A program made the translations under genes and the position numbers. A stretch of DNA of 64,000 bases from Microvirga sp. Mcv34 (GTDB taxonomy: Bacteria; Pseudomonadota; Alphaproteobacteria; Rhizobiales; Beijerinckiaceae): contig NZ_JALJRK010000009.1 of assembly GCF_024519725.1 (NCBI RefSeq), positions 1 to 64,000 of the forward strand, read 5' to 3'. The notes beneath the pieces are model-generated. The model was not told where the DNA came from and made no database searches. It worked only from the letters and a program-made list of their open reading frames with translations. Positions 1-64,000 of this stretch are shown piece after piece (within the stretch, counting starts at the first letter, position 1; each line of letters starts with the position of its first letter).

Positions 1-2183
<2,183 letters not shown>

Positions 2184-2209
2184 GCGGATCGCTTATCCTA
2201 ATAAAGACA

Positions 2210-2239
2210 ATGGCCGGGCGTGAAGCCCGGCCATATTTT
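2210..2239 (+). terminator. Rho-independent terminator after clpB
   Basis: A perfect 10-bp GC-rich stem (2210-2219 with 2225-2234) around a 5-base loop is followed by ATTTTC. It sits 26 bases after the clpB stop and just before the convergent tyrC stop, so it may serve both strands, although the T-tract is better on the plus strand. Confidence 0.8.
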
Positions 2240-2245
2240 CGCGTG

Positions 2246-3196
2246 CTACGCCTTGTCCTCGCGCCGCCGGCCGAAATCGGGCTCCGGGGTTTCCTGGCCC
2301 GACGAGATGATGCCGCGGCGGATCGCGCGGGTGCGGGTGAAGAGGTCGAAGAGCTTGTCGCCCTCACCCCAGCGGATCGCGCGGGCGAGAAGCGCGATGT
2401 CCTCGTTGAGGCGGCCCAGCATTTCGAGCACGGCTTCCCGGTTGTGCAGGAACACGTCGCGCCACATGGTCGGGTCTGAGGCCGCGATGCGGGTGAAGTC
2501 GCGGAAGCCGCCGGCGGAGAACTTGATCACCTCTCCTTGCGTGACGGTCTCCAGATCCGCCGCCGTGCCGACGATGTTGTAGGCGATCAGGTGCGGCACG
2601 TGGCTGGTGATGGCGAGCACCAAGTCATGATGCTGCGCGCTCATCACCTCGACATTGGAGCCCATCGCCTCCCAGAAGGCGCGCACGCGCGCGACGGCGG
2701 CCTCGTCTGTGCCGTCCGGCGGCGTGAGGATGCACCAGCGATTGTGGAAGAGCGTCGCGAAGCCGGCGTCCGGGCCCGAATGCTCCGTGCCCGCCACAGG
2801 ATGGGCCGGGACGAACGACACACCTTCGGGCAGATGCGGCTGCACCTGCGCGATGACGGACGCCTTCACCGAACCCACATCCGACACGATGCAGCCTGGC
2901 TTGAGGCTCGCCCGCATGGCCTCGGCCACCGTGCCGCAGACGCCGACCGGCACACAGAGGATCACGAGGTCCGCATCCGTGACGCCCGCGGCCACGTCAG
3001 AGGTCGCCTCCTCGGCGATCCCGAGCTCCCGCACCCGTTCCACCACGGCCTCGCTCGCGTCGATGGCCACGATGGTACGCGCGAGGTTGAGATGGCGCGC
3101 CGCGCGGGCGATGGACGAGCCGATCAGCCCGAGGCCGACGAGGGCGACGCGCTCGAAGAGCGGCGTGTCGCGCGGAGGACCGAGACGCTCAGGCAT
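2246..3196 (-). CDS. tyrC: Prephenate/arogenate dehydrogenase family protein
   Basis: NAD(P)-dependent oxidative decarboxylation of prephenate (or arogenate), the committed step to tyrosine. The 316-residue protein opens with a Rossmann dinucleotide motif GLGLIGSS (residues 21-28) and shows the family segment [15 protein letters not shown] followed by the all-helical dimerisation domain with the [15 protein letters not shown] signature. The ATG at 3196 has a G-rich stretch upstream; a TTG at 3208 would add four residues and is less likely. The start overlaps the last 8 bases of the upstream aminotransferase, which implies translational coupling. Chorismate mutase, aminotransferase and this enzyme together form a short Phe/Tyr unit. 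Substrate choice (prephenate or arogenate) cannot be read from sequence alone. Confidence 0.92.
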
Positions 3197-4289
3197 GGTG
3201 CCCCCCAAGGAAATCGCGCAACGCCGCCACTACGAGACTGTTCGCCTCCTCGTCGCCCACGGTCAGGCGAAGCGCATCCGGAAGACCGTAGGCGTCGATC
3301 CGGCGCAGGATCAGGCCACGACCGGACAGGAACGCATCGGCGTCCTGCGCGGTCCGGCCGGCTTCCTTCGGGAAATGGACCAGCAGGAAGTTGCCGACGC
3401 TCGGCGTGACTTTCAGGCCCAGGGCCTCGATCTCGCGGGTGAGCCAGGCGAGCCAGCGCTCGTTGTGCTCGATGGCTTTCGCCAGATGGGCCTCGTCCTG
3501 GATCGCCGCGATGCCGGCCGCCATGGCCGGGCCGCTCACGTTGAACGGACCGCGGATGCGGTTGACCGCGTCGGCGATGTGGGCGGGCGCCACCATCCAG
3601 CCGAGGCGCAGGTTGGCGAGGCCGTAGATCTTCGAGAAGGTGCGGGTCATCACCACGTTCTCCGACGTGGCGACGAGCTCGAGGCCCGACTCGTAATCGT
3701 TGCGGCGGACATATTCCGCATAGGCCGCGTCGAGCACCAGCACCACATGGGACGGCAGCCCCGCATGCAGGCGCTTCACCTCGTCGAAGGGAATGTAGGT
3801 GCCGGTCGGGTTGTTGGGATTGGCCAGGAAGACGATCTTGGTCTTCTCCGTCACCCGGCTCAGGATCGCGTCCACATCCGTGCGCAGGTCCTTTTCCGGC
3901 GCCACCACGGGCGTGCCGCCCGCCGCCATGATCGCGATGCGGTAGACCAGGAACCCGTGCTCGGTGAAGATCCCCTCGTCGCCCGGGCCCACATAGGCAT
4001 GGGTGATCAGCGCGAGCAGCTCGTCCGAGCCCGCCCCGCAGATGATCCGGCTCGGATCGAGGCCGTATCTCGCCCCGATCGCCTCGCGCAGCTTGGTCGC
4101 CGCGCCGTCCGGATAAAGCTCGAGATGATCGAAGGACCGGAACGCCTCCATGGCCTTCGGCGAGGGGCCGAGAGGCGTCTCGTTCGAGGAGAGCTTATGG
4201 ACCTTGGCAACCCCTGCGGCCTTGCTCTTGCCGGGCACATAGGCGTCGATCTGCATCACGCCGGGACGGGGCTGGGGACGGGTGGACAT
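3189..4289 (-). CDS. hisC: HisC-type PLP aminotransferase (histidinol-phosphate/aromatic)
   Basis: Class I/II PLP aminotransferase of the HisC family, 366 residues. Visible are the N-terminal [11 protein letters not shown] segment, the cofactor-binding NPNNPTGT motif, the conserved Asp of VLDAAYAEY and the Schiff-base lysine in TFSKIYGL (about residue 220). The family converts imidazole acetol-phosphate to histidinol phosphate, and many members also transaminate phenylpyruvate, 4-hydroxyphenylpyruvate or prephenate. Its position between chorismate mutase and prephenate dehydrogenase, overlapping the latter by 8 bases, suggests the aromatic role (inference). ATG at 4289 is preferred over GTG at 4295 because an AGGA box lies 7 bases before the ATG. 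Another hisC for histidine synthesis may exist outside the window. Confidence 0.9.
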
Positions 4290-4341
4290 CTTCACTTCCT
4301 AGCAATCAACTGATGGGAGACGCTCTAGCGCAGCTGCTGAC

Positions 4342-5181
4342 TTATTTCACGTGGAAACGTTCGGCATGGCTGCCGATCTCGGCAAGCTGGGCGAGGCTCG
4401 CGCCCGCCTTGGTGAGGGCCTGGCGCAGCTGCGCGGGCTCGACCGTGCCGGGCACGGCGATGAGCTCGGACAGGCCATTGGTGTCGGCCGCGCTCGCCAC
4501 CACTTCGCCGCCGAGCTGGATCAGGGCCTCGTTGGCACCCCTGTGCCAGCGCTCGAACTGGGCCGCATAGAGCACCACGTCCCGCACGGCCGCGTCGGTC
4601 AGGGGCTTGGAGATGACGAAAATCGGCGTTCCGGCCGGATGGTCCGGCCGCTCGATGAAGGGTAGCCGCGCGATGATCTTCGGGCGGCGCTTGTCGGCCA
4701 GCGTGCGCCACCAGGCACCACTGGTCGCGCCCTGGTCGAGCCGGAAGATGCCGAGATCGCCCCGGGAGGCCGCCACCGCCTCGATCACGGCGGCGGCGCT
4801 CGGATGGGTGATGTAGGGCACCGTGAAGCCGAAATGGAACCGGGCCGAGTCGCGCATGGGCGCATCCCCGCCCGACACGTCCGCATGGACCGAATAGTTG
4901 GACTGGACATAGGTGAAGGTGCCGATGATCACCCGCCAGATGCTTTCCACCGTGTCGAGGGGCAGCAATCCCTGGTGTCGCTCGGCCAGTGCCTTCATCA
5001 TCGAGGCCTCGCGGCCGGGCCGGAAGGCGGAGCTTATCCCCGTCTGAGAGGCCTTCTTGGACGCGATCAGCCGGTCGATGATGGTGCCGCGCTCCATGAG
5101 CAGCCGGTGCATCGCCTCGTCGATCCGGTCGATCTCCTGGCGCAGCTCGGCAAGGGACGGGGCAGGCTTCTCGGCGGACAT
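4342..5181 (-). CDS. Chorismate mutase with C-terminal extension
   Basis: AroQ-class chorismate mutase (chorismate to prephenate), about 279 residues. The first ~90 residues are the helical AroQ fold: LAELRQEIDRIDEAMHRLL, the MERGTIIDRLI helix with a downstream Lys, and an FRPGREASMM segment that resembles the active-site R-x(2)-R/E region. The remaining ~190 residues form a C-terminal domain that I cannot name with confidence. It includes PYITHPSAAAVIEAVAASRGDLGIF and resembles the extended chorismate mutases of rhizobia; a ligand-sensing role is only a guess. The ATG at 5181 is chosen because AAGGA lies 9 bases upstream; an upstream ATG at 5238 has no good ribosome site. First gene of the unit with hisC (52-base gap) and tyrC. 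Confidence 0.87.
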   Translation of the reverse strand: MSAEKPAPSLAELRQEIDRIDEAMHRLLMERGTIIDRLIASKKASQTGISSAFRPGREASMMKALAERHQGLLPLDTVESIWRVIIGTFTYVQSNYSVHADVSGGDAPMRDSARFHFGFTVPYITHPSAAAVIEAVAASRGDLGIFRLDQGATSGAWWRTLADKRRPKIIARLPFIERPDHPAGTPIFVISKPLTDAAVRDVVLYAAQFERWHRGANEALIQLGGEVVASAADTNGLSELIAVPGTVEPAQLRQALTKAGASLAQLAEIGSHAERFHVK

Positions 5182-5267
5182 GGTGCGGGATCCTTCGGTC
5201 GGGCGCTTTTCTTTGACGGTTTTAGACCCCTTTGTCATCCTGGATCGCGGGAGGGACCTCCACTGTC

Positions 5268-5290
5268 GTTACCGGCCTTGTGCCGGTAAC
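5268..5290. repeat. Perfect 9-bp inverted repeat, REP-like intergenic palindrome
   Basis: Arms 5268-5276 and 5282-5290 pair perfectly around a 5-base loop. The flanking sequence (about 5235-5330) has the look of dispersed palindromic repeats common in Methylobacteriaceae and relatives. It lies in the divergent gap between chorismate mutase and metX. No T-tract follows on either strand, so it is not a classical terminator. Confidence 0.55.
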
Positions 5291-5390
5291 CCCTATCTGA
5301 GAAGCGCAGCGCGTCAAGCAAGCGTGATGGCGGGGTAAGCCCGGCCATGATGGAGAGGGAACATCCGCCTTGCTTGAGTCGAGACGTTAT

Positions 5391-5442
5391 GTTCGTTGAC
5401 GCGGCAGCCGCTCCGCAGTACCGATTGTTCGAAAGAACGAAC
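5391..5442 (+). promoter_or_regulatory. Possible structured leader of metX
   Basis: GTTCGTT (5391-5397) is the exact complement of AACGAAC (5436-5442), while GTTC (5427-5430) can pair locally with GAAC (5435-5438) across a GAAA tetraloop. The two pairings share bases and exclude each other, ending 12 bases before the metX start codon. It does not match the SAM-II consensus as I know it. This may be a small regulatory leader or chance. Confidence 0.25.
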
Positions 5443-5453
5443 GTTTCCGCTGA

Positions 5454-6626
5454 ATGATGTCCTTTGCGCCCCTGTCCTCCGAACCGCGAAGCCAGGTCGA
5501 CGACCCTTCGAGCCTCGTGATGCGTTTTGGCGCGGACGAGCCCCTGATGATGGATTCCGGGGTGGCGCTCGCCCCCTGGCAGATCGCCTATCAGACCTAC
5601 GGCACCCTGAACGCGGACAAATCCAACGCAGTGTTGATCTGCCATGCGCTCACCGGCGACCAGCATGTGGCGAACGACAATCCGGTGACGGGAAAGCCCG
5701 GCTGGTGGCTGACCATGGTGGGGCCGGGCCGGCCGGTGGACACGAACCGCTACTTCGTGATCTGCGCCAACGTGATCGGCGGCTGTATGGGCACCACGGG
5801 CCCGGCCTCGATCAACCCGGCCACGGGTGAGCCCTATGCGCTCGACTTCCCGGTCGTCACCATCCGCGACATGGTGCGGGCTCAGGCCGCCCTGATCGAC
5901 AAGCTCGGCATCGAGAGCCTGTTCTGCGTCGTCGGCGGCTCCATGGGCGGCATGCAGGTGCTGCAATGGGCGGTGAGCTATCCAACCCGCGTGTTTTCCG
6001 CCCTGCCCATCGCGGCGGCCGCCCGTCATTCCGCCCAGAACATCGCTTTCCACGAGGTCGGCCGCCAGGCCGTGATGGCCGATCCCAACTGGCGCGGCGG
6101 GCGCTACCTGACCGAGGGCACGCGACCCTCCAAGGGCCTCGCGGTCGCCCGCATGGGCGCGCATATCACCTACCTGTCCGAGATGGCCCTGCACCGGAAG
6201 TTCGGGCGCAACTTCCAGGACCGGAGCGCGCCGACCTTTTCCTTCGACGCGGATTTCCAGATCGAGAGCTACCTGCGCTACCAGGGCATCTCCTTCGTCG
6301 AGCGGTTCGACGCCAATTCCTATCTCTACGTCACCCGGGCGATGGATTATTTCGACATCGCGGCCGAGCATGGCGGCTCGCTGGCCAAGGCCTTCAAGGG
6401 CTCGGCCACGCGCTTCTGCGTGATCTCCTTCACGTCCGACTGGCTCTTCCCCACCTCCGACTCGCGGGCCATCGTTCACGCGCTCAACGCGGCGGCGGCC
6501 TCCGTCGGCTTCGTCGAGGTGGAGAGCGACAAGGGGCACGACGCCTTCCTGCTCGAGGAGCCCGAAATGTTCGCGGCCGCCCGCGGCTTCATCGACGCGG
6601 CCGCCCGGGTGCGGGGCATCGCATGA
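5454..6626 (+). CDS. metX: Homoserine O-acetyltransferase (MetX)
   Basis: Activates homoserine with acetyl-CoA (some relatives use succinyl-CoA) for methionine synthesis by direct sulfhydrylation. The 390-residue alpha/beta-hydrolase-fold protein has the [11 protein letters not shown] segment, the nucleophile elbow GGSMGGMQ with catalytic Ser, and a C-terminal Asp/His pair in [14 protein letters not shown] and [10 protein letters not shown]. Length and motifs match the MetX family. Two ATGs occur in tandem (5454 and 5457); either may be used. The stop overlaps the metW start as ATGA, so the two are translated together, the usual alphaproteobacterial arrangement. Confidence 0.95.
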
Positions 6627-7267
6627 ACCTGCCCGCCACCCTGCCCCTGACCGACAGCGAGACGGGCCACCGCCTCGACTTCCTGCTCGTGGCCGACATG
6701 GTCGAACCGGGCGCCCGCGTGCTCGACATCGGCTGCGGCGACGGCTCGCTCCTGGCTATCCTGCGCGACCGCAGGCAAGTCGATGGGCGCGGCATCGAGA
6801 TTTCCCGCGAGGGCGTGAGCGCGTGCCTCGCCAAGGGCCTGCCGGTCATCCAGGGCGACGCGGACACGGACCTGGCCGATTATCCCGACGACGCCTTCGA
6901 CTACGTGATCCTCTCGCAGACGATCCAGGCGACGCGCCAGCCCAAGGTCGTGCTGGAGCATCTCCTGCGCATCGGACGCCGGGCCATCGTATCCTTTCCC
7001 AATTTCGGCCATTGGCGCGTGCGCTTCGACCTCGGTTTCCGCGGCCGGATGCCCATGACCGAGAACCTGCCCTATTCCTGGTACGACACGCCGAACATCC
7101 ATTTCTGCACCATCCGGGACTTCGTGGAGTTGTGCCGCGAGGTCGGCGCCCAGATGGAAAAGGCCGTCGCGCTCAATGCCGGCGGCCAGCCTATGCGCGT
7201 CACCCTGCCCTGGTGGGTGTGGAACCTGCTCGGCGACCAGGGCGTGTTCCTGCTGAAGCGGCGGTAA
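6623..7267 (+). CDS. metW: Methionine biosynthesis protein MetW
   Basis: Small methyltransferase-fold protein of 214 residues that partners MetX; in other proteobacteria MetX activity depends on MetW. The SAM-type glycine motif is [12 protein letters not shown], followed by the family-typical GRGIEIS segment, the core [15 protein letters not shown] and the NFGHWRVRF stretch. The start overlaps the metX stop by 4 bases (ATGA). It may also be described as a class I SAM methyltransferase, but no methyl acceptor is known for MetW. Confidence 0.95.
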
Positions 7268-7281
7268 ATCAACGCATCGAC

Positions 7282-7317
7282 GTCATTCCGGGCTCCGCTA
7301 CGCGGCCCCGGAATGAC
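7282..7317. repeat. Palindromic intergenic repeat between metW and xerD
   Basis: A 10-bp outer stem (7282-7291 with 7308-7317) encloses an inner CCGC/GCGG hairpin (7295-7298 with 7302-7305). The outer arms spell GTCATTCCGG and its complement, a very common REP-like core in Hyphomicrobiales. It sits between convergent genes 15 bases after metW and 12 before the xerD stop, so it may also slow transcription from both sides. Confidence 0.7.
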
Positions 7318-7329
7318 AGTGGGAGAACC

Positions 7330-8262
7330 CTACCCCTCCCCCTCGGCCAGCGGGTGCAGGTCGCGCACCATGCTCTTCAGGCGCTCGTCGAGCACGTGGG
7401 TGTAGATCTGGGTCGTCGAGATGTCGGAATGGCCCAGCAGCTCCTGCACGATGCGCAGGTCGGCACCGTTCTGGAGCAGGTGGCTGGCGAAGGCGTGGCG
7501 GAGCACGTGGGGACTGACCTTGTCGGCCCGCAGCCCCGCCGCCCCGGCCAGAGCCTTCAGATCGCGGGCGAAGGCTTGGCGGGTGAGATGGCCGCTCTCG
7601 CTGTCGGCCGGGAACAGCCAGGGGCCCACGGGCTTCTTCTGCTCCTCCAGCAGGGCCAGGTAGGCGCGCGCCGCGTCCCGGGCCGCGTCCGTGAGGGGGA
7701 CGAGCCGCTCCTTCGCGCCCTTGCCGCGCACCACGAGGAAGCGATCCCGGGTCCTGGCGGCGCTGCTCGGCAGGGCGATGAGCTCGGAGACGCGCAGGCC
7801 CGTGGCGTAGAGCAGCTCCAGCAGGCAGGCCATGCGGGCGGCCCGCAGGCGCTCCGGGGGCGTGGCCTCCGGGTGCTGGGCGCCCTCATAGGCCACCTGC
7901 AGCAGGCGGTCGACCTCGGCCACGGAGAGAACCTTCGGAAGCACCCTGCCCCGCTTCGGCGCCGAGACGGCGGCCGTCGGGTCGGCCGGGGCATAGCCTT
8001 CCACGTAGAGGAACTTGTGGAACTGGCGCACCGCCGAGAGGCGACGGGCCGCCGAGGAGGCCTTCAGGCCCCGCTCCTCGAGGCTCGCCATGAAGCCCCG
8101 GATCGCGGCCGATGTCGCATGATCGGGCTGGCCACCTGTTTCCTTTAGGTAAGAGAGATAATCGTCGAGGTCGCGCCGATAGGCATCGAGCGTGTTCTTG
8201 GAGGCGCCGCGCTCGGCGGCGAGCATGTCGAGGAACAGGCTGGCGTGGCGCGCGCCGCTCAT
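7330..8262 (-). CDS. xerD: Site-specific tyrosine recombinase XerD
   Basis: Housekeeping tyrosine recombinase of about 310 residues that resolves chromosome dimers at dif together with XerC and the FtsK translocase. The N-terminal SAM-like core-binding domain (LFLDMLAAERGASKNTLDAYRRDL) is followed by the catalytic domain with the Arg of ATGLRVSELIAL, the HxxR box HVLRHAFASHLL, and the LLGHSDISTTQIYTHV segment carrying His/Trp and the nucleophilic Tyr. Full length and lack of other mobile genes argue against a phage integrase. The ATG at 8262 overlaps the stop of the upstream small membrane gene (ATGA). Lies divergent to aroK, a known conserved arrangement in Rhizobiales. Confidence 0.92.
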   Translation of the reverse strand: MSGARHASLFLDMLAAERGASKNTLDAYRRDLDDYLSYLKETGGQPDHATSAAIRGFMASLEERGLKASSAARRLSAVRQFHKFLYVEGYAPADPTAAVSAPKRGRVLPKVLSVAEVDRLLQVAYEGAQHPEATPPERLRAARMACLLELLYATGLRVSELIALPSSAARTRDRFLVVRGKGAKERLVPLTDAARDAARAYLALLEEQKKPVGPWLFPADSESGHLTRQAFARDLKALAGAAGLRADKVSPHVLRHAFASHLLQNGADLRIVQELLGHSDISTTQIYTHVLDERLKSMVRDLHPLAEGEG

Positions 8263-8408
8263 GAGGACGAGGGCGTCTTGCTGGTCTGCACCGGAACCGA
8301 GATCTCGCGCGGATCGGGCTGGACAAAGGTCGCCAGGGCGATCATGGCGGCAAAACCAAGCCCGGCAAGGACGGCGACGACGAAGAGAAATCGGAACAGC
8401 GTGGGCAA
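8259..8408 (-). CDS. Small single-pass membrane protein upstream of xerD
   Basis: A 49-residue reading frame beginning at a TTG (8408) with AGAGG 5 bases upstream and ending in an ATGA overlap with xerD. One hydrophobic helix spans about residues 4-27 (LFRFLFVVAVLAGLGFAAMI within it), followed by a short polar tail with PDPREISVPV. The same kind of small protein, with the LFRFLFV start and a PREI/PREM segment, sits between xerD and aroK in many Rhizobiales as I remember them. A longer frame back to 8561 lacks a ribosome site and its extra N-terminus looks non-coding. Function unknown; tight coupling to xerD is the only clue. Confidence 0.65.
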   Translation of the reverse strand: MPTLFRFLFVVAVLAGLGFAAMIALATFVQPDPREISVPVQTSKTPSSS

Positions 8409-8723
8409 GTGAGCCTCTTGAATCGTTGGGTCGCTGGGGCATCGATCCCAGGAGCGAATTCGAACTCCCGGGTGGATCCGATGCTCCACTCCTTGAACAG
8501 CGCACCGTTCAGACGGGGAACCCGGGCCACGTTTAAGGGGCGTGGCCCTTCTGGTCCGCACGATGCGCTACAACCATGCCAGGACCGGGAAGGCAAGTCC
8601 TTGACTTCGGTTAAGTTTGCCGGGGAAAACGGAATAACGCCCTTGTGACAGCGCGCCGCGCCCGAGCCAGTCGGGCAATGAGCTCCGGATAGCTCCCAAA
8701 AGTGCATTCCACTTTTTGGTCCG
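8409..8723. other. Divergent intergenic region xerD operon / aroK
   Basis: About 315 bases with no convincing gene on either strand. It holds two pieces of the dispersed palindromic repeat described below (about 8545-8570 and 8698-8731). A TTGACT at 8601-8606 on the plus strand resembles a -35 box but no good -10 follows at 16-18 bases, so no promoter is claimed. Confidence 0.6.
8545..8570. repeat. Dispersed palindromic repeat, partial copy A
   Basis: Half-copy ending in TCCGCACGATGCGCTA (8555-8570), a 16-base string repeated exactly near 48293-48308. Belongs to the family of elements with a GATGC-type end seen five times in this window. Confidence 0.55.
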
Positions 8724-8731
8724 ATGCTCTA
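8698..8731. repeat. Dispersed palindromic repeat, copy B, upstream of aroK
   Basis: AAAAGTG (8698-8704) pairs imperfectly with CACTTTTTGG (8710-8719) and is followed by CCGATGCTCTA, the common end of this repeat family. The ATG at 8724, which could be read as the aroK start, lies inside the repeat. Confidence 0.6.
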
Positions 8732-8741
8732 CGACATTCAC

Positions 8742-9374
8742 ATGAACACTATCAGCCGCTTCAATTCGCTCGATGAAGTCGGCGGGCAAAACCAGGCAAG
8801 CCAGCGCGGCCACCCCGTGACCCGCCAGCTCGGCACGCGATCGATTGTGCTCGTCGGGCTCATGGGCGCCGGGAAGAGCACCGTGGGCCGCAGGCTCGCG
8901 CAGGCGCTCAAGCTGCCTTTCCGTGACGCCGATCACGAGATCGAGGCCGCGGCCGGCATGACCATCCCCGAGATCTTCGCCATCCACGGGGAGGAGCATT
9001 TCCGCGACGGCGAGCGCCGCGTGATCGCCCGCCTGCTGCAGGACGGCCCGATCGTGCTCGCCACCGGGGGCGGGGCCTTCATGAACGAGGAGACCCGCCA
9101 GCGGATCGCCGAGCACGGCATCTCGGTCTGGCTCAAGGCTGATCTCGACATCCTCATGCGCCGCGTCCGCAAGCGGGCGACCCGACCGCTGCTGCAGAAC
9201 CCGGACCCGGAGGGCACCATGCGCCGCCTGATGGAGCTGCGCTACCCGGTCTATGCCACGGCGGACATCACCATCGATTCCCACGAGGCGCCGCACGACC
9301 GGGTGGTCGCCGATGCCGTTAAGGCGCTCGCCGAGTGGCTCGCCCGCGAAAAACAAGGGAACGCCATACCATGA
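8742..9374 (+). CDS. aroK: Shikimate kinase
   Basis: Phosphorylates shikimate at the 3-hydroxyl with ATP, fifth step of the shikimate pathway. P-loop GLMGAGKST, the shikimate-binding DADHEIE segment, the conserved GGGAF motif and the lid arginines (RVRKRATRPLL) are all present. The start is uncertain: ATG 8724 falls in a dispersed repeat, ATG 8742 is the next, and GTG 8817 (giving about 185 residues, close to typical AroK length) is possible; none has a strong ribosome site. The stop overlaps the aroB start (ATGA), and aroB in turn overlaps the next gene, forming a coupled three-gene unit. Confidence 0.95.
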   Translation: MNTISRFNSLDEVGGQNQASQRGHPVTRQLGTRSIVLVGLMGAGKSTVGRRLAQALKLPFRDADHEIEAAAGMTIPEIFAIHGEEHFRDGERRVIARLLQDGPIVLATGGGAFMNEETRQRIAEHGISVWLKADLDILMRRVRKRATRPLLQNPDPEGTMRRLMELRYPVYATADITIDSHEAPHDRVVADAVKALAEWLAREKQGNAIP

Positions 9375-10519
9375 CGCGCCTTGCCGCCCATCCGGAGGGC
9401 GCCTCCTTCATCACGGTTCCGGTTCCGCTCGGCGACAGGGCCTACGAAATCCTGGTCGGGCGCGGCCTGATCGAGACGGCCGGGGCGCGGATCGCGGCTC
9501 TTGGCGCCCGCGCGGCCGCCATCGTGACGGACGAGCACGTGGGGCCACTCTATGCCGGGGCTCTCGCGAGCGCCCTGGAGGCCCAGGGCCTGCGCGCCTC
9601 GGTGGTCACGCTGCCTCCCGGCGAGGCCACCAAGTCCTATGCCAGCCTGGAACGGGTCTGCGACGCGGTGCTGGCGGCCAGGATCGAGCGCGGGGACCTC
9701 GTGGTGGCGCTCGGCGGCGGCGTGATCGGGGACCTGGCGGGCTTCGCGGCCGCCGTGGTGCGCCGGGGCGTGCGCTTCGTCCAGGTGCCGACCACCCTGC
9801 TCTCCCAGGTCGATTCCTCCGTCGGCGGCAAGACCGGCATCAATTCCCGCCACGGCAAGAACCTCGTCGGCGCTTTCCACCAGCCGAGCCTGGTCCTGGC
9901 CGACACGGCCCTCCTCGACACCCTGCCGGTCCGCGAGATGCGCGCCGGATACGCCGAGGTGGCGAAATACGGGCTCATCGACGACGAGCGCTTCTTTGCG
10001 TGGTGCGAGGACAACTGGCGGGGCGTCTTCGCCGGCGGTCCCGAGCGTGACGAGGCCGTGGCGCAGAGCTGTCGGGCCAAGGCCGCCGTGGTGGTGCGTG
10101 ACGAGCACGAGAACGGCGACCGGGCCCTGCTCAATCTCGGCCATACCTTCGGCCATGCCCTCGAGCGGATCACAGCTTACGATTCCGCCCGCCTCGTCCA
10201 TGGCGAGGGCGTCGCCATCGGACTGTGCCTCGCCTTCCGCTTCTCCGCCGCGCTCGGCCTGTGCCCGCCGGCGGATGCCGAGCGCGTGGAGGCGCACCTG
10301 TCGGCCGCTGGACTTCCGACGCGCCTCGCCCATGTTCCCGGAGGCTGCGGCACGGTCGACGAGCTTCTCGACGCCATGGCCCAGGACAAGAAGGTGAAGG
10401 GCGGCGCCCTGACCTTCATCCTGGCCCGGGGCATCGGGCAGAGCTTCATCGCTCCCGGCATCGAGGCCGACAAGGTCCGCAGTTTCCTGGACAGCGAACT
10501 CGACCCGTCACGCTCATGA
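9371..10519 (+). CDS. aroB: 3-dehydroquinate synthase
   Basis: NAD- and metal-dependent cyclisation of DAHP to 3-dehydroquinate, second step of the shikimate pathway. The 382-residue protein has the substrate/NAD region GEATKSYASLERVCD, the glycine-rich GGGVIGDLAGFAAAVVRRG, the TTLLSQVDSSVGGKTGIN block and the metal ligands in GHTFGHALE. Length fits AroB. Start overlaps aroK by 4 bases, stop overlaps the CNNM gene by 4 bases. The pairing with shikimate kinase is the classical bacterial aroKB arrangement. Confidence 0.97.
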   Translation: MTRLAAHPEGASFITVPVPLGDRAYEILVGRGLIETAGARIAALGARAAAIVTDEHVGPLYAGALASALEAQGLRASVVTLPPGEATKSYASLERVCDAVLAARIERGDLVVALGGGVIGDLAGFAAAVVRRGVRFVQVPTTLLSQVDSSVGGKTGINSRHGKNLVGAFHQPSLVLADTALLDTLPVREMRAGYAEVAKYGLIDDERFFAWCEDNWRGVFAGGPERDEAVAQSCRAKAAVVVRDEHENGDRALLNLGHTFGHALERITAYDSARLVHGEGVAIGLCLAFRFSAALGLCPPADAERVEAHLSAAGLPTRLAHVPGGCGTVDELLDAMAQDKKVKGGALTFILARGIGQSFIAPGIEADKVRSFLDSELDPSRS

Positions 10520-11814
10520 TCGAAGAATCCTCCGGCGATCTCTGGTTCGCCGCCCTGGTGGTCATCTTCTGCCTTCTGCTCTCGGCCTTCTTCTCGGCCG
10601 GCGAGACGGCCTTCACGGGCTCGTCGCGCTCCCGCATGCTGGTTCTGGAAAGGGGCGGCGACAAGCGCGCCAAGCTGGTGAACCGCCTGCTCGAAATGCG
10701 CGAGCGCTTCATCGGCACGGTGCTGATCGGCAACAACATCGTCAATATCGGCGTCTCGTCCTTCGCCACCAGCGTGCTCGTGGCGATCTTCGGCCACGAA
10801 GGCGCGATCTACGCCACCGTGCTCATGTCGATCCTGGTGATCGTCTTCGCCGAGGTGCTGCCGAAGACACTTGCCATCTCGTCACCCGAGACCGCGTCTC
10901 TCGCTCTCTCCCGCCCCATGACGTGGGCCGTGGCGCTGATCGGGCCGCTCGCGATCGCCATCGAGCGGATCGTGCGGCTCATGCTGCTCCCCTTCGGCAT
11001 CAGGATCGGGGCGAACACGCCGATCCTGTCCGCCAGCGAGGAGATCCGCGGACAGGTGGCCCTGCTGCACAAGGAAGGCGGCGTCGCGAAGGTGGAACGC
11101 GACATGCTGGGCGGCCTCCTCGACCTCGAGGACCTGACCGTCTCGGAGGTCATGGTCCACCGCACCAAGATGCGCACCATCAACGCGGATTTGTCGTCGG
11201 AAGAGATCGTCCGCGAGGTGCTCTCCTCGCCCTATACCCGCATGCCGCTCTGGCGCGAGAGCCAGGAGAACATCGTCGGCGTGCTCCACGCCAAGGACCT
11301 CCTGCGCGCCCTCGACGCGGTCGGCGGCGATGCGAGCAAGCTCAGGGTCGAAGCGATCGCGCTCGAAACCTGGTTCGTGCCCGACACCACGTCGCTGCGC
11401 GATCAGCTGAAGGCGTTCCTCGCCAAGAAAACCCACTTCGCCCTCGTGGTCGACGAATACGGTGAGGTGATGGGGCTGGTGACCCTCGAGGACATCCTCG
11501 AGGAGATCGTCGGTGACATCAAGGACGAGCACGACCTCTCGGTCCAGGGCGTGCGGCCGCAGCCGAACGGCTCCGTGAATGTGGATGGCTCCGTGCCGAT
11601 CCGCGACCTCAACCGCGCCATGGACTGGAACCTGCCGGACGAGGAGGCGACCACCATCGCGGGCCTCGTCATCCACGAGGCGCAGACCATCCCCGACACA
11701 GGCCAGATCTTCACCTTCCACGGCTTCCGCTTCCAGGTCCTGCGCAAGTCGCGCAACCGGATCATGGCGCTAAGGATCACCCCGCTCGCCCTGGTCCGCC
11801 TCCGGGTCGAGTGA
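10516..11814 (+). CDS. CNNM/CorC-HlyC family membrane protein (DUF21, CBS pair)
   Basis: Integral membrane protein of 432 residues. Order of domains: DUF21/CNNM transmembrane region (about residues 8-190, with FFSAGETAFTGSSRSRM near the start), a CBS pair (about 205-330, VSEVMVHRTKMRTI and FALVVDEYGEVMGLVTLEDILEEIVGDI), and a C-terminal CorC_HlyC domain (about 345-425). Relatives are implicated in magnesium or cobalt efflux; the old haemolysin name is not supported by function. The ATG at 10516 overlaps the aroB stop and fits the membrane N-terminus. Presence in an aro operon is a conserved rhizobial arrangement; the reason is not known. Confidence 0.9.
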   Translation: MIEESSGDLWFAALVVIFCLLLSAFFSAGETAFTGSSRSRMLVLERGGDKRAKLVNRLLEMRERFIGTVLIGNNIVNIGVSSFATSVLVAIFGHEGAIYATVLMSILVIVFAEVLPKTLAISSPETASLALSRPMTWAVALIGPLAIAIERIVRLMLLPFGIRIGANTPILSASEEIRGQVALLHKEGGVAKVERDMLGGLLDLEDLTVSEVMVHRTKMRTINADLSSEEIVREVLSSPYTRMPLWRESQENIVGVLHAKDLLRALDAVGGDASKLRVEAIALETWFVPDTTSLRDQLKAFLAKKTHFALVVDEYGEVMGLVTLEDILEEIVGDIKDEHDLSVQGVRPQPNGSVNVDGSVPIRDLNRAMDWNLPDEEATTIAGLVIHEAQTIPDTGQIFTFHGFRFQVLRKSRNRIMALRITPLALVRLRVE

Positions 11815-11838
11815 GGGTGGGGTGGCATCAGCCTGAGC

Positions 11839-11937
11839 CCTCATCCTGAGGAGCGAAGCGTCTCGAAGGACGAGGGTGCCTCCCGGGCACGCTGGATCCT
11901 CCTTCGAGACGCCGCTTCGCGGCTCCTCAGGATGAGG
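11839..11937. repeat. Large dispersed inverted repeat between convergent genes
   Basis: Two arms of about 37 bases face each other: the left starts with CCTCATCCTGAGGAGC and the right ends with GCTCCTCAGGATGAGG. The arms contain internal sub-hairpins (CCTGAGG; CGAAGCG / CGCTTCG) and are separated by about 25 bases. This is a well-known type of repeated intergenic palindrome in Methylobacteriaceae and neighbours. It may act as a transcription barrier between the CNNM gene and the convergent hydrolase. Confidence 0.8.
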
Positions 11938-12015
11938 TCGGAGAGTTGGCAATGGAGATGTGGATAGCCGGCACAAGGCTGGTCATGACGTGTGAGATGA
12001 CGGCCCGATCCGCTC

Positions 12016-12885
12016 TCAGGCCTTCAGGAACCCAACCATGGCCGCGTTCACGGCCTCCGGCTCCTCGTGCTGGACCCAGTGGGTGGCGGTCTCGATCCAG
12101 CGAACGTCGCCTGAGCGGCACAGGGCAAGACTCGCCTCCGCCAGTCCCCGCTCCAGGAACCGGTCGCGCGTGCCCCAGACGACCAGCGTCGGTGCCTGTA
12201 CGATCGGGTCCTTTATGTCCGGCTTGAACGGCAGCGCCCGATACCAGTTGAGCATGGTCGTGACCGCGCCGGGCTGCGACCATGCTTTCTCGTATTGCGC
12301 GAGATCCTCGTCCGAGAACGTGCCGGGTCGGCTCGTGCGCCGGAGCGCGTCCTTGAGGCTGCGATGGCCGTTGGCGGAGAGCATGGCTTCGGGCAGAAAC
12401 GGGATCTGGAAGAACCCCACATAGAGGCTGCGCAGCATCTGGCTCGGATGCGATCGCATATAGGAACCGGCAACCGCCGGATGGGGCGCATTGAGCACGA
12501 CGAGTTTCTCGACGCGATCCGGATAGCGCGAGGCCGTCCACCAGGCGACAAGACCGCCCCAATCATGACCGACGACAGAAAACTTTTCGCGGCCGAGCGC
12601 GTCCGCCAAGCCCACGACATCCTTCGCCAAGCGGTCGAGATCGTAGGCGCGCCGGCTCTCGGGCTTGTCGCTGAGATTGTAGCCGCGCTGGTCTGGCACG
12701 AGCACGCGGAAGCCCGCCTCCGCCAGAGGGCCGATCTGATGACGCCATCCCCACCAGAATTCGGGAAAGCCGTGGAGCAGGATGACGAGCGGCCCGTTAT
12801 CCGGTCCCGCCTCGACCGCATGGAGCGTCACGCCGTCGACCTGATGGCGCGCACCCGTGGTTCGTGGGTCGAAGCTTTGACTCAT
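12016..12885 (-). CDS. Alpha/beta-fold hydrolase, epoxide hydrolase-like
   Basis: A 289-residue alpha/beta hydrolase of the epoxide hydrolase/haloalkane dehalogenase branch. Visible are the oxyanion-hole [10 protein letters not shown] motif (about residues 38-47), the nucleophile elbow VGHDWGG with Asp as the nucleophile, and a late catalytic His in [14 protein letters not shown]. The Asp nucleophile and HGxPxxWxxW favour an epoxide hydrolase over an esterase; substrate unknown. Its start overlaps the stop of the upstream ABC exporter (ATGA), so it is probably co-translated with it. No signal peptide, so likely cytoplasmic. Confidence 0.85.
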
Positions 12886-14678
12886 GCGTGCGCCGACACT
12901 CTCACGCGCTTCGGTGGCGGTTCCTCGGTGGCCATGAACTGCGCCCGCGCAAGTTCCGCGAAGCGGCCGCCCTTCGCCACGAGGTCGTCGAAGGTGCCGG
13001 TCTCGATCACGCGCCCCTGGTCAAAGACGAGGATGCGGTTGGCGTTGCGGATGGTGGCGAGGCGATGGGCGATGACGAAGGTCGTGCGGCCCTTCATCAC
13101 CTCGTCCAGCGCGAGTTGGAGCTTGCGCTCGGTCGCGGCGTCGAGGGCGCTCGTCGCCTCGTCGAGAATAAGGATCGGCGGGTTCTTCAGGAGCGCGCGG
13201 GCGATGGACAGGCGCTGGCGCTCGCCGCCGGAGAGGGAGCGCCCGCGCTCGCCGATCACGGTGTCGAGCCCCTCCGACTGACGCGAGATGAACTCGATGG
13301 CCTGGGCCCGTTCCAGCGCCTCGATCATCTCCGCGTCGGTGGCGTCGGGCCGTCCGACCTGCAGGTTTTCGCGGATGGTGCGGGCGAACAGCATCGGCTC
13401 CTGGAACACCACGCCGATATTGCGCCGCAAGGACGAGAGCGTCACGTCGCGGATGTCGAGATCATCGATGCGGATGCAGCCCGATTGCGGATCGAAGGCG
13501 CGGTGAAGGAGGCCCAGGGTGGTCGACTTGCCGGAGCCGGTGGCGCCGACGAGCGCTACGTTCTCGCCAGCCTGGACCGCGAATGTCACATCCTGCACGG
13601 CAGCGCGCTTGCCATCGTAGGAAAAGCTGACATCGTCGAAGATCACGTCGCCGCGGAAGCGCTCCACGTTCCTCGCGTTGGCGCGGTCGTGGACGGCCGG
13701 TGTCGTGTCCAGGATCTCGAAGAATTCCTGCAGCTTCGGCGCCTGCATGAAGAGCTGGTTGATGAAGCTCACGGCCTGCTCCAGCCGGCCGATCAGCATG
13801 GTGGCCATGCTCATGAACATGACGACTTCGCCGATGGTGGCGAGCCCGTTCAGATGCAGCCAGGTGCCCATGAGGAAGATCGCCGTGACGGTGATCGTCG
13901 CCGAGGCGCGCGACGCGACGGAGGCCAGGGCCCACCAGGACAGAACCGGGTTCTGCGCCTGGAGCAGTTGCTGGATGATGGTACGCAACGAGCGGCTTTC
14001 GGCCTCAATGCGAGTGAAGGACTGGATCACCGGCACATTGCCGAGCGCATCGGACGCATGTTCGGCAAGGCTCGAATGGTAGCGCTCCACGGAGCCCTGC
14101 AGGGTTTCCGTCTTGCGCAGCACAATGGCGGTGAGAAGCGCGAAGACCGCCACGAGCGCCACGAGAAGGAGCCCCAGGCGCCAGTTCAGGAATACGGTGA
14201 GCGGCAGCAGGACGACGAGGGCGATGAGGGCCGAGAGATGCTCGCGGAAGAAGCCGAGCCAGAGCCACGACATGGCGCCGGAGCCTTCGAGCATGACCTT
14301 CAGCACGCGGCCCGAATGAGTCGAGGTGTGGAAGGCGAGCGGCAGTTCGAGCACATGCTCGAAGTAATTCGCCACCACGGCCAGCCGGCGGCGATGGGCG
14401 AGGCGGTCCGCATGCAGCGCCACGAGCGCACCCGCCCCGATGGAGAAGAGCCCGAACGCCACCCAGGCGAGAATGAGCGGCGTGAGAACGCCGAAGGTCA
14501 CGGGCGGCGCGTTCGGGATCTGGGCCCGGGTGAGCACGTCGATGATGCGCCCGAACAGGATGGGCTCCGCGAAGGCCGAAATCGCCAGGGCGATATTGGC
14601 TAGGGCCAGCAGGGCGCCGATCCTCATGTCGGACCCGAGCTGGCTCAGAACGCGGATATACAACCTGATCAGCCGCAT
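12882..14678 (-). CDS. ABC exporter, cyclic beta-1,2-glucan (NdvA/ChvA) type
   Basis: Fused permease-ATPase half-transporter of 598 residues in the inner membrane. Six transmembrane helices occupy about residues 15-300; the ATPase domain follows with Walker [12 protein letters not shown]-loop [15 protein letters not shown], signature LSGGERQR, Walker [13 protein letters not shown] and the switch His in VIAHRL. Overall pattern and length match the rhizobial NdvA/ChvA glucan exporter family, which exports cyclic beta-1,2-glucan to the periplasm. No glucan synthase (ndvB/chvB) is adjacent, so the substrate assignment is by family resemblance only; lipid or peptide export is possible. Coupled to the downstream alpha/beta hydrolase by a 4-base overlap. 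Confidence 0.83.
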
Positions 14679-14782
14679 GGGGATCTACCTGCGAACGTGA
14701 CGTCGGGCACGTCGTCTCCGTCCAAGAGTTGCGCACTTCGCGCTGCTTGAAAAGCCGGGACGGTGCGGGCCGGTTCCGCAGG

Positions 14783-16750
14783 TCATGCGCGGCTCCGGGC
14801 CGGCCTCAGGCTCCGGCGGAAGCGCCCGATCCATTTCGGCCCGATCTTCGCGGCCGAGCCGTCCTTCTGCCGCGACCTCGGCCGGGCCAGGAGAATGGCC
14901 CCCTCCCGGGTCTTGCGGATGTGGAGGGTGCGGGTGTGGAACTCCTCCAGGCCGGGCCGGTGGCCGATCGACAGGACGCTCGCGCCCTTCAGCTCGTTCT
15001 CGAACAGGCCCAGCATGGAGGCTTGGTTCTCTTCATCGAGGGCGGAGGTCGCCTCGTCCATGAACACCCATTTGGGCCGGTGCAGCAACACGCGGGCGAA
15101 GGCCACCCGCTGCTGCTGGCCCAGCGACAAGCTGCGGTCCCAGCGCTCGTGCTTGTCGAGCATGTCCACGAACTCGCCCAGGCCGCAACGTTCGAGGGCC
15201 TCGCGGATCTTGGCATCGTCGAAGGTGTCGGGCGAGGCCGGATAGCTGATCGCGGCCCTGAGCGACCCCAGGGGAAGGTAGGGCCGCTGCGGCAGGAACA
15301 TCATCTCCTCCGCCTTGGGAATGCGGATCTTGCCCGATCCCCAGGGCCAGAGGCCGGAGATGGCGCGGAACAGCGTGCTCTTGCCGGCGCCGGATTCGCC
15401 CATGATCAGCACCCGCTCGCCGGGCTGGACCTCGGCCGTCGCGTCCTCGATGAGGATGCTGCCGTCGTTGAGCGCGATGGAGACGGCCTCGAAGCTGAGC
15501 CAACCCTTGGGATGGGGGCCGATCTCGATCTTGCGGCTCTCGGCCGTGACCTCGTCGAGGTCGATGGCCGCCTGCCGGAAGGTGGCGACGCGCAGGACCG
15601 CGGAGCGCCAATCGGCAATCTTCGGGAAGTTGTCAACGAAGTAGCGCAGGGCCGACTGCACCTGATTGAAGGCCCCGACCACCATCATCATCTCGCCAAA
15701 GGACAGGCGTCCTGAGAAGTAATCCGGCGCGGCGGCCAGGATCGGCACCACGATGGCGAGCCAGCCGTAGCCGGACGTGATCCAGGTCAGGCGGGCGAGG
15801 CCGCCGGAAAGGCGTCGGGAGGCCTTGAGGACGGCCTCGACGAACTCATCGAGGTTCCGGCGCTCGTCCGGCTCGCCATTGTAGAGAGCGACGCTCTCGG
15901 CGCTTTCGTTGACGCGCACGAGCGCGAAGCGCAGCTCGGCCTCACGGGCATAACGGAGCGTGTTCAACCGGATCATCGGGCGGCCGACGAGCCAGGTGAG
16001 GCCGGAGCCGATCCCGGCATAGCCCACGGCCACCCAGACCATGTAGCCCGAGATCGTGATCTCGCGCCCGCCCAGGGTGAAGCTGACGGGGCCAGACAGG
16101 GCCCACAGGACGCCGATGAAGCTCACGAGGAGCAGGAAGGCCTGCAGCATGCCGACCCCGAGCTCGGTCGAGAGTTCGGAGAAGAGGCGGCAATCCTCCT
16201 GCATCCGCTGGTCCGGCTGGGCGCTGTTCTCGCCCATGAAGCCCATCTGATAGGCGCGGTTGGGTTTGAGCCAGATGTCGAGCAGCACCTGGGTCAGGCG
16301 CTGCCGGAGCCTGATCTTGAGGCGCTCCTGCAGCCAGGTCTGCGCCACCACGAGGGCCAGGAGCACGGCGACGATGACGACGAAAACGAGGAGCTGGTGG
16401 AAGAACGCCGTGGTGTCGCGCTTCTCGACCGCATCGAAGAAGGCGCCGTTCCATTGGTTGAGGCGCACCTGGCCGAACATGTTGCCGACCAGGATGACCA
16501 GGATGGCCGCTCCGAGCCGGAGCATGGGCCAGCCCTTCCCGTTGCGGAGCATGTCGCGAAAGAGCTGGAACAGCTCCCGCACGATGCTGGGAGCCATCTC
16601 TGGGGAATGCGGCGTTTCGGGATGGTGCGCCGCCGCGGTGGCGGCTTCCTTCGCCAGCGTATTGCCTTGGCCGGGACCAACCTCCTGCTCGCTTCCCAAG
16701 GCTGGCGGCGGAGGCAGCTGCTTGCCCAGTTTAGGGTCAAAATCCGGCAT
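14783..16750 (-). CDS. SbmA/BacA-like ABC transporter with ATPase domain (YddA/BclA type)
   Basis: A 655-residue protein that joins an SbmA/BacA-like membrane domain (about residues 75-400, with VRLNQWNGAFFDAVE and IWLKPNRAYQM, hallmarks of the ABC_membrane_2 family) to an ABC ATPase domain (about 430-620: Walker A MGESGAGKST, signature LSLGQQQRVAFAR, Walker [13 protein letters not shown]). BacA itself lacks the ATPase; the fused forms are YddA in E. coli and BclA in bradyrhizobia, where BclA imports antimicrobial and plant NCR peptides. Substrate here is unknown; peptide uptake or very-long-chain fatty acid handling are the family options. The first ~60 residues are proline- and charge-rich and likely cytosolic. 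The C-terminal tail is basic. Confidence 0.85.
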   Translation of the reverse strand: MPDFDPKLGKQLPPPPALGSEQEVGPGQGNTLAKEAATAAAHHPETPHSPEMAPSIVRELFQLFRDMLRNGKGWPMLRLGAAILVILVGNMFGQVRLNQWNGAFFDAVEKRDTTAFFHQLLVFVVIVAVLLALVVAQTWLQERLKIRLRQRLTQVLLDIWLKPNRAYQMGFMGENSAQPDQRMQEDCRLFSELSTELGVGMLQAFLLLVSFIGVLWALSGPVSFTLGGREITISGYMVWVAVGYAGIGSGLTWLVGRPMIRLNTLRYAREAELRFALVRVNESAESVALYNGEPDERRNLDEFVEAVLKASRRLSGGLARLTWITSGYGWLAIVVPILAAAPDYFSGRLSFGEMMMVVGAFNQVQSALRYFVDNFPKIADWRSAVLRVATFRQAAIDLDEVTAESRKIEIGPHPKGWLSFEAVSIALNDGSILIEDATAEVQPGERVLIMGESGAGKSTLFRAISGLWPWGSGKIRIPKAEEMMFLPQRPYLPLGSLRAAISYPASPDTFDDAKIREALERCGLGEFVDMLDKHERWDRSLSLGQQQRVAFARVLLHRPKWVFMDEATSALDEENQASMLGLFENELKGASVLSIGHRPGLEEFHTRTLHIRKTREGAILLARPRSRQKDGSAAKIGPKWIGRFRRSLRPARSRA

Positions 16751-16852
16751 GTGACGAAACGCGTACTCGTTGAGCTTGAGAGTTCATCAAGCTAAAGCGC
16801 GTTCACATAAGTTAGGTTCCGGACCGGCCCCGCTCCAGGGCGCGGCATGTCG

Positions 16853-17350
16853 TCAGCGCCTGTCAGCCGCGACCGCCATCACCCAATAGACCTTGTACTT
16901 GGAATTCGGCGTGTAGGCCGTCGCAATCCCGATGCGGGTCGCCTTGGAATCGAGGAGGACCCGGTTGTGCTGCGGGCTCTCGCGCCAGCCGGAGAAGGCC
17001 TCGGCCAGGGTGTGGTAGCCGGCCGAGATGTTGGCGGCCGGGGCCGTGAACCCTCCCGAGGACAGGCGGGACTTGAAGGCCTCCGCCGAGCCCGGCTTGT
17101 CGGCCCGGGCCATGGCGTCGGCTTCGGCTTGAGCGGCCGCCTGCAGGTCCGGATCGAGGGTCAGCGGCCGCAGGCCGTTATTGCCGCGATAGGCGCCGAT
17201 CATGTCGCGCGCCATGGCGGCATCCACCCGGGCATCGGCGCTCGCCATGGAGACGTAGAAGCTCGGGGTCTGACTGCGCTGGGCGGGTTTCTCGCTCTGG
17301 CAGGCGGCCAGGGCGAGGACGGGGAGGATCAACGGGATGAGACGCTTCAT
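16853..17350 (-). CDS. CAP/SCP-domain lipoprotein
   Basis: A 165-residue secreted protein with a lipoprotein signal (LALAACQS, Cys 17) and a CAP (SCP/PR1) domain: NNGLRPLTLDPDLQAAAQAEADAMA near the middle, then ANISAGYHTLAEAFSGWRESPQHNRVLLD, the classic bacterial CAP signature. CAP proteins are found outside the cytoplasm; biochemical roles vary and are mostly unknown in bacteria. Start overlaps the stop of the MscS channel gene (ATGA), so the two form a unit on the minus strand, ending about 100 bases before the SbmA/BacA-like gene. Confidence 0.88.
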   Translation of the reverse strand: MKRLIPLILPVLALAACQSEKPAQRSQTPSFYVSMASADARVDAAMARDMIGAYRGNNGLRPLTLDPDLQAAAQAEADAMARADKPGSAEAFKSRLSSGGFTAPAANISAGYHTLAEAFSGWRESPQHNRVLLDSKATRIGIATAYTPNSKYKVYWVMAVAADRR

Positions 17351-19896
17351 GCGGGCGTCTTATCCTTGAGAAGGGTTAAGGTTTCGTCGTCTTTCTCGTC
17401 CGCCTTCGCGACCTTGTCCTGCGGCTCATCGTCCGGCTTGGGCGCCGGGGCCGGGATCGGCGCGGGAACGCCGATTCCGGCCTTCCGCAGGCCGCGGAAG
17501 ATGTCGAAATAGATGTCGCTCGAGACCCGGCCCGCCGAATCGATGTCGTCCACGAAGCAGACGAGATCGAAATCGATGGTGTTCTCCGTCACCTTCTTGA
17601 ACAGCACCCGCGGGGCCGGCTCGCTCATGATCTCGCGGTGGGCGAGCGCCGCCTTGCGCATGATCTCCGCGACCTGGTCCGGATCCGACGCCCGAGGGAC
17701 CGGGACCGAGACGAGCACGCGTCCCACGCGGTCGTTGCGCACGCGGTTGCGCACGATGCCGGAGATCAGGTTCGAGTTCGGCACGATGATCGTCGAGCGG
17801 TCGAAAGCCTGGATCTCCGTCGAGCGCACGTTGATCCGGCGCACATAGCCCTCGCCGTCGCCCACCACCACGAGGTCGCCGACGCGGATCGGGCGCTCCC
17901 AGAGCAGGATCAGGCCGGAGATGAAGTTGTTGACGATGGATTGCAGGCCGAAACCGATACCGACCGACAGGGCGCCGGCCACGATGGTCACCCGCTCCAG
18001 GCTGAGGCCCAGATAGGTGAAGGCGAGCACGCCCGCGATGATGACGCCCACATAGCCCGCCGCCGTGCTGATCGAGTTGCGCAGGCCCGCATCCAGGTCC
18101 GTCGCCGGCAGGAAGGTGTTGTTGAGCCAGCGCTGGACCATGCGCGTGACCGCGAAGCCGCCGGCGAACAGGGCGGCCGCGATCAGGATCGACGACAGGG
18201 AGATCGTGACCTCGCCGACGCTGAACCCGAAGAACATGGCCCTGAGGGAGCCGGTCACGTCGGTGGATTCGATGCCCCAGGGGGCCAGCACCAGCAGGAA
18301 GCCGATGACGATGAGGGCGATCCGCGCGAATCCGCTGCCGAGAACGCCGATCTGCTCCAGGGAGCGGCGGCGCAGGCCCGTATTGGCCTGGAGCGTGGTG
18401 GCAAGCCGCGTCTGGCCGCGCAGGGAGCCGCCGATGAACTCGTCGGCGAGCGCGACGCAGAGCCCGATCAGCGCGACCACGATGGTAATCCAGACCGCCT
18501 GATCGACCAGAAAGGAGGCCAGCGCCACATAGCCGCCGAGCACGCTGCCGATGATGAGCGCCGTCAGGAACCAGCCCAGGCTTCGCAGGGGGCCGCCGAT
18601 ATCCACGTCCGGCGCGACGTAAGGCCCGAGGCAGGCCTCGTCCTGGCTCTCGCGGGCCGCGAAGCGCCGCAGGAGTTCGGCGAAGACGACGGCCCAGGCC
18701 AGGGCGAAGATCGCCCGGGTCATGACGGTGATGGGCAGGGCGGCCGCGATGGCCGCGTTGAACGATTCGATCACCTTGCCGACGACCATGATGGTGGCCA
18801 GGGTGACGGAGAAGCTCATGATCCGCGCCGCGGAGGCGTCCCGGACCGGAATCAGGCGCCAGGAGGTATGATCCGGCGCCAGGATGGCGTCGATCAGGGC
18901 GCGTACGAAGGCGATGAAGGCGAGGCCGCTCAGGATGGCCTTGCCGACCTGCTCGATCCGCGACGGGACGATATCGACGGAATCGAAGGCCACCCAGACG
19001 ATCCAGCTGCCCGCGATGGCCGGGACCGCGCCCAGGATCAGGACGCCGAGCGCAGCCAGGAGGCGGCTGCGGCGCGCCGGGTCGGTGATGGCGGGATCAC
19101 GCCTGACCAGGCGCGGCGCAATGGAGTGCCGCCCCACATAAAGGGCAATGGCCGCGCCGATAGCCAATCCCATGAGGAGCAGGACGCCGAGCGAGGTGGT
19201 GCGCTGGAGCTGTTCCAGGGCATCGCCCATGACAATTCCCAGCGACCGCAATTCCCGCGGCACGGCCTGGATCACGTTCATCCAGAGGCTCGGGCTGACG
19301 AGGCCGTCACTCTGCTCGAACAGGGCGCGGGTGAATCCCGCGCGCCGCAGGTCGCCGATCTGGGTGCTCAGCTGCTCGGCCTGGACCAGCAGGGCGCGCC
19401 CGAGCCGCTGGGTCTCATCGAGCTCCGCCACGGCGGCCTCGCGTTCCGCGCGGTCCCGGGCCACGTCGGCACTCTCCTCCGGCTGCCCCTTCTCGGGCTT
19501 CGGTCCGAGCTGGCTCAGGCGCTGCTTGCTGGCATCGAGCTTCGGGGCCTGCTCCTCGATGACCTTGCGGATCTCGGCGATGATCGGTTCGAGCTGCTGG
19601 CGGATGTTCTGCAGATCCGCATCGGGCATGACCCGACCCTGGACCGCGGCCTCCTTCTGCTCGAGATCGGCCTTGAAGCCGTCGAGCTTGGCGCGGGCGG
19701 CCTTGGTCTCGGGCGAAACCGGAGCCGGAGCTGCCGCAGGAGCGGGAGCCGGCGCCGCCTGGGGCTGGGGCGCGGCCGGAGCGGGCGTCGCAGCCTGTGG
19801 CGGGGGATTGGGAGGGGTCTGAGCCTGCTGCGCATAGGACGCGCCGCCCGCTGCCATGCTCAACACGATCGCAGCGGCCCGGAGGAGCCCCTTCAT
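17347..19896 (-). CDS. Large mechanosensitive channel, MscS family with DUF3772
   Basis: A protein of about 849 residues: signal peptide (MKGLLRAAAIVLSMAAGGAS), a low-complexity Pro/Ala/Gln stretch, a periplasmic helical region with DUF3772-like features (about 50-220), many transmembrane helices (about 225-640) and the MscS core with the pore-helix pattern GFGLQSIVNNFISGLILLWE and the beta domain IRVGDLVVVGDGEGYVRRINVRSTEI. The C-terminus is charged and Pro-rich. Function: ion release during hypo-osmotic shock, in the inner membrane. ATG at 19896 is preferred over 19911 since GAGGA lies 5 bases upstream and the signal peptide then begins normally. Confidence 0.9.
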   Translation of the reverse strand: MKGLLRAAAIVLSMAAGGASYAQQAQTPPNPPPQAATPAPAAPQPQAAPAPAPAAAPAPVSPETKAARAKLDGFKADLEQKEAAVQGRVMPDADLQNIRQQLEPIIAEIRKVIEEQAPKLDASKQRLSQLGPKPEKGQPEESADVARDRAEREAAVAELDETQRLGRALLVQAEQLSTQIGDLRRAGFTRALFEQSDGLVSPSLWMNVIQAVPRELRSLGIVMGDALEQLQRTTSLGVLLLMGLAIGAAIALYVGRHSIAPRLVRRDPAITDPARRSRLLAALGVLILGAVPAIAGSWIVWVAFDSVDIVPSRIEQVGKAILSGLAFIAFVRALIDAILAPDHTSWRLIPVRDASAARIMSFSVTLATIMVVGKVIESFNAAIAAALPITVMTRAIFALAWAVVFAELLRRFAARESQDEACLGPYVAPDVDIGGPLRSLGWFLTALIIGSVLGGYVALASFLVDQAVWITIVVALIGLCVALADEFIGGSLRGQTRLATTLQANTGLRRRSLEQIGVLGSGFARIALIVIGFLLVLAPWGIESTDVTGSLRAMFFGFSVGEVTISLSSILIAAALFAGGFAVTRMVQRWLNNTFLPATDLDAGLRNSISTAAGYVGVIIAGVLAFTYLGLSLERVTIVAGALSVGIGFGLQSIVNNFISGLILLWERPIRVGDLVVVGDGEGYVRRINVRSTEIQAFDRSTIIVPNSNLISGIVRNRVRNDRVGRVLVSVPVPRASDPDQVAEIMRKAALAHREIMSEPAPRVLFKKVTENTIDFDLVCFVDDIDSAGRVSSDIYFDIFRGLRKAGIGVPAPIPAPAPKPDDEPQDKVAKADEKDDETLTLLKDKTPA

Positions 19897-20076
19897 GCCA
19901 ATCCTCGTCATTCAGTCCAACCCCATCGCCTTGTCATGAGTGCATCGTCCCGCGAACTGTATGCGCGCGAGCGATAAAGACCGGCACATCTTCGCAGCGG
20001 GATGCGTCAGCGGACCGGTTCTTTGCGAATCATTAAGGCGAAAAGTCGCCGCCTCACCGGCGAAGCGCAACAAAAA

Positions 20077-20107
20077 AGCCCGGAGAGGGCGAGCGCCTCT
20101 CCGGGCT
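20077..20107 (-). terminator. Rho-independent terminator of the small membrane protein gene
   Basis: A perfect 12-bp GC-rich stem (20077-20088 with 20096-20107) with a 7-base loop is followed on the minus strand by a run of six T (20077-20072). It lies 17 bases beyond the stop of the gene at 20125-20415. Confidence 0.88.
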
Positions 20108-20124
20108 TCCGCAAGGGAAATTTG

Positions 20125-20415
20125 TTATGGCTTCGGCGCTTCGTTGGCCGAAGGCTGCGCGCCCGGCGCCGGATAGGCCGGATTGGCGGGCGACGTCCGG
20201 TTGGTGGGGTTGGCGTTGGACGAGCCGGTCGTCGAGCCCGTCACATTGGCGCGAGCCGCATCGGTTCCCGGATCGTCCGGGGACGTGGAGCCCGCCCAGA
20301 TGAGATAGCCGGAAACGGCCACGGCGAGGAGCAGGAGCGAACCAATCAGCACGCCCAGAACCGGGCGGCCTGAACCTCCCTGCCGGGCGCGATCGTCGGG
20401 AATCTGTTGAGCCAT
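20125..20415 (-). CDS. Small hypothetical membrane-anchored protein
   Basis: Unrecognised 96-residue protein: a short basic N-terminus, one transmembrane helix (about residues 20-41, VLGVLIGSLLLLAVAVSGYLI) and a low-complexity extracytoplasmic tail rich in Asn, Thr, Pro, Ala and Ser. It has its own strong terminator, which supports it being a real transcription unit. Plausibly an N-in single-pass protein; no function can be assigned. The divergent neighbour is the GH2 gene. Confidence 0.6.
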   Translation of the reverse strand: MAQQIPDDRARQGGSGRPVLGVLIGSLLLLAVAVSGYLIWAGSTSPDDPGTDAARANVTGSTTGSSNANPTNRTSPANPAYPAPGAQPSANEAPKP

Positions 20416-20737
20416 CTGTAGCCTCTTCGAGAAACGGGGTGTGTCGGCGAGCAGCGAGGCTCGGCATTATCAGGGCAACGCGAGATGCAAGAGCCGGTTC
20501 CTGTCCTGCCCGGCGGTTCGAAACGTTCCGTCGACCTGGACCCGGGATCCAAAGAAGCGTTTCTCCGTTGTTCGAGACGGGCCACCAAGCACGATCAGAG
20601 ACGAGGGGGCGATGGGTCGAAAAGGGTTCGACGAAACGCGATGTCGCAGGCGGGACACCTGCCGGCAACCACGCGCCTTCAGTCATGTTTTCGCCGTTTT
20701 CGGAACCCTTGGGTAATCTCTGATTCAAGGAGACGTC
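20416..20737. other. Intergenic region between small membrane protein and GH2 gene
   Basis: About 320 bases between divergent genes. Short frames exist on both strands, but all look like chance open frames of GC-rich DNA. Only the AAGGAGA ribosome site (20727-20733) for the GH2 gene stands out. No clear promoter pair was recognised. Confidence 0.5.
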
Positions 20738-23488
20738 ATGCAGGACAATCGCATCAGTCTGGACGGGACTTGGGAATTTTTGCACGTGGCCGACGACCGT
20801 CTGTCGGGCCCGGCGGAGGTTCGCCAGATCACGGTGCCCAGTCCGTGGCAGGCCCAGTTCGCGGACCTGCGCATGCGTGCCGGCATCGGCATCTATCGCA
20901 GGACGATCGAGATCGACGAAGCTTGGCTGCACGACAGTATCTGGATCCGCTTCGGCGCCGTCTTCCACAACACCAAGGTGTTCATCAACGGCGAGGTGGT
21001 CGGCCACAACGAGGGCGGATTCCTGCCGTTCTCGTTCGACGTGACGCCTTATCTCAAGCCCGGTGCGAACGAGATCAAGGTCCGCGTCGACAGCCCGACC
21101 GACAACCCGGCCGAGTTTCCGGATTCGCCCTTCGCGGAAATCCCGTTCGGCAAGCAGAGCTGGTACGGCCCCCTCTCCGGCATCTGGCAGCCGGTCTATT
21201 TCGAACGCCGCATCCCCGATCACATGAACCGCGTCCGCCTCGTGCCCAACCTGACCACGGGTCGGGTGAGCTCCGGCGTATTTTTCGCGCGTCCGCTCAC
21301 CGACGCGACGCAGATCCGCATCGAGGTCACGGATCCATCGGGCGATGTCGTGCTCGACGAGATGCACGAGACGCAGGTGGGCGTCACCTCCATGCCGTTC
21401 GAGTTCACCATCGACGACGTGCGCGCTTGGTCGCCGGATTATCCCAATCTCTACCGCATCCGCCTCCAATTCATCCGCAACGGCGAAGTAAAGGACGAGA
21501 TCGCGGACAATTTCGGCTTTCGCTCCATCGAGACGCGCAACGGCAAATTCTATCTCAACGGAGAGCCGCTCTACCTGCGCTCCGCCCTCGACCAGGACTA
21601 CTACCCGGATACGATCTGCACCGTGCCGTCCGTGGAGTTCCTGGAGGATCAGTTCCGCAAGGCCAAGGAGCTCGGCCTCAACTGCCTGCGCTGCCACATC
21701 AAGGCGGCCGACCCGCGCTATTACGAAGTGGCGGACCGGATGGGCATGCTCATCTGGACCGAGCTGCCGAACGGCGGCATGGCCACGGACCGCTCCCGCG
21801 GGCGCAAGGAAAAGCTCTTGAAGGGCATCGTCGACCGCGACGGAAACCATCCCTCCATCGTGATCTGGACGATCATCAACGAGAACTGGGGCGTCGATCT
21901 CGTCAACGACGCGGATCACCGCGACTGGCTCAAGCGCACCTTCGCCTGGCTGAAAGCCTATGACCCGACGCGCCTCGTGGTCGACAATTCGCCGCTCGCG
22001 CCGAGCTTCCACGTGGAATCGGACATCGCGGATTATCACCTCTACGCCGCCTATCCCGATCACCGGGCGGCGTGGGATCAGTTCGTCGACGAGCTCTCGG
22101 GTCGGGCCTCGTGGCTCTACTCGCCTCACGGCGATGCGGTCATCACCGGGCGCGAGCCGCTGATGTGCTCCGAGTTCGGCAATTGGGGCCTGCCGTATCC
22201 GAAGGATTTGCGCGACGCCAAGGGCGAGGAGCCCTGGTGGTTCGAGACCGGGCACGATTGGGGCGAGGGCGTCATGTATGCTCACGGCGTCGAGAACCGT
22301 TTCTCGGACTGGAGCCTCGACCGGGTCTTCGGCGACCTGCGCCGCTTCGTCATCGCGGCGCAGTGGCAGCAGTTCCGCGCGTTGAAATACGAGATCGAGG
22401 CCATGCGCCGGAAGCCGAACCTCGCCGGCTACGTCATCACCGAGCTGCACGATTGCCATTGGGAATCGAACGGCCTTCTCGACATGCGCCGAAACCCGCG
22501 CGTGTTCCACGAGCTGTTCCACATTGTCAATTCGGACACGGTGATCGTGCCGCAATGGGAGCGCGCATCCTATTGGGCAGGCGAGACGGCTTCCCTGGGC
22601 CTCGCTCTCGCCCACGGGGCCGGGCCGGTTCTGGAGAACTGCAAGCTGGAGATCTCCCTCTGCGGCGAAAGCCAAGTGATCGATCTGCCGCGTCTCGAGG
22701 CACCGCACGTGCTCGATCTCGGCCGCATCGAGATCCGTCTGCCGGAGATGGACGAGCCCTCGCTGCGTCGTATCGCCTTCGACCTGCGCACGGCTGATGG
22801 ACGCGTCATCGCGCATAACCACCACGACATCGCGATCCATCCCAAGCGCACGCGGCCGGTTCATGCCCGCGAGCTGGTGTGGTCGCCGGACGAGGACATC
22901 CGCGAGCGCTTCCGGGCGTTGGGCTACACCCTGGCCCGCGCGTTCGAGGAATCGACCCTGATCGTGTCGCGCACGCACAACAAAGCCATTGCCGATCACG
23001 TGCGCGCGGGCGCCAAGCTCCTGCTCCTGCCGGAAGAGGACATGACCCTCTATCCGTTCTTCCCGCACTGGCAGGCCGTGCGGGTGCAGTCCCGCGCCGG
23101 CACCCTCTGGTCGGGCGATTGGGCCTCATCCTTCGGCTGGCTGCGGCGCCAGGGCCATTTTGCCCGCTTCCCGTCGGGCCCGCTGCTCGACGAGACGATG
23201 GATCGGGTGCTGCCGGATTACGTGATCGCCAATTGCAACCTGCTCGACTTCCAGGCCCGCGTGTTCTCCGGCCTCGTGGTCGGCTGGATCCACAAGCCGG
23301 TCGCGCTCGGCGTCGAACGCTCCTACGGCCGCGGCCGCCTGGTGGCCTCGACCCTGCGCCTGTTCCGGGACGAGCCCCTCGCCGACCCGACCGCCACGGT
23401 GCTGACCGATGCCCTGGTGGAGCTGGCCGTGGAGTCCCGGGCCGCGCGCCTCGAAGAAGCCGTCCGGGCCGCGGAGGCTGCCGCGTAG
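20738..23488 (+). CDS. Glycoside hydrolase family 2 protein
   Basis: A 916-residue GH2-type enzyme, the family of beta-galactosidases, beta-glucuronidases and beta-mannosidases. Domains: N-terminal jelly-roll sugar-binding domain (about 1-165, ISLDGTWEFLH and GIYRRTIEIDEAWL), an immunoglobulin-like domain (about 170-270), and a TIM barrel (about 275-600). The acid/base Glu is in IINENWG (about residue 382) and the likely nucleophile Glu in MCSEFGNWG (about 479). The last ~300 residues form extra beta-rich domains. No signal peptide, so it probably acts in the cytoplasm. A strong ribosome site (AAGGAGA, 6 bases) fixes the start. It converges on a sugar operon with GH1-RmlD, Glf and a glycosyltransferase. 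Substrate unknown. Confidence 0.88.
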   Translation: MQDNRISLDGTWEFLHVADDRLSGPAEVRQITVPSPWQAQFADLRMRAGIGIYRRTIEIDEAWLHDSIWIRFGAVFHNTKVFINGEVVGHNEGGFLPFSFDVTPYLKPGANEIKVRVDSPTDNPAEFPDSPFAEIPFGKQSWYGPLSGIWQPVYFERRIPDHMNRVRLVPNLTTGRVSSGVFFARPLTDATQIRIEVTDPSGDVVLDEMHETQVGVTSMPFEFTIDDVRAWSPDYPNLYRIRLQFIRNGEVKDEIADNFGFRSIETRNGKFYLNGEPLYLRSALDQDYYPDTICTVPSVEFLEDQFRKAKELGLNCLRCHIKAADPRYYEVADRMGMLIWTELPNGGMATDRSRGRKEKLLKGIVDRDGNHPSIVIWTIINENWGVDLVNDADHRDWLKRTFAWLKAYDPTRLVVDNSPLAPSFHVESDIADYHLYAAYPDHRAAWDQFVDELSGRASWLYSPHGDAVITGREPLMCSEFGNWGLPYPKDLRDAKGEEPWWFETGHDWGEGVMYAHGVENRFSDWSLDRVFGDLRRFVIAAQWQQFRALKYEIEAMRRKPNLAGYVITELHDCHWESNGLLDMRRNPRVFHELFHIVNSDTVIVPQWERASYWAGETASLGLALAHGAGPVLENCKLEISLCGESQVIDLPRLEAPHVLDLGRIEIRLPEMDEPSLRRIAFDLRTADGRVIAHNHHDIAIHPKRTRPVHARELVWSPDEDIRERFRALGYTLARAFEESTLIVSRTHNKAIADHVRAGAKLLLLPEEDMTLYPFFPHWQAVRVQSRAGTLWSGDWASSFGWLRRQGHFARFPSGPLLDETMDRVLPDYVIANCNLLDFQARVFSGLVVGWIHKPVALGVERSYGRGRLVASTLRLFRDEPLADPTATVLTDALVELAVESRAARLEEAVRAAEAAA

Positions 23489-23511
23489 AGCATCACGCCG
23501 GACAACAGTGA

Positions 23512-23541
23512 AAAGGCGGCCGGATCGCTCCGGCCGCCTTT
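23512..23541. terminator. Bidirectional Rho-independent terminator
   Basis: A 13-bp stem (23512-23524 with 23529-23541) with a 4-base loop and T-rich flanks on both strands lies between the convergent GH2 and GH1-RmlD genes. Confidence 0.85.
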
Positions 23542-23564
23542 CTTTTATCGTCGATAAGGAGATT

Positions 23565-25736
23565 CTACTCGGCCGCCATCTTCAGCGCGTCTTCGGACCA
23601 TTCCATTTCGCTGTCGATGAAGAACCGGTCGAGCGCGCTGTCGAGCCGCGGCATGAGGATGCCGCGCTCCGTGAACAGGGTCGTGTTGAGGGCCGGGAGA
23701 TCGCCCGCATCGGTCACGAGGCCCGGATCGAACCCTGCGCGCTCGGCCGCCATGGCGGCGAGATCGCGCCAGGAGGTCTCACCGATATTGGCCATGTGCC
23801 AGATGCCCGTGCCGCCGTCGATCAGGAGATCGAGCGACGTGTTCACGAGGTCGGGCACATAGGTGGGCGAGACCACATCGAGGCTGGCCTTCACGCCTTC
23901 GCCCTTGCTGAGGATGTTCAGGATCGACCAGACGAAGTTGTAGCGATCCCATGGGCCGAAGAAGGCGCTCGTGCGCAGGACGAGAGCCTTGTCATGCGCC
24001 GCCAGAACCCTGCGCTCCGCCTCGGCCTTGCTCTCGCCGTAGACGGTCGTGGGATTAACCTCGTCGCTCTCCACGTAGGGCCGGCCCAGCGTGCCGTCGA
24101 ACACGAGATCGGACGAGAAGGTGACGAGGGGGATGTCGAGATCGGCACAGGCCTTGGCCAGCACCTCGGCCCCGACGGCGTTCTCCCGGAAGCAGGCCTG
24201 TCTGTCGTTCTCGGCCTCCGCCACGCGCACATACCCGGCCGTGTTGATCACCGCCCAGGGACGATAGCACGCGAGGGCCTCGGCGACGCTCCTGGGATCT
24301 GCGACGTCCATGTCCTGGCGCGAGAGCAGCACGTGATTGAGCCCGCGGAAATCGCACAGGCGGGAATAGGCGCGGCCGAGCGTTCCCGTGGCGCCCGTGA
24401 TCAGGAGCTGCCGCGGCGCATCGGCGAGCCAGCAGGATTTCGACTGCCGCGCGGGCAGCTTGTAGAACCGGATGTCGCGCTTCCACCAGCCTGCGCGGTC
24501 GAGCACGGGATGATCGAAGCTCCCGGTCTTGGCGAGCGCCTCCGCCGCATGGGCGAGCGCCGTGCGGCGCGGTTCGGGAGCGCGCACGTCGAAGGGTCCA
24601 GGCTCGTAGAAGCCGTCGCGGCGCGTCAGCAGGCTGTTCCAGTCGACGGCGCCGTAAAGGGACCAGACGGTCACGGCCCGGATGTCTGCGCCCTCATTGC
24701 GCAGCGTATTGACGTCGTTCCAGACTTCCATGAGCCAGCGCAGCTGATCGTCGCGAGAGCTGCCGTGATGCGCCTCCGTGACGGCGATGGGCCGTTTGTA
24801 GCGCTCCCACACCTCCCGCAGGCGGGCGGCCGGTCCAAGCTCCGCGGACGGCAGGGGCATGCGGACGGCCTCCGCATCCGCATAGCGATGCCGACCGTTG
24901 CCGCCCCAATGGTGCTCGGGATAGCGGGCCGTGCGCTCGTCGAGATAGCGTTCGCTCGTCAGGTAGTGATTGATGCCGATGATATCGGGCGCGGCATCCG
25001 CTTCGAGAAGAAGTTCGAGGTCGGCCTGCGCGACGCCGTTCTCCAGGAAGATGCCCCACCAGGGATGGTCCCGGTCGACCATGCCGCAGAGAAGGTCGAA
25101 GCTCAGGAAACGACGCTGGTTCTCGTGCTCGGCCTGATAGGCAAGCGTCGGCGTCGAGAAGGTCTTGCCCATGTCGTCCGTCTGCACGAGCTGCGCATCC
25201 GGCCTGACCTTGCGGATGGCGCGCATGGACAGGACCGTGGCCTTGCACTCGTTGACGAGGATCTTGAGGAACGAGTCGTAACTCGTACCGTGCGGATACC
25301 AATGGCCGTAAAGGCCCGAGAACCGCGCCGTGGTGAGCGGCTCGTTGACGGGCGTGTAGAGGTCGAGATGAGGATAGCGCTGCGCCACGTTGGCGGCATG
25401 GCGCGCCAGGAGCTCGGGCCAGGCGGGATCGAGCATGTGGGTATAGTGCGGGCCGCTGCCGTGGTGGCACAGGCCGGCGATGGCACGAATGCCGAGCCTC
25501 CGCAGGCGGGTCAGGCGCTCATCGTGCCATGAGAAGTCCGTGCGGTCCGGGCTCTCGGGAGAAATTCTCTCCCAGAGCACCGGATAGCGCAACGTGCGGA
25601 TCCCGAGTTCGGCGATGCGGTCGAGATCCGCGATACGATCGTGATGACCGGTCTCCAGGCTTTGATCGCGATAGTCGTCTCCAACTCTCGCAACCGTGCA
25701 TTCCAGGCCGCCCCAGAGTTCCAGCGGTCGATTCAT
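23565..25736 (-). CDS. GH1-like glycosidase fused to RmlD-like sugar nucleotide reductase
   Basis: A two-domain fusion of about 723 residues. Residues ~1-420 form a GH1-like TIM barrel: LWERISPE near the start, acid/base Glu in YTPVNEPL, and a candidate nucleophile Glu in IAVTEAHHG. Residues ~430-720 form an extended-SDR domain of the RmlD type (dTDP-4-dehydrorhamnose reductase): ITGATGTLGRAYSR dinucleotide motif, INTAGYVRVAEAEND and VYGESKAEAE carrying the YxxxK catalytic pair. The ATG at 25736 has CGGAG 7 bases upstream; the longer frame to 25766 is less likely. It is the last gene of an operon with Glf and a glycosyltransferase. The dual activity is odd: one half hydrolyses or transfers sugars, the other reduces nucleotide sugars. 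Actual substrates are unknown. Confidence 0.87.
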   Translation of the reverse strand: MNRPLELWGGLECTVARVGDDYRDQSLETGHHDRIADLDRIAELGIRTLRYPVLWERISPESPDRTDFSWHDERLTRLRRLGIRAIAGLCHHGSGPHYTHMLDPAWPELLARHAANVAQRYPHLDLYTPVNEPLTTARFSGLYGHWYPHGTSYDSFLKILVNECKATVLSMRAIRKVRPDAQLVQTDDMGKTFSTPTLAYQAEHENQRRFLSFDLLCGMVDRDHPWWGIFLENGVAQADLELLLEADAAPDIIGINHYLTSERYLDERTARYPEHHWGGNGRHRYADAEAVRMPLPSAELGPAARLREVWERYKRPIAVTEAHHGSSRDDQLRWLMEVWNDVNTLRNEGADIRAVTVWSLYGAVDWNSLLTRRDGFYEPGPFDVRAPEPRRTALAHAAEALAKTGSFDHPVLDRAGWWKRDIRFYKLPARQSKSCWLADAPRQLLITGATGTLGRAYSRLCDFRGLNHVLLSRQDMDVADPRSVAEALACYRPWAVINTAGYVRVAEAENDRQACFRENAVGAEVLAKACADLDIPLVTFSSDLVFDGTLGRPYVESDEVNPTTVYGESKAEAERRVLAAHDKALVLRTSAFFGPWDRYNFVWSILNILSKGEGVKASLDVVSPTYVPDLVNTSLDLLIDGGTGIWHMANIGETSWRDLAAMAAERAGFDPGLVTDAGDLPALNTTLFTERGILMPRLDSALDRFFIDSEMEWSEDALKMAAE

Positions 25737-25807
25737 CCATACGCTCCGAGCTATGACTACAGGCACTCAACAACTATGCTTAGCGCGGATTGTTCGATGC
25801 ATTTCGA

Positions 25808-26962
25808 CTATGAAACCATCGCGGCTGAATTCGACACGACTTTCACTGAACTGGTATCGGCTCCGACCGGCAGGGACTCGTTGATGCGTCGGAAGGTGGC
25901 GAGAGCCTGACCGACGATCTGGTCCATGTTGTAGTAGCGGTAGGTCGCCAAACGGCCGACGAACCACACGTCGGGCGTCGCCAGGGCCAGGCGCTCGTAT
26001 TTCTTGAAGAGCTCCTGATTCTCCGCCTTCGGGATCGGGTAGTAGGGGTCTCCTTCGGCGGACGGATACTCATAGGTGAGCGCCGTCTTGGCATGATCCT
26101 GACCGGTGAGATGCTTGTACTCCGTGACGCGGGTGTAGTCGTGCGTCTGCGGGTAGTTCACCACGCCCACGGGCTGGTGCCAAGCCTTGTCGAGGGTGAC
26201 GTGCTCGAAGCGCAGCGAGCGATAGGGCAGCTTGCCGAACTGGAAATTGAAGTACTCGTCGATCGGGCCCGTATAGATGACGCGGCGATGAGGAACGACG
26301 TGCTTGATGTCGTCGTAATCGGTCTGCGTCATCACGTGGATGTTCGGATGGCTCACCATCTTCTCGAACATCCGCGTGTAGCCGTGCTTGGGCATGAACT
26401 GGAATTCGTCCGCGAAGTAGCGGTCGTCCCGGTTCGTGCGCGTCGGCACACGCGAGGTCACCGACTTGTCGAGCTCCGACGGGTCGAGACCCCATTGCTT
26501 GCGCGTATAGCCGCGGAAGAACTTCTCGTAGAGCTCGCGCCCGACGGCGGAGACCACCACGTCTTCCGATGTCCTGATCTCGCCGTTCTTTTCCGCCCGC
26601 TCCGCGAACCAATCCTGCAGCTGCTCGGACGTGAGGTTCAGCCCATAGAGCTTGTTGACCGTGTCGAGATTGATCGGAATCGGCACGAGCATGTCGTCCA
26701 CTTCCGCCAGCACCCGATGCTCGTAGAAGCGCCATTCCGTGAAGCGGGACAGGTGATCGAAGATCTGCTTGGAGTTGGTGTGGAAGATATGAGGCCCGTA
26801 CTGGTGGATGAGCAGGCCGTTGTCGTCGTATCGGTCATAGGCGTTGCCGCCGATGTGATTGCGACGATCGATCAGAAGGACGCGCTCATTGCGCTCCGTG
26901 GCCAGGCGCTCCGCCAGAACGCTGCCCGCGAAGCCGGCGCCGACAATCAACCAATCATACAT
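25808..26962 (-). CDS. glf: UDP-galactopyranose mutase
   Basis: FAD-dependent enzyme of 384 residues that interconverts UDP-galactopyranose and UDP-galactofuranose, the donor for galactofuranose in surface glycans. The N-terminal FAD motif is VGAGFAGSVLAERL, followed by HIGGNAYD and the family-specific GPHIFHTNSK segment; RVVPxR-like and TEYKHLTGQ motifs lie later, and WFVGRLATYRYYNMDQ near the C-terminus contributes to flavin and substrate binding. Its ribosome site overlaps the stop of the upstream glycosyltransferase (8-base gap), so both are one transcript. Cytoplasmic. Confidence 0.95.
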   Translation of the reverse strand: MYDWLIVGAGFAGSVLAERLATERNERVLLIDRRNHIGGNAYDRYDDNGLLIHQYGPHIFHTNSKQIFDHLSRFTEWRFYEHRVLAEVDDMLVPIPINLDTVNKLYGLNLTSEQLQDWFAERAEKNGEIRTSEDVVVSAVGRELYEKFFRGYTRKQWGLDPSELDKSVTSRVPTRTNRDDRYFADEFQFMPKHGYTRMFEKMVSHPNIHVMTQTDYDDIKHVVPHRRVIYTGPIDEYFNFQFGKLPYRSLRFEHVTLDKAWHQPVGVVNYPQTHDYTRVTEYKHLTGQDHAKTALTYEYPSAEGDPYYPIPKAENQELFKKYERLALATPDVWFVGRLATYRYYNMDQIVGQALATFRRINESLPVGADTSSVKVVSNSAAMVS

Positions 26963-26970
26963 GTTTCAGA

Positions 26971-28188
26971 TCACTCCGCAGGCGTGGTGGCATAAACGGG
27001 AAGGGACGAGGCGGGGCGATCGCTCGCGGTGTCGTCGGTGACATCCAGCATCAGCTTGTGCATGGAAGTCCAGGTCTTATCCCAGGACCCGGCTGCGAGG
27101 TGCCGGTCGACCTTCGCGAGCCACGCATCCTTCGGTCGCGCGAGAATCGTCTCGACCTTCGCCACGACTTCCTTGGCATCCCTGGCGATTTCGACGAGGC
27201 CTTTTTCACCGTAGGGCCGCACCACATCGGTGATCGGGGTCGACACAACCGGCACGCCGGCCGCCAGGAATTCCGGCGTCTTCGTCGGACTGATGAACTT
27301 CGTCGCCTCGTTCAGGGCGAAGTTCATGAAGCCCACGTCCCAGCCAGACAGATAATGGGGCAGCTCGTTGTAGGACTTTCCGCCGAGCCAATGGATGTTG
27401 GGCCGCTGCGGCAACGTGGACGGGTCGATCTTCACGACTGGACCGATCATCACGAACTGCCAGTCGGGACGCAGATCGGCAACCTCGGCCAGGAGATCGA
27501 TATCCATGCGTTCGTCGACGACGCCGAAGAAGCCGAGGCGGATATGCGGGATCTGCGCCTGATCGTCGGGATCCTTGTCAATGGAGCGCGCCTGCGAGAA
27601 ATGATTGAAGTCGATGGAGGACGGAAAGCCGTGAACGCTGCGATGGCGATGACGCTTGGCCTCGTAGAGGCTCATGCCGCCTGTGAAGACGAGGTCGCAG
27701 CGGGCGAAGAGAGCGTTCTCCAGGTCGAGCATTTCCTGCGACGCACCGCGGAACAGCGAAAGCTCGTCCATGTTGTCGTAAACGCACAGGTCGCATTCGA
27801 GGTCGCTTGTGAAGGCCATGGCCATCGGCGTGTAGTACCAGAACACCCGCGGGCTCGAAGCCTCGCGACCAATCAATTCCTCGATCAGGTCGTGCTGCTC
27901 GGCAAGAATATCTTCATGCGACAGGCCTTCGGGAAGAACCGGGAGGGCGATGGTGACGCCCTGGGGCCGATCGCTCAGATCCATGTGAGGCTTCGCACCC
28001 GCCTTGAACACCGGCTCCTCAATGATCAGAACGTCGTAATGCTTGACGGCTCGGCTGAGCAGATGCTGCGGCCGTTGCCACACGAAATCCCAACGCAGAT
28101 GGGAGAAACAGACGAGGAGGGGTTTTTCTGAAGCGGTCTTGGCAGGCGAACGAAGGGCATAGGAGTGCGTCATCAAACGCTCATGCAT
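26971..28188 (-). CDS. Glycosyltransferase, group 1 (GT-B) type
   Basis: A 405-residue GT-B-fold glycosyltransferase. The N-terminal half begins with LLVCFSHLRWDFVWQRPQHLLSR, a signature of transferases that neighbour Glf; the C-terminal half has RLGFFGVVDERMDIDLL, NIHWLGGKSYNELPHYLSGWDV and the donor-site segment KTPEFLAAGVPVVSTP. It is the first gene of the operon glycosyltransferase-glf-GH1/RmlD and may transfer galactofuranose or another sugar to a lipid or polysaccharide (inference from position). The ATG at 28188 is supported by GAGGA 7 bases upstream. No membrane helices. Confidence 0.85.
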   Translation of the reverse strand: MHERLMTHSYALRSPAKTASEKPLLVCFSHLRWDFVWQRPQHLLSRAVKHYDVLIIEEPVFKAGAKPHMDLSDRPQGVTIALPVLPEGLSHEDILAEQHDLIEELIGREASSPRVFWYYTPMAMAFTSDLECDLCVYDNMDELSLFRGASQEMLDLENALFARCDLVFTGGMSLYEAKRHRHRSVHGFPSSIDFNHFSQARSIDKDPDDQAQIPHIRLGFFGVVDERMDIDLLAEVADLRPDWQFVMIGPVVKIDPSTLPQRPNIHWLGGKSYNELPHYLSGWDVGFMNFALNEATKFISPTKTPEFLAAGVPVVSTPITDVVRPYGEKGLVEIARDAKEVVAKVETILARPKDAWLAKVDRHLAAGSWDKTWTSMHKLMLDVTDDTASDRPASSLPVYATTPAE

Positions 28189-28334
28189 AGCGCCATCCTC
28201 AAATACAGGTGTGTTGTCGCGATCGGACGGAAGAACACGGCCCAGGGTGAAAAAGCGATGTCTTTAGTGAAGCGCACCAGCGTTGGGTCGTGGTCGCAAT
28301 CGATTGTACAACGCAGATGGGGCTTTTTGGTTCC

Positions 28335-28373
28335 CTCGCGTTCATCTTTGTGAACAGCTGTTCATGACGCGAG
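28335..28373. repeat. Nested palindrome downstream of the PHA-system gene
   Basis: CTCGCGTTCAT (28335-28345) nearly matches the complement of ATGACGCGAG (28364-28373), and a perfect 14-base palindrome TGAACAGCTGTTCA lies inside (28351-28364). No T-tract follows. It may be an operator-like site or an RNA hairpin between the glycosyltransferase start and the end of the small gene at 28380. Confidence 0.4.
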
Positions 28374-28379
28374 CTGTAA

Positions 28380-28691
28380 TCATTTCTTCTCGAGAAGCAG
28401 AGTGCCTTGCTTCTGAATGAAGCCCTTGGCCTTCTCCGCAACCATCGCGAGGATCCAAGGCAACTGCACTTCGACACGCACCTGATCCTGCATCACTTCC
28501 AGATGGCCGCTCACGTTCTGGCCCATGGCACCGACGCGGAAATCCATGCGATTTCCGTCCCATGTCTCATCGATGGATGCGACCTTGTCGCCGAACTGGG
28601 ATTTCAGGCCCGACATACCGCCGTGAAGCCGTCGCATCGCTTCGGCCTGACCGAGATTATGGGGAATTGAAACGACGAGAGGCTTGGCCAT
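28380..28691 (-). CDS. Polyhydroxyalkanoic acid system family protein
   Basis: A 103-residue protein of the PHA_gran_rgn family (putative polyhydroxyalkanoate-system proteins). Recognisable stretches are VSIPHNLGQAEAMRRL at the N-terminus and the central DGNRMDFRVGAMGQNVSGHLEV, ending in VQLPWILAMVAEKAKGFI. The family name comes from occurrence near PHA genes; a lipid- or granule-binding role is assumed but not shown. A GGAG box 7 bases upstream supports the start. No PHA synthase or phasin gene is in this window. Confidence 0.8.
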   Translation of the reverse strand: MAKPLVVSIPHNLGQAEAMRRLHGGMSGLKSQFGDKVASIDETWDGNRMDFRVGAMGQNVSGHLEVMQDQVRVEVQLPWILAMVAEKAKGFIQKQGTLLLEKK

Positions 28692-28745
28692 GGGAATGCT
28701 CCACTTTTCTACGACAAGCGAAGCAGTGCGGCTCGGGTTCCCTCG

Positions 28746-29051
28746 TTACAGCATTTCCACCTTGATCGCACGCATCACGATGGTCTCCTGCTCGAACCGC
28801 CGTTCCAGGTCCGCGCGGTAGCGCTCCCACCAGGCATGGTCGAGTTCGCGGGCCATCACTTCGAACACGACGATATCGTCGTGGGAGGTATGACCGCCCT
28901 CCTTCCAGACGCCTTCAGCGGGCGCGCGCGTGAAGCTCGTGATCCCGCCGAAGCGCTCGGACAGCTCCTTGCGGACCCGCGCATAGACCGCCCCGTCGAG
29001 ACGGCGGCCCTTGTTGTCGGCGAGCGGCAGCAGAATCTGAACCAGATGCAT
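28746..29051 (-). CDS. Conserved-looking hypothetical protein, about 101 residues
   Basis: Compact soluble protein starting MHLVQILLPLADN, with AVYARVRKELSERFGGITSF and ending in an EQETIVMRAIKVEML strand. The pattern of alternating strands and helices looks like a small ferredoxin-like fold. I cannot attach a family name or function. The ATG at 29051 is favoured because AGGGG lies 6 bases upstream; the open frame continues to 29279 but that part has the composition of non-coding sequence. Confidence 0.65.
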   Translation of the reverse strand: MHLVQILLPLADNKGRRLDGAVYARVRKELSERFGGITSFTRAPAEGVWKEGGHTSHDDIVVFEVMARELDHAWWERYRADLERRFEQETIVMRAIKVEML

Positions 29052-29182
29052 CGGCATCCCCTGAATAACGCCATCGGATGGCGCAGGAAAATAGTTCAGG
29101 GGACGGAAAAGGCGAGACCTCCGGCCTCCGTCAGAGCATCGGATCGATCCGATACCTTTTCGAGGAACGCATCGTCGATGCG

Positions 29183-29539
29183 TTAGGCCTGCAGGGCCGC
29201 GAACAATTCGCGATCCGATTCGGGCCATTCCTCGGCGATCCGATAGCGGCCCGACGGCTTCGACACGCGCCATGGGCACTCCGTCGATGCGTGGAACGCC
29301 TCAGATGGCCGCAGGCGCCGGGCGCTGCCGTCAGCCTGGATTTCATCGATGACGACGAAGCCGAAGATCGTGAGACGCGTGGCCATGACCTTGGTGGCGC
29401 GATCGCCTGCCGCAATCGGCAACGAGCCTGCGGCATAGACCGCATCCATCAGGCTTCGTTGATCGCGGTGGGGATTCGCCGACGAGCGTGCGCCCGGAAA
29501 GCGTATGACATTCGTCGGCTGAGACGATCTCGATTCCAT
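29183..29539 (-). CDS. Hypothetical protein, 118 residues
   Basis: Soluble protein of unrecognised family. It begins with MESRSSQPTNVIRFPGARSS (a polar tail with the VIRFP segment common in rhizobial small proteins) and has a core with MATRLTIFGFVVIDEIQADG. AAGGG lies 8 bases upstream of the ATG. Its 3' end lies 131 bases from the start of the next gene downstream. Real but unassigned; moderate confidence. Confidence 0.5.
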   Translation of the reverse strand: MESRSSQPTNVIRFPGARSSANPHRDQRSLMDAVYAAGSLPIAAGDRATKVMATRLTIFGFVVIDEIQADGSARRLRPSEAFHASTECPWRVSKPSGRYRIAEEWPESDRELFAALQA

Positions 29540-29597
29540 GTAAGCAACCCTTGGTCCCGAATCGGAGCCAGAATCGCCGGAAGGAATTAAGAAGCGC

Positions 29598-30017
29598 CTA
29601 ATCGATGATATGCAGCGACACGTAGGCCGTGCCGTCGGAGGTCAGGCCGAGCGCCTGAGCGGGGCCTTTTGCGAGATCGATGATCCGCCGGTGGGCGAAG
29701 GGGCCGCGGTCGTTCACCCGGACGACGACCGAGCGGCCATTGTCTTCATTGACGACCCTGAGCTTCGTGCCGAACGGCAGGGAGCGGTGCGCGGCGGTCA
29801 TGTCGGAGGAATTGAAGCGCTCTCCGCTGGCGGTCTTACGGCCGTGAAATCCTGGGCCGTACCAGGAGGCGGTGCCGCGCTGAATGGCCGGTCCGGCGTC
29901 GATATCGGCTTGTGAGATGGATCCTGTGGTGAGCGGGTCGTTCGAGGCGGTTGTATTGCAGGCTGCTACGAGAAGAATAGGCACAATGACAGATGCCCGG
30001 GTGAGGATGTTCTTCAA
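29598..30017 (-). CDS. RlpA-like septal ring lipoprotein
   Basis: A 139-residue lipoprotein with a double-psi beta-barrel domain. The signal ends in the lipobox LLVAACN (Cys 20). The barrel carries GTASWYGPGFHGRKTASGE, the MTAAHRSLPFGT block and VVRVNDRGPFAHRRIIDLA, the RlpA signature with the catalytic Asp of NDRGP. Relatives are lytic transglycosylases acting on denuded peptidoglycan. No SPOR domain is present, so it is a short form. The start is a TTG at 30017 with GGGAG 7 bases upstream. Confidence 0.9.
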   Translation of the reverse strand: MKNILTRASVIVPILLVAACNTTASNDPLTTGSISQADIDAGPAIQRGTASWYGPGFHGRKTASGERFNSSDMTAAHRSLPFGTKLRVVNEDNGRSVVVRVNDRGPFAHRRIIDLAKGPAQALGLTSDGTAYVSLHIID

Positions 30018-30275
30018 GGACAGTCTCCCCTTCCGTTTCGGTTGGAAGTGAAACTGAGCCTTAAAAAGGCAAGAATAAGGCGCTGCGGATTTTTATACGT
30101 TCGCTCACTCTTCCGAGATGTGAAACTATACCGAGAAATAGCCTAGACAAATGCGACATCCCTCCTAGATAGCCTGAGTAAACGTTACGATATTCCAGGG
30201 CGCGATTTACCCCTCTCGCAATTGTGAATCATTGCCTCTGGTCTAAAACCGCAATCGGTCTAGTTCAGGTAGCCG

Positions 30276-31856
30276 ATGTTCCACGCCATTCAGGGCTCCC
30301 GGCTCATGCGCGAATCCGCCCGTTCATCTCAGGTCGCCGTCGTGGGGGCTGGCCCTGGAGGCCTGGCCTCCGCCATGCTGCTGGCGCGCGAGGGTATTCC
30401 TGTCACGGTTTTCGAAAGGGAGCCGGCCGTCGGCGGCCGAACCCGGACCATCCATGCGCCCGGCGGCTACAAGTTCGATATCGGCCCGACCTTCTTCCTG
30501 TATCCCCGCGTTCTGAAAGACATCTTCGAAGCCTGCGGCGAACGGCTGGAAGATCATGTCGAGCTCAAGCGTCTCGACCCGCAATATCACGTCGTCTTCG
30601 AGGGTGGCGGCTCCATTCGCGCCACGTACGATCTCGATCGCCTCGAACAGGAAATCGCCCGTCTGGCACCCGCCGACGCGCGCAACGTGCGCCGGTTTCT
30701 CGACGACAACCGCGACAAGCTCGAAGCCTTCCGGCCCGTGCTGGAACAGGCCTTTTCGAGTCCGGCGGATCTCTTCTCGCCGGCGATGCTGGCCGCCTTG
30801 CCGAAGCTGAGACCTTTCTCCAGCGTCGACAGCGATCTCAAGCGCTATTTCGCCGATCCGCGCGTGCGCCTCGCCTTTTCGTTCCAGACGAAATATCTCG
30901 GCATGTCGCCGTTCCAGTGCCCGAGCCTGTTCACCATTCTCTCGTTCCTCGAATACGAGCACGGCGTTTTCCATCCCATGGGCGGCTGCGGCGCGGTCTC
31001 GGAAGCCATGGCGAAGGTCGCACGCAAGATGGGCGTCGACATTCGCCTCAACACGCCGGTCGAGCGCGTCGTCTACGAGAACGACGAGGCCGTCGGGCTC
31101 GAGGCGGGCGGCGAGCGGTTCGCTGCGGGCTCGGTGGTGATCAACGGCGATTTCGGCCATGCCATGCGCCATCTGGTGCCGGAATCCATGCGTCCGCGCT
31201 GGACGGACAGGAAGCTCGCTCGCGCGAAGATCTCCTGCTCCACCTTCATGCTCTATCTCGGCATCGAAGGCGAAGTGGGCGATCTCGCCCATCACACGAT
31301 CCTGCTGTCGCGCGACTACGAACGCAACATTCACGAGATCACCAACGGCATCCTGCCCGAAGAACCATCGGTTTACGTGCAGCACGCCGGCGCGACCGAT
31401 GAATCGCTGGCCCCGCAGGGCCACACGAGCCTCTATGTGCTCGTGCCCGTGCCGAATCTGCGCTGCGGGATCGACTGGACGCGCGAGGCACCGCGCTATC
31501 GCAAGCTTGCGCTCGAACGCCTGAAGGTGCTCGGGCTGGGCGATATCGAGAGCCGCATCCGCTTCGAGCGCGTGGTGACGCCACGTGGCTGGGAAAACGA
31601 GTTCTCCGTGTTCGAGGGCGCCACCTTCAACCTCGCGCACAACCTGACGCAGATGCTCTACTTCCGCCCGCACAACCGCTTCGGCCGCAACGTCTATCTG
31701 GTCGGCGGCGGCACGCATCCCGGCAGCGGATTGCCGGTGATCTATGAAGGCGCGCGCATCACGACGCGGCTGCTGCTGGAGGATCGCGAGCGCCAGCGCG
31801 CGGGCGACCACGAAGCGAAGCCAGCCGTCGCGCCGCTCGGCGAAGCGGCTCTATAA
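30276..31856 (+). CDS. crtN: CrtN-like carotenoid desaturase (C30 type)
   Basis: FAD-dependent desaturase of 526 residues in the CrtI/CrtN family, first gene of the carotenoid operon. N-terminal FAD motif VVGAGPGGLASAML, then FEREPAVGGRTRT, FDIGPTFFLYP, SCSTFMLYLGIEGEV, RNIHEI and the C-terminal FAD-binding GGGTHPGSGLPVI. The spacing of these blocks resembles staphylococcal CrtN (dehydrosqualene desaturase) more than C40 CrtI, as far as I can judge from memory. Probable role: stepwise desaturation of squalene or dehydrosqualene to diaponeurosporene or diapolycopene. Start ATG 30276 has AGG 7 bases upstream; ATG 30306 is an alternative. The 258-base upstream region shared with rlpA must hold the operon promoter but I recognised no clear boxes. 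Confidence 0.85.
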   Translation: MFHAIQGSRLMRESARSSQVAVVGAGPGGLASAMLLAREGIPVTVFEREPAVGGRTRTIHAPGGYKFDIGPTFFLYPRVLKDIFEACGERLEDHVELKRLDPQYHVVFEGGGSIRATYDLDRLEQEIARLAPADARNVRRFLDDNRDKLEAFRPVLEQAFSSPADLFSPAMLAALPKLRPFSSVDSDLKRYFADPRVRLAFSFQTKYLGMSPFQCPSLFTILSFLEYEHGVFHPMGGCGAVSEAMAKVARKMGVDIRLNTPVERVVYENDEAVGLEAGGERFAAGSVVINGDFGHAMRHLVPESMRPRWTDRKLARAKISCSTFMLYLGIEGEVGDLAHHTILLSRDYERNIHEITNGILPEEPSVYVQHAGATDESLAPQGHTSLYVLVPVPNLRCGIDWTREAPRYRKLALERLKVLGLGDIESRIRFERVVTPRGWENEFSVFEGATFNLAHNLTQMLYFRPHNRFGRNVYLVGGGTHPGSGLPVIYEGARITTRLLLEDRERQRAGDHEAKPAVAPLGEAAL

Positions 31857-31866
31857 GGGGTGCCGG

Positions 31867-32271
31867 ATGAGACGCGTTGGACTGACCGCCTTTCTTCTTC
31901 TGTCCGTCTCGTCCGCCCACGCGGCGACGCTGACGATCCGCGCCCAAGGCGTTCAGCCGGACGGCAAGATGGTCTATGCCGGGGTCTGCGATACCAGCTT
32001 CGAGGAGGCCACCTGCCCCTACAAGGACCGCGGCCAGGCCACCGCGGGAACGGTGGAACTGCGTATCAGGAACGTGAAGCCCGGCACCTATGCCATCGCG
32101 GCCTTTCATGACGTGAACGGCAACGGTAAGCTCGACCGCAACTTCATCGGCCTGCCCAGCGAGCCCTACGGCTTCTCGAACGACGTGGGCCGTCGCGGCC
32201 CTCCGAATTTCGACGCCGCCCGCATCGTCGTCAGGGAGCCTGCGACGACGATCGTGATCCCGGTCCGATAG
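31867..32271 (+). CDS. DUF2141 secreted protein in the carotenoid operon
   Basis: A 134-residue protein with a signal peptide (FLLLSVSSAHAA, cleaved near residue 20) and a DUF2141 domain, recognisable by the GTYAIAAFHDVNGNGKLDRN block and the following PxEPYGFSND segment. DUF2141 proteins are predicted periplasmic beta-sandwich proteins and often sit in carotenoid or lipid clusters of diverse bacteria. An AAGGGG box 7 bases upstream fixes the start 10 bases after crtN. Possible role: carrier or scaffold for a pigment or lipid at the periplasmic face (inference only). Confidence 0.83.
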   Translation: MRRVGLTAFLLLSVSSAHAATLTIRAQGVQPDGKMVYAGVCDTSFEEATCPYKDRGQATAGTVELRIRNVKPGTYAIAAFHDVNGNGKLDRNFIGLPSEPYGFSNDVGRRGPPNFDAARIVVREPATTIVIPVR

Positions 32272-32279
32272 AGGTCCCC

Positions 32280-33374
32280 ATGCTGTGGCGCGCCTATGCA
32301 CTTCTGTCCCACGGGGGAGACCGCATAGGCCTCGGCTCCATCGGCCTGTCGTCCTGGCACGGCCCGGCCGCGCCCTCGCTCCAGCGGGCGGGCGACGTGC
32401 TGAAGGTGCTCGAAGAGGCCGACACCGCCATCTGGTCGGCAAGCGCCCTCTCGGCCTGCGCCGAGACGGGCCTTCTCGCCCATCTCGACAAGCCGGCGAC
32501 GATCGACACGTTGGCGCAAGCCATCTCCCTCTCGCCGGCGCTCGTCCGGACGCTGGTCGACGTGCTCGCAAGCCACAGGTTCGTGGTGTGGAACCAGGAC
32601 CGGGTCCAGGCAGCCCCTGCCCTCCTGCCCTTCACGACGCCCGAGGGCGTGGCGACCTTCCGCGCGTCCCTGCGGGCCCCTCTCCTGCAGGCCGAGAGCT
32701 TCCGGCGCAAGCTTGCCGACCGCACCCTGACCCTCGATGGCTGGACCCATACGAACGAGGCCATCATCGAGTCCCAGGGCACCCTGACCCGGCTCTGGAC
32801 CACCCGGGCCCTGCCGAAGCTGAAGTTCCTGCCGGGCCTCGTCCCGCGTCTCGAAAAGCCCGGCGCGGCCCTTCTCGACGTGGGCGCGGGGGCCGCAGGC
32901 CTTTCGATCGCGCTCTGCCGGCATTTTCCTCATCTGACAGCCGTGGCCCTTGAGCCTGCGCCCCGTCCGGCCGACATCGGGGAGCGCCACGTGCGGGAGG
33001 CCGGGCTCGAGGGCCGCATCGTCATGCGACGGCAACGGGCGGAAGAGCTGGACGACGAGCGGGCCTTTGACCTCGCCTTCCTGCCGCAGATGTTCCTGCC
33101 GGAGGCGATTATCCAGGACGCCATCGAGCGGATCTTCCGCTCGCTGCGGCCCGGAGGCTGGCTTCTTGTCGCCGTCCTGTCCCAGGAAGGCGGCGGGACG
33201 GTCTCGGCCGTCAACCGGCTGAAAAACCTGCTCTGGGGCGGCAACACGCGCGCCATGGACCACCTGAGGCCCCGCCTGGCTGCCGCCGGATTCAACCCGG
33301 TAATCCGCGCGCCGGGCCGGCACGCGCTGCGCATGATCTGCGCCCGCCGCCCAAACGTTCGTGATTTGACTTGA
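32280..33374 (+). CDS. CrtF-like SAM-dependent methyltransferase
   Basis: A 364-residue class I methyltransferase. An N-terminal winged-helix dimerisation domain (about 50-130, ASALSACAETGLLAHLDKPATI) precedes the Rossmann domain with motif I LLDVGAGAAGLSIAL (about 199-213) and an FDLAFLPQMFLPE segment. This two-domain layout is typical of CrtF-type and plant-like O-methyltransferases. In this operon it could methylate a carotenoid hydroxyl or the carboxylate formed by the CrtP-like enzyme (inference). It starts 8 bases after DUF2141. Downstream, 82 bases separate it from the CrtP gene; a weak promoter-like TTGAAC/TAGAAC pair (33371-33398) lies there. Confidence 0.8.
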   Translation: MLWRAYALLSHGGDRIGLGSIGLSSWHGPAAPSLQRAGDVLKVLEEADTAIWSASALSACAETGLLAHLDKPATIDTLAQAISLSPALVRTLVDVLASHRFVVWNQDRVQAAPALLPFTTPEGVATFRASLRAPLLQAESFRRKLADRTLTLDGWTHTNEAIIESQGTLTRLWTTRALPKLKFLPGLVPRLEKPGAALLDVGAGAAGLSIALCRHFPHLTAVALEPAPRPADIGERHVREAGLEGRIVMRRQRAEELDDERAFDLAFLPQMFLPEAIIQDAIERIFRSLRPGGWLLVAVLSQEGGGTVSAVNRLKNLLWGGNTRAMDHLRPRLAAAGFNPVIRAPGRHALRMICARRPNVRDLT

Positions 33375-33456
33375 ACTGCCCCATGCGCTTCCTAGAACCA
33401 TCACGATTGGGACATGGGCAGATAACGGATAGACTCGTGCCTTTCGGGAGGAATGC

Positions 33457-34992
33457 GTGAACGCTCAAAGAACTTCGGTTGCGGTCATCGGCGGAGGATT
33501 GGGCGGATTGGCGGCGGCCTGCGTCGCGGCGGCCCGCGAGCACAAGGTCACCCTCTACGACAAGAACGCCTGGATCGGCGGCAAGGCGGCGGTTCTGCAT
33601 GAGGACGGCTTCCGTTTCGACATGGGTCCGACGATCCTGACCGTGCCGCGGGTCCTGGAGCGCATCTTCGCGGAGGCCGGCCGAAACCTCTCCGACTATC
33701 TCGATCTCGTGCGGCTCGATCCGCAATGGCGCTGCTTCTTCGACGACGGCACCCGGATCGACCTGCAGGAGAACATCGACGCCATGGCCGAGGCCATGGA
33801 TCGCTTCGCGCCCGGAAAGAACGCCGGCGAGGGATACAAGCGCTTCCAGGAAATCTCAGCGCATCTCCACGACATCTCGAACCGGTTCTTCTTCTGGAAG
33901 CCGGTGGAGGATCTCTTCGACACCATCAACATTCGCGCCAACATGAATCCCGCAACCCTGCGGGATGTTTTGTCTCTGCGCATGGGCTCGTCCGTCGCCG
34001 GCACCATCCGGTCCAAGGTGAAGGACGAGCGCCTGGCGCAGATGCTCGATCACTTCACGCAATATGTCGGCTCGTCGCCCTATGGCTCGCCCGCCGTGCT
34101 CTGCGCCATCGCCCACATGCAGGCGGCGGACGGGGTGTGGTATCCCATGGGCGGCACCCGCGCGGTCGCGGAGGCCCTGGCGAAGCTGGCGGGCGAACTC
34201 GGCGCCACGTTCCAGACCGACAGCGACGTGGCTTCGCTCAGGATCGAGAACGGAGCGGTCACGGGCATCGTCCTCGCGAGCGGTGAGGTCGTTCCCTACG
34301 ACAACGTCATCTCCAACATGGATTCGATCCGCACGTATCGCGAACTCGTCGGCGGCGAGGTCGGGGAACATTACGCACGCAAAGACTTCGAGCCCGCCTG
34401 CTCGGGCGTGGTGCTCTATCTCGGCCTGAACAAGCGCTACGACCACATCCTCCATCATGACTTTGTGTTCTCGCGCGATCCGGAAGAAGAGTTCGACTTC
34501 ATCTACCGGCGCGGCGAACCTGCACCGGATCCCACCTGCTATCTCGCAGCGCCGTCCGCGACGGACCCGAGCGTTGCGCCGGAAGGCGGCGAGGCGCTCT
34601 ACGTGCTTGTCCATACGCCTTATCTTCGTCCGCACCACGACTGGTCGCAGATGTTCCCCGCCTATCGGCAGGTGATCATCGACAAGCTGAAACGCACGGC
34701 TGGCATGAGCGATATCGAGGAGCGCATCGTGGTCGAACGCCACCTGACGCCGCAGGACATCCACGACCGCTACAAGGTGCTCAACGGCGCCATCTACGGT
34801 CTTGCGAGCCACGGCAAGTTCATGGGCGCGTTCAAGCCGGGCAACCGCAGCCGACAGGTGCGCGGCCTCTATCTCGCGGGCGGCGCGGCTCATCCGGGTC
34901 CGGGCATGCCGATGGTCATGATGTCGGGCTGGATCGCCGCCGACGCCCTCGATGCGGATGGCAAGGTCGAGAATCTACGGAACGTGTCTTGA
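33457..34992 (+). CDS. crtP: CrtP-like carotenoid terminal oxygenase
   Basis: FAD-dependent amine-oxidase-fold protein of 511 residues. Motifs VIGGGLGGLAAA, WIGGKAAV, FDMGPTILTVPRVLE, LDPQWRCFFDDGT, HFTQYVGSSPYGSPAVL, GAIYGLAS and AHPGPGMPMVMMSG follow the order and wording of 4,4'-diaponeurosporene oxygenase (CrtP), which oxidises the terminal methyl group of C30 carotenoids to aldehyde or acid. This makes it the partner of the CrtN-like enzyme rather than a second plain desaturase. Translation starts at GTG 33457 with GGAGG 5 bases upstream. The stop overlaps the TTG start of the acyltransferase, the first of five consecutive 4-base overlaps. Confidence 0.83.
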   Translation: MNAQRTSVAVIGGGLGGLAAACVAAAREHKVTLYDKNAWIGGKAAVLHEDGFRFDMGPTILTVPRVLERIFAEAGRNLSDYLDLVRLDPQWRCFFDDGTRIDLQENIDAMAEAMDRFAPGKNAGEGYKRFQEISAHLHDISNRFFFWKPVEDLFDTINIRANMNPATLRDVLSLRMGSSVAGTIRSKVKDERLAQMLDHFTQYVGSSPYGSPAVLCAIAHMQAADGVWYPMGGTRAVAEALAKLAGELGATFQTDSDVASLRIENGAVTGIVLASGEVVPYDNVISNMDSIRTYRELVGGEVGEHYARKDFEPACSGVVLYLGLNKRYDHILHHDFVFSRDPEEEFDFIYRRGEPAPDPTCYLAAPSATDPSVAPEGGEALYVLVHTPYLRPHHDWSQMFPAYRQVIIDKLKRTAGMSDIEERIVVERHLTPQDIHDRYKVLNGAIYGLASHGKFMGAFKPGNRSRQVRGLYLAGGAAHPGPGMPMVMMSGWIAADALDADGKVENLRNVS

Positions 34993-35828
34993 GGCAGGAA
35001 ACGGGCAAGGCAGGAACGGATCACTCTTCATCCGGTCGCGCGGGAGGCTCTCCCGTCGCGCGTCGCTCCGTCCTGCTCCATCGCTTCATGGTCTCGACCT
35101 TCCGGCGCTATTTCACGCGCCACATGAATGCCCTGCGGATCGCCTCCTGGGGCATCCCGGCCATTCCCCAGCAAGGCCCGGTCATCGTCTATTCCAATCA
35201 CCCGGCCTGGTGGGACGCGGCCATCTATGTCCTGACGGCGGACCGCTTCTTTCCGTCCTATGAGAGCTACGCGCCCATCGATGCCGCGATGCTGAAGCAA
35301 TACGGCATCTTCGGCCGCATCGGCGCTTTCGGAGTCGATCTCGAAAGCCCGCGCGGCGCAGTGGATTTCCTCAGGACCGGCGCGGAGATCCTCTCCGCCC
35401 CCGACCGCGCCCTCTGGATCACCGCGCAGGGACGCTTCGGCGACGTGCGCGAGAGACCGCTCGGCCTCAAGCCCGGCGTGGCGCACATCGTCGAACGCGC
35501 GCCCGATTGCACAATCCTGCCGCTCGCCATCGAGTATGGCTTCTGGCTGGAACGCGGCGCGGAAGCCTTCCTAGCCTTCGGCCAGCCGATGCGCGGACAG
35601 GACCTTTTGAACCTCTCGCGCGCCGACCGTCTCGAGCGGCTCGAAAGCGCGCTGACCACGACGCTCGATCACTTGAGCGCCGACGTGCAGAGCCGCGACC
35701 CGGCCCGCTTCCGGGCGGTTCTCGAAGGCCGCGCCGGCATCGGCGGGATCTACGACGGGTGGCGTCGAATGGCGGCGGCCCTGCGCGGGCGCGCCTTCGA
35801 CCCATCTCACGAGGGACGGCCGTCATGA
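34989..35828 (+). CDS. PlsC-like lysophospholipid/carotenoid acyltransferase
   Basis: A 279-residue acyltransferase of the PlsC/LPLAT superfamily. The catalytic HX4D motif is NHPAWWDA (about residues 69-76), preceded by PVIVYS; the third block ITAQGRFGDVRERP replaces the usual EGTRS-like sequence. In this operon, placed between the CrtP-like oxygenase and the CrtQ-like glycosyltransferase, it probably acylates the sugar of a glycosyl carotenoid, the job done by the unrelated CrtO in staphylococci (inference). The start is a TTG overlapping the crtP stop (TTGA); the stop overlaps the next gene (ATGA). No clear transmembrane helix; probably membrane-associated. Confidence 0.82.
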   Translation: MRQETGKAGTDHSSSGRAGGSPVARRSVLLHRFMVSTFRRYFTRHMNALRIASWGIPAIPQQGPVIVYSNHPAWWDAAIYVLTADRFFPSYESYAPIDAAMLKQYGIFGRIGAFGVDLESPRGAVDFLRTGAEILSAPDRALWITAQGRFGDVRERPLGLKPGVAHIVERAPDCTILPLAIEYGFWLERGAEAFLAFGQPMRGQDLLNLSRADRLERLESALTTTLDHLSADVQSRDPARFRAVLEGRAGIGGIYDGWRRMAAALRGRAFDPSHEGRPS

Positions 35829-36937
35829 CGGTGCTTGCTCTCGTCGTGCTTGCACTGGCCGCTATCCCGTTCGTGCTCGCGCTCATGAACCTGGGCGTCC
35901 TGCGCGCGACGCCGCGCCAGGCGCCGCAGGGCGACGTGCTCGTCTCCATCCTCATCCCGGCGCGCAACGAGGCGGCGAATATCGGCCCCGCCCTCGATGC
36001 GGCGCTCGGCAGCATGGGCGTTCCCGTCGAGGTCCTGGTCATGGACGACGGGTCGACGGATGCCACCGCCGACATCGTCCGCGCCTACGCGGCCCGCGAC
36101 GTCCGCGTGCGCCTGCTCACCGCCCCGCCCCTCGACGACGGCTGGACCGGCAAGGTCCATGCCTGCCACCATCTCTCCGAGGCCGCGCGGGGCACGCATT
36201 TCCTGTTCGTCGATGCGGATGTGCGCCTGGGCCCTCAAGCGGCAGCCGCGCTGGCAGGCCATGCGCAGGCGGCCGATGCGAGCCTCGTCAGCGCCGTGCC
36301 GCGTCAGGTCATGATCACGCTCGGCGAAATGCTGACGGTGCCGACGATCAACCTGCTCCTGCTCGGCTACCTCCCCATGGGCTTCATGCGCCTCTCCCGC
36401 GATCCAGGATTAGGCGCGGCCTGCGGCCAGCTCATGCTCGTCGAGCGCGAGGCCTATCGGGCGAGCGGCGGGCACGCGGCGATCCGCACGCGCATCCACG
36501 ACGGAATCCAGCTGGCGCGGCTCTTCCGCCGCAAGGGCCTCATGACGGATCTCGTGCCGGGCGAGCGCCTCGCCACCTGCCGGATGTACACGCGTTTCGA
36601 CGAAGCCTGGGCCGGCTTTGCCAAGAATGCTCACGAGGGCATGGCGACACCCGTGGCGCTGCCGGTCTGGACCGTGCTCCTGCTCGGTGGCCATGTGATG
36701 CCGTTCCTGCTCCTGCCGTTCGCGCCGGGCTTCCTGCTCGCCTGCGCGGCTCTTCTCCCCCTCGGCGCACGCACGCTCGTGACCGTCGCGACGCGGGAGA
36801 ATCCCTGGTCGATCCCGCTCCATCCTTTCACCGTCCTGGTCGGCCTCGTGATCCAATGGAGCGTGCTCCTGCGGATCGGGCAGGCGCGCCGCGCGGGATG
36901 GAAAGGCAGGCTTTATCCTCTGGAGGAGAAGCCATGA
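35825..36937 (+). CDS. crtQ: CrtQ-like family 2 glycosyltransferase
   Basis: A 370-residue GT2 (GT-A fold) membrane glycosyltransferase. One N-terminal helix (about 2-22), then SILIPARNEAANIGPAL, MDDGSTDAT, WTGKVHACHHL, the metal-binding FVDADVRLG (DxD) and two or three C-terminal helices, ending WKGRLYPLEEKP. The GKxHAC block, DAD motif and WKGR-x-Y ending match 4,4'-diaponeurosporenoate glycosyltransferase (CrtQ) as I remember it. Predicted reaction: transfer of glucose from UDP-glucose to the carboxyl end of the C30 acid. Start and stop both overlap neighbours by 4 bases. Confidence 0.83.
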   Translation: MTVLALVVLALAAIPFVLALMNLGVLRATPRQAPQGDVLVSILIPARNEAANIGPALDAALGSMGVPVEVLVMDDGSTDATADIVRAYAARDVRVRLLTAPPLDDGWTGKVHACHHLSEAARGTHFLFVDADVRLGPQAAAALAGHAQAADASLVSAVPRQVMITLGEMLTVPTINLLLLGYLPMGFMRLSRDPGLGAACGQLMLVEREAYRASGGHAAIRTRIHDGIQLARLFRRKGLMTDLVPGERLATCRMYTRFDEAWAGFAKNAHEGMATPVALPVWTVLLLGGHVMPFLLLPFAPGFLLACAALLPLGARTLVTVATRENPWSIPLHPFTVLVGLVIQWSVLLRIGQARRAGWKGRLYPLEEKP

Positions 36938-38592
36938 GCACGGACGTCTCCCGAGCAACGAAGCGACCGCGCGACGAGAACTTCCCGGTCGCATCTCTCG
37001 TGCTCTCGCGTGAGCACCGGGACGCGGTCCTGGCCTTCTATGCCTTCGCGCGCATGGCCGACGACATCGCCGACGCACCCGATCTCGGGGCTGCGGAGAA
37101 ACTAGCGCGTCTCGATGCACTCGAACAGGCACTCGTGTCCGGCGACCCGTCCGTCCCGCAGGCCGCGCGTCTCCATGCCGTCGACCGGGAGCACAGGGTC
37201 GGCCTGACGCAAGCCCGCGAGCTGCTGCGCGCCTTCCGTCAGGACGTGGTCAAGGCCCGCTACAACGATTGGGCGGAGCTGATCGATTATTGCCGCTTCT
37301 CCGCCAACCCAGTCGGCCGCTTCCTGCTGATGCTGCACGGCGAGCGCAGTTCGGCCCACGGGCCGGCGGACGCCCTTTGCACGGCTTTGCAGATCCTCAA
37401 CCACCTGCAGGATTGCGGCCGCGACCGTGAACGGATGGGCCGCATCTACATCCCGATCCGGTGGATGCTGGCGGCCGGTTCCGAGACGGCGTTCTTCGAT
37501 CCGTCGCGCACGGCGCTCCGACGCGATGTCTTAGACGCCATGCTCGACCGGGTCGATGCACTGATCGATCAGGCGCAATCCCTGCCCGAGCACCTGCAGA
37601 ATGCGCGTCTGCGGGCGCAGAGCATCGCGACCGTCGCCCTGGCCCGGCGTTTGAGCCGGCGCCTGCGGCAGGCCGACCCGGTGCTGGAGCGCGTGCAGGT
37701 GAGCAAGACCGATGCGGGCATCGCGTTCCTGCGCGGCCTTCGCGGGACGCTTGGACGGCCCGCCTCCGGCGACCACCGCGTGACGGCGGCGGCGGTGCGG
37801 CGCTCGGGCTCGTCCTTCCGCCTCGGCATGCAGAGTCTCTCACCCGAGCGCCGCCGCGCCATTCATGCGGTCTATGCCTTCTGCCGTGCGGTGGACGACG
37901 TCGCCGACGGAGCGGCGCCCGCTGCCGAGAAGCGGACGTTCCTGCGGGAGTGGCGGCGTGAGCTCGACCGGCTGCACCGTGCGCCGGGAACGCCGATCGG
38001 GCGTGAACTCGCCCGCGCCTCGACCCTCTTCAAGCTGCCCCTGGAGGAATGCCACGCGCTTCTCGACGGCATGGAAACGGACAGCGCCGACCGGGTGCGT
38101 CTTGCCGACGATTATGAGCTCGGGCTCTACGGCCGCCGTGTCGCGGGCTCCGTCGGGGCACTGTCGATCCGCATCTTCGGCGTTCCGTCCGCCCATGATT
38201 TCGCCCTTCATCTCGGGCGCACCCTGCAGCTCGTGAACATCCTGCGCGATGTCGACGAGGATGCGGCCCGCGAGCGTGTCTACGTGCCCCTCTCGCGGCT
38301 GGCGCAACTCGGCTTGCGCGATGCTCCCGCGTCCGCTCTCGTGGCCGATCCGCGCTTCGCCCGCGTGTGTGAAGCCCTTGCCGACGAGGCTCGCGCCGGA
38401 TTTGCGGCGGCGGACGAGACCCTCCTGCGTCTCGACCGTCGGGCCCTGAAACCGGCGATCCTGATGATGGAGAACTACCGTCGCGTGCTCGACCGGCTGC
38501 AAGCGCGCGGCTGGGGCCTGCGCCAGGGCCGGCTGCGCTTGAGCACCGCCGACAGATTGCATCTCATCACCCGCGCCATGAGGCCCGCATGA
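36934..38592 (+). CDS. Fused HpnC-HpnD squalene-pathway synthase
   Basis: A 552-residue protein with two tandem trans-isoprenyl diphosphate synthase domains. Residues ~10-275 resemble HpnC (hydroxysqualene synthase): FPVASLVLSREHRDAVLAF, ARMADDIADAPD and NHLQDCGRDRERMGRIYIP. Residues ~290-545 resemble HpnD (presqualene diphosphate synthase): SGSSFRLGMQSLSPERRRA, YAFCRAVDDVADG and NILRDVDEDAARERVYVPL. HpnD joins two farnesyl diphosphates to presqualene diphosphate, HpnC converts that to hydroxysqualene, and HpnE (next gene) reduces it to squalene. Usually these are separate genes; here one polypeptide could channel the intermediate. Each domain retains both Asp-rich motifs. GGAGGAGAA precedes the ATG, which overlaps the glycosyltransferase stop. 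Confidence 0.87.
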   Translation: MSTDVSRATKRPRDENFPVASLVLSREHRDAVLAFYAFARMADDIADAPDLGAAEKLARLDALEQALVSGDPSVPQAARLHAVDREHRVGLTQARELLRAFRQDVVKARYNDWAELIDYCRFSANPVGRFLLMLHGERSSAHGPADALCTALQILNHLQDCGRDRERMGRIYIPIRWMLAAGSETAFFDPSRTALRRDVLDAMLDRVDALIDQAQSLPEHLQNARLRAQSIATVALARRLSRRLRQADPVLERVQVSKTDAGIAFLRGLRGTLGRPASGDHRVTAAAVRRSGSSFRLGMQSLSPERRRAIHAVYAFCRAVDDVADGAAPAAEKRTFLREWRRELDRLHRAPGTPIGRELARASTLFKLPLEECHALLDGMETDSADRVRLADDYELGLYGRRVAGSVGALSIRIFGVPSAHDFALHLGRTLQLVNILRDVDEDAARERVYVPLSRLAQLGLRDAPASALVADPRFARVCEALADEARAGFAAADETLLRLDRRALKPAILMMENYRRVLDRLQARGWGLRQGRLRLSTADRLHLITRAMRPA

Positions 38593-39875
38593 CCGCACGG
38601 CGCACCCATATCGTCGGAGCGGGAATCGCGGGCCTGAGCGCCGCGCTCGCCGTCACGGCTGAGGGTGGCGAGGCCATCGTCTATGAGGGCGCGCCGCAGG
38701 TGGGCGGACGCTGCCGCACAATCCAGCCCACCGACGGCTTCGTCCATGACAACGGCACCCATGTGCTGTTCTCCGCCAATGGACGCGCGCTCGAACTCCT
38801 CAAGGCGATCGGCGCCCGCGACCGCTGGATCGAGCCGGAGCCTAAAGGACTCCCGCTCTACGACGGGCGCACGGGAGAGCTGCGGCGGGTGGGCCTCTCG
38901 CCCTGGTCATGGCTCCTACCCTCGCGCCGGCCTCATGGCCTAACCCTGCCCGATCTGGCGCGGATCCTGCGCCTCGTCTTCACGGCGAAGGACTGCCCGG
39001 TCGCGTCGATCATCGGGGATCGACCGATCATGAGCAGCCTGATCGAGCCCCTGACGGTGGCGGTGCTCAACACGCCGCCCGCGCAGGCTTCCTCGCAGCG
39101 CCTCGCCTGCGCCCTGCGACGCCTCATCCGGCCCGGTGCCGGGCGTCTCCTGGTGGCGCGCAACGGCTTGAGCGAAGACCTGATCGAGCCCGCCGTCGCC
39201 ACTATCGAGAGAAGAGGCGCAGCCGTTCACACCGGCCAGCGCCTGCGCAGGCTCCTGACCAGCCAGGAGCGCGTCATCGGGCTGGCCCTGACGGACCGCA
39301 CCGTGATGCTCGGCCCCGACGACCGCGTGATTCTCGCGCTCCCGCCTTACGAGGTGGAGCGGCTGCTCCCGACGCTTCCCGTGCCGACCACTTTCGAGCC
39401 CATCGTCAACGTTCATTATCGCATGAAGGGCCTGGCGAGCCCACGCTTCATCGGCTTCACCGGCACGCTCGCGCAATGGGCGCTGGTTCGCCCCTCGCAT
39501 GTGAGCGTCACGGTCTCGGCCGCCGACGCGGTGGTGGACCTCAATGCAGCCGATCTGGCGGCAAGGATCTGGCGCGACGTCGCGCCGGCCCTGCACAGCC
39601 TCGGGCTCGATGCGGACAGCAATCGCCAGCCCGAGAGCCGGGTGCTGAAGGAGAAGCGCGCGACCATCCGCCAGGCCGCCGAGGAGCTCCCGCAGCCTCC
39701 CCTGCGCCCCCTGTCCAATCTCGCCCTGGCGGGAGATTGGCTCGGCTCCCTTCCCGCCACCATCGAGAGCGCCGTCATGGCCGGCGAGCACGCAGCCTCC
39801 CTGCTGCGGCACACCCGCTGCACCCGCCCATCGGTTCCGCGCGACCGCCCCTTGAAGACGGAGGATGCGGCATGA
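38589..39875 (+). CDS. hpnE: Hydroxysqualene dehydroxylase HpnE
   Basis: FAD-dependent amine-oxidase-like enzyme of 428 residues that reduces hydroxysqualene to squalene. FAD-binding motif HIVGAGIAGLSAALAV at the N-terminus, then PQVGGRCRTI, VHDNGTHVLFSAN and a C-terminal NLALAGDWLGSLPATIESAVMAG. The HpnE-typical HDNGTH segment and position directly after HpnC-HpnD support the call over a second phytoene desaturase. Starts by ATGA overlap with HpnCD and ends by ATGA overlap with ispH. Confidence 0.87.
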   Translation: MTARRTHIVGAGIAGLSAALAVTAEGGEAIVYEGAPQVGGRCRTIQPTDGFVHDNGTHVLFSANGRALELLKAIGARDRWIEPEPKGLPLYDGRTGELRRVGLSPWSWLLPSRRPHGLTLPDLARILRLVFTAKDCPVASIIGDRPIMSSLIEPLTVAVLNTPPAQASSQRLACALRRLIRPGAGRLLVARNGLSEDLIEPAVATIERRGAAVHTGQRLRRLLTSQERVIGLALTDRTVMLGPDDRVILALPPYEVERLLPTLPVPTTFEPIVNVHYRMKGLASPRFIGFTGTLAQWALVRPSHVSVTVSAADAVVDLNAADLAARIWRDVAPALHSLGLDADSNRQPESRVLKEKRATIRQAAEELPQPPLRPLSNLALAGDWLGSLPATIESAVMAGEHAASLLRHTRCTRPSVPRDRPLKTEDAA

Positions 39876-40882
39876 TCCAGGACCATCCCCCGCTGACCGT
39901 TCTGCTCGCGGCGCCGCGCAGCTTCTGTGCCGGTGTCGAGCGCGCCATCAGGGCCGTCGAGGATGCCCTCGACCGGACGGGCAGACCCGTCTATGTGCGC
40001 CACGAGATCGTGCATAACGGCCGCGTGGTGGAAGACCTGAAGCGCAAGGGCGCGATCTTCGTCGAGGATCTGGCCGAGATCCCGGACGGGGCCGTGGCCA
40101 TCTTCAGCGCCCATGGGGTTTCGCGCGCGGTGGAACGGGAGGCGGCCGGCCGTAGCCTGTCCGTGCTCGATGCCACCTGCCCGCTCGTGCGCCGCGTCCA
40201 TCTCGAAGGGCAGCGCCATTCCAAGGCGGGCCGCGAGGTCATCGTGATCGGTCATCGCGGCCATGTGGAGATCGAGGGAACCACCGGGCAGATCGACGGC
40301 ACCGTGCATGTGATCGAGAGCGTCGCTGAAGCGCTGACCATTCCGGTCCTGAACCCGGAGCGCATCGCCTACATCACCCAGACGACGCTCTCCGTCGACG
40401 ACACCCGCGAGATCATCGCGGCCCTGAAAAAGCGTTTTCCCGCCATTCAGGGCCCCGACGTCAAGACGATCTGCTACGCGACGCAGAACCGGCAGATGGC
40501 GGTGCGCGTGATCGCCCGGCGCGCGGAACGGATCATCGTCTGCGGCGCGCGCAATTCATCGAACACGAACCGCCTGTGCGAGGTGGCCGTCAACGAGGGG
40601 CGACAGGCGCTCCTCATGCAGGACCCGAAAGACCTGACGCTCTCCTTCATCGACGGGGCCGCCGTGATCGGCCTGACGGCAGGCGCCTCCGCGCCGGAAG
40701 ACCTGGTGCAGGAGGCCTTGGCCCAGCTCGCGCAATGGCGGCGGCTCACGGTGGAGGAGGTGCGCGTGACCCATGAGGACGCGGAGTTCGCGCCCGTCGA
40801 TGTGTCGCGGCTTGAGGGCAAAGCATCGATCCCGAAAGTGGACACCTCTTTCGGGATCGATTCGATGCTCATTTCTCAATGA
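39872..40882 (+). CDS. ispH: 4-hydroxy-3-methylbut-2-enyl diphosphate reductase
   Basis: Iron-sulfur enzyme of 336 residues, last step of the MEP pathway, giving IPP and DMAPP. The three cluster cysteines are in FCAGVERAI (about residue 19), DATCPLVRRVH and ICYATQNRQ, and the substrate-binding NSSNTNRLCE is present. As last gene of the operon it feeds precursor to the squalene/C30 pathway. Whether it is the only ispH of the genome cannot be seen. The last ~20 codons lie in a palindromic repeat element (40823-40868), so the C-terminal tail is encoded by that element. The ATG overlaps the hpnE stop. Confidence 0.93.
   Translation: MIQDHPPLTVLLAAPRSFCAGVERAIRAVEDALDRTGRPVYVRHEIVHNGRVVEDLKRKGAIFVEDLAEIPDGAVAIFSAHGVSRAVEREAAGRSLSVLDATCPLVRRVHLEGQRHSKAGREVIVIGHRGHVEIEGTTGQIDGTVHVIESVAEALTIPVLNPERIAYITQTTLSVDDTREIIAALKKRFPAIQGPDVKTICYATQNRQMAVRVIARRAERIIVCGARNSSNTNRLCEVAVNEGRQALLMQDPKDLTLSFIDGAAVIGLTAGASAPEDLVQEALAQLAQWRRLTVEEVRVTHEDAEFAPVDVSRLEGKASIPKVDTSFGIDSMLISQ
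40823..40868. repeat. Dispersed palindromic repeat, copy C, inside the 3' end of ispH
   Basis: A perfect 14-bp stem (40825-40838 with 40848-40861) with a 9-base loop, flanked by GCATCGA and TCGATGC type ends. It encodes part of the C-terminus of IspH (about ASIPKVDTSFGIDSML). Same family as the copies at 8698-8731 and 44271-44320. Confidence 0.75.
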
Positions 40883-40947
40883 GCGCATTGTTTTAGGGCG
40901 GAAAACCGGATCCGGTTCACCGTCGAAAACGCGATCAAACAAAGAAG

Positions 40948-40979
40948 AGAGCTGATTCCACGTTCGTGGAAACAGCTCT
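40948..40979 (-). terminator. Hairpin between ispH and the convergent MATE gene
   Basis: Two stacked 7-bp arms (40948-40954 with 40973-40979; 40956-40962 with 40965-40971) form a long hairpin at the very end of the MATE gene. On the minus strand it is followed by a T-rich stretch (CTTCTTTGTTTG), weak but compatible with termination. A second small palindrome AACCGGATCCGGTT lies at 40904-40917. Confidence 0.5.
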
Positions 40980-42399
40980 AGCTCGCGAACGCCTCCTGAA
41001 CGTCCCGCGGCGTCGCCGTGACCAGCCCCAGCCTGTCCCGGCGCAGCCAGCGCCACAGCATCAGGCAGGCCACCACGGCGAGCCCGCTGGCCAGCCCGAT
41101 CCAGATGCCCACGCCCCGCAGCGACGTGCCGAAGGCCAGGGTGGCGCCGAGCGGCAGGCCTACGCCCCAATAGCCGAGCGCCGCGTAGATCATCGGCACG
41201 CGGGTATCCTGCAGCCCGCGCAGCATTCCGGCCCCGACCGCCTGCGCGCCGTCCACCAGCTGGAAGATGGCCGCCACCACCAGGAAGGTGCGTGCCAGCT
41301 CGATGACGAGCGCGTTCTTGGGATCGTTCACGTCCAGGAAGACGCCGAGCAGCAGGTGCGGGGCGAACAGCATGAGCGATGCCGTGACAGCCATGAAGCC
41401 GGTGCCGAGCGCGAAGGACGTCCATCCGGCCCGGGTGACGCCGGCCGCGTCCTGAGCGCCGTAGGCCCGGCCCACGCGCACCGTCACGGCCTGTCCGATG
41501 CCGAGCGGGACGGAGAAGCAGAAGGAGGCGATCTGCAGAGCGATCGCATGGGCGGCCAGTTCGCTCTCGCCGATCCGTCCCATCAGCATGGCGGCCGCAT
41601 TGAAGATCGTCACCTCGAACATCAGCGTCAGGCCGATGGGCAGACCGATCTGCCAGAGGGTGCGGTAGCGCGGCCAGTCGGGCCGCCAGAAGCGCCCGAA
41701 GACGTGATAGCGCTTGAGGCGCGGATGGAGGGCGATCACCACGGCGAGCGCCACGAACATGAAGGCGCTCGAGATCACCGTGCCGAGCCCCGCCCCGACG
41801 AGCCCAAGGGTCGGCAGGCCGAGGGCGCCGAACATCAGCGCATAAGCCGCGCCGAAATTGACCGGAATGGCAAGCAGGCCGATGAACAGGGCCCAGCCGG
41901 GGCGCTCCAGGGCGGCCAGGAACGAGCGCAGCACCAGGAAGAGCAGGAACGGCAGAAGGCTCCATTGCAGGGCGCGGATATACTGGCCCGCATTGTGAGC
42001 GAGCGTGGGCGCCTGCCCGATGGCGAGCAGGATCGTCTCCCCGTTCCAGGCCACGATCCAGATCGGGACCGCGACGGTGACCGAGGCCCAGAAGCCCTGG
42101 CGTACCGTGCGGCGCACCTCGCGGACGGAATGGCGCTTGCGGCCGAGCTCCTCGGCGATCATCGGCGAGGTCGCGTTGACGAGGCCGATCCCGAAGATCA
42201 GGAAGGCGAAGTAGAGGTTGGTGCCGAGCGCGCCCGCCGCCAGAGCGTCCGATCCCATCCAGCCCATCAGAATGACGTCGGACGTGATCAGGGCGTTCTG
42301 CGCAATGGTGGCAAGAACCAGGGGCCAGCCGAGGGCCAGGGTCGCACGCAGCTCCGTCATCCAGGCAGCGCGCTCGAGGGTCGATTCTCTCGCGATCAT
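40978..42399 (-). CDS. MATE family efflux transporter
   Basis: Inner-membrane multidrug/toxin antiporter of about 473 residues with twelve predicted helices in two pseudo-repeats, e.g. [29 protein letters not shown] at the start and the homologous [27 protein letters not shown] in the middle, the NorM-like pattern. Probably driven by H+ or Na+. Substrates unknown. The start is not fixed: ATG 42399 and ATG 42360 are both possible and neither has a strong ribosome site; a GTG at 42438 gives 486 residues. Convergent with the carotenoid operon and divergent from the amidoligase pair. Confidence 0.9.
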
Positions 42400-42542
42400 G
42401 ATGGCGCGCTTGTAACCAACCCGCAGGCGGAAAGCCACACCTGCGGAGCCGGGAGGAAGTCGTCCCGGAAGACGGAACCTGAGCGGAAGCGCGCCCGTTC
42501 ATCCCATTGCTCACGTTTGCGTGTTCTTTTCCGGAGTTCTCG

Positions 42543-43520
42543 ATGGCGCAGCCGGCGCTTTCAACCGAGATCGATTTCGAACTGCCGCCGGTCCTGCTCA
42601 ACGAGCAGGGGCAGATGCGCACGGTCGGGATCGAGATCGAGTTCGTGGGCCCCTCGGCCGAGAGGACCGTTCAGGCCCTGCAGGAAGCGCTCGGCGGCCG
42701 GCTCATCGAGGTGGACCCCCATGCCTTCGCCCTGAAGGAATCATCCGTCGGCGACCTGACCGTGGAGCTCGACAGCCGGATCCTGCATCCCGGCAAGCAG
42801 GCCGGGACGCAGAAAGGCGTTCTGCCCAAGATCGCCGCCCTGTTCGGCTTCGCGGCCCGTTATCTCGTGCCGTGCGAACTCGTCACGGCGCCGATCCCGG
42901 TCGACCGGCTGCAGGAGCTCAACCGCATCCTGGCGATCCTGCGCAGGGTCGGCGCCAAAGGCACGCAGGATGGGCCCTTCTACGCCTTCGGCCTGCACTT
43001 CAACCCGGAAATTCCGCGCCGGGATGCCGCCACCCTCACGGCCTTCATGAAGAGTTTCGCCCTGCTCAATCCGTGGCTCCGGCGCGAGGCTTCGCCCGAC
43101 GCCACGCGCAACCTGCTGGGCTTTGCCGATCCCTTCCCGGCCGAATACGTCCGCCGGATCGGCGATCCGAACTACTGGCCGGACATTCCCACCTTCATCG
43201 ACGACTCTCTCGCCTACAATGCCACCCGGAACCGGGATCTCGATCTCCTGCCGCTGCTGCACGATTTCGATGCGGCGCGGGTTCGGGCCGTCCTGCCGAA
43301 TGAGAAGATCAACGGCCGCCCCACCTTCCATTACCGCCTGCCCGATGCCCGGGTGAGCGATCCCGGCTGGAGCATCGCGCCGGACTGGAACCGCTGGGTC
43401 TGTGTCGAGCGGCTGGCCGCGGACCGGGAGAAGCTGGATGCGGTCGGGGCGGCCTACCTGTCGTTCGCGGGCGAGGACAAGAGCTGGGCCAACGTGGTGG
43501 AGCAGATCGTAAGGTCATGA
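42543..43520 (+). CDS. Amidoligase-family (glutamine synthetase-like) enzyme
   Basis: A 325-residue protein of the putative amidoligase family (PF12224 type), distant relatives of glutamine synthetase and glutamate-cysteine ligase that join a carboxyl group to an amine using ATP. Supporting segments are RTVGIEIEFVGPSAERTV near residues 26-43, TVELDSRILHP, VPCELVTAPIPVDRLQELN, AFGLHFNPEIPRRD and the TFHYRLPDARV near the end; the GIEIEF and FGLHFN blocks carry the metal/ATP carboxylates expected of the COOH-NH2 ligase fold. GGAG lies 6 bases before the ATG. It overlaps the next gene, a class I glutamine amidotransferase, by 4 bases. The pair is a known predicted peptide/metabolite-modifying module with no firm biochemistry. 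Confidence 0.78.
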   Translation: MAQPALSTEIDFELPPVLLNEQGQMRTVGIEIEFVGPSAERTVQALQEALGGRLIEVDPHAFALKESSVGDLTVELDSRILHPGKQAGTQKGVLPKIAALFGFAARYLVPCELVTAPIPVDRLQELNRILAILRRVGAKGTQDGPFYAFGLHFNPEIPRRDAATLTAFMKSFALLNPWLRREASPDATRNLLGFADPFPAEYVRRIGDPNYWPDIPTFIDDSLAYNATRNRDLDLLPLLHDFDAARVRAVLPNEKINGRPTFHYRLPDARVSDPGWSIAPDWNRWVCVERLAADREKLDAVGAAYLSFAGEDKSWANVVEQIVRS

Positions 43521-44218
43521 CGCGTCCCCTGATCGGCGTCACCACGTCAAGGCGTGGCGGATGGCGCAGCTACCTCATGCATCGGTTGGCCCTCTCCCGC
43601 GCGGGCGCGCGCGCCGTTCGCCTGATGCCCGGCCACCCGCTACCGACAGAGCCTCTGCAGGGGCTGGTGATCGGCGGCGGCGACGATATCGGCGCTGAGA
43701 TCTACGGCGGCCAGGTTTTGCCGGATGTGCGCATCGATCCCGAGCGCGACAAACTGGAGCTCGGCCTACTCAAGGCGGCGCTTCCGGCCGGGCTGCCGAT
43801 CCTCGGCATCTGCCGCGGCTCGCAGATGATCAACGTGGCGCTCGGCGGCACTCTGCACACTGACATCTACGAGGTCTATGTCCAGGCGCCGAAGATGCGC
43901 ACGGTACTGCCGCGCAAGACCGTGACCATCGAACGGGGCTCGAGGCTCGACCGGATCCTGAAATGCAATCCCTGCCAGGTGAACGCGCTGCATCACCAGT
44001 CGGTCGACCGTCTCGGCCAGGGATTGAGAATCGCCGCCTGCGACGAGAGCGGCATCGTGCAGGCCATCGAGAGCGACAGCGCGCCGTTTCTGCTCGGCGT
44101 TCAATGGCATCCGGAGCTGCTGGTCTGGAAGAAGCCGCAGCAGCGACTGTTCGCGGCTCTCGCGGACGCGGCGCACGAGGCTGCGGCTCCGCTCTCAGCG
44201 ACGGCGCTCGCTCTCTAG
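43517..44218 (+). CDS. Class I glutamine amidotransferase-like hydrolase (peptidase C26)
   Basis: A 233-residue protein with the class I glutaminase triad: Cys in ILGICRGSQMINV (nucleophile elbow) and His/Glu in LGVQWHPEL. It resembles gamma-glutamyl-GABA hydrolase PuuD. Translationally coupled to the amidoligase, it could supply ammonia from glutamine to the ligase or cleave a gamma-glutamyl product; both are inference. ATG 43517 overlaps the amidoligase stop. Confidence 0.87.
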   Translation: MTRPLIGVTTSRRGGWRSYLMHRLALSRAGARAVRLMPGHPLPTEPLQGLVIGGGDDIGAEIYGGQVLPDVRIDPERDKLELGLLKAALPAGLPILGICRGSQMINVALGGTLHTDIYEVYVQAPKMRTVLPRKTVTIERGSRLDRILKCNPCQVNALHHQSVDRLGQGLRIAACDESGIVQAIESDSAPFLLGVQWHPELLVWKKPQQRLFAALADAAHEAAAPLSATALAL

Positions 44219-44270
44219 AACCGCGGACGTGAAATCCAACTCGCGTCCGAGGCTCTCACTGATTGGTTTG

Positions 44271-44320
44271 ACGCATCTTTTCACGCAAAACCGGTTCTCC
44301 CTTTTGCGTTCGATGCTTTA
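44271..44320. repeat. Dispersed palindromic repeat, copy D
   Basis: ACGCAAAA (44283-44290) pairs with TTTTGCGT (44302-44309); outer GCATC and GATGC ends are also present. Lies between the convergent amidotransferase and sensor genes, 52 bases after the former and just before the latter's stop. Confidence 0.65.
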
Positions 44321-44323
44321 GAT

Positions 44324-45841
44324 TCAGCGTGCCCGCCGCGAGGTGCGCGGGAAGAACGGAATGACCTTGTTGTCGCTGTGCACGTTGAGGTGCCGCTGGA
44401 TCGCCACATGCAGGTCGCGGCTGACGATGGGCTTCTGGAGCAGCGGAAACTCGCTGTCCCCACCGGCCAGGTCGGGATTGCCGGTGATCAGCAGCACGGG
44501 CAGGCTCGGGAAGACCTGCCGCACCTCGCGCGCCAGCATGACGCCGTTCATGCTCCCGGGCATGGCGACATCCGCCAGCACGAGGGCGGGCCGGCGCACG
44601 CTCAAGGATTTCACCGCCTGCGCCGCATCGGTGGCGATGCTGGTGACATAGCCGAATTCTTCCAGGGTCGATTGCAGCGCGAGCGCGACTTCGAGCTCGT
44701 CGTCCACGACGAGGATTTCCGTATGGCCCTGCACGCTCTCGTCCGGCGCCTCGTCATCGCTCAATGAGCTCGACGGCAACAGGGTCGCAGCATCGGTCCG
44801 CGGGATGTAGAGGAGGATCGAGGTCTCACCCCCGTCCCGCCGCACCTCCGATGCACCCCCGAGATCCTGCAGGAAGTGCAGGCTTTGGCGCAGGGACAGC
44901 CAGGAGGATAGGTCGAGATCCCGCACGGAGAAGGATTGCTCCAGATCGGTTTCCGGAGCATGGCGCACCTCCTCGGGGCCGGAGCTGCGGATGGCGAGCT
45001 GCACGAAATCGCCCTCGCGGGTGAGGTCCGGCAGCGAGCCTTTCTCGACCTGCACGTTCCGGGCTTCCAGCGTGATGGTGCCTCCCTGGGGCAAGGCATC
45101 CCGGACATGGGCGCTCAAGGTCACGATGGCGGTCTGGATGTCGTCCGGATTGGCCTCGATGGACCAGAGATCCTCCGCGAGCGAGACGCGCAGCTCGACC
45201 GTGTCGCGCAGCAGGGAGTGGCTCATGAGATCGGCCACCGTACTCACCTGCTCGGCGAGATTCACATACTGCACCTTGGTCTCGCCCTGCCGGGCGAAGG
45301 CGGTCGATTGGGCGATGAGCTTGGCGGCCTGGTCGGAAGCGACGAGAGCGGAGAGCAGCTTGCGCTGCAGGATCGGCTGATCCTTCAACTGGCGGGCCGC
45401 CGCATCGATGTTGGCGCTGATCACCATGAGTCGGTTGTTGAGATCGTGAGCGATGCCGTCCCGCAGCCGGTCGACTGCCTGTGCCTTCTGCATGCGGCGC
45501 AGGGCGTCGTCTTCCTCGGCGGCAGGCGTCTCCTCGAAAGCGGAGAACTCGGCGAAGGACAGGAGGGTCTCGGCGGGCGGCTCGAAGGGAGCGGCCGTCA
45601 CGTCCTCGAACACCGTCAGTTCGTCGGACGCGCCATCGTCCTTGTGGCGGAAGGCCTGCTTGATCTGCCGCCCGATCAGCAGGGGAGCACCGGCGACGAT
45701 CAGCAGGAAAAGCCCCGCCGACGCGGCCACGAGGGCCGAGTTTCTGACATAGGCCGCCGTCGCCAGCGCGAAGCCCGACATGATCAGGGCGCCGGACAGA
45801 CTCAGCAGAGACAGCTTCAATGAGACGGGCAGCAGATGCAT
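44324..45841 (-). CDS. Hybrid sensor/response-regulator protein with degenerate kinase ATPase
   Basis: A 505-residue membrane protein: two N-terminal helices (about 9-31 and 36-57), a linker, a HisKA-like helix with the phosphoacceptor His in GIAHDLNNRLM (His 132), a HATPase-like region (about 225-350) and a receiver domain (about 374-485) with the acidic pair VVDD, phospho-Asp in LADVAMPG (Asp 424) and the Lys in LLQKPI. The ATPase boxes look lost: the N-box Asn is His (SAHVRDALP, His 245), the G1 DxG is SSG, and the G2 GTGLGL is replaced by LSSWLSL. The protein therefore probably cannot bind ATP normally. It could be a pseudokinase or phosphotransfer platform. Confidence 0.8.
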   Translation of the reverse strand: MHLLPVSLKLSLLSLSGALIMSGFALATAAYVRNSALVAASAGLFLLIVAGAPLLIGRQIKQAFRHKDDGASDELTVFEDVTAAPFEPPAETLLSFAEFSAFEETPAAEEDDALRRMQKAQAVDRLRDGIAHDLNNRLMVISANIDAAARQLKDQPILQRKLLSALVASDQAAKLIAQSTAFARQGETKVQYVNLAEQVSTVADLMSHSLLRDTVELRVSLAEDLWSIEANPDDIQTAIVTLSAHVRDALPQGGTITLEARNVQVEKGSLPDLTREGDFVQLAIRSSGPEEVRHAPETDLEQSFSVRDLDLSSWLSLRQSLHFLQDLGGASEVRRDGGETSILLYIPRTDAATLLPSSSLSDDEAPDESVQGHTEILVVDDELEVALALQSTLEEFGYVTSIATDAAQAVKSLSVRRPALVLADVAMPGSMNGVMLAREVRQVFPSLPVLLITGNPDLAGGDSEFPLLQKPIVSRDLHVAIQRHLNVHSDNKVIPFFPRTSRRAR

Positions 45842-45974
45842 AAGGCGTTTCTAAAATATGATTTGACCTGACGCCCCCCAGACGCCACTTGCAACCTATC
45901 TTGTATAGCACGAACGGGCGGCAAGCGCGGGCGACCTCGCGATTAAGTGTTATTGTTCCATAAAGGAGATAATT

Positions 45975-48230
45975 GTGCGGCTTTCTGATGTCCCTGGCTT
46001 GGCGCAACTGGCCCTTGCATTGACCCTCACGGTCGCGTTTCTCCCAACGGCAAGTGCCCAGGAATCCCAAGAACAGGCCATCGAGCGCCGCGTGAACGAG
46101 CTTCTCGGCCGAATGACCCTGGAAGAAAAGGTCGGCCAGCTGAATCTTGTCTCCCACGGGCCGCCGCTGCGCTGGGAGGACATTTCGGAAGGGAAGGCCG
46201 GAGCCGTCCTGAACTTCAACAGCGCCCAGGATGTGGCGCGCGCCCAGGCACTGGTCCGACAAAGCCGCCTGAAGATTCCATTGCTCTTCGGGCTCGACGT
46301 GCTGCACGGATTCCGCACACAGTTTCCCTTGCCGCTGGGCGAGGCCGCGGCCTTCAGCCCGCGCGTCTCCCGCCTCGCCTCCGAATGGGCTGCCCGGGAA
46401 GCATCCTATGTGGGTGTGAACTGGACCTTCGCGCCCATGGCCGACCTGTCGCGCGACAGCCGCTGGGGCCGCATCGTCGAAGGCTTCGGCGAGGATCCCA
46501 CGCTCGGCGCCACCCTCACGGCGGCCCGCGTCGAAGGCTTCCGCAAGGGCGGTCTCGCCGCTGCCGCCAAGCATTTCGCCGGCTACGGCGCTCCGCAGGG
46601 CGGGCGCGACTACGATACAACCTACATTCCCCGCGCGGAGATGTACGACACCTATCTGCCGCCGTTCCGGGCGGCGGTGGACGCCGGCACGGCGAGCTTC
46701 ATGGCGGCCTTCAACGCCCTGAACGGCGAGCCTTCGACGGCCAATCCGTGGCTGCTGACGGACGTGCTGCGCACCCAATGGGGTTTCGACGGCTTCGTGA
46801 CATCCGATTGGGTCGGCATCGGCGAGCTCGTCAACCACGGCATCGCGGCCGATGGCGCGGAGGCCGCCCGCAAGGCGATCCTCGCCGGCGTCGACATGGA
46901 CATGATGGGGCAGCTCTACATCAATCATCTGCCCGACGAGGTGCGCGCCGGCCGGGTGCCGGAGAGCGTGATCGACGAATCCGTGCGGCGCGTGCTGCGC
47001 ACCAAGTTCCGCCTTGGTCTGTTCGATCACCCCGACGTGGATTCCTCTCACCTGGATTCGGAATTTCCGTCGCCGGAGTCGCGCCAAGCCGCCCGCGAGG
47101 TTGCCCGTGAAACCTTCGTCCTGCTGCAGAATCGGGACGACGTGCTGCCGATCCCGTCGAAGGTCCGTTCCATCGCGGTCGTCGGCCCGCTCGCCGACGC
47201 GCCCCAGGACCAGATGGGCCCTCACGCGGCCCGTGGCCACAAGGAGGACAGCGTCACGATCCTCGAAGGCGTCCGCCGCCGCGCGCAGGATGCGGGCATC
47301 ACGGTCCGGCATGCTCCGGCCTGCGACCTGTTCTGCCGCAACACGGATGCGCTGCCCGCCGCCATCGAGGCCGCCCGGCAGTCGGATTTCGTGATCGCCG
47401 TCTTCGGCGAGCCGCAGGAACTGTCGGGTGAGGCCGCTTCCCGGGCCAACATGGATCTCACCGGCCGGCAGATCGAGGTGCTGGAGGAGCTCGCCAGGAC
47501 CGGCAAGCCCATCGCCCTCGTCATCATGGGCGGGCGCCCGCAGGTTCTCGGCCCGGTGGCAGACCGCATCCCGTCGATTCTGATGGTCTGGTATCCCGGG
47601 ACGGAAGCGGGCCCCGCCGTGGCCGACGTGCTGTTCGGCGACGTAAGCCCGAGCGGCAAGCTTCCGCTCACCTGGCCGCGCGCCACGGGGCAGCTGCCGC
47701 TCTATTACAACCGCCTCCCCACCGGTCGTCCCACCCTCTCGGACAACCGCTTCACGGTGAAATACATCGACGAAGCGATCACGCCGCTCTACCCCTTCGG
47801 CTGGGGCCTGAGCTACACGCACTTCGCCTATTCCGATGCTCGGATCGCGAGCCTGCGGATCGACGAGGGGCAGGTTCTGGAGGTCTCCGTCACCGTGAAG
47901 AACACGGGCGCGCGGGACGGCCAGGAGGTCGTGCAGCTCTACACCCGGGATCCGGTGGCAAGCCGCAGCCGGCCTCTGCGCGAGCTGAAGGCCTTCGAGA
48001 AGATCGCCCTCAAGCCCGGCGAGACGAAGCAGGTGACCCTGCGGGTGCCGATCGAGTCGCTCGGCTTCCATCTCGACGACGGCACCTATCTCGTCGAGGC
48101 CGGCGCCATCCAGGTCTTCGTCGGCGGTTCGTCGCTCGCGGATCAGGTTGGCGAGGCCGAGATCCTCAAGACCTTCCGTATCCCGCCCCTGGAGCGCCGC
48201 GCCTCCGTATCGACCGGGGTCGCGCAGTAA
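45975..48230 (+). CDS. bglX: Glycoside hydrolase family 3 beta-glucosidase (BglX-like)
   Basis: Exported GH3 enzyme of 751 residues. A Sec signal peptide (MRLSDVPGLAQLALALTLTV, cleavage after ASA) is followed by the GH3 TIM-barrel (about 40-360) with the acid/base-proximal KHFAGYG and the nucleophile Asp in FVTSDWVGIGE, then the alpha/beta sandwich (about 380-600) and a fibronectin-III-like domain (about 650-740, VSVTVKNTGARDGQEVVQLY). Periplasmic hydrolysis of beta-glucosides. GTG start at 45975 with GGAG 6 bases upstream. Stands alone between a sensor gene and a membrane gene. Confidence 0.93.
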   Translation: MRLSDVPGLAQLALALTLTVAFLPTASAQESQEQAIERRVNELLGRMTLEEKVGQLNLVSHGPPLRWEDISEGKAGAVLNFNSAQDVARAQALVRQSRLKIPLLFGLDVLHGFRTQFPLPLGEAAAFSPRVSRLASEWAAREASYVGVNWTFAPMADLSRDSRWGRIVEGFGEDPTLGATLTAARVEGFRKGGLAAAAKHFAGYGAPQGGRDYDTTYIPRAEMYDTYLPPFRAAVDAGTASFMAAFNALNGEPSTANPWLLTDVLRTQWGFDGFVTSDWVGIGELVNHGIAADGAEAARKAILAGVDMDMMGQLYINHLPDEVRAGRVPESVIDESVRRVLRTKFRLGLFDHPDVDSSHLDSEFPSPESRQAAREVARETFVLLQNRDDVLPIPSKVRSIAVVGPLADAPQDQMGPHAARGHKEDSVTILEGVRRRAQDAGITVRHAPACDLFCRNTDALPAAIEAARQSDFVIAVFGEPQELSGEAASRANMDLTGRQIEVLEELARTGKPIALVIMGGRPQVLGPVADRIPSILMVWYPGTEAGPAVADVLFGDVSPSGKLPLTWPRATGQLPLYYNRLPTGRPTLSDNRFTVKYIDEAITPLYPFGWGLSYTHFAYSDARIASLRIDEGQVLEVSVTVKNTGARDGQEVVQLYTRDPVASRSRPLRELKAFEKIALKPGETKQVTLRVPIESLGFHLDDGTYLVEAGAIQVFVGGSSLADQVGEAEILKTFRIPPLERRASVSTGVAQ

Positions 48231-48274
48231 CGGACGGAGGCGGCTCATCGCCTGACAGCTCGGCGCGTCGCGAC

Positions 48275-48308
48275 GAAAGCCGGATCCCCTTTTCCGCACG
48301 ATGCGCTA
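48275..48308. repeat. Dispersed palindromic repeat, copy E
   Basis: Carries GAAAGCCGGATCCCCTTTTC and ends with TCCGCACGATGCGCTA, the same 16-base end as copy A at 8555-8570. Directly upstream of the YoaK-like gene. Confidence 0.6.
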
Positions 48309-48319
48309 AGCTGGCTGCC

Positions 48320-49111
48320 ATGAGCGCCCAGTCGACGAAACCGGAAACGCGCGACTTCACCATCCGGGCGGTGAAGACCATCGCGGCTTTCGAGCGGACG
48401 AACGTGACGGATACCCTACTGGGAATGTCCCTCACCTTCGTGGCCGGAGCCATCAATGCGGGCGGGTTCCTCGCCGTCGGCCAGTACACGTCGCACATGT
48501 CGGGCATCTTCTCGTCCATGGCCGACAATCTCGCGTTGGGTTCGCTGGGTCTCGCGAGCCTTGGGCTTCTGGGCTTCCTGCCCTTCGTCATGGGCGCGGC
48601 CTGTTCGGCCATGCTGATCAACTGGGGCCGGCGGCATCACCTGGGCAGTCGCTACGCCATGCCCCTGATGCTCGAGTCCTTCCTGCTTCTCGGCTTCGGG
48701 ATCCTGGGCTGGCTCGCCCACCCGTCGCCGGGTTTCGTGGCGATCGCGATCCCCCTGCTCTGCTTCATCATGGGCCTGCAGAACGCCACCGTGACCAAGA
48801 TCTCGGGCGCGCGCATGCGCACCACCCACGTGACGGGGATCGTCACGGATATCGGCATCGAGCTTGGAAAACTTCTCTACTGGAACCGGAATCCGCATAA
48901 TCCGGATAGGATCATGGCGGACCGCGAGAAGCTGCGCCTGCTCCTCCTGCTTCTCGCCTCGTTCTTCATCGGGGGCGTGATCGGAGCGGTCGGTTTCAGC
49001 CATGTCGGCTTCCTCTTCGCCCTGCCCTTCGCGCTCCTGCTGCTTCTGCTGGCCGGGCCGCCCCTCGCGGAGGATGCCGCGACCCTGGCCCGCCGGATGA
49101 CGAAGCCCTGA
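48320..49111 (+). CDS. YoaK family (DUF1275) membrane protein
   Basis: Integral membrane protein of 263 residues, DUF1275/YoaK type. Family marks are the NVTDTLLGMSLTFVAGAINAGGFLAVGQYTSHMSG-type opening, GLQNATVTKISGARMRTTHVTG and about six transmembrane helices. Biochemical role is unknown; the family is widespread. Hydrophilic N-terminal 40 residues likely face the cytoplasm. Repeat copy E sits just upstream. Downstream genes encode two more membrane proteins in the same direction, with gaps of 41 and 54 bases. Confidence 0.87.
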   Translation: MSAQSTKPETRDFTIRAVKTIAAFERTNVTDTLLGMSLTFVAGAINAGGFLAVGQYTSHMSGIFSSMADNLALGSLGLASLGLLGFLPFVMGAACSAMLINWGRRHHLGSRYAMPLMLESFLLLGFGILGWLAHPSPGFVAIAIPLLCFIMGLQNATVTKISGARMRTTHVTGIVTDIGIELGKLLYWNRNPHNPDRIMADREKLRLLLLLLASFFIGGVIGAVGFSHVGFLFALPFALLLLLLAGPPLAEDAATLARRMTKP

Positions 49112-49152
49112 CACGCCATTGGCCCGGGGCCGAAGAAGCCTAGATCTCTTTC

Positions 49153-50256
49153 ATGCAAGAGAAAGCCGTGGCTCCTCTGTCCCAGCCGTCAGACGGCGAT
49201 GCTCCCGATGCCCGCGCCCGGCGGGTCACGCGCCTCATCGGCGCGCTGGCGCTCGTCGGGCTGACACTCTGGATGATCGGCTCCTACCTCACCGCCATTG
49301 GCTGGGCGGTGATCATCGCCATCAGCGTCTGGCCGCTTTATAGCCGCTTCCAGGCTCGCCTGGGAGGCTCGCGCCTCGCCGCTCCCCTGCTGACGACGAT
49401 CGGCCTTGCCGTCCTCCTTCTCGTCCCGGTCGCCCTCGTGCTGACCGAGATCGGCCGGGAAAGCCAGTTCGTCATGGAATGGCTCACGCGGCTGCAGCAG
49501 AACGGCATGCCGGTGCCGGAATGGGTCCATCGACTGCCGCTCGTCGGCCAGCATCTGGACACCTGGTGGCAGGCCCATCTGGGGCGGCCGGAATCCGCCG
49601 GCCAGCTCCTGAGCGGCATCGACAGCCAGACCCTGACCGAGTGGTCGAGAACCCTCGGCGGCGCGCTGGCGACGCGCGTTCTCCATACCTTCCTGACGTT
49701 CCTGGTCCTGTTCATGCTCCTGCGCCACGGCCGCGACATCGGCCGGCACGTTCTCGCCGCCATCGACCGCTGGTTCGGCGCACCGGGCGAGCGCCTGGCG
49801 GAAACCATGGCGTCCGCCGTACGCGGAACGGTGAACGGGACGATCCTCGTGGCCGTGGGCGAAGCCGTCCTCATCGGCATCGGATTCGTGGTCGCGGGCG
49901 TGCCGCATGCCATCCTATTCGCCTTCCTGACCGCCGCCTTCGCCATGCTGCCCATGGGAGCCTGGTTCGCCTTCGTGACCGCCGCCATCGTGCTGGTTCT
50001 CGGCGGCGGTTCTGTTCTCGCGGCCGCGGGCGTCGTGGGATGGGGCGCGGCCGTCATGCTGATCGGCGACAATCTCGTTCAGCCAGCCCTGATCGGCGGC
50101 GCGGCGCACATTCCCTTCCTGTGGACCCTGTTCGGCATCCTCGGCGGGCTCGAAACCTTCGGCCTGATCGGCCTCTTCCTCGGCCCGGTCCTCATGGCCG
50201 CCCTCCTGACGATCTGGCGCCGGCAGAGCCGGGCCGCTCCGGATCATCCTCTTTGA
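49153..50256 (+). CDS. AI-2E (PerM) family transporter
   Basis: Polytopic membrane protein of 367 residues in the AI-2E/PerM family. About seven helices: an initial pair (LIGALALVGLTLWMIGSYL, WAVIIAISVWPLY), one after the first cytoplasmic segment, a long periplasmic-facing stretch with PVPEWVHRLPLVG, then the conserved C-terminal block VRGTVNGTILVAVGEAVLIG, FLTAAFAMLPMGAW and LIGGAAHIPFLWTLFGILGGLETFGLIGLFLGPVLMA. Members export small molecules or Na+/H+; naming AI-2 as substrate is not justified. Confidence 0.9.
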   Translation: MQEKAVAPLSQPSDGDAPDARARRVTRLIGALALVGLTLWMIGSYLTAIGWAVIIAISVWPLYSRFQARLGGSRLAAPLLTTIGLAVLLLVPVALVLTEIGRESQFVMEWLTRLQQNGMPVPEWVHRLPLVGQHLDTWWQAHLGRPESAGQLLSGIDSQTLTEWSRTLGGALATRVLHTFLTFLVLFMLLRHGRDIGRHVLAAIDRWFGAPGERLAETMASAVRGTVNGTILVAVGEAVLIGIGFVVAGVPHAILFAFLTAAFAMLPMGAWFAFVTAAIVLVLGGGSVLAAAGVVGWGAAVMLIGDNLVQPALIGGAAHIPFLWTLFGILGGLETFGLIGLFLGPVLMAALLTIWRRQSRAAPDHPL

Positions 50257-50310
50257 GGAACATCTGCGAAGGCTGGACGGTTCACCCCTGACACGAAGGA
50301 GCCGCCTGTC

Positions 50311-51153
50311 ATGCCCCGGATCAGCACCAACCCCGTCGAGGCCCTGGCCCGTTTCGGCTATGGAGCGCGGGGCGTGGTCTACGGCCTCGTCGGCGGCCTC
50401 GCCCTCCTCGCCGCCATCGGCTCGGGCGGGCAGACGGGAGGCAGCCGCAGCGCCCTGCAATCGCTGCTCTCGCAACCCTTCGGAAAGGTCTGGCTGGCCC
50501 TGATCGCCGTCGGCCTCTTCGGCTTCTGCGCCTGGCGGGTGATCGAAGCGTTGACCGATGCCGACAAGCGCGGCTCCGACGCCAAGGGCTGGGGCATCAG
50601 GGGAGCCCATCTGATCAGCGGCGTCATTTATGCGGGACTGGCCCTCTCGGCGTTGAACCTCGCCCTCGGCCGCGGCTCCTCGGGAGGCGGCGAAGACAAG
50701 GCGGCCCAGGACTGGACGGCCTGGCTCATGAGCCAGCCCTTCGGCCAATGGCTGGTCGGCCTCGTGGGCCTCGCTGTGGCGGGAGCGGGCGTCGCTTTCC
50801 TCTGGAAAGCCTGGCGCGGAAACGTGACGGAGCGCCTCTCGCTGCCCAGCGACAAGCACGACTGGTTCGTTACGCTCGGCCGCATGGGTTTCGCCGCCCG
50901 GGGCGTCGTGTTCCTGATGATCGGCAGCTTCCTGATCCTGGCGGCCCTCCACGCCTCGTCCTCGGACGTGCATGGCCTCGGCGGCGCACTCCAGGCCCTG
51001 CAGCGGCAACCCTATGGCTGGGTGCTCCTGGCCCTCACGGCCCTGGGCCTCTTCGCCTTCGGCCTCTTCGGCCTCGTCCAGGCCCGCTACCGCCACATCG
51101 ACGCGCCTGATCTCGACGACGCCAAGGCGGCCGTCGCCCGGATGGCGCGGTGA
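50311..51153 (+). CDS. DUF1206 membrane protein with three internal repeats
   Basis: A 280-residue membrane protein built from three DUF1206 repeats of two helices each: ARFGYGARGVVYGLVGGLAL (about 11-30), RGAHLISGVIYAGLALSALN (about 97-120) and GRMGFAARGVVFLMIGSFLI (about 190-210). The G-x-x-ARG-VVY/F motif recurs in each. Function unknown; relatives occur in soil actinobacteria and proteobacteria. AAGGAG 10 bases upstream supports the start. Confidence 0.85.
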   Translation: MPRISTNPVEALARFGYGARGVVYGLVGGLALLAAIGSGGQTGGSRSALQSLLSQPFGKVWLALIAVGLFGFCAWRVIEALTDADKRGSDAKGWGIRGAHLISGVIYAGLALSALNLALGRGSSGGGEDKAAQDWTAWLMSQPFGQWLVGLVGLAVAGAGVAFLWKAWRGNVTERLSLPSDKHDWFVTLGRMGFAARGVVFLMIGSFLILAALHASSSDVHGLGGALQALQRQPYGWVLLALTALGLFAFGLFGLVQARYRHIDAPDLDDAKAAVARMAR

Positions 51154-51175
51154 GGAACAACATGCGTTGAAGGAC

Positions 51176-51252
51176 TGGCGATCCCGGGAAGACTCGAACT
51201 TCCGACCTTCGGTTTAGGAAACCGCTGCTCTGTCCTGCTGAGCTACGGGACC
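51176..51252 (-). tRNA. tRNA-Arg (anticodon CCT)
   Basis: A 77-base cloverleaf read on the minus strand, from GGTCCCG at 51252 down to the encoded CCA at 51176-51178. Acceptor stem pairs over 7 bp with one G-U; T-stem GGAAG/CTTCC with TTCGAGT loop; anticodon loop TTCCTAA with CCT at the centre, reading AGG. The first pair of the anticodon stem is a G-A mismatch. The gene lies between two protein genes with no integrase nearby. Confidence 0.92.
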
Positions 51253-51393
51253 GCTGAGAGGATGGGACTTAGCACGGTCGGCAGGGGCATTCCAGGGGGT
51301 TCGTGCCCTGGGCGCACGGCAAGTGGCGACGCGATCTGGGCCGACCGGGTCGTCGTGTCGCCGGCCAGGGGCACGGCGGCCCGGGCAGAGTGG

Positions 51394-51990
51394 CTAACGG
51401 GTCATGGATTCCGGCGACCGGACCGGGAGCATCAGGTGCTCGTAGGGCGTGTCCGGCCACATCACGTAAGGCTGCGTGGTATCGGGCTTCGCGGTGCGAG
51501 GGTAGCCCTCCATCATGCCCTTGGCCCCGACCACCATCACATGAGGCCCGGTCTCGACCCAATTGTTGTTCGGCTCGGGCTTCTGGGCATAGGGGTCGGT
51601 GTTGCTGGCATCCGTACCGCCGGCAAGCATGTACATGAAGCCGACCTTGTTCTGCGGCGGCTCCTTCTTTTCGAGCCAGGCCTGGGCCCATTCCATGGCG
51701 TTACGGTCGCCGCACATGGGATCGGGCCCCGGCGTGTTCGGATTGTCCGCCAAGCAGGTGAAACCGTTCGTCCCCTTGCGGACGACCCGGGTTTTCCCGT
51801 CCGATGAAACATCCACGATGGTCGCCTCCTTGGCGACAGCGGGTGGCGCCGCCGCCATGGCGCTCTTGATGATGTCCTCGTCGCTCATGGCGCCCGCCAT
51901 GCCCTGATGCTGGGCGGATGCCGCGGGGATGAAACCGAGGGACGAGATGACGCTGCACGCGAACCAGGTGAGAGTGCGATGCCCATTCAT
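51394..51990 (-). CDS. Secreted hypothetical protein, 198 residues
   Basis: Exported protein of unrecognised family. A clear Sec signal peptide (ends SLGFIPAASAQ) is followed by HQGMAGAMSDEDIIKSAMAA, an IVDVSSDGKTRVVRKGTNGFTC strand region, two cysteines (TCLADN and PMCGDRNAM) that could form a disulfide, and a C-terminal half with GFMYMLAGGTDASNTDP and VMWPDTPYEHLMLPV. Composition fits a periplasmic protein and the gene is probably real, but I know no function. Confidence 0.72.
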   Translation of the reverse strand: MNGHRTLTWFACSVISSLGFIPAASAQHQGMAGAMSDEDIIKSAMAAAPPAVAKEATIVDVSSDGKTRVVRKGTNGFTCLADNPNTPGPDPMCGDRNAMEWAQAWLEKKEPPQNKVGFMYMLAGGTDASNTDPYAQKPEPNNNWVETGPHVMVVGAKGMMEGYPRTAKPDTTQPYVMWPDTPYEHLMLPVRSPESMTR

Positions 51991-52135
51991 GGCCCACCTC
52001 CTGTTACTGCGCGACCGGCGCCGCTCATTTTACGCCTCTCGGGCCCTTCAGGGGAGAGGCTGACGGCCGTCCCTTGCGCGGCCCCAAGGAACCGAGCTTG
52101 GCCCGACCCGGTTGAGAAGGAACCGGAGGCATATC

Positions 52136-52348
52136 ATGGCGCAGACGCTTCGCGATTTCCTGAAACAGATAGAGAATCTTCCCCCTGACACCCTTCTCTG
52201 TGTCGCCGAGGTGGATGAGGCCTTCGCCGCTCATGTGGCCGAAATCGAAATCATCGAGGATGCGAAGGCCCAGAACCGCAAGGCGGAAGGAACGGAAGCG
52301 GTCGAGCTGGGCAACGGACGCCAGAGGGTCGTGGTCATCCGGTGGTAG
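52136..52348 (+). CDS. Small hypothetical protein, 70 residues
   Basis: Small acidic soluble protein (MAQTLRDFLKQIENLPPDT at the start, ending RQRVVVIRW). GGAGG 7 bases before the ATG at 52136 makes the start convincing; an upstream in-frame ATG at 52112 is not needed. Predicted helix-strand mix. No recognised family. Confidence 0.6.
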   Translation: MAQTLRDFLKQIENLPPDTLLCVAEVDEAFAAHVAEIEIIEDAKAQNRKAEGTEAVELGNGRQRVVVIRW

Positions 52349-52392
52349 AACAAGCGTAGCCGTTTCGCTCCGAATGGGTATGATCCCGTCCC

Positions 52393-53217
52393 ATGACGGG
52401 ATCGGCCCTGCGGACAGCATTAACCATCGGCATCGGGACGGCCCTCTTGCTGGCCGCTCCCACCGGATGGGCGCAGCCTGCCGCAGGCGGGCGGGCGGGC
52501 GCTGCGTGCACCGCGGAAGCCCGGCCCGACCGGCTCCAGGATCTCTCCCCGGACGGCGATCTCATCCTGGCGGAGCTCGGCCCGGCCCGGCTCGCCGGAA
52601 TCCGGCTTCCGGATGCGCCCCCTTTCCGCGACCAAGCCCTCGCCTGGCTGCGGAATCACGCTGGCGAGGCCAGCCTCGTTCAGGGCACGGGCCAATCGGA
52701 CCGCTGGGGCCGTAGACCCGTCCGCATCCGATCCATCGGCCCGATGCCTCCTGTCGATTGGAGCCACGGCCTCGTCGAGGTGGGCCTTGCCGTGACGGAT
52801 GCAGGCTTGGACAATCCCTTCTGCCAACCGGAATTGCTCGCCATCGAGGCCAATGCCCGCGAACGACGCCTTGGTGTTTGGGCTGATGACCGCTATAAGC
52901 CCATGGACGTCGATCATTCCGAGCGTCTGCGGGCCCGAATCGGCACCTTCATTCTGGTCGAGGGGCGCGTCAGAAGCATCGGTGAGCGCAATCAGCGGAC
53001 CTATTTGAACTTCGGGGAGCACTGGGCAGAAGACTTCACGATCATCATTCCTCGAAAAACCTGGAAGCAGATGTCCGACCGCGGCATGGGCGCCGAGGCG
53101 CTTAAGGGCCGGCGGATCAGGGCCCGAGGCGTTTTGCAGCCTTGGCAAGGGACAGCCTTCTCCATTGTCATTCCGGACATGATCGAACGCCTTGAAGGCG
53201 GCCGCCTGCCACGATGA
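52393..53217 (+). CDS. Exported SNase-like (thermonuclease family) protein
   Basis: A 274-residue exported protein with a signal peptide (ends PTGWAQ) and a central staphylococcal-nuclease-like OB domain (about 45-165): LAELGPARLAGIRLPDAPP and QSDRWGRRPVRIRS, with a VWADDRYKP that resembles the end of SNase domains. The catalytic set looks weakened: the calcium-binding Asp of the usual RLxGIDxPE is Arg here (RLAGIRLPD) and the general-base Glu is Asp. A C-terminal domain (about 180-265) with ILVEGRVRSIGERNQRTYLNFGEHW resembles a second OB fold. It may be a non-nuclease relative. Only 6 bases separate it from the M48 gene. Confidence 0.75.
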   Translation: MTGSALRTALTIGIGTALLLAAPTGWAQPAAGGRAGAACTAEARPDRLQDLSPDGDLILAELGPARLAGIRLPDAPPFRDQALAWLRNHAGEASLVQGTGQSDRWGRRPVRIRSIGPMPPVDWSHGLVEVGLAVTDAGLDNPFCQPELLAIEANARERRLGVWADDRYKPMDVDHSERLRARIGTFILVEGRVRSIGERNQRTYLNFGEHWAEDFTIIIPRKTWKQMSDRGMGAEALKGRRIRARGVLQPWQGTAFSIVIPDMIERLEGGRLPR

Positions 53218-53223
53218 ACGAGC

Positions 53224-54648
53224 ATGAGCACAATACGTCAGAGAGGTAGCTTTTCGTTAGTCGGCAGCGTCCTGCTTGCGGCCCTCGTTGCAGGCTGCTC
53301 GGGCTTCGGCGGCGATGTTTCGCTGCCGGCCAATGCGCCCCGCGTGATCGGCCCGGACCGGGACCGGGACCATCTCCGGCTCGTACGGGCGTTCGGAGGC
53401 GAGGGCCGGGCCCCGCAGCTCCAGCAGATGCTGACCGACGTGACGAACCGGCTCGTGATGGCCACCGACAGGCCCGACGAGGCCTTCCAGGTGACGATCC
53501 TCAACTCGCCCGTGGTCAATGCCTTCGCCCTGCCGAACGGACGCCTCTACGTCACGCGCGGGCTCCTGGCGCTCGCGAACGACACCTCCGAGGTCGCGGC
53601 TGTGCTCTCCCACGAGATCGCGCACGTCACCCTCCGTCACGCGTCCCAGCGCAGCGAATTGCAGGCCCGGTCGGACCTGATCGAGCGCGTGGCCGAGAAT
53701 GTGCTGAACGATGCCGAAGAAGCTGCCATGGCGCAGAACCAGGCCCGTTCAGCCCTCGCCAGCTTCTCGCGAGCGCAGGAGCTCGAAGCGGACCAGACGG
53801 GCGTGAAGGTTCTGGCCCGGGCCGGGTTCGACCCCTACGGGGCTCCGCGTTTCCTCACGGCGCTCGGGCGCTCAAGCGCCAGTTCGGATTCCTCGACGGC
53901 CGAGCGGAACGCCTCCCACCCACGGACGGACGACCGGGTGGCGCGGGCGCTCCAGGCGGCACGGCGCACGGGCATGCAGGGAACGGGCGAGACAGGCCGC
54001 CTCGCCTATCTGACGGCGCTTGACGGCCTCTCCTACGGGGATGATCCGGCCGACGGTGTCGTGAAGGGCCGCCGGTTCATCCATTCGCGGCTTGGCGTCG
54101 CCTTCGAGGCGCCGGAGGGCTTCACACTTGAGAACACCTCCCAGGCGGTTCTCGGCGCATCCGGGGACAGCGAGCGCCGCCTTCTGTTCGACGCCGCCGA
54201 TACGCCGCTCGGACAGAGCCTCGAGGATGTGCTGCGCTCCACTTGGACGGATACGATCGAGCCCGGCACCCTCACGATCGGCACGGTGAACGGGCTTCCG
54301 GTGGTCACCGCCCTGTCCAATGGAAAGGAATGGACCTTCCGTCTCTCGGCGATCCGGATCGGCAACACCACCTTCCGGCTCATCATGGCGACCCGCGGGA
54401 ACAGGGGAGACCTGGAAGGCATCTTCCAGCAGACCCTCAACAGCGTCCGTCAGGTGCAGCCTGACGAAGCCCGCCGGATCAGGCCCCTGAAGCTGCAGGT
54501 CGTCACCGCCCAGCGGGGGGACACGGCTCAGAACCTGGCAGCCCGGATGCCCGTCGACAGGGCATTCGACAAGTTCCTGCTGCTCAACGGCCTGAACCGG
54601 AGCGACGCGCTCAAGGTGGGCGAGCGCTACAAGATCGTCGTCGAGTAA
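53224..54648 (+). CDS. M48-family metallopeptidase lipoprotein with C-terminal LysM-like domain
   Basis: A 474-residue lipoprotein: lipobox LVAGCSG (Cys 25), an M48 peptidase domain with zinc motif HEIAH (in VLSHEIAHVTLRH) and third ligand Glu in AQELEADQTG, a middle beta-rich domain (about 275-415), and a C-terminal LysM-like segment (VTAQRGDTAQNLAARM to YKIVV). This is a BepA/LoiP-like envelope protease; in relatives it degrades misfolded outer-membrane proteins. The LysM-like end may bind peptidoglycan. Follows the SNase-like gene by 6 bases and is ended by a strong hairpin. Confidence 0.9.
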   Translation: MSTIRQRGSFSLVGSVLLAALVAGCSGFGGDVSLPANAPRVIGPDRDRDHLRLVRAFGGEGRAPQLQQMLTDVTNRLVMATDRPDEAFQVTILNSPVVNAFALPNGRLYVTRGLLALANDTSEVAAVLSHEIAHVTLRHASQRSELQARSDLIERVAENVLNDAEEAAMAQNQARSALASFSRAQELEADQTGVKVLARAGFDPYGAPRFLTALGRSSASSDSSTAERNASHPRTDDRVARALQAARRTGMQGTGETGRLAYLTALDGLSYGDDPADGVVKGRRFIHSRLGVAFEAPEGFTLENTSQAVLGASGDSERRLLFDAADTPLGQSLEDVLRSTWTDTIEPGTLTIGTVNGLPVVTALSNGKEWTFRLSAIRIGNTTFRLIMATRGNRGDLEGIFQQTLNSVRQVQPDEARRIRPLKLQVVTAQRGDTAQNLAARMPVDRAFDKFLLLNGLNRSDALKVGERYKIVVE

Positions 54649-54670
54649 CGCCGCCAAGCTCAAACGAAAA

Positions 54671-54696
54671 CGGCGAAGCGGGTACCCGCTTCGCCG
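54671..54696. terminator. Terminator hairpin between M48 gene and rpoH
   Basis: A perfect 26-base palindrome (13-bp arms). On the minus strand it is followed by TTTTCGTTT, giving a good intrinsic terminator for rpoH; on the plus strand the downstream T-tract is missing, but the hairpin may still affect the M48 transcript. Confidence 0.8.
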
Positions 54697-54722
54697 ATGA
54701 GAATCCTTGTTTCGCAGCTGAA

Positions 54723-55595
54723 TCAGACGAAAGCGCCGGAAGCCTGCGGGTACTTTTCGACCAGGGCGCGCTTGAGCTTTTCCAGGGCACGGTTCTCGAT
54801 CTGGCGCACGCGCTCCTTCGAGATCCCCAGGCGGTCGCCCAAGAATTCCAGGGTCACCTGCTCGTCATCGAGACGGCGGGCGCGCAGGATCCGCAATTCG
54901 CGCTCGTTCAGCACTTCCAGGGCCTGTTGCAGCCAGCGCACGCGGCGCTCGGTGTCGATCACGTCGGTGACGCTCTCGTCGGGAAGCGGGCTGTTGTCGA
55001 CGAGGAATTCCACGCGCTCGGCGGAGTTCCCCGCGTCGGCGTCCAGAACCGGCGCATTAAGGGACGTGTCGGGTGCCGAGAGCCGGGCATCCATGAGAGC
55101 CACGTCGGCCTTCGATACGCCGATCGCCTCGGCGATCTTCGCATGCACTTCGGAAGAAATGCGGTCCTCGCCACCGCGGGTCAGGCGCGCGCGCAGGCGG
55201 CGCAGGTTGAAGAAAAGCGCCTTCTGGGCGGAACTCGTTCCGCCGCGGACGATTGACCAGTTGCGAAGGATGTAATCTTGCACGGAGGCACGGATCCACC
55301 AGGTCGCATAGGTCGAGAAACGGACTTCACGCTCAGGCTCGAACCGAGCGGCGGCTTCGAGAAGCCCCACATGGCCTTCCTGAACGAGATCGGCCATCGG
55401 AAGGCCGTAGTGACGGAAACGGGCTGCCAGCGCGATCACGAGGCGCATGTGGGCAGCAGTCAGTTGATGAAGCGCCGCCTCATCGCGGTTCTCTTTCCAG
55501 CGCACGGCAAGAAGGTGCTCCTCCTCCCGCTCAAGAAAAGGTGCATTCATGGCTGCGCGGACGAACCGGCGGCGAACCCCTGAGATTTCTCCCAT
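54723..55595 (-). CDS. rpoH: RNA polymerase sigma factor RpoH
   Basis: Sigma-32 type heat-shock sigma factor of 290 residues. Region 2 (about 45-120) has LTAAHMRLVIALAARFRHYGL, LVQEGHVGLLEAAARFEP and RFSTYATWWIRASVQDYIL; the RpoH-box QKALFFNLRRLRARL follows (about 125-140); region 4 near the end has VTLEFLGDRLGISKERVRQIENRALEKL. Multiple rpoH paralogs are common in Hyphomicrobiales, and this may be rpoH1 or rpoH2. The ATG at 55595 has a GGGAG box 8 bases upstream. Likely target genes in the window include clpB. Confidence 0.95.
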   Translation of the reverse strand: MGEISGVRRRFVRAAMNAPFLEREEEHLLAVRWKENRDEAALHQLTAAHMRLVIALAARFRHYGLPMADLVQEGHVGLLEAAARFEPEREVRFSTYATWWIRASVQDYILRNWSIVRGGTSSAQKALFFNLRRLRARLTRGGEDRISSEVHAKIAEAIGVSKADVALMDARLSAPDTSLNAPVLDADAGNSAERVEFLVDNSPLPDESVTDVIDTERRVRWLQQALEVLNERELRILRARRLDDEQVTLEFLGDRLGISKERVRQIENRALEKLKRALVEKYPQASGAFV

Positions 55596-55709
55596 TGTGT
55601 GCTCTCCCTTGGCAGAGACACAACGAGCGAGGCCGCGAAAAGTTCATTTCTCACAGCCAAGTTTTGCAAAATAGATTCCAAGCCTTGAAAAACAAGGCTC
55701 TGAAAAAGA

Positions 55710-55735
55710 AAAAGCCCGGCTGGCGCCGGGCTTTT
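55710..55735 (-). terminator. Rho-independent terminator after carD
   Basis: An 11-bp stem (55710-55720 with 55725-55735) with a 4-base loop is followed on the minus strand by a T-rich run. A second small hairpin (55681-55699, 7-bp arms) lies next to it toward rpoH. Confidence 0.85.
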
Positions 55736-55756
55736 CGGGAATGGAGGCGCCCGGGA

Positions 55757-56329
55757 TCAGGCGGCTTCTTCCTGGAGGTCGTCGCCTTCGGCCTCGGCAC
55801 CCTTGGCGCGGCGAGGAGACTTGGCGAGGCTCTGCTCGATGAGCTTGAGGGCCTCCGTATCCGTGATCTTGTTCACGGCGGCGATTTCGCGGATCACCCG
55901 ATCGAGGGCGGATTCGTAGAGCTGGCGCTCGCTGTAGGACTGCTCGGGCTGGGCCTCGGAGCGGTAGAGATCGCGCACGACCTCCGTGACGGCGATCAGG
56001 TCGCCGGAATTGATCTTCGCCTCATATTCCTGCGCGCGGCGCGACCACATGGTGCGCTTCACGCGGGCACGACCCGTCAGCACGTCCAGAGCCTTCTGCA
56101 CCAGGGCCGGTTCGGCAAGCTTGCGCATGCCCACAGTGGAAGCCTTACCGGTCGGTACGCGAAGGACCATCTTGTCCTTGTCGAACGAGACCACGTAGAG
56201 CTCCAGCTTGAAGCCTGCAATTTCCTGCTCTTCGATGGCCGTGATGCGGCCGACACCGTGAGCGGGATACACGATCGCTTCACCGGACTTGAACCCAAGG
56301 CGCTGGGCGGACTTCTTGGCGGTTGTCAT
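55757..56329 (-). CDS. carD: CarD family transcriptional regulator
   Basis: A 190-residue CarD/CdnL protein that binds RNA polymerase beta and stabilises open complexes, often at rRNA and stress promoters. The N-terminal RID Tudor-like domain has FKSGEAIVYPAHGVGRITAIEEQEI (about 13-37) and YVVSFDKDKMVLRVPTGKA; the C-terminal helical domain has WSRRAQEYEAKINSGDLIAVTEVVRDLY, then an acidic tail. ATG 56329 with AAGGAGG 10 bases upstream is chosen over the longer frame to 56386. In rhizobia it sits close to fdxA, as here. Confidence 0.93.
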   Translation of the reverse strand: MTTAKKSAQRLGFKSGEAIVYPAHGVGRITAIEEQEIAGFKLELYVVSFDKDKMVLRVPTGKASTVGMRKLAEPALVQKALDVLTGRARVKRTMWSRRAQEYEAKINSGDLIAVTEVVRDLYRSEAQPEQSYSERQLYESALDRVIREIAAVNKITDTEALKLIEQSLAKSPRRAKGAEAEGDDLQEEAA

Positions 56330-56787
56330 GCGAGAGAGGCCTCCTTGCATGGTCCTCGCTTGGCAGCGAGGAAGCTGTGGTTCCACTGGGCAGGGACCCA
56401 GGGGAACGAGGATCGAGATTGAGCATCACGGAACTTGACTATTCCGCTCGTCTCCCTGATGTAAGCCAGCGGCTCAATACGCTCATACCCTTGACCAAGG
56501 CAGCGACGCTCCCTTAAGTCAAAGGACGCGAATCTTTGCTTCAATTATGCGAACCGCCGGTCTGCAGGGACGGTGCACGGCTTGAGCGCAAGCGACGGCA
56601 TTTGCGGACCCTATCACAGTCCGGCCGAAAAAGCAAAAATATTTCAACGGGCAGCGTAAATCAGGCCCTTTATGGCCGCGCTTAGAAAGCTAACGCATCG
56701 TGAGGGAACTGGTTCCGGTTTCGGCCTCGAGCCAGCCGAGATGCGAACGCAATGGGAGCTGCTCGTAAGGCGGGCCCCGGTCCGTTA
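56330..56787. other. Long upstream region of carD, no gene recognised
   Basis: About 460 bases between fdxA and carD (both minus). Open frames exist but their translations have no coding character. The first ~270 bases before carD would be a long 5' leader if the promoter proposed at 56608-56636 is right. No riboswitch or tRNA was recognised. Confidence 0.5.
56608..56636 (-). promoter_or_regulatory. Possible sigma-70-type promoter of carD
   Basis: On the minus strand TTGCTT and TAGGGT are separated by exactly 17 bases. Both boxes deviate from the alphaproteobacterial consensus (CTTGAC and CTATAT), so this is only a candidate. Confidence 0.3.
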
Positions 56788-57126
56788 TCAGTCGCCTTCA
56801 CCCGGGTTGGCTGAGAAATAAGCCTCGAACTTGCCTGCGACGCCATCGAATTCCTTGGCGTCGGCGGGCGCATCCTTCTTGATGGTGATGTTGGGCCAGC
56901 TCTTGGCCATGTCGGCATTGAGCTTCAGCCATTGCTCGAGGCCCGGCTCCGCATCGGGCTTGATCGCCTCGGCGGGGCATTCCGGCTCGCAGACGCCGCA
57001 ATCGATGCACTCGTCGGGATGGATGACGAGCATGTTCTCGCCCTCGTAGAAGCAATCGACCGGGCACACCTCGACGCAGTCCATGTATTTGCACTTGATG
57101 CAATTTTCAGTGACGACGTAGGTCAT
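56788..57126 (-). CDS. fdxA: Ferredoxin FdxA (7-iron type)
   Basis: Electron-transfer protein of 112 residues. N-terminal cysteine motifs C-x2-C-x4-C-x3-C in [18 protein letters not shown] and C-x2-C-x2-C-x3-CP in [17 protein letters not shown] fit a [3Fe-4S][4Fe-4S] ferredoxin of the FdxA group. The C-terminal ~50 residues ([15 protein letters not shown]) are typical of the alphaproteobacterial form. AAGGA lies 7 bases before the ATG. Sits between an S4-protein gene and carD in the conserved rhizobial order. Confidence 0.95.
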
Positions 57127-57182
57127 GCACGGTCCTTCGAGGGTCTGTTCGAACGTCAGCGAAACGGCGATATTCCGCCGCT

Positions 57183-57485
57183 CTAGCTCTTGTCGGGGTC
57201 GCTGACAAGCGCCGCGTTGTCCCGGTTGAGGTCTATGTAGAGCTGCCTTGCTTCCGGCGCAGGGCCGCGCCGGTCGCCGAGGCTTTCGACCCGGATCACC
57301 AGGGTGGTGCGGGCCAAGGCCAGGGTGATCACGTCGCCGACCGCGACCGCCTTGGCGGCATTGTCGGTGCGCTGGCCGTTGAGCCGGACGAAGCCGCCGG
57401 TGACCAGCTTGGCCGCCAGCGTCCTGGTCTTCGCGAAGCGTGCGAACCACAGCCACTTGTCGAGCCGCTGCCGGTCCTCACGCAT
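57183..57485 (-). CDS. S4-domain RNA-binding protein (HslR-like)
   Basis: A 100-residue protein with an N-terminal S4 domain ([22 protein letters not shown] and [18 protein letters not shown]), like Hsp15/HslR, which binds stalled 50S subunits carrying nascent chains. The C-terminus is polar. It lies 21 bases from the stop of the helicase gene and precedes fdxA; the helicase-S4-fdxA order is conserved in rhizobia as I recall, pointing to a linked RNA role. Confidence 0.88.
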
Positions 57486-57506
57486 GCGCGTCGCATCCCT
57501 TCTTGC

Positions 57507-60500
57507 TTACTTCTTGTTGTCCTCGAGCTGCGCCTTGAGGGCCATCAGCTTGGCGAAGGGCGAGTTCGGGTCCGGCTGCTTCTCGCGACGCTCGTGCCCG
57601 GCCTCGCGCCGGTTGTCCGGGCGCTTGTCGGGACGGGGACCGCGACGGTCCTCCCCGCGGCCGGGACCGCGCGGCGGACGGTTCTGCGGACGACCGCCCT
57701 CCCCTTGCGCCTCCCGGCGCTCGGGACGCGGACGGCGCTCGCCGGGCTCGCCCTGGGCTTCGCCGCCATGACGCTGGCGACGCTCGCCGCGCTCCTGGTG
57801 ACGACCGCCACGGGACTCGCGGCCATGCCGGGCCTGTCCGCCCTCGTGGTGGCGGCGGCCCTGGCGCCAGACCTCGATCAGCTCGGGCTCGGCAGGCGTT
57901 TCAGCCGCCGCAGCCTCGGTCGAGGCCTCGGCGGGGGCCAGGAGTTCGCCTTCGGGCGAAGCCACGGCCTCGGCGGCGCTAGCCTCCACCTCCTGCTGGG
58001 ACACGGTGGCCTCGGGGGCCTCGACGGCCACGGCGCCGATCTCTTCGGTGCCGACGGCAGCCTCGGACGCATCCGCCGGAGCCTGGTCGACCGGAGCCGG
58101 AGCATCAGCCTCGGCGGCAGCGGCCGGGGCCTCGACGACCTTCGGAGCCTCGACCAGCGGCACCGTGATGGCGGGACCGGGACGGCGCTCCACCACATAG
58201 CCGAGGGATTTGAGGATCGTGGCGAAATCCTCGCCCGCGCAGCCCACGAGCGAGGTCATGGACACGGTCGGGACGAAGCTCTCCCCATCGGCCGCACCGG
58301 CCGGCGGCTCGCCGGGGGTGATGCCGGGACGATAGGCGATGGCGGGACGGATCAGGTCGGCCAGGCGCTCCAGGATGTCGACGCGCACGGCGCGGCCGCC
58401 GAGCACGCGGAAGCCGGCCGCGCGATAGAGGCCGTGGGCGATCTCGGGATCGACCGGGATCGAGGTCCGGCCGGACTGGGCGAGATGGGCGATCTCGTCG
58501 ATGCCCTTCTGGTCGAGGCCGCCGTTCTGCAGGGCCCAGAGCTGGGTCGCCAGGACGCGGGGCGCCGGCTTCAGGAGGGCAGGCAGATAAAGGTGGTAGG
58601 CGCCGAACCGGACACCGGCCTTGCGCAGGGCGCCGCGGGCATCCTGGTCGAGGCTGCGCACGTCGTTGAGAACCTTCGCGCGTTCAAGGACGCCCAGGGC
58701 CTCGCCGATCTGGAACCCGATGCCGCGGGCGAGGCCCGTCAGCTCGGCGCTGTCCTCGAGCTGCAGCAGGGGACCGAGCAGACGCACCACATAGGCCTTC
58801 AGCCAGGCGCGCAGGCGGGTGTCCACCTTCTCCCGGGCCGGGCCCGTGAGGTGCTCGTCCGATAGGATGCGCACGCGGGGCTCGAACAGCTTGTCGCCGG
58901 CCTCCAGCTTGGCGACCGGGTCGCCCGTCCAGCGGATCGTGCCGTCGTTCGACAGCACGAGCATGGCATCGGGAGCCTCGGCGAACCGGTCCGCCCGCGC
59001 GTCGATCTCCCCGGCAAGCGCCTTGCTGGCCGCATTGCGCAGGGTCTTGGCCTCCGTAGTGTCGGCCTGGGGATCGGGCACGAAATGAAAGCCGTGCAGG
59101 TGACCGATGTGCTGACCCTCGACGGTGACGTCGCCGGTGGTCGTGATTTCCGCTTCGAGCATCGTTTTCTCTCTCAAGCGCCGCATGAGAACGCTCGTCC
59201 GCCGATCGATGAATCGTTGGGCGAGGCGTTCATGGAGCGCATCCGATAGCTTGTCCTCTACCTGACGCGCAACATCCTGCCAATGCTCTGGATCCTTCAA
59301 CCAGTCGGGACGGTTAGCGACGAAGGACCAGGTCCGGACCTGGGCGATGCGGTTGGAGAGGGTATCGATATCCCCGTCCGTCCGGTCCATGGCGGACAGA
59401 TGGCGGGAAAACCAGTCGGCCGGGATGGCCCCGTCCTTCATGAGGAAACGATAGAGCTGGCCGACGAGATCCGCATGAGTCTGCGGGGAAACCTTCCGGT
59501 AATCCGGCACCTGACAGATCTGCCAGAGCCGTTCCACGGCATATTGGGTACGGGTCATCGCCCGGATGTCGTCCTCCCGGGCCAGGACCTCGAGGGCGGT
59601 CACGTCCTCGCCCGTGGGCGCCCGCACGAGGCCGTGTTCCCTCGGCTGCAGGCCGAGGGAATCGCGGAGGCGGGCAAGGGAGGAGAAATCCAGGTCCGGG
59701 TTGCGCCATTGCAGGATTCGCACCGGGTCGAAGGTGTGATTCTCGAGCGCCTCGACGGTTTCCGCATCGAAAGGCGGGCAGCGCCCCGTGGAGCCGAAGG
59801 TGCCGTCGCGCATGTAGCGGCCGGCACGGCCGGCAATCTGGGCGAGTTCGGGATTGTTGAGCTTGCGGAACTGGAACCCGTCGAACTTCTTGTCGGACGC
59901 GAAGGCCACATGGTCCACGTCGAGATTGAGCCCCATGCCGATGGCGTCGGTGGCGATCAGGTAGTCCACGTCCCCGTTCTGATAGAGCTCGACCTGGGCG
60001 TTGCGGGTCCGAGGCGACAGGGCCCCCAGCACCACCGCGGCGCCGCCGCTCTGGCGCCGGATCAGCTCGGCGATGCCGTAGACCTCCTCGGCCGAGAAGG
60101 CCACGATGGCCGAGCGGCGCGGCAGGCGCGAGACCTTCTTCTCGCCCGCGAAGGACAGCTTCGACAGGCGCGGCCGCGTGACCACGTGCACGCCGGGGAT
60201 CAGGGCCTCGATCAGGGGGCGCATGGTGGCCGAGCCGATGAGGAGCGTCTCCTCGCGCCCGCGCTGGTTCAGCAGGCGGTCCGTGAACACGTGGCCCCGG
60301 TCCAGGTCGCTGGCGAGCTGGATCTCGTCCACGGCCACGAAGGCGAGATCGAGATCCCGCGGCATGGCCTCGACGGTGGAGATCCAGTAGCGCGGCCGGT
60401 CCGGCTTGATCTTCTCCTCGCCCGTGATCAGGGCGACGTTGTGATGCCCCGCCTTCTCCACCACGCGGTTGTAGACCTCGCGGGCCAAGAGGCGCAGGGG

Positions 60501-60632
60501 CAGGCCGATCATGCCGCTGTCGTGACCGAGCATGCGCTCGATCGCCAGGTGGGTCTTGCCGGTATTGGTGGGGCCGAGCACGGCGGTCACGCCGCGCGCA
60601 CGCACTTGCGGGGGAAGGGAACGACGGGACAT
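57507..60632 (-). CDS. Suv3-like DExH RNA helicase with long disordered tail
   Basis: A 1041-residue helicase of the Suv3/MgpS type. Motif I GPTNTGKTHLA (about 19-29), a DExH box with DEIQ in FVAVDEIQLASD, motif III LIGSATM, and motif VI QIAGRAGRYMRDG give a two-RecA-domain core (1-350). A helical Suv3 C-terminal region follows (to ~780). The last ~240 residues are low complexity: Ala/Glu/Val-rich, then Arg/Gly/Glu-rich (RRHHEGGQARHGRESRGG type), ending with SPFAKLMALKAQLEDNKK. Mitochondrial Suv3 works with exonucleases in RNA decay; the bacterial role is not established. Confidence 0.87.
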   Translation of the reverse strand: MSRRSLPPQVRARGVTAVLGPTNTGKTHLAIERMLGHDSGMIGLPLRLLAREVYNRVVEKAGHHNVALITGEEKIKPDRPRYWISTVEAMPRDLDLAFVAVDEIQLASDLDRGHVFTDRLLNQRGREETLLIGSATMRPLIEALIPGVHVVTRPRLSKLSFAGEKKVSRLPRRSAIVAFSAEEVYGIAELIRRQSGGAAVVLGALSPRTRNAQVELYQNGDVDYLIATDAIGMGLNLDVDHVAFASDKKFDGFQFRKLNNPELAQIAGRAGRYMRDGTFGSTGRCPPFDAETVEALENHTFDPVRILQWRNPDLDFSSLARLRDSLGLQPREHGLVRAPTGEDVTALEVLAREDDIRAMTRTQYAVERLWQICQVPDYRKVSPQTHADLVGQLYRFLMKDGAIPADWFSRHLSAMDRTDGDIDTLSNRIAQVRTWSFVANRPDWLKDPEHWQDVARQVEDKLSDALHERLAQRFIDRRTSVLMRRLREKTMLEAEITTTGDVTVEGQHIGHLHGFHFVPDPQADTTEAKTLRNAASKALAGEIDARADRFAEAPDAMLVLSNDGTIRWTGDPVAKLEAGDKLFEPRVRILSDEHLTGPAREKVDTRLRAWLKAYVVRLLGPLLQLEDSAELTGLARGIGFQIGEALGVLERAKVLNDVRSLDQDARGALRKAGVRFGAYHLYLPALLKPAPRVLATQLWALQNGGLDQKGIDEIAHLAQSGRTSIPVDPEIAHGLYRAAGFRVLGGRAVRVDILERLADLIRPAIAYRPGITPGEPPAGAADGESFVPTVSMTSLVGCAGEDFATILKSLGYVVERRPGPAITVPLVEAPKVVEAPAAAAEADAPAPVDQAPADASEAAVGTEEIGAVAVEAPEATVSQQEVEASAAEAVASPEGELLAPAEASTEAAAAETPAEPELIEVWRQGRRHHEGGQARHGRESRGGRHQERGERRQRHGGEAQGEPGERRPRPERREAQGEGGRPQNRPPRGPGRGEDRRGPRPDKRPDNRREAGHERREKQPDPNSPFAKLMALKAQLEDNKK

Positions 60633-60826
60633 GCCTGGATGACGGGTAATGCTGAAAAGGTCCCGGAATGAGAGCCGAGAGGCTTTAGAGCCGGAGACCG
60701 GCGCCAGGAGCCTTCCCTACGAAGCAGCCTCGAGCCCATGCGGCAGGCTGCGGTTAACCCCTTATATGGTGCCGCAGCGCGCTTTCGCTACCTGAAACGG
60801 CATGAATCCCGAGGGGTTTTCAGGAC

Positions 60827-61687
60827 TTACTGAACGATCTCGGCCTTGACGGTCTCGTCGGCCTTCATGGCCTTGCGGGACGGCGCAGGCGATTTACCGT
60901 CCTCCAGGGACCAGAGGGAGGCCTGCATCTCGCCCATGCCGATCATGGTGCGCACGGAGACCTTGACCGGAAAGAGCACGCGCGGCCCCTCGACGGGCGC
61001 CAGCCACACGGACATGTCCTTGTTGTCCTGCATGAACTTGGTGCCCGGGCGTTCGCTGCGATGGCCGGAGATCGGCACGTAGCGGGCATTGCACACGAGG
61101 ACGGGCCCGGAATAGCCCGGCACCTCGACCTTCTTCGTCTCCGCATAGGAGAGCACCACGTTCATCCGGGAGGCGCCGTCGAAGACCGGGAGAGTCCGGT
61201 CGCAATTGGCCGGATCGGTCAGGCTCTTCGACGCCACGGCCGGCATGAGCAGCGCGCTCATGGGATCGACCACGCCCTTCTTGTCGGCCGCCTTGACGGG
61301 AACTCGGTCGGGCTTGGGCTCCAGGGGCGGGTCGATCTCGACCTGGGCCACCCGGCCGCTGCGAATTCCCATGCGGACGATGCGCTGGTTGTCGGAGGTC
61401 TTCGACACCACGGAGAAGTTGTTCGAGCGGGGCGGTGCGTCGCCGTCCAGGGTGCCGGAGGCATTGGCCTCGCCCCGGCCGCCGGTCAGGATCATGGCGA
61501 GCCCGGTGAGCTTCGCCCGTCCTTCCATCTCGTATTTCGCCCCCTTGAAGGACGACGACAGGTCTGCCTTGCCCAGGGGCAGGCCGGCCAGGGTGATGTC
61601 GTAGCTCACTTTCAGGGTCTGGGCGTGCGCAAGCGAGGCCGATCCGGCGAAAGCCAACGTCACGAGAGCTGAGGCGATGAGGCGCAT
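60827..61687 (-). CDS. DUF3108 domain-containing exported protein
   Basis: Exported protein of 286 residues with a signal peptide (ends SLAHAQT) and the DUF3108 pattern: YDITLAGLPLGKADL near the start, RIVRMGIRSGRVAQVEIDPPL and DPMSALLMPAV in the middle, and RYVPISGHRSERPGTKFM. Family function is unknown; a beta-barrel-like periplasmic fold is likely. Divergent from rpmB. Confidence 0.88.
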   Translation of the reverse strand: MRLIASALVTLAFAGSASLAHAQTLKVSYDITLAGLPLGKADLSSSFKGAKYEMEGRAKLTGLAMILTGGRGEANASGTLDGDAPPRSNNFSVVSKTSDNQRIVRMGIRSGRVAQVEIDPPLEPKPDRVPVKAADKKGVVDPMSALLMPAVASKSLTDPANCDRTLPVFDGASRMNVVLSYAETKKVEVPGYSGPVLVCNARYVPISGHRSERPGTKFMQDNKDMSVWLAPVEGPRVLFPVKVSVRTMIGMGEMQASLWSLEDGKSPAPSRKAMKADETVKAEIVQ

Positions 61688-61787
61688 GGAGGCTATCCTG
61701 ATAGTCTATTCCGTTGCATCGCACGAGATTCGGAATAAATCATGACCGCGCTGCTTCAAAAAAACGAGATGCGGCGTCGCACTATTC

Positions 61788-61816
61788 TTGACGTCCTCCC
61801 CTTTTTTGGCCTATAG
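61788..61816 (+). promoter_or_regulatory. Sigma-70-type promoter of rpmB
   Basis: TTGACG (61788-61793) and CTATAG (61811-61816) are separated by exactly 17 bases and preceded by C, giving CTTGACG-N17-CTATAG, very close to the alphaproteobacterial housekeeping consensus. Starts about 110 bases before the rpmB ATG. Confidence 0.75.
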
Positions 61817-61923
61817 GCTCCCACCTTCCAAGGACTTCTGGTGTCCGGCCGCGTGGGATCTGCGATCAGGCAAACCCGCGAATTTGTGGTCGCGACCCTT
61901 CATAGACGAATAGGATTGAACCC

Positions 61924-62214
61924 ATGTCGCGCCGTTGCGAACTGACCGGCAAGGCCGTGCTGAGTGGCCACCTGGTGAGCCACTCGAACCGCAAGACGAA
62001 GCGGAAGTTCCTGCCGAACCTCTGCAACGTCACGCTCCAGTCTGACACCCTGCAGCGCTCCGTGCGCCTGCGCGTCTCCGCCAATGCGCTCCGCTCGGTC
62101 GAGCACCGCGGCGGCCTCGACGCCTTCCTGGCCAAGGCCAAGGCGGGAGAGCTCTCCACCACCGCTCTGGCGGTGAAGCGCGAGATCGAGAAGAAGCTCG
62201 CTGCCGCGAGCTGA
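61924..62214 (+). CDS. rpmB: 50S ribosomal protein L28
   Basis: Basic ribosomal protein of 96 residues in the L28 family: [20 protein letters not shown] at the N-terminus, then [16 protein letters not shown] and [21 protein letters not shown]. The zinc-binding cysteine motif of some L28 forms is not complete. AGGA 8 bases upstream, strong promoter and a terminator show a single-gene unit. Located in the large subunit. Confidence 0.97.
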
Positions 62215-62241
62215 TCTCGGATCGCCAGTGAATCGGCTTTG

Positions 62242-62267
62242 CGGGCGGCCTCGGTGCCGCCCGTTTT
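62242..62267 (+). terminator. Rho-independent terminator of rpmB
   Basis: An 8-bp GC stem (62242-62249 with 62256-62263) with a 6-base loop is followed by TTTT, 28 bases after the rpmB stop. Confidence 0.85.
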
Positions 62268-62323
62268 GCGTTGCATGAAGCCTTAGCTGTTGGCTCAAGA
62301 GACACCATCCACGAGAGACCGCC

Positions 62324-62956
62324 ATGTCCCAGATCGACCGCCGCGACTTCCTCATTGCCCTAGCGGCCATGACCCTGGTCGTCCTCTCGTCGAATATCCT
62401 GGTCCAGTATCCCTTCCAGCATCTGGGCCTGGGCGATTACCTGACCTGGGGTGCCTTCAGCTATCCATTCTCGTTCCTGGTCACCGACCTGTCGAACCGG
62501 CGGTTCGGCCCCAAAGGCGCCCGCCGGGTGGTCTATGCCGGCTTCGCGCTGGCGGTGGTGCTCTCGGTCCTTCTCGCATCCCCCCGCATCGCGATCGCCT
62601 CGGGAGCGGCCTTCCTGGTGGCCCAGCTCCTCGACATCCAGATCTTCTTCCGCCTGCGCGGCCATGCCTGGTGGATGCCGCCCTTCGTGTCCTCGGTGAT
62701 CTCGTCTGGTCTGGACACCGCGATCTTCTTCTCCTTCGCATTCTATTGCGGCGTGGTGCCCGGCCTCGGCCTCACCGTCAGCGAGGCGCTCGGCCATGCC
62801 GGTATCGTGGATCAGTGCATCGCCCTGCCCTGGACCAATCTGGCGGTGGCAGACTACCTGGTGAAGCTCGCGCTCGCGGCGATCTCGATCGCTCCCTATG
62901 GGGCGATCCTGCGGCTCATGCGCTACGAGGCGAAGCATCACCATCGGGCCGCTTGA
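62324..62956 (+). CDS. yhhQ: Queuosine precursor transporter family (YhhQ/DUF165)
   Basis: Membrane protein of 210 residues, YhhQ/QueT-like DUF165 family, which imports preQ0/preQ1 for tRNA queuosine. About six helices, with the family block LTWGAFSYPFSFLVTDLSNRRFG and a QLLDIQIFFRLRG stretch, then SSVISSGLDTAIFFSFAF. No preQ1 riboswitch was recognised upstream. Confidence 0.88.
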   Translation: MSQIDRRDFLIALAAMTLVVLSSNILVQYPFQHLGLGDYLTWGAFSYPFSFLVTDLSNRRFGPKGARRVVYAGFALAVVLSVLLASPRIAIASGAAFLVAQLLDIQIFFRLRGHAWWMPPFVSSVISSGLDTAIFFSFAFYCGVVPGLGLTVSEALGHAGIVDQCIALPWTNLAVADYLVKLALAAISIAPYGAILRLMRYEAKHHHRAA

Positions 62957-62989
62957 ACCGTCGCCGGTCGAGCTGCCGATAATCCGAGA

Positions 62990-63739
62990 TCAGAGAACCT
63001 CTTCCGCATAGGGCGGGTGCGGAATCGCCTGATGGGCCGCGCGCAGTGCGGCGGACCAGCGCTCGCGCAGGTCGCGGAAATACGGCTCGTCCTCCTGGAT
63101 CCGATAGGTCACTTGGGCCTTTAAGGCATCGCGCCTCGCCACCACGATGTCGATCGGCAGGCCGACGCCGAGATTGGATTTCAGGGTCGAATCCATGGAG
63201 ATGAGGCCGAGCTTCAGGGCCTCCACGAGGCTCGTGCCGTGGGAGATCGCCCGGTCGAGGATCGGCTTGCCGTATTTCGGCTCCCCGATCTGCAGGAAGG
63301 GCGTATCGACGGTGGCCTCGATGGCGTTGCCGGCGGAATAGACCTGATAGAGCCGCATCGGGCCCGGGCCGATCTGCCCCCCGAGCAGCATGGTGACGTC
63401 GAAGGTCATCTGACGCTTCTCGATCTCGATTCCGTCGACCTCATAAACCTGGCGGATGGCGCGGCCGACGAGCTGGGCGGCCTTGAACATGCTCGGCACC
63501 GTCAGCAGCGTTTCCACCGCGCCGGTTTCGGGATTCTCGAGCCCCTCTGTCAGCAGGGACATGACGGACTGGCTGGCCGAGAGATTGCCCGCCGTGGCCA
63601 GCGTGAGGATGCGCTCGCCGGGTTTCTCGAACAGGTGCAGCTTGCGGAAGGTCGCGATGTTGTCGACGCCCGCATTGGTGCGCGTATCGGCGATCATGAC
63701 GAGGCCGTCCCGCACCAGGATGCCGACACAATACGTCAT
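62990..63739 (-). CDS. Anbu (proteasome-like) peptidase subunit
   Basis: A 249-residue Ntn-hydrolase of the Anbu family, a bacterial relative of HslV and the 20S proteasome beta subunit. It begins MTYCVGILVRDGLVMIADTR, placing the catalytic Thr right after the initiator Met, then NAGVDNIATFRKLHLFE and LATAGNLSASQSV, with LKSNLGVGLPIDIVV later. AGGAGG lies 6 bases before the ATG at 63739; the frame continues to 63796 but that start is poor. The gene downstream of a transglutaminase-like gene (63793-64000) matches the known Anbu neighbourhood (transglutaminase, alpha-E and ATP-grasp proteins). Confidence 0.9.
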   Translation of the reverse strand: MTYCVGILVRDGLVMIADTRTNAGVDNIATFRKLHLFEKPGERILTLATAGNLSASQSVMSLLTEGLENPETGAVETLLTVPSMFKAAQLVGRAIRQVYEVDGIEIEKRQMTFDVTMLLGGQIGPGPMRLYQVYSAGNAIEATVDTPFLQIGEPKYGKPILDRAISHGTSLVEALKLGLISMDSTLKSNLGVGLPIDIVVARRDALKAQVTYRIQEDEPYFRDLRERWSAALRAAHQAIPHPPYAEEVL

Positions 63740-63792
63740 GGGGGTTCCTCCTGGGGCCTTCTGGTCGAGCTGCTCTGTTGTCGAGGCCATTC

Positions 63793-64000
63793 TCACGCCT
63801 GCGATTGACGGGCGCTTTCGATCCTCAGACGAACGTCGAGCGCTTCACGGGTAATACCGTAATAGCTCCCTCGAACCGGGGCCGCATCAAGATAATCGAG
63901 CCCGATGGCCAATCGGACGTAGTGTTCCGTAGCGGAAACAGCATTGGCCGGGTCGAAACTCACCCAGCCGAGATCCGGAAGCCAGGCTTCCGCCCAGGCA
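63793..64000 (-). CDS. Transglutaminase-like protein, C-terminal end only
   Basis: Partial gene entering the window from the right. On the minus strand it reads about 68 codons from the window edge to TGA at 63793-63795: AWAEAWLPDLGWVSFDPANA, then VRLAIGLDYLDAAPVRGSYY and an Arg-rich end. The HAWxEAWLPGxGWxxFDPT-like block is the catalytic His/Asp part of bacterial transglutaminase-like (cysteine protease-fold) proteins. It precedes Anbu by 53 bases in the same direction, the usual Anbu operon arrangement. Full length lies outside. Confidence 0.8.
   Translation of the reverse strand, partial: AWAEAWLPDLGWVSFDPANAVSATEHYVRLAIGLDYLDAAPVRGSYYGITREALDVRLRIESARQSQA

Follow-up and report, generated by a model that had tools for sequence, protein, structure and literature searches.

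A Microvirga operon that very probably makes a glycosylated, acylated C30 carotenoid from squalene and includes a candidate carotenoid carboxylate methyltransferase

Which pigment would an operon that unites carotenoid and squalene genes make, from which precursor, and what could its methyltransferase and DUF2141 protein contribute? We addressed these questions for a nine-gene operon in a 64,000-nucleotide stretch (the window) of the genome of the soil bacterium Microvirga sp. Mcv34. Our analysis suggests that this operon very probably (roughly 0.8) makes a pink C30 pigment from squalene, glycosylated and acylated as in Methylobacterium. Inspection of the reading frames bore out the layout described in the first-pass annotation: nine co-directional genes with open frames, none missing (Table 1), of which the last six, CrtP through IspH, overlap by 4 bases at all five junctions. 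The DUF2141, methyltransferase and CrtP genes are preceded by 10, 8 and 82 bases, respectively. Locus comparison recovered the same gene order in other species, and dN/dS values indicate purifying selection on all four genes tested; the operon is therefore not a chance assembly. Scans of the region for promoters gave nothing beyond chance level, terminator-like hairpins were not in excess (five seen by pattern scan, 4.9 expected), and an Rfam search of positions 29000-42000 returned no match.

Table 1 Features of the operon, in window positions
Feature	Position	Strand	Basis and remarks
CrtN-type C30 carotenoid desaturase	30276..31856	+	ATG 30276; in-frame alternative start 30306; TIGR02734 518 bits
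DUF2141 protein	31867..32271	+	PF09912 91.9 bits
Class I SAM-dependent methyltransferase, putative carotenoid carboxylate O-methyltransferase	32280..33374	+	Pfam methyltransferase families
CrtP-type C30 carotenoid oxidase	33457..34992	+	GTG start; TIGR02734 406.9 bits (cut-off 238.1)
PlsC-type acyltransferase	34989..35828	+	TTG start; PF01553 27.2 bits (cut-off 23); H-x4-D motif
GT2 glycosyltransferase	35825..36937	+	PF00535 68.7 bits; DxD motif
HpnC-HpnD fusion	36934..38592	+	TIGR03464 (HpnC) 353.4 (cut-off 250.45) and TIGR03465 (HpnD) 346.9 (cut-off 278.6); DDxxD motif in both halves
HpnE, hydroxysqualene dehydroxylase	38589..39875	+	TIGR03467 249.1 bits (cut-off 283.05), next family 51.4; conserved position
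IspH	39872..40882	+	PF02401 and TIGR00216, both above cut-off
Terminator-like hairpin, end of IspH	40866..40885	+	Pattern scan, not above chance

The two desaturase-like proteins both match TIGR02734 (crtI_fam), and their assignment to CrtN and CrtP or to CrtI and CrtD, the latter being an outcome that the first-pass annotation named as refuting, was examined in a tree. Set against ten further members of the CrtI protein family encoded in genomes of the same bacterial family, with Staphylococcus CrtN and CrtP left out, they are favoured as CrtN and CrtP, these outgroup proteins passing the crtI_fam cut-off with none reaching a curated CrtI- or CrtD-specific one; CrtN was placed among the CrtN proteins of related clusters with a support of 1.0. 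A clustered homologue of CrtN was found in 69 of the 80 named loci at 53-96% identity. Compared with the loci of Methylorubrum rhodinum (L075) and M. populi (L118), which stand in for M. extorquens in the Methylobacterium comparison since two primer segments published by Mo et al. are absent from the loci searched, CrtN is 70% and CrtP 80% identical, and gene order is conserved. The operon also holds linked enzymes for both modifications, a GT2 glycosyltransferase whose closest NCBIfam models, HpnB and CruG, each score below cut-off, and a PlsC-type acyltransferase syntenic with that of Methylobacterium.

HpnC, HpnD and HpnE are all present as a squalene source, HpnE being the best match of its protein at a score below cut-off. 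HpnC and HpnD are fused in all 22 named loci that have both beside carotenoid genes, offering a compact part for making squalene. IspH has a second match in the genome, on contig C260. Apart from HpnC and HpnD, a PF00494 (SQS_PSY) search of the genome yielded one protein, which scores below the HpnC, HpnD and CrtB cut-offs, and none of these proteins reaches a cut-off for the phytoene synthase CrtB; the same search found no dehydrosqualene synthase CrtM, with no CrtM model among the matches listed. The proposed route from squalene, without CrtM, to a glycosylated and acylated C30 carotenoid is supported by orthology. HpnC/D/E are classical hopanoid genes, and they might serve hopanoids as mere neighbours of the carotenoid genes, a reading in line with the hopanoids described for M. 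massiliensis (PMC12583986, in the text available) and with squalene-hopene cyclases scoring over cut-off in 2 of the 34 CrtP-bearing genomes of the genus. Yet the remaining 32 genomes have no cyclase over cut-off (what G175 and G188 show is weak and partial), PF13243 finds no match in the Mcv34 genome while the same search matches 2 of 14 control genomes, and the HpnC/D/E genes share 4-base overlaps with carotenoid genes, which makes a purely hopanoid role very unlikely.

Squalene as the precursor also bears on the published view of Microvirga pigments. Zeaxanthin has its absorption maximum at about 450 nm. The pigment of M. sesbaniae was published under that name, together with annotations of crtB and crtI (PMC11356035), so that the pink Microvirga pigment could be a C40 xanthophyll of this kind and the operon's part minor; but the maximum of 503 nm reported there is ill-suited to zeaxanthin, and the operon is present (L062) in M. 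tunisiensis, which the available text of that paper names as nearest species. The window genome, moreover, has no synthase reaching the CrtB cut-off, and although PF05834 has matches in all 48 genomes of the genus, among the matches listed, which are the better ones, that of G162, a genome without CrtP, is alone in being full length, all others stopping by position 146 of 380. A C40 pigment is thus very unlikely. The published pigment merits a second look; if the C30 reading is right, the Microvirga zeaxanthin record would need correction.

To credit the operon with every step between precursor and product proved too strong, as none of the nine genes encodes an aldehyde dehydrogenase, an enzyme present in some related clusters. 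Aldehyde dehydrogenases of two types and an ABC-2 exporter recur in such clusters, with cluster-linked aldehyde dehydrogenases in M. massiliensis, Roseococcus and Azospirillum. The nearest homologue of a cluster-linked aldehyde dehydrogenase in the genome (C269, 47% identical) lies outside the clade of cluster-linked enzymes (support 0.997), which leaves it a weak candidate for the missing enzyme; the genes around it, read by eye, encode transporters and further dehydrogenases. The clade itself is not purely carotenoid-linked, since its members include L157, whose genome gave no CrtP match, and a long-branched Azospirillum type. Within the genus, an L111-type aldehyde dehydrogenase (E <= 1e-60) accompanies CrtP in 33 of 34 genomes, against 2 of the 14 that lack CrtP (Fisher p 1.6e-8, uncorrected for relatedness). 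This link is gone across 149 genomes of the family, where the enzyme (up to 11 candidates scored per genome) occurs in 5/19 with CrtP (identity at least 71%) and 21/130 without (p 0.33), Methylobacterium being among the 14 CrtP-bearing genomes that lack it. As to the exporter, the best match in the genome is 27% identical, and no close counterpart of the Methylobacterium protein was found there. Mo et al. were unable to assign an aldehyde dehydrogenase to the Methylobacterium pathway, and for strain PA1 they invoked an unknown methyltransferase (PMC10448405, available text); the aldehyde dehydrogenases linked in related clusters and the linked Microvirga methyltransferase could serve as handles on these two gaps.

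Homologues of this methyltransferase with at least 57% identity are found in 27 of the 48 Microvirga genomes and adjoin CrtP in every one of them, corresponding to 27/34 CrtP-bearing and 0/14 CrtP-lacking genomes (Fisher p 2.4e-7, uncorrected for relatedness). M. calopogonii, M. subterranea and M. tunisiensis have the gene, whereas M. massiliensis and M. lenta do not. The gene is under purifying selection (dN/dS 0.16-0.19 in three pairs), and the protein was modelled with a pLDDT of 82.2. Its first description as CrtF-like was right as to methyltransferase and loose as to kinship: among solved structures, DsyB comes closest by sequence (E 7e-19), CrtF-related BchU is matched only at E 0.0017, and the closest folds are a mixed set of methyltransferases. 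In CrtF and caffeate-type O-methyltransferases, the His at the position equivalent to that of SgvM is the catalytic general base. In the printed alignment, read by eye and containing SgvM and no CrtF, this His is replaced by Gln270, invariant in 14/14 methyltransferases. An invariant Gln in place of His would fit a carboxylate substrate, for which the general base is unneeded, and we tentatively favour, at somewhat less than even odds, a role in capping the free carboxyl as a methyl ester. There is a considerable chance that the core pathway is the same and the enzyme does something else: it may methylate a sugar hydroxyl, be a DsyB-like C- or S-methyltransferase, or leave the pigment untouched, and the free acid would then be retained as in M. 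extorquens; this probability lies within that of the core pathway. DsyB methylates sulfur, and both its rank as closest relative by sequence and the mixed fold matches agree with such a role, as do the 7 of 34 CrtP-bearing genomes without the gene; the strict adjacency to CrtP and the absence of close homologues from CrtP-lacking genomes speak against this alternative.

The DUF2141 protein, the sole copy in the genome, has a signal peptide (by eye) and, in an alignment of 33 sequences, two invariant cysteines and a D-x-NGNGxLD loop; its model is a beta-sandwich (pLDDT 88.6). Profile searches of the PDB found no relatives at E <= 1, and Foldseek gave nothing at E <= 0.001. The best VIA match (Z 8.3, rmsd 2.9, 82 residues) is in the range reached by models without relatives. 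Carbohydrate-binding modules turn up repeatedly among the fold matches, an observation from which we draw no inference. A DUF2141 match was obtained in 48 of the 66 loci having CrtN, CrtP, acyltransferase and glycosyltransferase; with none in the other 18, including the M. arabica group, the protein is not essential, divergent copies being able to escape the search used here and for the methyltransferase in the named loci (tblastn with the window protein, E <= 1e-6). DUF2141 is on record beside crtG in Sphingomonadales, unexplained there, and the clusters described here constitute its second carotenoid context. Our best guess, a doubtful one, is that the secreted protein binds or positions the pigment in the envelope.

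We infer the reactions of HpnC/D/E, CrtN, CrtP and the glycosyl- and acyltransferase from characterised relatives. IspH would raise the flux of precursor. Two farnesyl diphosphates would be converted into squalene by HpnE together with the HpnC-HpnD fusion, CrtN would desaturate the squalene, and CrtP would then oxidise the terminal methyls. The carboxylates would be completed by an aldehyde dehydrogenase encoded elsewhere or by CrtP itself, giving 4,4'-diapolycopene-4,4'-dioic acid. The GT2 enzyme would glucosylate one carboxyl and the PlsC-type acyltransferase would acylate the attached sugar, while the methyltransferase may form a methyl ester on the second carboxyl and the DUF2141 protein may bind the pigment or place it in the envelope. 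It is conceivable, if rather unlikely as a whole, that the Microvirga pigment is a methyl ester of acyl-glucosyl diapolycopenedioate, made by a dedicated O-methyltransferase and passed to a DUF2141 carrier, with DUF2141 a general envelope carotenoid-binding family. With an 18:1 chain, such a pigment would be C55H80O10 (calculated [M+Na]+ 923.564), its unmethylated counterpart C54H78O10 (calculated [M-H]- 885.552). If true, a dedicated carotenoid-carboxylate O-methyltransferase would, to judge by literature searches, be without precedent.

Neither the route through squalene nor the subsequent transfer of sugar and acyl group is new; both have been published for relatives (PMC10448405, PMC13274349). 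In M. extorquens AM1, squalene made by HpnC/D/E is turned into a C30 acyl-glucoside by CrtN, CrtP, a glycosyltransferase and an acyltransferase; deletions of the latter two in Methylobacterium led to the predicted intermediates, and the CrtP-acyltransferase-glycosyltransferase cassette also occurs in M. populi and M. rhodinum (PMC10448405), with which the window is syntenic. The Microvirga operon shares all these components. It differs in its HpnC-HpnD fusion, hpnC, hpnD and hpnE being separate and beside shc in M. extorquens, and in its methyltransferase gene, none being named in the available text of that account (PMC10448405); this gene stands between DUF2141 and CrtP, where the Methylobacterium loci have the ABC-2 transporter. 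Azospirillum brasilense Sp7 likewise has a squalene-mediated C30 pathway, in which deletion of hpnCDE or crtNPOQ abolishes the pigment and the crtNPOQ mutant accumulates squalene (PMC13274349). The A. brasilense loci L126, L127 and L129 contain homologues of CrtN, CrtP, acyltransferase, glycosyltransferase and DUF2141 as in Microvirga, but no methyltransferase match (tblastn, E <= 1e-6), and, also unlike Microvirga, hpnCDE lies at a separate locus and the aldehyde dehydrogenase inside the crt cluster (PMC13274349). The Staphylococcus staphyloxanthin pathway (crtOPQMN, aldH) has C30 desaturation, end oxidation, glucosylation and acylation in common with the operon; however, it starts at CrtM dehydrosqualene, uses the acyltransferase CrtO, for which Mo et al. 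report no homologue in M. extorquens, and ends in a mono-acid ester (PMC10448405, PMC8502411). Of the original designation staphyloxanthin-like, the acyl glycoside stands; with an acyltransferase of the PF01553 family, the product is better likened to the diapolycopenedioate acyl-glucoside of Methylobacterium.

The nine-gene operon proposed by the first-pass annotation was confirmed: all genes are open and co-directional, and five 4-base overlaps link CrtP through IspH. HpnE (249.1 bits against a cut-off of 283.05) is the sole operon family assignment below its cut-off. When the window was set against three other Microvirga loci, all four operon genes tested proved to be under purifying selection, with dN/dS values of 0.04-0.06 for CrtP, 0.10-0.12 for DUF2141, 0.145-0.173 for the acyltransferase and 0.16-0.19 for the methyltransferase. 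The window comes from a Microvirga genome; its CrtP shares 97% identity with the M. calopogonii protein (locus L054). An RlpA-family gene lies divergent from the operon and a MATE efflux transporter gene (TIGR00797) faces its end; members of these families are present in 15 and 13 Microvirga loci, respectively.

Coordinates and loci of features in the window and in related genomes
Feature	Genome or locus	Contig	Position	Strand
RlpA-family gene	window		29598-30017	minus
MATE transporter gene	window		40978-42438	minus
Second IspH, unlinked to operon	G000 (window genome)	C260	13983-14819	
Full-length lycopene cyclase match	G162 (L140)	C152	66378-67490	
Short CrtP match, internal stop	G175	C2	112093-112935	
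DUF2141 match in two frames	L119 (Microvirga lenta)		9363-9763	
ABC-2 ATPase and permease genes in C30 clusters	L186		17028-17963	
ABC-2 ATPase and permease genes in C30 clusters	L066-L071, other Methylobacterium loci; L114, L115			
Aldehyde dehydrogenases in or near C30 carotenoid clusters, two types	L111, L121, L122, L124, L132, L133, L050, L051; L117, L123, L126, L127, L129			

In a tree of 13 CrtN, 13 CrtP and 10 other CrtI-family proteins, CrtN and CrtP form one group (support 1.0) separated from the others with support 0.959, CrtN alone receiving 1.0 and CrtP alone 0.75. Grouping of the desaturases with CrtI/CrtD had been named as evidence against a C30 route; they stand apart from these ten CrtI-family proteins, which score below every curated CrtI- or CrtD-specific cut-off, and judged by relationship CrtN and CrtP are C30 enzymes. 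The pigment of M. sesbaniae (maximum 503 nm) was named zeaxanthin, a C40 xanthophyll, from HPLC-MS, with crtB/crtI annotated (PMC11356035). The nearest species named there, M. tunisiensis, carries the operon (L062), and among the matches listed for 48 genus genomes a full-length lycopene cyclase occurs in one, G162, which lacks CrtP, as if a C40 pathway stood in place of the C30 one. We suspect that the M. sesbaniae pigment is C30.

Other genomes of the family supply 18 more loci with the order CrtN, CrtP, acyltransferase, glycosyltransferase, one of them ending at a contig edge after CrtP; DUF2141 is present at 14 of the 18. A partly overlapping survey of named loci covered the best 80 of at least 525 relatives, 66 of which hold all four genes. 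Among these 66, HpnC was found in 22, IspH in 18 and an ABC-2 permease match in 32. HpnC and HpnD are fused in all 22 surveyed loci carrying both (Microvirga, Salinarimonas, a Salinarimonadaceae bin, Roseococcus, Siccirubricoccus and Roseicella). The ABC-2 genes lie between DUF2141 and CrtP or past the glycosyltransferase, their recurrence suggesting pigment export. In the genus genome G167 (L186) the operon gave no DUF2141 match; an aldehyde dehydrogenase gene lies divergent from CrtN there, and an ABC-2 permease is found on the far side of IspH. Neither of these two genes accompanies the operon in the window strain. CrtP is present in 34 of the 48 genus genomes, counting the short match in G175, a genome with neither the methyltransferase nor the L111-type aldehyde dehydrogenase (one of two cluster-linked types), where the pathway may be decaying.

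No squalene-hopene cyclase match was obtained in the window genome (99.99% complete); across the genus, 5/48 genomes have one above cut-off, two of them with CrtP. The squalene of the window strain very probably serves the pigment. The SQS_PSY family is matched three times in its genome, by HpnC, by HpnD and by a contig C111 protein that scores under the HpnC, HpnD and CrtB cut-offs, adjoins an apparent secF (by eye) and is presumably NDUFAF6-like. A second IspH lies elsewhere in the genome, and the one in the operon may be a paralogue that boosts flux.

DUF2141 is encoded once in the window genome. A signal peptide is recognisable by eye, two cysteines are invariant and the protein contains a D-x-NGNGxLD loop; it is modelled as a beta-sandwich (pLDDT 88.6), and neither PDB profile search nor fold comparison found a telling relative. 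It stays with the cluster while position and strand vary, following CrtN in Methylobacterium and Microvirga and the glycosyltransferase in Azospirillum, and lying on the strand opposite to CrtN in two loci (L048, L050). Matches occur in 48 of the 66 four-gene loci among the best 80 of at least 525 relatives; since the other 18 gave none, DUF2141 appears helpful, not required. Its presence next to crtG has been noted, without explanation, in Sphingomonadales (PMC5989583) and in Qipengyuania (PMC9241875).

The methyltransferase model (pLDDT 82.2) shows a class I SAM fold and, at its N-terminus, a helical portion; Foldseek matches reach E 8.3e-18, with TM of about 0.5-0.67. By sequence its nearest solved relative is DsyB (E 7e-19), then SgvM; BchU, deposited as CrtF-related, reached E 0.0017. 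Gln270 is invariant (14/14) and aligns by eye with a His in SgvM. Homologues of at least 57% identity occur in 27/48 genus genomes, all adjoining CrtP, and in 0/14 lacking CrtP; a 28th match (G150, 31% identity) is on a contig different from that of CrtP. Among the best 80 of at least 525 relatives, 13 of the 66 four-gene loci bear the gene; all 13 methyltransferase-bearing loci are Microvirga-titled, and 3/16 Microvirga-titled loci (L064, L111, L119) lack it. L119, where the DUF2141 match is also split, might serve as a natural control for the two genes. In Methylobacterium extorquens AM1 one carboxyl of the product is left free, and Mo et al. suggested that in strain PA1 diapolycopenedioic acid is the substrate of an unknown methyltransferase (PMC10448405). 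We infer that the Microvirga enzyme would esterify this carboxyl. Among the papers listed in searches of the open-licence literature, none was seen to assign a gene to methyl esters of C30 carotenoids; for a Planococcus methyl ester, esterification by an acyltransferase homologue was speculated (PMC8502411).

Deletion of two candidates for the last oxidation had no effect in Methylobacterium extorquens (PMC10448405). Aldehyde dehydrogenases lie in or near the cluster in 13 of the best 80 of at least 525 relatives (two contig-cut), and also at L050 and L051. One type occurs in Roseococcus, Siccirubricoccus, Roseicella, Roseomonas and M. massiliensis, the other in Elstera and Azospirillum; both are candidates for the step missing in M. 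extorquens. The window strain's best homologue falls outside the clade holding the linked enzymes, and association of aldehyde dehydrogenase with CrtP fails across the family genomes.

The Microvirga-specific methyltransferase, the HpnC-HpnD fusion and the DUF2141 link are the aspects that merit specialist attention. The C30 pathway proposed at first pass was largely right, as judged by orthology, cluster recurrence and the tree, and was already known from relatives. In Methylobacterium, CrtN or CrtP mutants are colourless, and deletion of the glycosyltransferase or acyltransferase leaves compounds with the mass of 4,4'-diapolycopene-4,4'-dioic acid or its glucosyl ester, respectively (PMC10448405). 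In A. brasilense, where aldH was reported together with crtNPOQ, deletion of hpnCDE or crtNPOQ abolishes the pigment, the latter accumulating squalene (PMC13274349). Because this cassette and these deletions are already published, the core of our finding is known biology in a new host.
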